Assembly (NCBI RefSeq): GCF_000003605.2
Contig: NW_003150759.1
Coordinates: 157,177-194,532 of the forward strand
Origin: Saccoglossus kowalevskii
Lineage: Eukaryota > Hemichordata > Enteropneusta > Harrimaniidae
DNA: 37,356 bases
Direction: 5' to 3'
Shown: in pieces, positions 1 through 37,356 of the stretch
Layout: the number at the start of each line of letters is the position of its first letter
Numbering within the stretch: position 1 is the stretch's first letter
Notes under the pieces: generated by a model
The model's database searches: none
Told to the model about the DNA's origin: nothing
Seen by the model: the letters and a program-made list of their open reading frames with translations, nothing else
Position numbers and translations under genes: made by a program

Positions 1-607
<607 letters not shown>

Positions 608-2903
608 AGCCTGCATTTCTCCTCGTCTTAGGCTAGTAGTGTGCCAGATATTTAGTGGTTTAGTGGTTTACATAAAAATAAACTATTACGATTTGTTTGC
701 AAATAAGAAATTATCTTATACCATGCTCGCTTCTTATTATATGTATATACTGTAATAAATTTAAACTTGTTTGTGTATAATTATCCAAGCATTGAATTGT
801 ATGTGTATAAAAGTTACAGAACATACTTGGGTACATTGTTCCGATAACATATCAAGTGTAAAGGGTAATTGTACTTTCTTTATATCTTTATATCACGCCC
901 TCTATCAATGAATAGTGGCGTATATGTTGAAAGGAGGCCCTCTGAGGGGACATTGTTTGCAGCGTCGCCGTTAATTGCTTTAATACAAAAATGGGTTTGT
1001 GATGTGTTTACTTCAATTCTATAACTGAAATGTAATTGATTTTACAGAATTAGACATCCTTGGCTCCTGATCTTAAAATTGTGAATAATATAACTATTCA
1101 TCAACTAAACAGGTCATAATAATGTAGTTAAACAATAAGTGTTTTTGCAATATGTATATAATTTGGTTTGTTGGTATGTTTTACATATAAATGCACTAAA
1201 TCTTGTTCTTTTAAAATTGCCATAAACAAATTTCTAATCTTCCTGTAGACTGATATTCCGAATACATCACATGTCTAATTAAGGGCGTTTAATGATGTGC
1301 ACGGTTAAGTCTCACTTAGAATATACATTTCACAGGGGGTGTTATTTAGAATAACAAAAAAGAATATAAGTTTGTTCTTATGTCTTTAATACGCATGTAT
1401 GTTACCAAGCGACGAGTGTATCTTTAATCCCAAACTCTTGTATACTTTAACACTATTATAATTCCCGGCTTGTGTATTTGTCATTTTATCTGTAGCTCTC
1501 AAAGGGTCAGCCATGAAAATAATGTACGAGGGAGATTTTACCGTGTCTTAGTCTTAATGATGAACAATGAATCCGTAATGTCTACGTCACGGAAGAGCTT
1601 CGTCGCTTAGTGGGTTAGCGGAATTTTTGTCGACAGTAGTTTTCAAATTATGTTAAAAAATTAGAACTTTTATCCCATATTTTGGTTTGTTGTTATCGTC
1701 AATAACAATATTTGTATCACAACTTTTTTACCCTACTTATGACGAGAAAAAATACGAGATCACGTGGCGATACATTGTACCGTGTAACCAACTGAAGCAG
1801 TATACTAATACTGCAACTTTGCCGCATGGCACTAAAAAACGAAAGATTTACATAGAGTTATTGGCTGCCCAAAGAGGGCGGCAGAACAACGCGTCACAGT
1901 GAGTTATTTGTCTACAGGCTGGTCAAAAGACCAACAATCAGTGTCGTTTGCATGACTGCTTGAGGCAAATTAATGTGTATGTACCTGACCTAATAGTGGA
2001 GATGGTAGTGACAACTCGGATAAACAAACATACATTCAAAACCTCTACCGGATGATTTAGTAGGGTTTATAGAAATCTATATAGCACACAGGCGGTACGA
2101 AGTCCAGTACCCATCTGACTTAACCAATTTTATAATAAACTTAAACGTGACAACTGAACACAAGCAGGCCCTCAAAGCGACATTATCATTGTTTAGAACA
2201 ACATAAGTTATTTTATATGGGATTTGTAAGACACAATACCACTCCGTGTTTAGCGAGGATTTGACCTCCGTTCAGTAATCGATATTGGCCTTGTCCCCAC
2301 ACACACTAGTAGACACACTAAACACGTCTGATCGGCACCTATGAAGGCGTTTTCACTTTTCGGTTTTAACGTGAATGAACACGTTGCGATTCTTAATACC
2401 ACGGATTCCCCTCCATTTGAAAACAGTTTATGCCTCAAATGTAAAATATAATATATAACTTCGATTGTTTATTTCACTTAAACATTATTTTAAATATAAA
2501 TGAATTATTAACTTATTAGAGAAAAATAAACAACAACAAAACGTAAGCTTTGGTCGTCGATGTCTACTAATTGTACACGTAAAATTATTACAAATTTTCT
2601 TTGATGATTAATTCTAAGCAATTTAAGTTGTTTTAAATTACTAGTACCTGCTATAGAGTCCGGTTAATTATTAATTGCGAAAAATTAAAGAAGTGTCCCC
2701 ACCTCCCCCTTAAACATAATACCATCGTTGCCATGGAAACATAATCTAGTTTTATGGCATGGCTCAATGACGCGTACGTTGTAAAAACGACACTGGCCGG
2801 TGTGACGTACTGTTTTATGTTAGAACAAAGCACACTGGGTTGAAGTGTCACAGGTCGGCTACTGCAAACAACGTTTTTAATGCTTATACGGGGGCTCGGG
2901 TAA
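608..2903. other. Non-coding stretch, no gene seen
   Basis: AT-rich unique-looking sequence. The short open frames here (about 60-70 codons) have no recognisable protein features. I see no RNA gene, long inverted repeat or member of the MITE families found elsewhere in the window. Confidence 0.6.
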
Positions 2904-3149
2904 CCAATCGCGTATGGGTTATTCGGGTCAGAACTATGACAACACTACCCTATCGTCGAAGCTAGCAGCTCGCGCAATATACGGCACGTTGAGGCCGTGC
3001 CCAGTGTACAATGCCACCCCTTTCGACATTGCAGCGATATATCAAACTTTCCGGGGATATATACACAAAGAGAGCCTAGTAACAATGAGCTGACTCGGGA
3101 ATCGGTCAGACATCGTGTTTCCGACAGTGTGTTCTAAACACCTCCTCAG
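2904..3149 (+). promoter_or_regulatory. Candidate core promoter and non-coding first exon with strong splice donor
   Basis: A patch richer in G+C than its surroundings holds, in + strand order, a CCAAT motif (2904-2908), a TATATA motif (3058-3063), an Inr-like TCAG (3106-3109) and a near-ideal 5' splice site, CAG at 3147-3149 followed by GTAAGCG. The order and spacing fit a TATA promoter with a short untranslated first exon of about 60 bases. No downstream acceptor can be assigned; the acceptor at 26038 is one possibility but would need a 23-kb intron. This is motif inference only. Confidence 0.3.
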
Positions 3150-5571
3150 GTAAGCGAGTTTTACACAGTTCACCTGTCGATTTCCAACCAGACCGTGTCT
3201 CGCACACAATTAAGTAATCGTTGCCATGGGAATCCAATTAGTTAACTATAAACTGTCTTAACATACAAAACCATTAATGTAAACGATTTGGTTGAGATCC
3301 GAATTTCACCCTTTCAACGCGAAGTTATTATTTGTTAAAATATACCTGATGTAAACAAACTCCAAAATGTTACTACTCCAAAAGGACTAACTCCAATTGA
3401 ATAATCGCAACCTATGTCATTACGGGTGTCGTGTTGTCTTCGTCTTGACGGTTAGGTGCTCGGGCCAAATACCGAAGCGCCTTTGATGGCAAAACTTTGT
3501 GCTTGCTTTGTGGTGGTTCTTTAAAATTGAAGACTTCGACATTACACCGATTAAACAATATGTAAGACGATATGTTTTCTCCCTTCAGGCATCGTGATTG
3601 AGATATCTGTGCTAAATCGTCGGGAACTAGAGAGCTTGATGGAGGACGTGGCTGCCGTGGGGAACTAACCATCGATTGACTACTTAGACAAGTGTGTGTG
3701 TGTTGCGGACATAGCGACGGGGCAACTCAATACAGTATTCCATATATAATAGGTGAGTACTCCCATTTAAATGACAAACGTGTTGTAGTATTAAATACAG
3801 CGGCCATTGCTTTCCCTTTGATATCTGGTCAAAGAACCGATTGTATTGCACGTAATACGCGCTCTTTGTTGACCGAGATAGAATTCGCGCTACGGCTACC
3901 GTGTAGTGTCGGCTGACGGTTGTTAAGTGCCAACAATGTCGAGCAGCGAGTATAGCAGCACATAGCATAACAGTGAGACAGTCACGCTTTCAAGAATTCT
4001 TAAACAACACACGTGTTAAATTGGTAGCCCCACTCCAGCACATGTAACATGAATGTGTTCCTAACTCCCTGGGAACAGTGACCACATCGCCCCGAGTCAA
4101 GCACGTAAACATGCCACCCGCTGGTAGTTAAACGATACTGTCGACGATACTGTCTTGTACTTTGTGTTTTTCCCTTACATATATATTTAAATTAACTACT
4201 TCATGGTGATGTACACTGCGCCATTACAGTTCATTCAGACATTTCCGTCTGTTTTATAGACTTATTTGTAAAGGTTACGTGCCATTGATTTATATTATGG
4301 TGTTCGCTGGTAGCTTGCCATTTGGCACCCTAATAAAAACAGAGTTGTGCGGGCATCCAGAAAAGAATATTAGCTCCTGCGTTATGAATTAGAAACATAA
4401 AGCAAAGTAGTTTGCAAATATGGAGACAAGTGTCAATACATTGCACTATTTTTTCTGTGGTTAGAGGGTCTATTGTTGCACCACTGCACTCAATCATTGC
4501 TCAATTACAAAAAAAAAAAAATATAATTTTCTGGACAATACCCCCGGTCCATCTTTCAGTGTTGCAATCATATATGATTCGCGTTATAACGTTAATAGTC
4601 AAGTATGAGGGATATATTTAACGGGGTTGAGCTCAGTAAGTGATGGGCCCGGCATGACCCTGACGTCGACCGTGTAAATGCATCGGGGCACGCACAAGAG
4701 ATAGTCCTCTACTAATTGGTGACAGGAACAACAGTTCGGGTCCGATAAAACTTTGGAGTGTGAACCTAGTATAGGGCATCATATGAACCGATATGGTATA
4801 TAGTACTTATTAGCGTTAATATTATAGCTTGTCTACTAATTTGCATAATGCTCGTAGTGAACACTGTGTCATAGAGGTTATAATTACACAGTGGGTATTA
4901 CCGATATAATTATGTCCACTTAAAATGACGACTTACATTAAACTTACAACCGACGTGTATTATTTCGTTAGAAGGGTTACACAATGGTTTTAGAATTGAG
5001 GGATTTCATAATACGTTGGATATAGCTGCAGAAAATGTAAAACTTATTTTCTAACACGAAAACTACTTAAAATGCAATTACCGCGATACTAAACTGGAAC
5101 AGCTAATTTATTATTACAACTCTAATGAGTAGAAATAAACATATCGAGATTGTATTATTTTTTACTGAACAGGTTTTGAGGAGCAGTAAAATATTTTCAA
5201 AAAAAAGTTTATTAATTTTCATTCCAATTTTATATTATATGCAGATCACTTTCAACTGATCATTGTGATCACCGTGAACATTTATAAAATCAGTTGGTAT
5301 GGCAACAAATTGTGAAATATTGGAGCAATGAGTCTACTCTGAAGAGTGTGGTGTTTAATCACACACTCAAACATGATTTTAATTTTAGGGGCGTTTTAAC
5401 TTCGCGATTCTGTTGAATAAGATTTTTCATGAACCGAACAAAATCCAAATCCATTATTATGTTTGTAAGACTCATGGAGATGTTTTGTACAGTCGAAATG
5501 CATCTTTACTACAATAATGGTGAACATTTTGTCAGTTTTGGAACTGTTGTACAATTGGTTCCTGTAGTAAA
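3150..5571. other. Non-coding stretch, no gene seen
   Basis: AT-rich sequence with an A13 run near 4509. Small open frames of 60-95 codons overlap one another on both strands and show no recognisable motifs. No MITE from the families in this window was found here. Confidence 0.55.
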
Positions 5572-5733
5572 GACAACTCCCCGTGATTTAATGCGTCAGA
5601 TGGTCATAGCGTCACGGTGTCATTGTTAACAAACAAGCGTCTACACATGAGCCTTTGGGTTTTTTCGTGTGTTGTCATCGTCGCTTGGGACCCAATTCCC
5701 GCGCGTGCGTAGGTGACGACCCTCTCGCTTTAA
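5572..5733 (-). mobile_element. MITE family A, copy 1, with rearranged left end
   Basis: From 5591 to 5733 the sequence follows the family A consensus on the minus strand: GCGTCAGATGG, a GAGCCTTTG block, the TCGCTTGGGAC block, and the end CTCGCTTTAA. Instead of the expected left terminal repeat, 5572-5591 reads like the same terminal 19 bases in inverted orientation (ACTCCCC...TTTAA). The left end is therefore either inverted in place or a second, mostly deleted copy joined to this one. Confidence 0.8.
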
Positions 5734-5888
5734 AATGATATAATTGTATACATAGACGCGAATTTTGGTTATCATGGACTATTTTTTATAATATAGGTTT
5801 TAAATATATATTACACCAACAATTATACTTTATAATTGCGTTATAATAAACTGTAAAATGTTTCATGTTGAATAAGCGTGAGATGCAC

Positions 5889-6087
5889 ATGGCCGCCGAG
5901 ATAACGCTGCACGCGAGAGCCACGAGACTTGGCTTTTGCTACACAAATAGTGTTCCATTAATCACTATCATCGCGTCAACTGACTCAGTGATGTATTTGG
6001 AACTATGAACACAATGACGAAAAGGCATGAAACCCTATTTGAGGGCAAAAATAATCTTCGTTCCCACCACGAGATATTGGCGGCCAT
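5889..6087. mobile_element. MITE family B, copy 1
   Basis: Starts with ATGGCCGCCGAGAT and ends with the inverted counterpart ATTGGCGGCCAT. Internal blocks match the two other copies at 9282-9504 and 32144-32363, notably GAGACTTG, a GTTCCATTAATC-like block and CTATTTGAGGGCAAAAA. The inverted ends, the size near 200 bp and the absence of coding capacity make it a non-autonomous DNA transposon. The superfamily is not resolved; no clear target-site duplication is visible. It is the most diverged of the three copies. Confidence 0.72.
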
Positions 6088-6770
6088 TTTCATTTAGGAT
6101 ATATTGCCAATTAATTTTTACTGATTTCCACATGGATAATGAGTAGGCTTCTTATATTTTAATGAATCAGGAATTATACTATTCCATGATTGGTTCGAGT
6201 CATAGGTAGAATAATATCAAAAATGACTTTTGTACGTCTGTGAAACGCGTTAATTCTGCAGGCTAGTGTTAACTTCTATTTGAATATTATTTCTGTTGAG
6301 TTAGGCGAAAAATATATGACATCGAGAAAATTCCTCCCTGACAGTGTGCATGGTCCTAGCAACTCTACTATAAACCAATTTGTTTTACTTGCCTGAATCC
6401 TTTGTATTTAGCGAGATGTGTATTTAGTAGGGTGTGTATTTGTACATATTGTGTATGAAATTAGATTTGTCTCAGTAGTTTTGCACTTGTGTATGTGTGG
6501 TTTATAAATGCTGTATACACCCATTCCAGTAGTTGGAGATAAAATTCTATACTATGAGAGAGACGACGGCATTTAGTTCGATATGGTAGTTTCCATATAC
6601 TGACGATTCTGCCCGATTTGCTCCTGTTCTACACGCATTATTTTCCAGCAACCCAGAATCTTTGAATTACATGCAATATAATTTTGTTTTATTTTATTTC
6701 ATCAACTTGTATACGATTTTATACAGATTCTTTTTCACTCTACTCTTCTCCTCCGCCTCTCTTCCAAGTT
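6088..6770. other. Non-coding stretch, no gene seen
   Basis: AT-rich sequence without a supported gene or repeat. Confidence 0.5.
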
Positions 6771-6801
6771 CCTCCTCCTCCTCCCTCCTCCTCCTCCTCC
6801 T
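6771..6801. repeat. (CCT)n microsatellite
   Basis: A short pure-pyrimidine CCT array with one slipped unit. It follows a longer pyrimidine-rich run (6729-6770), so the + strand carries about 70 bases of mostly C and T. Confidence 0.9.
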
Positions 6802-6987
6802 GACAATGTTGAAGCTATAACAAGTATAAGATCAATAATTCAATATAACGTAGAGCAAACAAACGTTCTTAATTACAAAATGTCATCAATCGCAGATAGT
6901 TTTGTCAATTTTCAAGTTAATACATTCAGATTTCTAGTGATTCTGGCCAGTTATTATAGTCAAAGCTTGCCGGGTGTGTTCCATGAT

Positions 6988-7030
6988 CAGTGGCGGTGGC
7001 ACCGGGTGGGGGTGTCCCCCGGGCCCCGAC
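6988..7030. repeat. GC-rich patch resembling one end of a hAT-type MITE
   Basis: The patch begins CAGTGGCGGTGGCACC and contains the small hairpin GGGGGTGTCCCCC in otherwise AT-rich DNA. CAGTGGCGG is a common start for hAT-type terminal repeats. No matching inverted end (CCGCCACTG) was found nearby, so at most a single end remains. The resemblance may be chance. Confidence 0.25.
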
Positions 7031-7857
7031 AAAAATGCGCAACCATTGTGAGGGATGGTGAGCGACTGGAGGGATGGTTACACAGGTACGTACGGATGGT
7101 ATAAGGATATAAATGATATTTTAGATGTATGAATGTAAAACAAGTTTTTTTTATTTTATGAGCAGTCTGTGAGCTTTCAAAGATAACGTTCGATTTCAAT
7201 AATACAGAATCAGTATTTGCGGAACAAAATTGAAGCTGATATACTAGTAGTAAAATAACCGGAAGTGGATTTACGTCTATTCGACCCCACTTCGCGCGTA
7301 TCGTAGCTAAGCAACCAGAGAACTTCGGGGACTTCGAAATTCTAAACCCCATTAATTCAACAATAAAACACACCTGTGGTTTATACATTTTATAAACGTG
7401 AAACAGAATATGTGTTGTTTCGGAAGGTTGCGAGCGAAATAACATTTCCTTTGCCTCAGCTACGAAGCATAATTAACCTTCACAGCGTCGGTGCAGAAAG
7501 AATTCTTGTGTGGTTGATCTTTTCAGCGGAACGGAATATTACAGGTAATAAACCGTTTGCGAGTTCTTTGTGGGCCAGATATTCTGTCTGATTACGTCAA
7601 CAGCTTTGATATTTATTCATTACATAAAATGTCGCCATCTTTTGCATACAATCACGTGTTTAAACTAAATGCAACGTTTTCAGGAGTTCACGGCTTTTCA
7701 TATCGCATATTTACCTGTTATGCTGAGATGTGGTGTGATAGATATGGAATACGATTTTATTTCAATTGAACTTGCTCTGAACGAGTGTATAACGAACTCA
7801 AGCAAATATGCCGCGTGATAATGAAAACAGTGAGCTGTGGGTTGAGAACTAATATGG
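7031..7857. other. Non-coding stretch, no gene seen
   Basis: Overlapping open frames of 70-150 codons occur on both strands here, but their translations have no recognisable domain, repeat or membrane pattern. Confidence 0.5.
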
Positions 7858-7990
7858 TTAAAGGACGGGAGTCGTCGTGCCGCGTCCTGTTCGATATGGG
7901 ACTCATAGCGACGTATACAACGCGTGTAAAATACATTGTTTATTTACATGAAATTCGAACACGCGCTGCGCGACGACCACCGCGCTTTAA
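7858..7990 (+). mobile_element. MITE family C, copy 1
   Basis: A complete 133-bp copy from TTAAAGG to CGCGCTTTAA. The ends are inverted (left GTCGTCGTGCCGCG, right CGCGACGACCACCGC). By eye it differs from the copy at 31068-31200 at only about seven positions, four of them in the left terminal repeat. The TTAA at both outer edges fits a TTAA duplication, or a TA duplication with preference for TTAA. The terminal bases resemble family A (TTAAAGCGG then GTCGTC), so the two families may share a mobilising transposase. Confidence 0.85.
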
Positions 7991-8443
7991 TATATTATCA
8001 CACAAAATAAGAGTGGGAACGATATTTAAGGCTACACAAGGCAATTTACATCTGGCAATTGTTGGACACCAATTGATATACGTTAAAAATTAACAAATGA
8101 GAATCGATCGTCGCATTTCAATATCTAAGCATACCACAATCACCGCGTTCTAATGCAGTCGAAATGAACATACAACCGAATTACTACATTGATTAGAATC
8201 ACAATGAAACGAGTATCTGTCGATAACGGGGGAATACAAACTAATGAAAATCCTCCAAACCGGAAACTCATCTAGTAAGTTTCTATCGTGGATATTATTG
8301 ATTTAATTTCGTCTGTTTGTTTGAGCTCATTTGTAGCCACGGTTATTATTTCATTTGAAAAAATTATCGCAAATATTAACAATCATTCTAATAATAATAA
8401 TAATGAAATTATATATATATTGATTATTACTCTAATACAGAGG

Positions 8444-8517
8444 CCCCTCGCTAAATCGCGGGTGTCGGGATCCAAGCAAAAACTGAGACTTATCAAGGGT
8501 AGCGAATTGCCGAGGGG
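8444..8517. repeat. 74-bp hairpin with 16-bp arms
   Basis: The left arm CCCCTCGCTAAATCGC pairs with the right arm GCGAATTGCCGAGGGG at 13 of 16 positions, with the outermost seven perfect. It is the size of a tRNA with a 7-bp acceptor-like stem, but no T-loop or anticodon arm is present, so it is not a tRNA. No target duplication is visible. It may be a very small MITE or a structured RNA. Confidence 0.55.
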
Positions 8518-9281
8518 TGTCTCGTGTAAGGGGGGTTTATGCATTGAAACTAGATAAAAAGCACATGTACACATATGGGTTTATTTATAGTACGTTTTCT
8601 TTATTGAACAACATCACAGCTTCCATGTCCACATGGATTCAACTCATTGTAGTGAGTTTTAGAGAACTTTATCAAGGAAGTACGTAAAGCTGAGAAGTAT
8701 ATAAAGTTGCGCATTCAAGAGTTCCCTTTATGATAAATTTGCTTAGGGAAATTACTGGCTAAATAAGTTGTGGCTGTTGATTTCCCTTCTTCCACAATAC
8801 AGTTGTGGATAAAAAAAAAAAAGATAAAAAAAACACTCAAAACTAAAACAGGTTGCCATGCTCCATTCATCATTATGATTGCAACACAAATAAAGTTCTA
8901 AGAATTAGTTCTTGAAATACATGTAGTAAGCTTTCTTTATTTCAGCCACCGATTTAGTGACGTCATAGCTGCATTTATAAAATATTGTTTCCACTTGTCA
9001 TTGTAGTTGTAGGGGCGATATGCAGTATTACTCATTTTGGGTGCGGATTGTTGAGAATTGAAATTTTACAAAATAATAAGAAAACAAATATACTTTAACA
9101 AGGCTACGTGAGACATACAGGGCAATGAGTTTCGTATGGTACATTGTTTAAATATGTTCCCAAAATGCTCTCAAGAATACCAATTATTTGTTCCTCTTCT
9201 TTAAATAACTATAATATAGTGCACTTTACTAATTAATAACATGTGGTTGTGGCATAGTATGTTTTATTCCAAAAGACAAAA
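8518..9281. other. Non-coding stretch, no gene seen
   Basis: AT-rich sequence with an A11 run near 8811; no supported feature. Confidence 0.5.
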
Positions 9282-9504
9282 ACGGCCGCCTAAATCTCGT
9301 TGAAAGAGAGAGAGGCACGAGACTTGTGTTTAGCTCTTCAAATACTGCTCCATCCTTTCCAGTAATGGTGATCACTGTTTCCTGGTGTACGTAACCATGG
9401 TGTTTGGAACAGTGTACTCGATGGCGGGAGGGTACGTAACACTATTTGAGGGGCAAAAACAAGTCTCGCGGCTCCCTCGTTCTTAGCGAGATCTCAGCGG
9501 GTAT
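9282..9504. mobile_element. MITE family B, copy 2
   Basis: Runs from ACGGCCGCCTAAATCTCG to GCGAGATCTCAGCGGGTAT. The ends are inverted relative to each other but somewhat diverged. Internal blocks shared with copies 1 and 3 include TCGTTGAAAGAGAGAG, CTGCTCCAT, a TTTGGAACA-like block and CACTATTTGAGGGG. No coding capacity. Confidence 0.78.
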
Positions 9505-12218
9505 CAATTTTTATTTGCAATTCCAAAACATAACATTCATTCATTTTTAACTCGACATCTTACTACGACGATAGTTTCATTTATAACCTAGGTCGATTCT
9601 CTCAATTATCAAGTTGTCATCTTTGTGAAACGCACCGAAGTGTTTTCACACCTATGCTTCGTTACACCCGCTATACAGCCAAGGAAGCTATATTTATCTT
9701 ATTACACTTTCCTCTGTCGGCGTTCAGTCAGGTAATAAACAAGGACTTCCTTGCAATTGACTGTAACACAATTGTATCGTCTTGACAATATTAATGTGAG
9801 CATAACAATGAATATGGGCGTTATTCCCATCTAATTTATTTCAGAATACTTTCCATAATGCACATCCTGCAAACAAATCGATCAGAGCAAGTTATCGATT
9901 ATTTCTAAACTATTCGAAGGTAAAGTGCTAGAGATGTATCAGCAGTCTCTACAGACCGTCACCTTATCCATTTTAAGCAAATCAGTTATGCTACAGGGAA
10001 CTTGTGATATAAACAGCTGTTCTTCGCAAAATGCGAGAAGAAGCTGTACAAATACCTGCCTTTCCAACAAAAATAACACTCGGAGACTCAACACAGTTTA
10101 AAATTTAGAACCATATCGAACGAGTCTTACTCTGATCATGTAGCAATCACATAAAGCTATAAACAGGATCGGTATGTATGAAAGATCCTTTTCCCCTTGG
10201 GAGACTCTAAACCCTATATTTGGTATTAAAGTAGAATGTATACTGAACACTGCTGGTGCTTAAAAACACCCAGGGAGTCCGGATTGACCTAAAACATTCG
10301 ACACCCCCAGGGAAATTCCAACGTGTTTGTCTATGGTATTTTATACGCGTAAATGTATGTGGTTTTTGAACAGCTACTCTAACGGCCCGTGTCGATATCA
10401 GAGTTAACCACCGCCCTCTATAAAGCATAACACACATACGAGCCTCTTTGAAGCAGAAACCAAGAGCCCTCAGACTGTATGTATTTAAAAAGTTCAACGC
10501 ATGTGTACGAAGCCACCTGTTGCTAAACGTACACGGTGTATGTGGGAGTTAAATCATGGTCACGTGGTGGTTACGGCATTTGAACAACGAGTGCGAATCG
10601 TGAGTGGTGTATGTGCCGCAACTATCACGCGACCACAAGATAAATAATTTGTACCACGACTCTTGCGAGAGTCTTATATACCGCGTCATAACCAGGTTAC
10701 GACATGTAACTATGGAATTTCAGAACGCACATTGGTCAATTCAAGTCGCGGTACAAAGTCTATTGTGATTTGTCTAATTCAGCCGGAATCTCTAGACATC
10801 CTGGCACTGCGTGGTATTTTCCGTTAAGTTTTAGATGGTGAACATATATCCCGGGGTACTCCCCTGAAACCAAGATACGAGTGTGCTGACAATACCTCAT
10901 AGTGAGGAATGCATATCATTTTAAAAATGCTTCAAAAATAGAGTTCTATTGTATTTTTTTTCAAATCAGTTACGCAATATATGAACCACCGATTTTTTTG
11001 GCGGGGGGTAGTGCTTAAAACAACGCTTTTCAACAATATTGTGGAAGACACAACGCTTGTCAATTTTACGGCAGGCCCATTTTGAAAATTAATACCGAAA
11101 TTGACCTCATTTGTCGGCACATGACTATACAAATTAAATGTACAAGTCCCTCTCCCTCGAGAAATACACTCTAGTTTAACACTTCATACGCGTACACAAG
11201 GTTTACTTCAGTAAACTTCATCCCGTGTGGTTATCGCTATGAGACCTTCGACGTCACGGATAATGCGAACTTGACAAGTCAATGAAAGATCAAAGTTTTT
11301 TATTGAAGCATTGTGATTTGTACAGTCATGGCGATACGGTGAATGGTTTACCCGGAGCCAAGGTGATTATGTACTCGAGTTTTGACACTGTGGCGACACT
11401 CTACTATGACTGTTAGGCATGGTCGATGTTCACACGGCGTAATAACGCGTGAAACGTGGTAGTTTTTATAGGAGAGGTGCTAAGATACACAAACAAGTTG
11501 ATTGACCAATTCGAACCGATCCTCTCGGCCGCTGTGCAATATGTCGTATATTGCCTCTAGGTGGCGGTATTCTTCCGCACGTTACAGGTGGCCGCGTTGT
11601 GTTAAAACACTCGATGTGTAGTCATTTCACATCTAGCATATGTTCGCAGTTAGTTGAGTTGTAAAACTGTAAACGACGACGGATTATGGGACATGACGAT
11701 TTCTTAAAAAAATATTTATATCTTTCTTTTTTTTTTTTTTAACGTCTGTTTAGATAAATTAAGTGTATGGGTGTATGAAAGTTTGTTTGTTTGGTGTAAC
11801 CGGAAATGCTTCCCGCATAATAGTTGTGTACTCTCCTGTATAATATAATGGCGAACGAATCAAGATCGGGCTTGTGAAGTTCTCGAGCAAGTCTCGCGAT
11901 ACTCGATGAAATTGCCTCGACAACGTGAGTTTTTGGGTAGCACCATTTGTATAGTGAGTTCAAGTTCCGTGGGATTATGGGGACTTGAAGAATATAGAGT
12001 TAACACAGTCCCTGCTTGCATACTATCGTCAACAGAAACTGGTGTATTGCGGTGTACACGGGGTTTCAATTTCGCTATGTTCGATGATGAGGCAAATCCG
12101 AGGTCACTGTTACAAACATGTTTTTCAGTCCACGGAGAGCAAGGATTGTCACGTAATAAGCCATCGCACTGTGGCGTGATTTGGTTACGTTTTTGCCAAC
12201 AAGCTTGCGAATGGCTGG
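9505..12218. other. Non-coding stretch, no gene seen
   Basis: Mixed-composition sequence of 2.7 kb. The longest open frames (96-127 codons) show no recognisable features, and the one at 11906-12289 runs into the family A copy that follows. A T13 run lies near 11728. No repeat-family member was recognised. Confidence 0.5.
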
Positions 12219-12381
12219 TAAAGCGGGAGGGTCGTCACCTGTGCACGCGCGGGAATTGGGTCCCAAGCGACGATAACAACACACGCTAAAAACGCAAAGG
12301 CTCATGCGTAGACGCTTGTTTGTAAGCAATGACACGCTATGGCCATCTGACGCATGCGCAGGTGACGACTCCCTGCTTTAA
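12219..12381 (+). mobile_element. MITE family A, copy 2 (full length)
   Basis: A full-length copy that illustrates the family. The left terminal repeat is TAAAGCGGGAGGGTCGTCAC, followed by an ACGCGCGGGAATTG block. The middle carries AACAACACACGCTAAAAACG, GCAAAGGCTCAT, a GCTTGTTTGTAA block and CTATGGCCATCTGACGCAT. The right terminal repeat is GCGCAGGTGACGACTCC... ending CTTTAA. The inverted ends of more than 30 bp, the size near 160 bp, the multiple copies in both orientations and the lack of an ORF mark a MITE. TTAA or TA flanks most copies. No transposase source lies in the window. Confidence 0.92.
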
Positions 12382-12984
12382 CAAATGTCGCTCACTGATC
12401 GATACTGGCTCGCTATCTGCAATAAGTTGTTTTATAAAGTGGAATACATACATGTTTTTTTAGTAACTATAGCAACGAATAACGCCGTTATATTTGTCGT
12501 CAGGTGGGGACAACCGGTTCTTGTCAACCAGTTACTGTGCACACGCATGTGCGTAAAACGTGAAACAAGTGCCACGGCCTGTAGGGATTGCGTGACAGTT
12601 ATGTTTTGTCCTCGAAAATTACAGGCTTTAAAGCTCGGGTTGGAATTGCAAATGATGCATGGTATATATGTAGGTCATTGAACTCTAAAAACTAATTAGA
12701 AATATACAAAATTACATTATGTATTTGAGGTACTCGTTTGATCAGATTGTCTAGAAGTTTACCCTATGGTTTTATTTTATTCGGTTGTTCACTAAACTCA
12801 GATAAAAATATATATTGACCAAACTACTTCGCACACAAACAGCTCAAACTTCCATGAAAATGCTGAATTGTGGACCATTTGTCATGTATTCCGATGTTAA
12901 AAAGTTCTCACCATATCTCAAAATTTCGTTTGATTACATACGGTGAAACATTGTATGCAGTTATAGGATGGGTGCTTGAGGTAG
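12382..12984. other. Non-coding stretch, no gene seen
   Basis: The spacer between two same-orientation family A copies. One 98-codon open frame without recognisable features. Confidence 0.5.
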
Positions 12985-13150
12985 TTAAAGAGAGAGGGTC
13001 GTCACCTGCGCACGCGCGGGAACTGAGTCCCAAGCCACCATAACAACACACGCTAAAAAAAGCAAAGGCTCATGGGTAGACCCTTGTTTGTAAACAATGA
13101 CATGCTATGGCCATCTGACGCATGCGCAGGTGACGACTCCCCCGCTTTAA
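12985..13150 (+). mobile_element. MITE family A, copy 3 (full length)
   Basis: Runs from TTAAAG to CCGCTTTAA with TTAA at both edges. The left terminal repeat carries TGCGCACGCGCG at 13007-13018, a perfect match to the NRF1 consensus YGCGCAYGCGCR. It lies about 600 bp from copy 2 in the same orientation. Confidence 0.92.
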
Positions 13151-16100
13151 TATTTATTATGAAATTCAGATGATTATTATTCATTTTATAGGAAATAATG
13201 CTTTAACATGGATTGAGGTTACTATGGGAATTATTCTCCAAAACAAATATTTCGTACTGGAATGAAATCGTGAAAAGTTGACCATGATAAAAAAATCAAG
13301 AAATCCTGATAAATTGTTCGCTTTATTTACTAGGTTGAATACCTGCAATATACCTTAATTAAAACTAGTGTATAGGTGAAACCAAACATATACAACCCAG
13401 GGCAGACTGCCATCTTACTCTCACAGCACATCAAACTTAAAATCCAGTAAGACCAAATTGACTGGAAATTAACTGAGATGTCATGGACTAGCGTGTAATC
13501 TGAATGGATTATTGAGTAAACAGTCAACAGTTACGCTCCGATGAGCCCGGGTACAATTGTTTGTGTACAACCTCGATGAAATGTGTGTGTTATAAACACA
13601 TATCAAGGATCACCAACCACACATACGCCTGTGGCAGTCACGTGTATGACCTTGGTTTCAAACGAAAATGAGAATGTGTGTGTTATACAGGTAGTATACG
13701 TCACATGGAACCCTCAACGGTGCGACAGTGACGTTGTAATTAATCCACATTTTTCGTAGTCGTAGCTACCCTACATTGTATATCAGACCACTCTAAAGTC
13801 TATGTTTATACCGCGATATTAGCCGTAGTAAGTTAATGCCGAAAAGGATTGCCAAGAGACAGCTATAACAAATTATTTTTCTTACAATTTGTTTAAATTC
13901 AACTTGATAGTGACTTGACATACTTTTCTGGTTCGCCAATATAGCATTGGGCTTAATGTTGAGTGGAATAGGTAATGCGGTCGCTTAGTATAAAAGTTTC
14001 TCTTCTGAGGGTCATAAACTCTGCACCCCCTGCCCAATGCTTTGTCATCTGTTACAATGGTACGTCTTATTACGCTGTAATCCATCAATCAATCGGTGCT
14101 GGTATATCACTAGTATATACAACGCGGTCGGCGTTAATAATTATTATAAAACTCTTGAACGAGGTTATTAAAGTGCGTTGTTATGGTTTATATCGTGCGC
14201 TCAAATTGTGTTTTCATTTCCAATCTAGCGAATCTGCCTCTAATTGCATTTTCCAGCCTCCCTTTCACGGTCGCTGAAAGAGAATTCCGTTTTACAATGA
14301 CATTGTATTGTGAAGCAAATCTGATTGGCTGTCTTGCTAATGATATGCATATTCAACGTCATTAGTGGGCGTTCCCGACAGCCCGATATCAAGCATTGTC
14401 GGTGTCTTGTGTTAATAACCAGTGGGTATCTAATAGGAACCACCGTTCCAAAGCGGACAGACAGACACTTGAATAATAGTCAGGTAGTACGCACAGGAAT
14501 AATATACACCTCAGCTGTCTAGGGTTTTTGACCATCTTCAACCTGTTGCCATGGATACCACACAGCAGGTGAGTTATACAGTACGTGATGTCCATGACAT
14601 TTACGCTATAAGGTGATAGTAAAACAAAGTGTGTGGTTTTAGTACTGGTGGTACTGAACGCCGAGTTCCATCTGAGCTTGTAAACAGTAGCCACAGGTGG
14701 CAACTTTGAAGATACAAAATTGTATTCACGGTGTCAGAAGTATTTCACTGCCCACAGCTAAATTAAAATGACCATGAGTTGTGCCACTGATGGTTTAAAT
14801 AACTGGTAATCGAGGGTGTTTTTGTTTTTTTTCGCTGGGGGCATTTCATTCAGACTAAATAGATTATTTTACGTTGTTTGAAATAATTGTAATTTGCGGG
14901 AGCCTGGCTTGATTACCCAGCTTGCGGTCCCCGTCAAAGTCGCTAGTCCTTGGTATAATTGTATTCCCTTGGGAGCAGACGGTTCGAAGGTTGAATGGAG
15001 AACTTGGATTCTTCACCATGGACGACCAAGCCATTCCTCACGCCTGATATCACGTATCCTGACTTTATAGCTAAACTTACTCCGTTACATAGAGCAGAGC
15101 CTTATTTTGTCACTATCAACCTCGCCGTCGAAGGCAAATATAAGTTGTACGAATTCTCCAATTCTGTCCTGTAATCTCAGTGTACACTTCCTGACTATTG
15201 CTTAAACGTGTTATCACAAATTATCCGGTAAATCGTAATATTTACTAAAATTGTTGATAATATTAAATGTCCAGTGAACTGTATGTTTGACGTTCATTGT
15301 TTGACGATTACCTATTCATTGCGAAGTAAAAATACCTATATTGGTTATTATTGTGTGTGTTTTTTTCTGTTAGCGCGTAACTTTTGTACGTAACTAGCGA
15401 TTGTTCATTTTTTTTCATTTAAAGTGAACAAGTTGTTTGAATTTATGATTATGCATACTTTACTCACTCACCAACAGCCCAATAGCACGTGCGTTTTCAG
15501 TAACTTGGACACCCGACTAACGTCCATGTTTTCACGAAACAAACACACCCGTTGTGGACCCACAAAGAAGCTAAGCGACAGACAGAAAGTTGAGGAATTG
15601 TCAACATGGTGTTTATTCTGTTCAGATTGCGTGTCAAATTTACAATAGGACAATTCAAATAACCGTAGAATGTTTGCCCTACCCAACCTGACCTGGCATA
15701 TTTTACACAGTGTTATAAGAAGAAATCTTGTGCAAAGACTAGGTGTGTATGCATCTTCGGGAATTTTCAATGACGTCAAACGTATTCACTTGATCAATTA
15801 TATCGCTTACTGAACAACGACACTGGACGATGAAGATAAACTTGACTTTGGATAGTAAATTTAAGTCACTTTGGTCTTGGTGGATGCCCCCAGATGAATA
15901 AATAGATTTGGAGACGGTCAGAAAGCTACAACCTGAGTTTGGTGTTACATATGGAATGTGAAGGACGCCCATAAAGGATGCATTGCGCTCACCAAATCCT
16001 CCATGTCTGTTCAAATTTGTTATTTGCGAGTATACGAGCGTCTTTCATTGACTAATTTACCAAGCGAATAATTTACACTGACGTTATTTGTCGAGACTGG

Positions 16101-17730
16101 TGATAATATTTATGGAGTTAAATTCACATTTTCGTTACTATGGTTTCATGACATTATGATACAAACAATAAAGTAAATTGGGTCATCAGACTATTTTGAG
16201 AAAAGTTTAAAAATGCGAGTGAAATGGAAACATTTGCATTTTATATTTGTTCTTGCATTGGTTTCCATGGTGAAAGCATTTCTTCATATCCCAAATGTTT
16301 GCTCAATGCCAGTGGGCTGGAAACATCATATATTGTTATTACTGGAAATTCATTGGTAACAAATTTTAAATTGACATTTAATTTATTGAGTGTACTGCTT
16401 GATAACATTCAATTATATTTCCTCTCCCATGATGTACTTTCAAAATTCGGATCACAGTCGATTGAATATATAGAGGTGTGCGCATGCTCCTTGTGTATCT
16501 TACAAACGCATTGAGATGTGTACGTGAAAATGTTCTTATCAACAATCAGTCTAGCAATCTTCGCAGTACAGTTACATTGCGTGTCATGTATATGTGGACA
16601 GTTTCTGATATTTCGCAACTTGAAAATGCTTAAAACGTGGTTGATTGTATATTGTTCGCACTTATTTTCCAAAACCATAGATTCAGTAACACAGAAATAA
16701 ACAGGTGAAATGTACAAAATTTCTGGTGTCAAGTCATGCATACATTACACACGTGCCAAGCCTTGTTTCACATCTGCACGTAAATGTCGTCAACAGAATA
16801 CTGTATGTTTCAAACACTTTCCCCGATCGTGATTCGATACACGATTTTTGTGCACATACTTGTAGTATCGCGAGTTCAGCGTTACGTGCCACTGCCTATA
16901 TAGTCATGGAAGTAGCATACACACAATATACATTCTACTTTGGGTCAATAGACTCTGTATACAATCACTCTTTGGAAACTAGAGATTACTCCACTCAGCT
17001 CCATGTTCGCAGTTCGCAAGTCGAGCGCTTGCATGAAACGAACCCACTCCTTTTTATTGTCGTTCAAGTTGCACGCATATTTTGTACATGGCAACCTATT
17101 TTTTAGGCGTCTCTAAATAGATACCTACATCATTATAGTAACCCTGAGCCTCTGTAATCTCCCTATTTAGAGTTTAGTAGAGATACACTCAAAGACAACA
17201 ATTGATATGGAGGCGCGTTGCTAAACAATAGCGCAGAGGACGAAGAGAACGATAGCTTCACTTTCCATTGTATTAAGGCCACACAGTGTATCATTAATGT
17301 CTTCTTCAGTAGCAGTGCCCCACAGCGAACACAATATTGTGTTCAGTTATCTCCACGGCAAGTTTGAAATGGTTCTGCGTGGCTTTAAAGTAGGTGTTAT
17401 GAGGGCGTTGCTAAGCGCAGTAATCTATATAGTGATGACGTCGGACGCCCGTGTATACAATTCACTTACATGTATATTTCACCGCTCAAGTTTTTGAAAC
17501 GAGTTCAATCTACTGATGATATGACGGGCTTGTACGAATTGTAGTTGAGTGTTATAGACATCGTTGATGAGATTTGAAAACAAATACATACTGTGTTGCG
17601 TGGTTCGAGTGGTTGCAAGAGATTATAACTAGATCCGTCCGGTTACAATGTAATTACTAACTCGTAATAATATTATGAACATGGTTTCGCATGTTCGATA
17701 CCCTTGATAAGTAATATGGCACACTGCTAG
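13151..17730. other. Non-coding stretch of 4.6 kb, no gene seen
   Basis: AT-rich sequence holding many short overlapping open frames, up to 133 codons (16705-17106), none with a recognisable domain, signal peptide or codon pattern that would support a gene. No MITE copies were recognised, which makes it the longest stretch of the window free of the named repeats. Confidence 0.5.
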
Positions 17731-17763
17731 TATATACCATGGAGGTTACCTCCATGTATATAC
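17731..17763. mobile_element. Mini-hairpin insert H1 with perfect 7-bp direct repeats
   Basis: The palindrome CATGGAGGTTACCTCCATG (17738-17756; two 9-bp arms around a single T) is flanked on both sides by TATATAC (17731-17737 and 17757-17763). The direct repeats abut the palindrome exactly, as a target-site duplication would. The insert has the CA...TG ends common to all five members in this window. Confidence 0.8.
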
Positions 17764-19096
17764 CCACAAATGAAATATTTACGTGTACGTACCAGTAATT
17801 CGGGGCACATGCATATTCATGACGTTGTTTAACAGGCAATATTGATCAAAAACATTGTAAAAATTGCCTCTTTTCTTTAAGACGTAAAACTACGTCGGAT
17901 CGTGTCGTGTATCGTAGATTCGATTGTTTGGAACATGTTTGTTTGAACGTAGCAACAGGGGAAATCCCGTCGTTTAGGTAAAATGATCTGAGCAACTCAA
18001 ATCAAAACATATTTATAGCAAACTATATATTTTATGAAAGCTGAAATATTCAGGAATTTGATAATTCATGTTTTGCAAAGATTGTGGGGACATGTGACTG
18101 GAGATTAACTGGACCCTGTCAAAATAACAAATCAAACAATTTGATTGGGGATTTTCAAAATAATTTCGCTGTGAAAGGTTCTTATAAAGTGTATGTGATT
18201 ATTTTCTAATAATTATCATAAATACTAATTTTTCTTATTAAGTCACTAATGAGGCTCAGGGGTCATACTACAATTACCACATGCTGAATAATATTGATAT
18301 TATCGAATTATAAACATTCTCCCACGGGTCTCAGTGTGGCCACAGAATGTGTTTCTAAAACTTGAACATTGACTCACGTTTTTGTTAATACATTCTGAGT
18401 TATTGGGATTGCATTGCTTTTTGCACAAAAAATCACATTTATTAACAATTATATCATAACTGTTTCACGATATTTAAAAGGAAGATTGTGAACAATCAGA
18501 TATTTTACACGCGTTATACACATCGCATAAGACGCACATCTACTCGGAACACGTACGACGTCGACGCGACGCGACGCGATCATCACTGGACAGGAACGTG
18601 ACGCGCACAGTTTCGCATTGTGAAGTCGCAGTTCCGACAACACAGTACTGTCACGCGATTTCATGCCGCATAACGTAATATATATATACTTATCTGTGTC
18701 TTAAGTATGTTACGCCTGCTTGGAGCTTTAAGCGTACACACCAACATTAAAACACGTACATAGGTTCCTGACATTTCCGGAGTCATGCCGTTCCTAGGCA
18801 ACTGCTATATTGCTGTGGGATATTTGTGAAATCCTTAATTTCAACACGAATCAAGCACAGATAATACTAAAATTGTTATCAAAATACTTCCTTTGTGTGT
18901 TATTGATTTTTTTAACATGTATGTGTGTTTATTATTCAAATTCGTCGACCCTCGGCGCTGACAAGTTTGACCTATTTTATATTTACTTGTCTTTCAATGA
19001 TTCATCTTCCACTATATCATATGGAAATATTTCATTTTATAAAACACTTAAATTCTTGTCTTTCACGGGGAGTGTCACATTACGTCTACCGCGTTA
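17764..19096. other. Non-coding stretch, no gene seen
   Basis: AT-rich sequence with a small GACGC/GACGCG-type tandem run near 18559-18580. No supported gene. Confidence 0.5.
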
Positions 19097-19260
19097 TTAA
19101 AGCGAGGAGTCGTCACCTGCGCATGCATCAGATGGCCATAGCGAGTCTTTGTCTACAAGCGAGCGTCTACCCATGAGCCTTTGCGTTTTTAGCGTTTGTC
19201 GTTATCGTCGCTTGGGACTCAATTCCCGCGCGTGCGCAGGTGACGACCCTCCCGCTTTAA
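19097..19260 (-). mobile_element. MITE family A, copy 4 (full length)
   Basis: A minus-strand copy from TTAAAGCGAGGAGTCGTCAC to CCCTCCCGCTTTAA, with TTAA at both edges. It keeps both terminal repeats, the GAGCCTTTGCGTTTTTAGCG block and TCGCTTGGGACTC. Confidence 0.93.
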
Positions 19261-22200
19261 AGTCTATCATTTCTGTAATCACAAATGTCCTTGTGTTATG
19301 TATTAGTATATTCGCTGCTGTGTTTCGACCGGAAGTCGGTAAATACATTTTAAATTAAGAAAATCAGCGTAAGTTATAATATTGCACCCGGTATGTGTCA
19401 CGAGTTTGGTACCCATGTCTCATTGCGGTTTTAAACTAAATTTAACTTTTTTTTAAATTTCATTTCAAATGAAGAAAATCGGCATGTGTTATAATGACTT
19501 CTTTCTGTGCTGAACTAAATGTGAATTTTATATCATATTCATTTGCTGTGTCTGCAAACAAACCCTGATCAACGGATTACACTGAAATTGTAAATCGGGG
19601 AAGTCGTCAAGTTAACCAATCTTCTCGGTCATGGTGGATTTAAATTTCAAGGATTTGAAAAACTAGTTTATTGTCGCAAGAAAATCGGGCGAACACGTTG
19701 TGTGTATAACAAGAACATGAATGATTTTTTATATTTGGAGGTTCGAGTTTTTGTAATCTCGGATTACCGTGACAACATGTGTACTGTAAATGCATTAATT
19801 ATTCGCTCGTTTTTAATTATGCTATTTCGCTAAAAAGTAAAATCCGCTAAAGTAAATTCACGTTAAATTTATGTAAAATAACAATGGAACTCATTTCCTT
19901 TGCAAATTCGTGAACTTAAAACCCGGTGAATATGCTCAAAGTAGTGAAAATATATTGGTGAGCTATCAATATGTATATATTTACATTTATATAAATATAT
20001 CCATCATTTCCCGGATATAGATATGCCATTGAAGTACACGCGGGGTGATTACAAGAATCAACGGCCGTTAAAATCGATGAAATTAAACCATTCACTTGAT
20101 GGGAACGAGCATTGAAACCGACGACATGATTTGATTTCTCTTCTAGTCATTTGCAAATAATGTTCGACCACGTGACTGTGTACATATGAAACACATTACG
20201 CGATGTGAAGCATGCGCTAAGAACTAATACGTCACTGTCATTTCTGTACACTTCAACCATAATGCATTGCATTGTTAGTGTCGAACCGGCGTGACAGCGG
20301 ATAACGCGGGCTATAGAAAGTTAACCGAACACGAACGAGAATAAACACACGTATTGCTTTACTCGGAATGACTTGATTAATGAACGTGTTAGTGGGGTCA
20401 GTGTTTCCCGGTGTTGCTTCCAATTCACGAGTTTATGTTTTATTAACACAATAACGATCTGCTTTCACTCGATGCATATATGAACGGTTCAGTTAAGTAC
20501 ATTGTACGTACGACTGCCATATGAGTACAACATCATGAAACTGACACTGTCGTTATCGCGAAATTATTATAACTAGCGTTATCTGTTATTGAGATGGCGC
20601 TATGGATACCAAGCCCGCAGTATGACCCTGTACCATCGCAATTAATTAAAAATAATCCTCGATACCAGTACCGTGAGTATGTTTTGTTTTAACAGGGTTT
20701 TTTTTGACAACAGTTACACGCTCATTACAGAGGTGCACCTTGCCCAGTCACCATGGTTTCACTTAATTTAGATACGCCTGCTGTGCTTAATTGATAGCAT
20801 TGTAGGCCTGTATTTGATTAACGCCGCGGGTCGGACTTCACAGTCAATGGGCGTCTGTATAGCGATCTACGCCTGGTTGAGGGAAGTTTTTGTTGTTGCT
20901 GATGTTGATGCTTGAAGCAAATTTATGTACATACGTGGCCGTATATCTGGCGCCTGTGTAAATTAGCTTCGACGCTACAATTTACAAATCCGAGGGTGAC
21001 TGGATTCCAGGTCAAAACCCCTATTACCCTTTATACCCCAATTCCAGATCAACATTTTAGAACTATCACCCCGAATAACGTCACGTTCCCATAATGACGT
21101 CATTTGTAGCTAGCTACCCCCCCCCCCCTCCAAGCTACAAATACTTAGCAATGACATTTTGTGTACATGAATTCTGGGCACCTTACGTATATAGCCTTCT
21201 AAACATTGGTTGGCACAGGACGCCACAAAATAGGAATAATGTGCGAAACTATCTGACCAAAAGTGGAGACGCACTATTTTGCAACGCGAACGTTGTTTTA
21301 ATTGTAGATTACTTAATCCTTGGTACATTACAACTTGAAAAGTAGTCCCGGGTTTCTATGCACAAGTGCATATAAGTGTCCATTATAGTAATCGCGCTTT
21401 ACGGTGAACCGTTGTTTTAACACTGAGTGTGGGTTGATCTCACCTGCAACTGTTATGGATGATGAAACCGACACAGGTTTCAAAAGTGCTACTTATATTG
21501 ATGTGTTCAATCATCATTTCACGGACACGTCTCGTTCAATGAATGGTTGGTGTATTACTTGGAATCAAAATACCACTTGTGCGTGTTCACGCACCACCGG
21601 AATAGTACGTGATCTCAATTTAATTGAGTTAGAATGTGAGTCTCTCGAGAAATCGACGAAAATGCTCTCAAGACAGAGTTTGGCCGCTCATGATGGTTTT
21701 CAAATAACCGCACCAATATGTGCACGACTTTAAATTTTGTAATAAGTCCGATAAGATTTGTTTCTTGGGAGAGATTATTCTAATGTAAAGTTATACCATA
21801 AGTTCGCGTACTTTATAAACAAGTTAAATGCACGATGCATTATCTTTGACGTTCTGTGACCTTCGACCTTTGTCCTTATCCACCGAAAGTGGACCTTCCA
21901 GTCCTTCGTCCATAATGTGTTTTACTTACGTATCGACTGCGCGGCCTTGGTAGTTCGGGTAGATCAGATGGCAAATGGAACCCACCAACAAACCAAGCAT
22001 GGCATGACCGCATTCATAGCCTGTATCAACGATTCAGTTTTTTTTTTTTGCAAACCGCTTTTTACATCGTTGGTGGCAACCATACGTATGGCATTACGGT
22101 GTTGATGGGTTGGCAAATTAAAAACGTATTCGAAGCTAGTATAAACATACAACTAGTGAATCGTACCGGTGACGTTTCATTATTCGCTGCCTGCCGAGGT

Positions 22201-22477
22201 ATCGAAGCGAGTTCCCCTTTACCTCAAACAGGTTTTTCAAGACATGCTCAGTAAATTTTACTATAATATGCATACCCTAGAGAGAAAGGATAGAAAACTG
22301 ATTGAACTAAGTTAAAGATTTAGTGAACCGTGTTTACTCTTTATACGCTAGGGTCCAATAATATACATAACAATTCGCGAGTTACGTGCAATGTTGTAAA
22401 TTATTATACATCTCTCAACGTAACGCCATAAGTTACAGCGTGCGGCAATTTTGCGGTATTGCACTCGGTATTTTCAT
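19261..22477. other. Non-coding stretch of 3.2 kb, no gene seen
   Basis: AT-rich sequence with a C12 run at 21117-21128. Open frames reach 109 codons (21404-21733) but have no recognisable features. Confidence 0.5.
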
Positions 22478-22481
22478 CCTA

Positions 22482-22512
22482 CCATATTTGGAAATGCGAA
22501 TTCCAAATATGG
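22482..22512. repeat. 31-bp perfect hairpin without direct repeats
   Basis: CCATATTTGGAA (22482-22493) and TTCCAAATATGG (22501-22512) form a perfect 12-bp stem around a 7-base loop. The flanking bases do not repeat each other and the ends are CC...GG rather than CA...TG, so I keep it apart from the mini-hairpin inserts. Confidence 0.7.
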
Positions 22513-22677
22513 AACGATCACACGCGTAAGTGTCCTCAAGTAAGAAAAACAAACATGGCAGTCCCCAGGGTTTGACCGGACCCCATACAAAGAAAGTTTA
22601 CTCAATCTGTTCTAAACTGTTTGTATTTCGGCATTCCCATGATATATCTTTGAGAGGAAAAGATGTATAATAATAAG

Positions 22678-22785
22678 GTTATTACAAGAACACCGAAAAG
22701 TATGCACTCAGACAGTACGCGGCGCTTCGATACTCCCGCTGCACTCGCTGTCTCCGTGCATACTTTTCGGTATCCTCGTAATAAC
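22678..22785. repeat. 108-bp foldback with 38-bp arms
   Basis: The left arm 22678-22715 pairs with the right arm 22748-22785 around a 32-base loop. A 16-bp core, ACCGAAAAGTATGCAC, and the outer GTTATTAC/GTAATAAC ends are perfect; scattered mismatches lie between. No flanking direct repeat is evident. It could be a foldback MITE, or a transcribed hairpin of pre-miRNA size, although such a perfect 16-bp core is long for an animal pre-miRNA. Confidence 0.7.
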
Positions 22786-22806
22786 TCTCAAGTTCATATT
22801 ATCAAA

Positions 22807-22869
22807 ATGAACAACAGCGATTTTGACGACGAAGAATTTCTAGCAGTTATGCTTGTACCACCTAGCTGA
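22807..22869 (+). other. Short acidic open frame after the foldback
   Basis: ATG at 22807 opens a 20-residue peptide, MNNSDFDDEEFLAVMLVPPS. An acidic DDEEFL stretch near the N-terminus is seen at the start of some Harbinger-type (HARBI1-like) transposases, but nothing transposase-like follows before the stop. It may be a remnant or chance. Confidence 0.15.
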
Positions 22870-22977
22870 ACTACCATGTCAGAAGTACGTACATTATTAT
22901 CGATTTCAGGTCTACGACAATGAGCTATAATATACTGATACTCTGTTTAGTCGTGATTCTCCGAGTCGGGGTAGACT

Positions 22978-23033
22978 GTACATTACATTACATAAAATTC
23001 GAACGCGCACTACGTGACGACTGTATCGCTTTA
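22978..23033 (+). mobile_element. MITE family C, fragment (right half)
   Basis: This matches the right half of family C (TACATT...ACAT, AAATTCGAACGCGC, CTACG, GACGAC...CGCTTTA) with several substitutions. Its right terminus runs directly into the left terminus of family A copy 5. Confidence 0.7.
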
Positions 23034-23190
23034 TAGCGGGGAAGTCGTCACCTGCGCATGCGTCAGATGGCCATAGCGTGTAATTTTTTACAAACAATCG
23101 TCTATCCATGAGCCTTTGCGTTTTTAGCGTGTGTTGTTATTGTCGCTTGGGACTCAATTCCCGCGCGTGCGCAGGTGATGACCCACCTGC
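23032..23190 (-). mobile_element. MITE family A, copy 5
   Basis: A minus-strand copy starting TATAGCGGGGAAGTCGTCAC and ending near GGTGATGACCCACCTGC, where the outermost bases have decayed. The internal blocks (GGCCATAGCGTGT, GAGCCTTTGCGTTTTTAGCG, TCGCTTGGGACTC) are intact. It abuts the family C fragment on its left. Confidence 0.88.
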
Positions 23191-23596
23191 CAAAACCTTC
23201 GAATGCCAAAGTAAACTTTCGCCACGATTTACAGGTTAACAGGAAAAGGCTCTAAGCACTTTTTTTCAGTACACCTATAGTATAAGACAAAAATGTCGAC
23301 ATAGATTCGGTTCAGTCGTTGCCTTGGTTACAAGAGAGCGACTATACTGACATGCGAAATAAACTGCCTACATTAATACGTAAGAATATTGGTGAAAGCT
23401 GCCACGATATTGTGTTTTTGAATAAGGTACAATAACACTTGTTGAACTGATGGATGGAACGATCTAGGCGTATCAAATCGATTTCATCGTGCTTTTAAAG
23501 ACGGTTGTTCATATTACTTTAGTTACCATGACAACGGTTCTGTCATCTGCAGTTCATTATATAACGTTTTCCGTCATGCATACGTGTCAAAATAAA

Positions 23597-23646
23597 NNNN
23601 NNNNNNNNNNNNNNNNNNNNNNNNNNNNNNNNNNNNNNNNNNNNNN
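23597..23646. other. Assembly gap (50 N)
   Basis: A run of exactly 50 N marks a scaffold gap of unknown true length. Features may be missing or wrongly joined here. Confidence 0.99.
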
Positions 23647-24463
23647 TTACGAAATCACTTTGGTTACAACTCATGGAGACGGAAATTTCTAACGTTAATT
23701 GCTTTCCAATTGCTATTTTTTTTATATTAATTTGTTTAGTTCTTGTTATTACTAATCGAAATACAACATGATGACGCCATTACATGTACACTGTAATGAA
23801 ATTACGGTTTGTATATTAAAACAGCGGGGGGTTAGTCACACAATTCAATCATAAAATCTCCGACTTCGTGATGTTCACGCTCTTGGGAGGGTGTCGGCGT
23901 AAAATGTCATCTATCAGAATTGTTTATTTGTTATCAAGGCGGAAAGTTCCCTTTCTAAGAGAAGAAAATATTGCGTTTACTTCATTACAAACTAGACCGA
24001 ATTAAAAATTCGTAATTGGATTTGTCAGTACCAAGTAATACAGACAAGAGACAGTTGTTAATATCCGGCCTTACACCTTGTCCACCGCCTTGTTATGTTC
24101 CGGGTCGTAGCAGTTAATATTCTGACGTACGCGTAATGGCTTTTGATTTCCTGATACGACGCAAACTAAACGGTTGTCGGTCCCTTCCACTGAACGGTTG
24201 CCTAGAGCTTGTCCGGTTACTTGTTACCATGTCAACCACTATGGCATAAATGCCTGTTATGTAAACTAAACTAAACGATTATTTTCAAGATCATAGTAAA
24301 TCATGTAGTTTTTAATCGTCACGGAAGTTCGTGAAATATAATAAAGTTTAAAATGAAACTAAAAGTACTTATTTGTTGAACTTGGCTGACTCTCTCTAAC
24401 CATGGAGGTTAACCAAATTCACCTGAATGCACATCACTGTTCGCTTGCGACGAGACGCTCCGG

Positions 24464-24948
24464 TGACGTAAACGGCGATAACAGTGATTGGTTGTCTAGT
24501 CGTTCTCGTTTAGAATATAGCACATATCATTCGCTCGTTCCCGGCGTCCTTTGCGAATGGCGGGTAGAACGCAGGTAACTAGTAATCGCCATATTGTTCC
24601 ATTTGGGCCGGTTTTCCGGCCGGAAGGAACGCGACTGAGTGACGTAATTTGAAAACATTCTAAGTTCCGTTCTGCGTAAACGTGTCTGTAACACTACAAT
24701 AAAGCCATGCTCATACATTCTGCCTGCTTAGACTTACATATTTGGGATGTTTCTGACATTCCTCGCTGTCTCCATGGAAGGTACTAACCTTCCATGCCGT
24801 TTCTGTGCAAATTTATAACAAAAGGAACAGTTTTTTATTCGCCCAACTTTCGAAAGTAAAAGAAAATCCCTGAACGGCCACGAGCGTAAGCACTGACGTC
24901 AGGTAACCAAGGGAAATAGAACAAGCAACAAGAAAGTGACGGACCAAT
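24464..24948 (+). promoter_or_regulatory. Candidate promoter region upstream of the host gene
   Basis: A relatively C+G-rich patch holds three CRE-like sites (TGACGTAA 24464-24471 and 24640-24647, palindromic TGACGTCA 24894-24901), an inverted CCAAT (24487-24491), a CCAAT (24944-24948) and ETS-like CCGGAAG/TTCCGG near 24615-24626. Two good donor-like sites, CAG|GTAACT (24572-24580) and CAG|GTAACC (24900-24908), could close short untranslated first exons spliced to the acceptor at 26038. Its position 1.1-1.6 kb upstream of the coding exon fits. Motif-based inference; the mini-hairpin at 24766 lies inside it. Confidence 0.4.
24766..24803. mobile_element. Mini-hairpin insert H2 with imperfect 7-bp direct repeats
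   Basis: CATGGAAGGT (24773-24782) and ACCTTCCATG (24787-24796) form a perfect 10-bp stem with a 4-base loop. The 7 bases before (CTGTCTC) and after (CCGTTTC) match at 5 of 7 positions, and both differences are C/T transitions. I read this as an older member of the set with perfect repeats at 17731, 25562 and 31827. Confidence 0.6.
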
Positions 24949-25561
24949 CAGAATGCCGTATTCTTGTGGCTTGGTACGCCATGACATTTGAGGCGGGAAC
25001 CAGCCAACACATATCACAGACACGGCTTGTCACTAGAGGGCGCTAATATATTTCTTTATACTGTGTCAGTTTAGCAGGTACATGGTTTATGCGAGTAGGT
25101 GATCGGACCCTTGAAATATAATTAAATGAAAATTATATCTAGATCCGGCCCCACCTATTCTAATTTAACAAATAAAGCCGTATCTCTAACATACCACCTT
25201 TCTTACGTTTGCAACAGAGGGGTTATCTCCCGCTTAGAACTACAATCATCGATGTGTTATGACATCGTCAGCTTTTGTATTTCAGGAAGTTTGATGCACC
25301 ATGGGAATCAATTATTTTAAACTAAACTCAGTAGCATAATTGGTCGTAGCTTGAAATCAAAATGTACTGGGAAACCGAGACGCAATCGTCTATTCAACAA
25401 CGTAACGAACGTTCTGGGCAATTCACAAGCTATTCGTGTGACAGAAAGTGTTAATACGTTATGTTTTTAATAGTAGTAATAGTCAAAAAGCGCGAAAGTT
25501 AAATTGGCCTTCGGGTAATTACTTAAACAAACATTGGTAGTGCATATACACTGCCGTATTC

Positions 25562-25607
25562 GTCTATACACAGTCACTCTACTAGAAGAGAGTGACTGTG
25601 GTCTATA
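25562..25607. mobile_element. Mini-hairpin insert H3 with perfect 7-bp direct repeats
   Basis: CACAGTCACTCT (25569-25580) pairs perfectly with AGAGTGACTGTG (25589-25600) around an 8-base loop. GTCTATA lies immediately on both sides (25562-25568 and 25601-25607). At 32 bp it is the longest insert of the set. Confidence 0.8.
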
Positions 25608-25728
25608 CTTCAGTTAGCATCATGTTTAGTAACTGTTATAGAATTTCTGAATCACGTAACAATTTGTAATACATTTTACCCGTGTTGCTACCTTAAGAGA
25701 AATCTCAGCAACCACTGCGGTAATTCAA

Positions 25729-25888
25729 TTGAAGCGGGAAGGTCGTCACCTGCACACGCGCGGGAGTTCCAAGCGACGATAACAACACACGCTAAAAACG
25801 TAAAGGCTCATGGGTAGATGCTTGTTTGTAAACAATGACACGCTATAGCCATCTGACGCATGCGCAGGTGACGACTCCCCCGCTTTAA
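25729..25888 (+). mobile_element. MITE family A, copy 6, inside the host-gene intron
   Basis: A full-length copy from TTGAAGCGGGAAGGTCGTCA to CCCGCTTTAA, with a short deletion in the GAATTGAGTCCC block. It ends 150 bp before the 3' splice site of the gene. Its NRF1-like motif reads TGCACACGCGCG, one base off the consensus. Confidence 0.9.
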
Positions 25889-26038
25889 GGTCTCATACTG
25901 GCTATGTCTTTTTTTTTCACTTTAATTTTGTATGATTTTTGTGTGTGTTTTTTTTTTTTTTTTTTGTATATTGTGTATTGTAAATTGCATGTAACGTTTA
26001 TATAAATATTTAATTGCTCGTTTTCTGTTTATTTACAG
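25889..26038 (+). other. 3' splice site of the last intron
   Basis: T-rich intron end with runs of T at about 25910 and 25949, then TTTTCTGTTTATTTACAG ending at 26038: a good polypyrimidine tract and AG acceptor 19 bases before the start codon. It implies at least one upstream untranslated (or differently coding) exon, so the transcribed unit extends well left of the ORF. Confidence 0.75.
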
Positions 26039-26057
26039 AAAACTCCTCTGGGAGAAG

Positions 26058-27377
26058 ATGGCATCAGAGGGTATAGAAATGGCCAACTTACCAAATCCGT
26101 CAAATACAGCGGACTCACCCGGGCGTAAATTACCCAAATGGTTCGTGGATCAAACAAACACAAACCATCAACAGGCCGCATACCTGGCTAAAATATATCG
26201 AATGAAAAACCAGCTAATACAAGAAGAACGAAGTAAAATGAAAACAGCGGTAGATCGTGTTTCCCATCGAGGAACGGCGAATAAATACAAAGCGCCACCA
26301 CCGTTAATATGGAAGCCGGGCACGGGGCCAACAGTTGCCATGACAGCAAGGGAGCGGCAGCTTGAGAAGATTCGTAGCATGCGACAGCGCCCTCCACATC
26401 CAATGCTTCATCCAATTCTGGGACAGACAGTGTTCGATTCGCCTCGGAGAGCGAGTAGCGAACCCAAACTGAAAACAGATATGGAATCAACAAGTTTGAC
26501 ATTTCCGCGAAAAAATTCATTCCTCGACGCATTTTTGAACAATAGCATGGAAGGTAACGGTTCCAGCTTTTCGCAGTTACGTTCGAGTGAAGGAAACCAC
26601 CCAGGGGTATCCTCATTAATGAAAAACATTATCCCCACGGCGAGTATACCAAATATCGGACGACGAGCTGTTAATACAAGGGAGAGAATAGGAGGGTTCA
26701 CGGTCAAGAAAGCTGAGCACCCACGCGACAAAGAACACGATTCGAAACCCAGGGGTAAACTATATAAAGTTACGGAAAGACACGGACAAAGACGATATCT
26801 GAAAGCCGATTCGGATGAGATTGACCTTTCACCCGAGACTTATCGGTTTGATCTACCGTATGAAGACAATGTGTCTCGATGGTATAGGAAAGGTGATCGC
26901 ACGTTACTGGTCCCTAACAGCACGCCTGTTTCCTTCGCTGAACTTAGAGGGCGCGAGATAGATGACGCTGTTATCAAACAAGTGAAATGGAGCAACGATT
27001 TAGTCGTCCTTCGGAGACCGAGACAATCGGGATATTTTGGTCATTCACATAGCAACGAAGATGAACTGATTGGAAAACAGCGAGAGGGTATCAAACTACC
27101 GCAAATCGCCAACAATAATAACTCTGTATTCCAACAGGAGTCATACCGTGACGCCGATAACGTCGACGCCGAGTGCCCTGTTTGTGTTGTGGAGAGGACG
27201 TCGGACGGCAGTGGTTCACCCAATAACAAAAAACACATGATACACATAGACATGCCTACGTTGGAGATGAGCGCAGCCAACAGCCCAGTGCAACCACCAA
27301 ACAAACACTCCCCACTTCCGCCACCACCAGTACAAACCAGTTCTACTGGCAAAACACTTCGGCCCAAATCAGACTGA
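26058..27377 (+). CDS. Uncharacterised basic, probably disordered protein (439 aa)
   Basis: I do not recognise the family. The frame is open for 439 codons in a window where other frames rarely pass 150, and follows a good acceptor at 26038; GAAG precedes the ATG, giving a purine-rich start context. Residues 1-24 are polar. Residues 25-68 look helical and basic (KLPKWFVDQ, then AAYLAKIYRMKNQLIQEERS). Residues 74-90 form a proline-containing KYKAPPPLIWKPGTG segment. A second basic helix follows at 97-112. RRAS at 130-133 is a PKA-type motif. Residues 230-320 mix basic and aromatic residues (KLYKVTERHGQRRYLKA, FDLPYEDNVSRWYRKGD) and could be the folded part. One CPVC motif is at 373-376, and PLPPPPVQ at 419-426 could bind SH3, WW or EVH1 domains. 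No signal peptide or membrane segment. The whole visible coding region is in one exon. A scaffold or cytoskeletal role is only a guess. Confidence 0.88.
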   Translation: MASEGIEMANLPNPSNTADSPGRKLPKWFVDQTNTNHQQAAYLAKIYRMKNQLIQEERSKMKTAVDRVSHRGTANKYKAPPPLIWKPGTGPTVAMTARERQLEKIRSMRQRPPHPMLHPILGQTVFDSPRRASSEPKLKTDMESTSLTFPRKNSFLDAFLNNSMEGNGSSFSQLRSSEGNHPGVSSLMKNIIPTASIPNIGRRAVNTRERIGGFTVKKAEHPRDKEHDSKPRGKLYKVTERHGQRRYLKADSDEIDLSPETYRFDLPYEDNVSRWYRKGDRTLLVPNSTPVSFAELRGREIDDAVIKQVKWSNDLVVLRRPRQSGYFGHSHSNEDELIGKQREGIKLPQIANNNNSVFQQESYRDADNVDAECPVCVVERTSDGSGSPNNKKHMIHIDMPTLEMSAANSPVQPPNKHSPLPPPPVQTSSTGKTLRPKSD

Positions 27378-28390
27378 TTCTAATGGCTGCCTGCAATCGA
27401 ATATGCAGTCCTTTTCCAGTTTTTTTTTTCTTCTCATCACTATTGAGCTTTTGGATTTATTTTCTTGATTTCTGTCCATATTTTTTTTATCAAAAACCTC
27501 CAGCCCCCCCCCCCCAGATTTTAAATGGCGACCCTTAAACAAACACTACACATAACGAGTCTAGTTCTCTCAAATTCCTAGCGAATTGGCTAACTGCTTG
27601 CTTGAGTTTTGACTAAACGATTGGCTTTCGAATTTCGCTGGCGCCGGTTTGTGATCGCGTCCACTCTTGGCGAGTCTATATTGCATTAGGGGACATAGAA
27701 TGTTTTTACGCATCCTCAGGTTGGTACATGTCTGGATTCCCCTGAATGATTTGAGCCCGAAAAAAATGGCCACTGTCAGCTGGCGCGATAATATTATAAA
27801 TGTGATTAATCTACCGATATTTATTATATGAGGTTAACCTTCTTGAATACTGCTTGAAACTAAATAGACAAGTTGAGAAACAGTTTCCTACAAATCAGGG
27901 AGGAAATAACAAACTTTCACACTCAAACAATCCGTTGGGGTAACATTAAGCAAGCCGCTGGAAAAATAGACCTCATTCGTCGTTTTTGTGTGGACCCGAA
28001 GAGCATAGAATACTTTCCCTGGTATATTTCAAAGCGAAATCGCCATCCAACTGTAAGACCGTCGCTGATTAGCTCCTAAAGCATGATGATCGTCCCCTAC
28101 TGTTACATAGATTCGCCTAAAGTGGGCGTGACCGCAAGACGGCGCCAGCGAGATTCGAAAGCCAACCCTTCAGTCAAAATCCAAGCAGTATGAGACTTGC
28201 TGTAAAGAAACACTGTCGTTTGGTACGTGGAAAATATCCCCAACCCGAATTTATTCACGACTGTAACATAATATTAATATTAATATTACTAATATTACTA
28301 CACTGATGTTATATTTTACTTACCACAATTCGTTTTCTGTGTGATCGCGATATCACTGTAACCTCGATGTACACTGAGTATGGGGCTCTG
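27378..28390 (+). other. Probable 3' untranslated region and downstream spacer
   Basis: The sequence after the stop is T-rich with a C12 run at 27504-27515. No AATAAA is seen in the first kilobase; the first clear one is at 28613-28618, beyond a family A copy. The 3' UTR is therefore either long or uses a variant signal. No second gene is recognised. Confidence 0.45.
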
Positions 28391-28547
28391 TTAAAGCGGG
28401 AGGATCGTCACCTGCGCACGCGCGGGAATTGAGTCCAAAGCGACGATAACAACACGCGCTAAAACCGCAAAGACTCAAGGATCAAGGTAAACAATGACAC
28501 GCTATGGCCAACTGACGCATGCGCAGGTGACGACTCCTCCGTTTTAA
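28391..28547 (+). mobile_element. MITE family A, copy 7
   Basis: Runs from TTAAAGCGGGAGGATCGTCA to CCTCCGTTTTAA with TTAA at both edges. It has a small internal deletion in the AGACGCTTGTTTGT block. TGCGCACGCGCG (28413-28424) is a perfect NRF1-type motif. Confidence 0.92.
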
Positions 28548-29114
28548 GATCAGCGTATTGAAAAACAAACTTTCGACCATCTACACGGAGATTGATTATG
28601 AATAGTTTTGATAATAAAACGAGATATGCAGACAATTTATATTTTACATAAACATGACAATTTACAGCAGTGGTGGTTGTGAACGCATTTTGAACATAAC
28701 TATGCCCGCTGTTTAATTTACTACACCAGCTATATTTCTTAATGAACAGCGCCAGCAGCGGTCTTGTATATATTAAAAACATTTTCAAGTTGATAACACA
28801 CAGAGACAATTTGTATCCCAGTGCATTAACGATCAACCTTGTACCGGCAAATATAATTTTTGACTTTTCTGTACCAAGTCGTTCTGAGTCATAATCGTCT
28901 TCTTCCATTTATTTACCATATTGTACACCTGTAATTGCATTCTTATTGTAACAAACTAACGTGGATATCCTGTGCTTTGTTATTTTGTAAGTTTTATAAT
29001 TAAACAGTATGTTTCCGATACTTGGCCAATTTACCAACTTCGCTGTATAATTGAAAAGAGTCTGTATATGTGTGGAAGGTACAGAATGGGAGTAAACGTC
29101 ATGAAAACGAATGA

Positions 29115-29217
29115 CCAATCAGCATGTGTTTCAGATAGAAGGTCGGTACGGGTTTTCTACTGTCTATGTATATATGTTGATTGGTTCTCGGTAATGGAAG
29201 AGAGACACTCTGATTGG
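29115..29217. promoter_or_regulatory. Cluster of three CCAAT boxes
   Basis: CCAAT at 29115-29119 and inverted CCAAT (ATTGG) at 29180-29184 and 29213-29217 lie within about 100 bp, each in NF-Y-like context (GACCAATCAG, TGATTGGTTC, TGATTGGTGC). Clusters like this are typical of animal promoters. No gene start can be assigned; the minus-strand frame beginning at 28908 is the nearest candidate and is weak. Confidence 0.3.
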
Positions 29218-29515
29218 TGCTTATACCTAGACTTTCTCGTAGTGACCACTCGGTACCGTAAATAAGTCAGGGTTTTAGACAACGATTTTACCTTACTCCT
29301 TTGCATATCACTCGGCAATGCCTTATTCAAATAACGCTAAAATGTTTGCGACAAAAATTCTCGCCATGAAAATCTAATTTTCAGGCTCAGATATTTCGAT
29401 TGCTAATTCAGATTAGTAATATCTATTCTGCTATGGACATACGCCCTCTATCGTTCGAAAATATTTATTGGTACCCAAGCCTTGCAAACAATAACACCCA
29501 TATTGGTAAATGTAC

Positions 29516-29545
29516 GATCATCACCTGCGCACGCGCGGCAATTGA
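29516..29545 (+). mobile_element. MITE family A, terminal fragment
   Basis: Thirty bases matching only the left terminal repeat of family A, including a perfect NRF1-type TGCGCACGCGCG at 29526-29537 and the AATTGA that follows in full copies. The rest of the element is absent. Confidence 0.65.
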
Positions 29546-30670
29546 AAAATACACCGTAATTCTCTTTAAATACAAAATATACCAGTTGAATGCATGTATT
29601 TTCGATTATAAAAAAATGGGATGTTGCCTATGTGGTCTGCAGATACTTTATGGCAGTCAGTGGTCAACAAAGTTTTTTTTCATATGACTTTTCCCAAAAA
29701 CACACAAGCCAATCAGGAAAACTTCATAAACATAGTGCAGACTTCATCTTTCAGCTTAGCACTGGGTCAAAATAAAAATAAAGTCAAAATTCACAGCGTT
29801 TCTTGCCTTTAAAACAATATTTGGATAGCTGCTGTGAATTTGTCTACGGAGACAGTGGAGTGTCTCGACCTACTGACCCCAGTCTTTCTGAAACAGGAAG
29901 TGTTGGAAGCGCTCAACTTATGAAGCAGGTCCATAACGGACAGGAACGGGGTTTTGCCCAGAGGAGATGCAATCCGATTACAATACTTAAAACAAGTGTG
30001 ATTGCGTAAAATGAAATGAGTGAGATTTTCGCAGCTTTGTGAATAAACAAGGATGTTAACAAAGCAGCAGTTTGTCTTGACAAACAATAACGTAACGAAC
30101 TCGCCCATTTACGTGGTGTCTCGAGTTATGTACGAGTATGTGATATCATCTCGCAATTCGTTTCATTCATCTCAATTCCCGCGAGATCTCCGTCGCATTT
30201 TACACTACTGACATACCATCATCTTATAAATCCCTGCTAAAATAAATGTAGGTATTAAAATAATCCATATACTGTGAATTAAAATAAAAACAACTTGGTC
30301 ACCGTCACGTAACAGCAAAAATAGTCCACTACTTCAGCAAAGTACACGGTATTATGTGCGCTGTATTCGATATTCCCTCTGCAGACAGAGACACAAATGA
30401 TTGAACATTTCGTCACGTGCCGACATCTTTTGAAGCGAACGTAGCATTCGTTAATGGCAAAGAAGCATCATTGTGGAGAAATAACCTTGATTTGTTTTGC
30501 ATTCATTTTTTTTTCACCTGATAAGAAAAATGTTATGTTCTGTGTCAACACAATATTAATACTGGCGATGGTCGTCACGCAGCGCGTGTTCGAATGTCAC
30601 CACCGCCATTTAACCAATGTATTTAGTGCTGACGATAGCAAACTAATTCAATATTTGATTCTCTGTTTCG
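29546..30670. other. Non-coding stretch, no gene seen
   Basis: AT-rich sequence with overlapping short frames; another CCAAT motif at 29709-29713. No supported gene. Confidence 0.5.
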
Positions 30671-30827
30671 TTGGAGTGGGAGGTCCGTCACCTGCGCGCG
30701 CGCTGGAATTGAGTCTCAAGCGATGATAACAACACACGCTAAAAACGCAAAGGCTCATGGGCGTATTGTTTCTGAACAATGAGACGGCCATCTGACGCAT
30801 GCGCAGGTGACGACTACCCCGTTTTAA
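30671..30827 (+). mobile_element. MITE family A, copy 8
   Basis: A near-complete copy whose left edge has decayed (TTGGAGTGGGAGGTCCGTCA) while the right end reads GACTACCCCGTTTTAA. The middle keeps AACAACACACGCTAAAAACG and GCAAAGGCTCATGGG, with a changed segment around 30764-30785. Confidence 0.9.
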
Positions 30828-31067
30828 TAGTACCCAAGTTTGGGATTCATCAAGTCCAAATATGTCTAGTATGAATTAGTTTTCTCTAACGCCAATATGC
30901 ATAAAAGTATTTATTCTATTGAGCAGCAGTTATTAAGATGAAGTCAACAACATTTTCTTGGCCAAAAATAGCATTTTCACAAAAATATTCGCTGGAATTC
31001 AAGATATAGTCACGAAAAGTTCAATTCTAATTCCGTGGTGGACATCCAAGTATCGAACCAATCGGAG

Positions 31068-31200
31068 TTAAAGGTCAGTGGTCGTCGTGCCGCGTCCTGT
31101 TCGATATGGGACTCATAGCGACGTATACAACGCGTGTAAAATACATTGTTTATTTACATGAAATTCGAACACGCGCTACGCAACGACCACCGCGCTTCAA
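31068..31200 (+). mobile_element. MITE family C, copy 2
   Basis: A 133-bp copy very close to the one at 7858-7990. It starts TTAAAGG and ends CGCGCTTCAA. Its right edge is followed directly by repeat D. Confidence 0.88.
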
Positions 31201-31367
31201 AATAGGTTTTCAAAATAACATTTTTGACCAAAAGTGACAAAATTATTTGCCAAAATTGCAAAATTAAAGATATCATTGATATAATCAAATCTAATGGGGG
31301 GCACCTAAGATACACATATACCCCAGTCTTTGTTAGTCGCAGTCAGATATATTGCCCACATTTTTGC
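31201..31367 (+). repeat. Repeat D, copy 1
   Basis: About 170 bp that recurs at 33647-33822 with high similarity: CATTTTTGACCAAAAGTG, TTATTTGCCAAAATTGC, ATATAATCAAATCTAATGG, ACACATATACCCCAGTCT, TTAGTCGCAGTCAGATATAT, ending CCCACATTTTTGC. It has no ORF and no obvious terminal repeats. In both places the end of a family C element lies on its left. Confidence 0.85.
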
Positions 31368-31826
31368 TACAGCACAACACATGTTTGATATCAAATATCA
31401 AAGAATTTGGAGTAGAGGTTTTTTAAGATGGAGATGAGAATACTGTTACCATAGCGACTTCACGTACGCACATTTGTTCACATGCCGTTGCACTATTGTT
31501 GAGAATCAACAACTTGCATGTTTAGGGTATATTACAGGAATTTGATAAATAGATTGTTTACTAATCGTATTCAGTTGTGGCAACTTTGCAACGCTTTAAC
31601 CGTGAGACACTCCCTGGTAATCACGTGACCGTGCCAACTGCAGCTATTGGCTAATCGCATGTTTACACTGCCATGATTTAGGGGAGATTTTTTAATGAAG
31701 ACTTTATAAAAGAAATAGGATATAGGGATAACGAGACGTCACATCCGCTCAATGGATGAATAAAGCTGGACTATTTGTAACGAACCAATTTATATTCCTT
31801 TGGGCGGCCGAATATGGTATAATTAC

Positions 31827-31863
31827 GTGTAAGCATAGAGGTATAATACCTCCATGGTGTAAG
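31827..31863. mobile_element. Mini-hairpin insert H4 with perfect 7-bp direct repeats
   Basis: CATAGAGGTAT (31834-31844) and ATACCTCCATG (31846-31856) pair around one base with a single A.C mismatch. GTGTAAG lies immediately on both sides (31827-31833 and 31857-31863). The stem is close to H1 (CATGGAGGT), extended by AT at the centre. Confidence 0.8.
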
Positions 31864-32143
31864 AGAGTCAAGTTCCCTGAACACAACGCTAGTGTTCACA
31901 ATAATACACCAAAATGACAAAAATATTCGAAAAAATAGAGAATTGAAGATATCGTCACAAAATGGTCAATCTTATACAGGGTCGCCCAAAGAACTTATAC
32001 AAGGGAAGCGGGCACACCGTGTGACTGCGACGACGGACAATCATCTACACCAGCAGCTCCGCCTGACAACTTTGATGACAACGGAGGTAATTACAAAAAG
32101 ATTTTTTACAAAATAGAGTTCAATCTACGCAAATGTTGAACAA

Positions 32144-32363
32144 ATGGCCGCCGAGATCTCGTTGAGAGTGAGAGAAGCATGGGAATTGTTTTTGTCGGTC
32201 GAATAATGCTCCATTCTTACCCGCCATCGCGCCAATTGTTCCAAAAATCATGGTTACATTGGCCAGGAAAACACTGGACGCGAGGATGAGAGAAAAGTAA
32301 ATACTATTTGAGAGGTGATAACTTGAACAATTGTCTCGCTTTCAACGAGATCTCGGCGGCCGT
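32144..32363. mobile_element. MITE family B, copy 3 (best preserved)
   Basis: The left end ATGGCCGCCGAGATCTCG and right end CGAGATCTCGGCGGCCGT form an almost perfect inverted repeat that extends inward to TTGA/TCAA (about 22 bp). Internal blocks GAATAATGCTCCATTCTTAC, GTTCCAAAAATCATGGTTAC and ACTATTTGAGAGG match copies 1 and 2. No ORF; about 220 bp. Confidence 0.85.
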
Positions 32364-32374
32364 TTTCTCCTAAG

Positions 32375-32417
32375 GTGTAGTCACAGTCCCTCAACTGTAG
32401 AGGGACTGTGTTGTAGT
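32375..32417. mobile_element. Mini-hairpin insert H5 with near-perfect 7-bp direct repeats
   Basis: CACAGTCCCTC (32382-32392) pairs perfectly with GAGGGACTGTG (32400-32410) around a 7-base loop. The flanks GTGTAGT (32375-32381) and TTGTAGT (32411-32417) match at 6 of 7 positions. The stem is a close relative of H3 (CACAGTCACTCT): the change from A to C in one arm is matched by T to G in the other. It lies 11 bp beyond family B copy 3. Confidence 0.75.
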
Positions 32418-32678
32418 GAAACATTTTGATACATTTTAATAATCTATATTAGATGTATTTTATTCTCCTAAGTATTTTACACAATTATTATTCGAATTGT
32501 GCACTTCGATCTCATGCAATATTCCCTCGGGTAAACACTTCTTCATCTGATGCCATATAAACAGTACTATGTTCTCGACGGTACTAGGCCTATCCTTGAA
32601 ATAAGGAACATCTCGATCGAGCTGTCTGTGGTCAAGTTCATCAATAACATTTTGCTGCAATGGAAACCAAAATAATCA

Positions 32679-32795
32679 TTAGGGAGAGTCGTCACCTGCG
32701 CATGCGTCAGATGGCAATAGCGTGTCATTGTTCACAAACAAGCGTCTATCCAGGAGTCTTTGCTTTTTTAGCGTGTGTTGTTATCGTCGCTTTAA
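32679..32795 (-). mobile_element. MITE family A, copy 9 (one terminal repeat deleted)
   Basis: A minus-strand copy from TTAGGGAGAGTCGTCACCTG to GTTATCGTCGCTTTAA. The segment between the two CGCTT motifs of full copies (TCGCTTGGGACTC... and ...CCCGCTTTAA) is missing, so about 43 bp including most of one terminal repeat was lost by joining at a 5-base direct repeat. Confidence 0.88.
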
Positions 32796-32884
32796 CGAAA
32801 CAGAGAACGTATTACAACAGAAAAGTATTAATGATGGGATCAAATATTGAAATAGTTTGCTATGGTCAGCACTAAACACATTGG

Positions 32885-33004
32885 TTAAAAAGCGGTGGTC
32901 GTCGCGCCGCGTCTGTTTGATATGGGACTCATAGCGACGTACACAACGCGTGTAAAATACATTGTTTATTTACATGAAATTCCAACAAGCGTGACGACCA
33001 CCGG
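32885..33004 (+). mobile_element. MITE family C, copy 3
   Basis: Runs from TTAAAAAGCGGTGGTCGTCG to CGTGACGACCACCGGC. The left end is the best preserved in the window and shows that the full terminal repeat is AAGCGGTGGTCGTCG, pairing with CGACGACCACCGC. The right end has a small deletion (CAACAAGCG for CGAACACGCGC...). Confidence 0.85.
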
Positions 33005-33544
33005 CAGTATTAATATTGTGTTGACACAGAACATAACATGTTTTGTTGTTTGTTGACGAATACATTGAACTATGATTTACCATGAACCAAATCTTTGTTC
33101 CTGCAGCACCTAGGTGGGTATTTATTCGATGAATTAATGTAGTTATTTAGTACGTATGTGTACTAGTTAGTTTGATTCGTACCGATACAATAACTCTCAG
33201 TGCGAATTAGAATTTTTTTCATTTTCTATCCAACGAATACTGTTTATATTGAAATAAATGTAGTCAGAATTTGTTATTTCCTCTTTTAAATTTTAATGAC
33301 GTGAGCCACAATAAGATTTTCCACGTTTCACATACCTTAATTAATTTCTTTAAGTCCAACAGATCTATGATATAACCAGTGGTAGGTTCAACCTTTTGAG
33401 AAATTATAAAATATCAAAATACAACGTTTCGTCAAAGTAGAATAAGTTTTAGTCTGTCTGTTGAGATGGCACAAAGATGAATATATATCTTCTCTAACAC
33501 TAATGGTTAACTAGGAACAGGGGAATGTTTTTCACACGTGATTC
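33005..33544. other. Non-coding stretch, no gene seen
   Basis: AT-rich spacer without a supported gene or named repeat. Confidence 0.5.
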
Positions 33545-33625
33545 CCGTTACTTCGGAGATACAGTAATTCCTTATTACATATGAAGATATTTTATGACCC
33601 ACTGATGTTACACGTAGTTCTATGC
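33545..33625 (+). repeat. 81-bp direct repeat R, left copy
   Basis: An 81-bp unit starting CCGTTACTTCGGAGATACAG and ending GTAGTTCTATGC. It recurs at 33823-33903 with two differences by eye. The two copies bracket a 197-bp segment made of a family C end plus repeat D. Confidence 0.9.
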
Positions 33626-33822
33626 GCGACGACCACCGCGCTTCAAGGTTTTCAAAAGAAATCGGCAATAACATTTTTGACCAAAAGTGCCAAAATTATT
33701 TGCCAAAATTGCAAAATTGAAGATATCATTATGATATAATCAAATCTAATGGGGGACCACCTAAGATACACATATACCCCAGTCTATGTTAGTCGCAGTC
33801 AGATATATTGCCCACATTTTTG
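33626..33822 (+). repeat. C-end plus repeat D segment between the 81-bp direct repeats
   Basis: The first 21 bases (33626-33646) are the right terminus of family C (GCGACGACCACCGCGCTTCAA). The rest is the second copy of repeat D. The order, C end then D, is the same as at 31182-31367. Compared with that copy there is a small insertion (GAAATCGGC) near its start and a few substitutions. Confidence 0.85.
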
Positions 33823-33903
33823 CCGTTACTTCGGAGTTACAGTAACTCCTTATTACATATGAAGATATTTTATGACCCACTGATGTTACACGTAGTTCTA
33901 TGC
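33823..33903 (+). repeat. 81-bp direct repeat R, right copy
   Basis: The second copy of the unit at 33545-33625. Here the palindrome GGAGTTACAGTAACTCC (33833-33849) is perfect, whereas the left copy has two changes in it (GGAGATACAGTAATTCC). Confidence 0.9.
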
Positions 33904-35585
33904 CCGTTTAAAATGTCATCATCTAAGCCAACTACGTACAAGTGCTAGGATTTCTCCGTACCAAAACACTCAAATGAAATAAATATGATGGTGTAAATAC
34001 TTTACCTTGCCTTTGATTGTTACTTTCACTGAAAAAAAATAGGAAACTTTAATTTGTTGTAGTATATATCACACACGATTTGCTTTCTCATCATTCTCAC
34101 TCCATATATGGTGTTTTGCTGATGTTACATAGCCTTAAATGTGCTATAAAAGGTTGTTAAAATAGACTATTGACGGTTTCCGGTGCAAGTGATATTCTGT
34201 CCGACCGTGACGTCAGCAGCTTGCAGCCTCGTTCGTTTATTGTATCGTGCATACAAACAAATGCGCAAAATTAATGCAACTTTTCCAGGATTTCGTGGTG
34301 TTTCAAATCTACTTCGATTAAAATGTTAACATGCAATTTTACTAAATAATATTATTGGATGTAGTTCAAGTTTAACGTCTCACGCCTTTGATGTCAAATA
34401 TCGTGAAACACAACACAGTATGAAATTTCAGTTTGGATATCCCATTTTTTGTTTAGTAAGCCAAATGTTTTTTTTTCTGTGTTTTTTTCCGTATAATAAG
34501 AGGTAAAGAAGAGAGCTCGGCGACACGGTGGAAGAAAATAAGGTGTAAGACCTAACAAACAAAATTGTGCTGTCAAAGGAAATACAAATCAGCCGGGTAT
34601 TGCGCCGCAGCAGAAGATGCAGTTGGAAAATGGTAGCTGATGCTTTAAATTCACGCTCTGAATGTGAATTGCAATTAATCATCCAATTATTTGTGTGTGT
34701 TGTCGCTGATTCATTGTATTAAATAAACTATTCGGTGTGCGTACTTGAAAATTAAAATGAAAGTATTAAAAAATAATCTTCAATGAATTGTAAAGTTATA
34801 ATATTGAGAAAATACACTTAAAGTGATAGGTATATAATTTTTATTTAGAGGGAGATTTTAGTGATTATTGCTCTCAATAGACTGACCTCTATAATTGTAA
34901 CCATTCATGTTATTGCTTACACCATAGGCTTTACGGTTTTCTTCATCATTTAAATATTTGCTGAAAAGAGAATAGTTGTTGCTATGACTACAACGTAATA
35001 TAACACCAAGACAAATACGTTCCGGGCAAATATATTTTTGTTTGATGCAAATGCATCCTGGCACATCTACCCATGATGCATCACGGCATTATACGGGCTG
35101 TCATCGAAAGTGAGCTGTCCGTTACAGTATGTATGTCTACGTAAACATTATCACAATGCAAAACAAACAAACAAAATCTGAGAAGAGTGAACATGTGGAA
35201 ATATAAGAGTAAAAATGATCTTCACCAGGTCAGACATTCACAGACCTAGAAGTATGAAAATATGATAATAATATAAAAAAAAAACATTTTTTGACTAAAA
35301 ACTCAATATTGACTCAAATTTTGTCTGTCGGCTCCAAAATCCAGAAATATTTAAAAATATTAAAAAAGTGCGGAAAAATTTGGGCTAAGATTTCTGTTGG
35401 TGAAAAGGTTAGAAAAGAGAATATCGCACCAAGTTCAGACAACATTTAACACCCCAAATTCAAAGGATTATCCTTTTTTAAATACGACATATTATTCATA
35501 GTTTAGTAGTTTATGTATTTATATTTTTTTTATGAAAAACATCAGCAAATATAATAAGAGTTGTTCAAGTTTTTATGATGTTTAT
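33904..35585. other. Non-coding stretch, no gene seen
   Basis: AT-rich sequence of 1.7 kb with only short featureless open frames. Confidence 0.5.
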
Positions 35586-35688
35586 TTAAAGGGAGGATCG
35601 TTACCTGCGCATGCGTCATAACGTGTCATTGTTTACAAACAAGCGTCTACTCATGAGCCTTTGTGATTTTGCGTGTGTTGTTATCGTC
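35586..35688 (-). mobile_element. MITE family A, copy 10 (one end missing)
   Basis: A minus-strand copy from TTAAAGGGAGGATCGTTACC to GTTATCGTC, where it stops; the whole TCGCTTGGGAC... terminal repeat is absent. It also lacks the AGATGGCCATAG block after GCGTCA. It breaks off close to where copy 9 has its deletion. Confidence 0.85.
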
Positions 35689-35775
35689 ACATATAGTACA
35701 TTTTTGCCACAGAAGCCATATTCATGATTTGTGATTACACACATGACAGGGCTGCGTTATCCTGGCGTCAAGCAG

Positions 35776-36007
35776 GCTCGGACGAACACAAGCACCTGTG
35801 GACCTTCCCCCAAGTCGGCGATTAATTTGTTTTTGTAGTTGAAATAAAATAAAAATAATCCCCTGTAACTGCGAAATCACTCCGTCGAGGTGATTTCGCG
35901 CTAACACCTCCATTTCGCAAATTCTTTTATTTTTATAAATTATTTAAACTACAAAAACAAATTAATCGCCCGACTGCGCCAGTCTATTGATGGGTGTCCG
36001 TACGAGC
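35776..36007. mobile_element. Nested palindromic element E
   Basis: Three nested inverted repeats share one centre. Outer: GCTCGGACGAACAC (35776-35789) against GTGTCCGTACGAGC (35994-36007), 12 of 14. Middle: about 45-bp arms starting 35814 and ending 35974 (ATTAATTTGTTTTTGTAG against CTACAAAAACAAATTAAT). Central: GCGAAATCAC (35871-35880) against GTGATTTCGC (35890-35899), perfect, 9-base loop. The whole strand could fold into one long arm. A foldback-type MITE is the simplest reading; target duplications are not clear. Confidence 0.75.
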
Positions 36008-36671
36008 GACACGACACTATAAAGGTTGGTAACGGCTAGAAAACGGCTCACATCGCATGTAACCCATATAAAAAACAAAAATACATAAATAGGATATACA
36101 TTTTCAAAAAAAGAATATCCGATTTCGTATTCCTGATCTCAGTAAAGAGATAGTGGTCTACAGGAATGGTACTGGCGGCACATTCCTAAAATTTCCCAAC
36201 GGCAGTAGAAGGAAATTCAATACAGTCAACTCTGTTACTTTCATCATGTTGTTTGTATAAATACGCCAGGATTATTCTTACCTGTGTAAACAATGTGCTG
36301 CACTGAAAAACTCTGTTCGACTAAGATACATTGCGTGGCCAGGCTCCTCAACATCTGGAAGTGTCCGCGACATCTCGTATCGATTCAGTATATGTATACA
36401 GCCACGTTGCCTTCGTATTGCTTCGTTGGTCTATGTGTATTGTTGCGTGTAACTTTGACTTCATCTGGCTGATAAATATAGCATGCGTTAACCACTCACG
36501 TGGCTTTGTATCCGTTAATCTCTCTCTCTCTCCGTGAGCCAGTGCACTAGTCTATTAATAACGCAACCGTATTGACATTTTTATTAATTTTGAATAGAAC
36601 ATAGTCAAATGCTATTCTAAAGAAAATATGATTTAAACAAAAATATGAATGCATCGACCAATCAGACTCGT
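36008..36671. other. Non-coding stretch, no gene seen
   Basis: Includes a short CT microsatellite (about 36520-36531). No supported gene. Confidence 0.5.
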
Positions 36672-36731
36672 TAATATAATATAATATAATATAATATAAT
36701 ATAATATAATATAATATAATATAATATAATA
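36672..36731. repeat. (TATAA)n pentanucleotide array
   Basis: About twelve uninterrupted pentamer units directly before the LINE 5' UTR. Confidence 0.95.
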
Positions 36732-36734
36732 CAA

Positions 36735-37356
36735 TCGGGTGAACGCGGTGCTTTTCAGCGCTCCCCGATTTTCTGCCTGTTTTGCGTTTTTGCGCTCGTT
36801 GTGCGCCCGTGTTTCTACACAGCTGTATATATAGTGTGTCTACCTTTTGCGTGAGTAATTTATAGTTGTTGTTTTCGTTATTAGTGTGGGTTTTGGAGTG
36901 TTTTTGCCTTTGCCTTGGCAAGGTGGTCGGCAACCAAGATGGCTGCCGCTCACACAAGGCCACCGTCAACACCAACAGGTCACCTTACTAGAAACCATGC
37001 GGTACGGTGTGAAAACATTGATGGCATTCCTGTTGAAACTTATGTGGAGTCGGTTGCAGATTTAGTCGGGGCCAGTAATATTGTGGCTGCATCCCGTATG
37101 AACCGATCGGTTATTGTCTTTTTAAATAAGGTTACATGGGTCGACATGGTTTCTGCCGCTGGCCTTGACATTGGAGACCTCCATGTTTCTGTTGAACCTC
37201 TTGAACCCTCTACAAAAATTGTGCTATCAAATGTTCCCCCTTTTTTACCTGACAATTTTATTACAGATGCCTTAGCTAAATACGGGCGTGTCATGAGCGC
37301 GGTGCGAGCGATCCCACTCGGGTGCAAAAGACCAGCACTGAAACATGTAAAGTCTT
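36735..37356 (+). mobile_element. 5' end of a Tx1-like LINE (continues past the window)
   Basis: After the TATAA array the composition changes abruptly to a more GC-rich leader of about 200 bases (36735-36938), then ORF1. The element is therefore a copy with an intact 5' region, and at most its first 620 bases are visible. The ORF1 type puts it in or near the Tx1 group of L1-like non-LTR retrotransposons. The reverse transcriptase ORF would lie to the right of the window. Confidence 0.82.
36939..37356 (+). CDS. LINE ORF1 protein, N-terminal part (Tx1-like)
   Basis: An open frame of 139 codons from ATG 36939 to the window edge with no stop. The protein begins MAAAHTRPPSTPTGHL; residues 22-90 form a compact domain (ENIDGIPVETYVESVADLVG, then RMNRSVIVFLNK). 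A KIVLSNVPPFLPDNF segment at 93-107 looks like the first strand and loop of an RRM-type fold. The stretch IPLGCKRPALKHVKS at 125-139 matches the LGCK-x-P-x-LKHV pattern typical of ORF1 proteins of Tx1-type LINEs, in which an FRRQ motif and zinc knuckles usually follow. Such proteins bind the element RNA. The start is chosen as the first in-frame ATG after the leader; no break is seen in the visible part. Confidence 0.85.
   Translation, partial: MAAAHTRPPSTPTGHLTRNHAVRCENIDGIPVETYVESVADLVGASNIVAASRMNRSVIVFLNKVTWVDMVSAAGLDIGDLHVSVEPLEPSTKIVLSNVPPFLPDNFITDALAKYGRVMSAVRAIPLGCKRPALKHVKS

Follow-up and report, generated by a model that had tools for sequence, protein, structure and literature searches.

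The 37,356-nucleotide stretch of Saccoglossus kowalevskii DNA analysed here (the window) contains five hairpins of 19-32 bp, each starting with CA, ending with TG and placed between two 7-bp repeats, which raises the question of how units this small came to be there. We interpret them with high confidence as excision footprints of P-superfamily DNA transposons. Inserts and flanks agree letter for letter with those listed in an earlier sequence-only reading, and are arranged as follows:

17731-17737, unstranded: 7-bp duplication TATATAC, left copy (right copy 17757-17763, exact)
17738-17756, unstranded: putative excision footprint of the CATGGAGG family, 19 bp, joined tips of ~9 and ~10 nt; the same core is found at 276 genome sites
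24766-24772, unstranded: 7-bp duplication CTGTCTC, left copy (right copy CCGTTTC, 24797-24803, 5/7)
24773-24796, unstranded: probable excision footprint, CATGGAAGG variant, 24 bp; a lopsided relative with a TATATAC duplication lies at C1739:210471
25562-25568, unstranded: 7-bp duplication GTCTATA, left copy (right copy 25601-25607, exact)
25569-25600, unstranded: probable excision footprint of the CACAGTC family, 32 bp, left tip CACAGTCACTCTACTAG with the full 17 nt, right tip 12 nt; family members occur in the genome
31827-31833, unstranded: 7-bp duplication GTGTAAG, left copy (right copy 31857-31863, exact)
31834-31856, unstranded: putative excision footprint of the CATGGAGG family, 23 bp, with a single arm mismatch (CATAGAGG/CATGGAGG)
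32375-32381, unstranded: 7-bp duplication GTGTAGT, left copy (right copy TTGTAGT, 32411-32417, 6/7)
32382-32410, unstranded: probable excision footprint of the CACAGTC family, 29 bp, whose 14- and 13-nt tips match two sub-tips

The flanking 7-mers are identical at 17738, 25569 and 31834, and agree in 6/7 positions at 32382 and in 5/7 at 24773. Altogether, 32/35 flank letters match at a register of 7 bp, versus 3/30 at register 6 and 4/40 at register 8, confirming the flanking repeats described for these palindromes. For comparison, 23 hairpins of the window were assembled, 22 of them non-simple with perfect arms of at least 8, plus the one at 31834-31856 with its arm mismatch; simple-repeat hairpins were left out. 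Seven start with CA and end with TG, namely the five above and those at 4862-4893 and 5820-5838, in both of which flanks match in 1/7 positions. Flank matches in the remaining 16 hairpins reach at most 5/7. Neither an Rfam match nor a tRNA was found in the window. With 700 bp examined on either side, none of the footprints there was bridged by a copy of a repeat that might have revealed an empty site.

A search for flanked palindromes throughout the genome, as the sequence-only reading had proposed, was run in part and revealed a large population. In the 572-Mb genome of the window, the palindrome of the CACAGTC family gave 363 + 364 strand matches and that of the CATGGAGG family was found at 276 sites, while reversed-pattern controls for both gave no matches. 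These counts are for the whole genome, and sequences were taken from the matches listed. Before counting, two nested rows at C310 were removed from the CACAGTC-family list; the flank count omits 12 of its 55 listed sites, lacking one or both flanks, and one of the first 21 listed CATGGAGG sites. Among the matches listed, 63 sites have both flanks read, and the 7-bp duplication is exact in 43, matches at 6/7 in 14 and is 5/7 or worse in six. The remnant thus lies between two exact or 6/7 copies of the target duplication at 57/63 of these sites, and at 4/5 sites in the window. Inserts do not exceed 34 bp (2 x 17) at 44/55 and 45/50 listed sites of the two families. Among the matches listed their junctions vary from site to site, as expected of P-superfamily excision footprints, and show microhomology, filler or copied insertions; many are lopsided, retaining much of one tip but only a few nucleotides of the other.

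The length of the retained tips was informative. In the subfamily CACAGTCCCTCTAT, comparison with known element ends gave 14, 15, 16, 17, 18 and 19 matched nt in 14, 9, 13, 8, 1 and 1 cases, respectively (n = 46). Accordingly, 44/46 palindrome tips stop at or before nt 17, although the element repeats reach 31 bp; two tips agree with one element end over 18-19 nt and count against this limit. In a second subfamily, all five 17-nt tips diverge at the next base of the sole longer copy known. Some CATGGAGG inserts of one subfamily look like 19 + 19 nt, which indicates possible 19-nt tips and also counts against a uniform stop. As to lopsided junctions, the exact 7-mer preceding a 17-nt tip was repeated no more than 45 nt further on in 7/23 occurrences, compared with 6/488 cross-pairs; these replaced a random-position control because tandem arrays in the sample gave 27% hits.

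Longer elements with the same ends do exist. One of 318 bp is flanked by an ATTTCAC duplication and one of 616 bp by GATACAT. In the CACAGTC family, the only one examined in this respect, five elements of 1.1-1.3 kb all have exact 7-bp duplications, and their exact inverted repeats measure 31, 18, 28, 30 and 31 bp. Inside the window, no longer CA..TG element with a 7-bp duplication was found above the shuffled background. A candidate 2.4-kb element (L043) is better explained as a pair of footprints, the duplication at the right-hand one being poor. Neither a longer element nor a transposase could be linked to CATGGAGG, and palindromes of this family would be P-type footprints by analogy.

The P-type RNase H domain of transposases (PF21787) was detected at 13 places in the genome, with a best E value of 3.4e-26, and in none of 14 control genomes. 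A frame of 610 aa, for which the P element transposase (E = 0.0048) is the sole PDB match at E ≤ 0.01, lies on the same strand as a CACCGTCCCTCAACACC tip and 2,533 bp behind it. Tips within one mismatch were encountered once in a 200-kb sample, so the probability of a chance tip within 9 kb is about 1 in 20, with three regions read. In the other two transposase regions no tip within one mismatch was present. One end of the transposase-bearing copy was seen; the opposite end and the duplication could not be located, nor did the search yield a complete element in which a transposase gene lies between two ends. The three scanned frames all gave PF21787 and no THAP match; one of them also has a sub-cut-off match to DUF1673. 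None of the 28 window frames of at least 100 aa was recognised as a transposase, two having sub-cut-off matches to unrelated families. For a frame beside L084, the only matches were sub-cut-off ones to zinc fingers.

The 7-bp register, the genome population, the tip stops, the longer elements and the P-type domains, combined with the precedent in flies, point to P-superfamily excision footprints. We infer that these P-type transposases were the cutters, that insertion preceded excision, and by which route the breaks were repaired. An element would have inserted, duplicating 7 bp of target, and a P-type transposase would later have excised it by cutting one strand at the element end and the other ~17 nt into the terminal inverted repeat. 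Up to ~17 nt of each repeat tip would thus stay on the chromosome, and the broken ends would be joined, often at shared letters or with the addition of filler or copied sequence, to give 7-mer, palindrome and the same 7-mer. The palindrome arises because inverted copies of the tip remain on both sides of the gap, and the hairpin-ended element that had been suggested is therefore superfluous. The pointer to P elements in the same suggestion proved to be good. Cutting 17 nt inside a 31-bp repeat is described for P transposase in part of PMC7776569. Excision junctions of the Drosophila P element (PMC2895639, Table 1) are built in the same order: a duplication, up to 17 nt of tip, then microhomology or filler, and finally the second tip and duplication. 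Both duplications are kept in 44/66 fly isolates, with a median insert of 30 bp and arms of at least 9 nt in 36/44; the 22/66 isolates in which one duplication was wholly or partly lost were left out of this tally. The fly junctions differ in their 8-bp duplication and in coming from one element in an experiment, whereas those studied here have 7 bp, belong to several tip families, and are natural and partly worn.

Other explanations were weighed against excision. Hairpins are common, with 22 in the window, and might have acquired similar flanks by chance, but shuffles and cross-pairs refute this. CA..TG palindromes with exact 7-mers were absent from 30 order-2 Markov shuffles versus three observed. 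When the left flank of one hairpin was paired with the right flank of another, 7/7 matches arose in 0/506 pairings in the window, 0/1,806 for the 43 CACAGTC-family sites and 0/380 for the 20 CATGGAGG sites, compared with 3/5, 31/43 and 12/20 for own flanks, the latter two sets being among the matches listed. Pattern scans of a viral collection gave 0, 0 and 9 matches, and the nine contigs served as a control, with flanks of the CATGGAGGT palindrome matching in 0-4 of 7 positions. Coincidence can practically be dismissed, as had been argued for the three perfect cases. The sequence-only reading, whose interpretation is partly supported, left a choice between the smallest transposable units and element remnants. 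In the former case each palindrome would itself insert and duplicate 7 bp, and in fact each of them does possess a pair of inverted ends together with a duplication. Some sequences also recur, there being 44 distinct inserts at 50 CATGGAGG sites among the matches listed. Amplified units, as expected of a miniature (MITE-like) mobile element, should however share their interior, while here the interiors are not the same from one site to the next and many units are lopsided. Elements that carry these ends are far longer (318 bp to 1.3 kb), and P transposase reportedly needs internal binding sites beyond the tips (part of PMC7776569). Mobility of the palindromes themselves is thus highly improbable, and the remnant half of the choice is upheld.

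Extreme internal deletion, in which the element remained or was copied back and aborted gap repair kept nothing but the tips, is consistent with fly P excision products, described in part of PMC2895639 as mostly incomplete copying followed by end joining, and with inserts above 34 bp (11/55 and 5/50 among the matches listed). Copying should produce lengths scattered beyond the cut, however, and the stop of 44/46 CACAGTCCCTCTAT tips by nt 17 makes it unlikely, although there may be a tail of longer inserts. Another superfamily with 6-8 bp duplications, e.g. Dada or hAT, is a very unlikely source. Dada elements make 6-7 bp duplications, which would suit, but hAT elements are not known to leave more than a few bases and it is P-type transposase domains that are present in the genome; the case against rests on cut length and one linked domain.

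Excision footprints of P transposases are a known kind from fly experiments, and here they are natural and occur in hundreds, readable from one assembly. Sequence alone can thereby be used to ask two things: does the 17-nt staggered cut apply to the whole P superfamily, lineages that duplicate 7 bp among them, and by what means have the germ lines of animals mended such breaks over evolutionary time? We are inclined to regard the population as a natural archive of P-transposon excision scars, comprising more than 600 scars with perfect arms in two tip families, probably joined by many others that are lopsided or worn. Such an archive would record where diverse P-superfamily transposases cut (at 17 nt, perhaps at 19 nt in one subfamily) and how the ends were joined in the germ line, and would suggest that end joining, over copying from the sister or homologue, resolved many excisions. 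Annotators should be aware that a unit of 7-mer, palindrome and 7-mer can represent a scar, as opposed to a novel type of mobile element. No natural footprint catalogue appeared in titles and abstract openings of the literature searched, mostly without subscription journals, and searching for tip sequences in paper texts returned three papers, all unrelated.

Related systems share some of these features. Short non-autonomous P-MITEs of Anopheles gambiae share P-element ends, with repeats of 27-31 bp, and differ by 8-bp duplications (part of PMC1562414); "footprint" and "palindrom" are absent from the main text of that paper. Zebrafish Pdre2 / THAP9 is likewise a P-type element from an animal outside the insects and its transposase is active, but it has 13-bp repeats and 8-bp duplications (part of PMC10983969). 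A precedent for 7-bp duplications is Galileo, a member of the P superfamily with a GT..AC-symmetric target, GTANTAC or GTATTAC; its repeats are long, compared with ~31 bp here, and footprints are not described in the available parts of the two sources (PMC4168063, PMC2775673).

The window was chosen on account of its palindromes and its density is biased accordingly. It is unusually rich, because other contigs, sampled over 200 kb, yielded a single exact palindromic case; genome-wide, the two exact patterns occur on average ~0.04 times per 37 kb (364 + 276 sites) versus three in the window. When the palindrome requirement was dropped, CA..TG inserts with exact 7-mers were hardly in excess (tandem array at L032 omitted). 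Tests for target motifs at the five sites of the window gave mixed results, with p values of 0.015 and 0.004 for two motifs and 0.077, 0.089 and 0.12 for three, and disclosed no palindromic target. The pooled target of the listed sites is closer to RTTNAAY than to that of Galileo, and GTATTAC is present at one footprint (L050).

The five CA..TG palindromic inserts beginning at window positions 17738, 24773, 25569, 31834 and 32382 were confirmed in the window sequence, together with their flanks, as the sequence-only reading had described them. Across these sites, 32 of 35 flank letters are identical at the 7-bp register, compared to 3/30 at 6 bp and 4/40 at 8 bp; edges of the direct repeats are therefore sharp. 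The repeats are exact at three sites, while those at 32382 and 24773 agree at 6/7 and 5/7 positions, respectively. The claim that exact flanks are not accidental also held, as no 7/7 match was found in 506 pairings between different window hairpins, and such units, three in the real sequence, were absent from all 30 of its order-2 shuffles. CA..TG hairpins at 4862 and 5820 are without a flank repeat, and motif tests restricted to the five window sites gave a mixed outcome. Three exact-pattern sites are located in the window versus about 0.04 expected, a density inflated by selection of the window.

This organization has a precedent in the fly P element. As excerpts of PMC7776569 describe, the cut made by P transposase is staggered: one strand is cleaved where the element ends, the other 17 nt into the 31-bp repeat. 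In fly excision junctions (PMC2895639), two copies of the duplication enclose a pair of tips, each at most 17 nt long, which meet through microhomology or across filler. In our recount of these isolates, both duplications were kept in 44/66, the median insert was 30 bp, and arms of at least 9 nt were present in 36 of the 44 isolates keeping both duplications. The window units share this anatomy, although with a duplication of 7 bp instead of 8 bp; 7-bp duplications are recorded for Galileo, also of the P superfamily, in passages of PMC4168063 and PMC2775673. The window units and their genomic relatives are most likely footprints of P-superfamily excision, formed naturally and in abundance. Insertion of an element would have come first, and its excision later. 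Of the two readings proposed from sequence alone, the remnant left by an element, with its link to P, is thus retained on the basis of junction anatomy and 17-nt tips, while the smallest transposable unit, a new kind of mobile unit, is rejected.

As part of the suggested genome-wide test, palindromes of two patterns were counted in 572 Mb in 4,830 contigs. The pattern CACAGTCMCTC followed by 0-30 nt and its inverse gave 363 forward and 364 reverse matches, a single site being usually scored once per strand, and CATGGAGGT with the same spacing and its own inverse, defining the CATGGAGG family, gave 276 sites; reversed-pattern controls gave 0 for both. Among the matches listed, 55 CACAGTC-family sites were taken, and in the 43 with both flanks present agreement was 7/7 in 31, 6/7 in 9 and at most 4/7 in 3. 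Repeat lengths of 4, 5, 6, 8 and 9 yielded 0 or 1 exact cases. For 20 retrieved CATGGAGGT sites, 12 agree at 7/7, 5 at 6/7, 2 at 5/7 and 1 at 0/7. Flanks paired across different sites never matched at 7/7 (0/1,806 and 0/380, respectively). In 9 viral-collection contigs carrying the CATGGAGGT palindrome, flanks agree at 0-4 of 7 positions, and the flank repeat is therefore not a property of the palindrome itself. Site counts indicate a target resembling (A/G)TTNAA(T/C) common to both families. Two pairs less than 3 kb apart occur among the 55 CACAGTC-family sites from the matches listed, versus 0.1 expected; some clustering, as by local hopping, is possible.

The insert arms are formed by the tips of sequences that recur (CACAGTCACTCTACTAG, CACAGTCCCTCTATCAC, CACAGTCCCTCAACACC, CACAGTCCCTCCACAAA, CATGGAGGTAATAAGAA and others). 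Inserts of exactly 17+17 nt are found at C8:107923, C175:79037 and C519:12172 (contig:position), and among the matches listed the insert is at most 34 bp in 44/55 CACAGTC-family and 45/50 CATGGAGG-family sites. Often one side is trimmed further than the other, the two sides have a few letters in common, or filler separates them, and tip pieces are repeated within some longer inserts (e.g. C202, C310, C343). The 17-mer CACAGTCCCTCTATCAC has 80+83 genomic matches (control 0). For its 23 occurrences in 20 retrieved stretches, the preceding 7-mer recurs within 45 nt exactly in 7 and as a 6/7 copy in 4, while 8 were interpreted as longer-element ends, with 4 ambiguous. Of 488 cross-pairs, 6 match at 7/7 and 30 at 6/7, and lone 6/7 cases are therefore weak. 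In lopsided footprints (L046, L052, L061), 17 nt are left on one side, against 4-6 nt on the opposite side.

The full 17-nt left tip is retained at 25569. In subfamily CACAGTCCCTCTAT, the agreement of 46 footprint tips with longer-element ends extends over 14 nt (14 tips), 15 (9), 16 (13), 17 (8), 18 (1) or 19 nt (1). The two exceeding 17 nt match solely the left end of L042, a 318-bp element, and in one of them the surplus letters could as well come from the opposite tip. Among 17-nt tips of a second subfamily, 5/5 do not continue with the next base of L089, the sole longer copy known there. Some CATGGAGG inserts (C560, C606) seem to go past 17 nt per side, resembling 19+19 nt.

Longer elements with CACAGTC-family ends are present in the genome. 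The ends of L042 share exactly 17 bp, and its 7-bp duplication is ATTTCAC; L082 (616 bp) has the duplication GATACAT, and the 536-bp candidate L083 one agreeing at 5/7. Four other 2-kb stretches read in addition to L082 and L083 comprise three without a second end and one candidate with a 2/7 duplication. Searching for ends reaching beyond nt 17 with CACAGTCCCTCTATCACCRGTCT (up to 2 mismatches) disclosed 117+119 matches (control 0). Five facing pairs, 1.1-1.3 kb, hand-picked among the matches listed, all have exact 7-bp duplications (5/5); their inverted repeats, also exact, measure 31, 18, 28, 30 and 31 bp.

The P-type domain PF21787 was detected at 13 places in the genome (best E 3.4e-26), against zero in 14 control genomes. 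Confirmation was obtained for three frames (E 1.1e-27, 3.5e-27, 3.5e-19). For the 610-aa frame among these, the sole PDB match at E 0.01 or better is P element transposase (E 0.0048). This frame lies 2,533 bp behind CACCGTCCCTCAACACC followed by CGGTTAAGAAACG on the same strand, a tip resembling CGGTCTGGAAACG of short elements. Such a tip is expected by letters 0.0005 times per 9 kb, and empirically about 0.05 times, given one in a 200-kb sample. The second end was not found in the region read. The best tip in the second transposase region has 3 mismatches, no better than chance; the third has none within 3 mismatches, and two further regions none within 1. One of these last two, L093 (C1737:540645, minus strand), has a CATGGAGCTAAAAAAAG tip on the transposase strand, some 2 kb in front of the P-type domain, and could be where a parent element for the CATGGAGG family lies.

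Some individual sites deserve description. L073 (C135:214038-214101), the only one of the 20 CATGGAGG sites with a 0/7 direct match, has nearly inverse complementary flanks, CATATAC and GTATATA, as might result from recombination between the ends of two copies. In L072 (C128:746490-746550), a CATGGAGG footprint with the duplication CTCTATC is located inside a CACAGTCCCTCTATC tip, one family being inserted into the end or scar of the other. L045, L051, L059 and L060 are four copies of one lopsided footprint with a common left flank, CATCTGAAAAC, and it therefore seems to have been carried along inside another repeat. Footprint-like units at L036:8161-8178 (tip CAAAGAC, duplication TTTGAAC) and L033:4160-4179 (tip CACAGTTACTAG, duplication GCATAAT) suggest further element families.

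Other features of the window are as follows.

12215-12386, 12982-13154, 19094-19264, 23031-23190, 25721-25892, 28388-28551, 30668-30831: MITE-like family A (about 170 bp, ends near AAAGCGGGAGGGTCGTCACCTGCGC, about ten window copies)
5591-5733, 32682-32792, 35586-35688: partial copies of family A
32142-32366: MITE-like family B (about 225 bp, inverted ends near AAAACGGCCGCCGAGATCTCGTTG)
5886-6090, 9279-9500: relatives of family B
25995-27377 (+): longest open frame, 460 aa
1-609, 36672-36735: tandem arrays of GTAAGTAA-type and TAATA units

The 460-aa frame looks like a real protein and has no Pfam or PDB match. The footprint at 32382 sits 16 bp outside the family B copy at 32142-32366.
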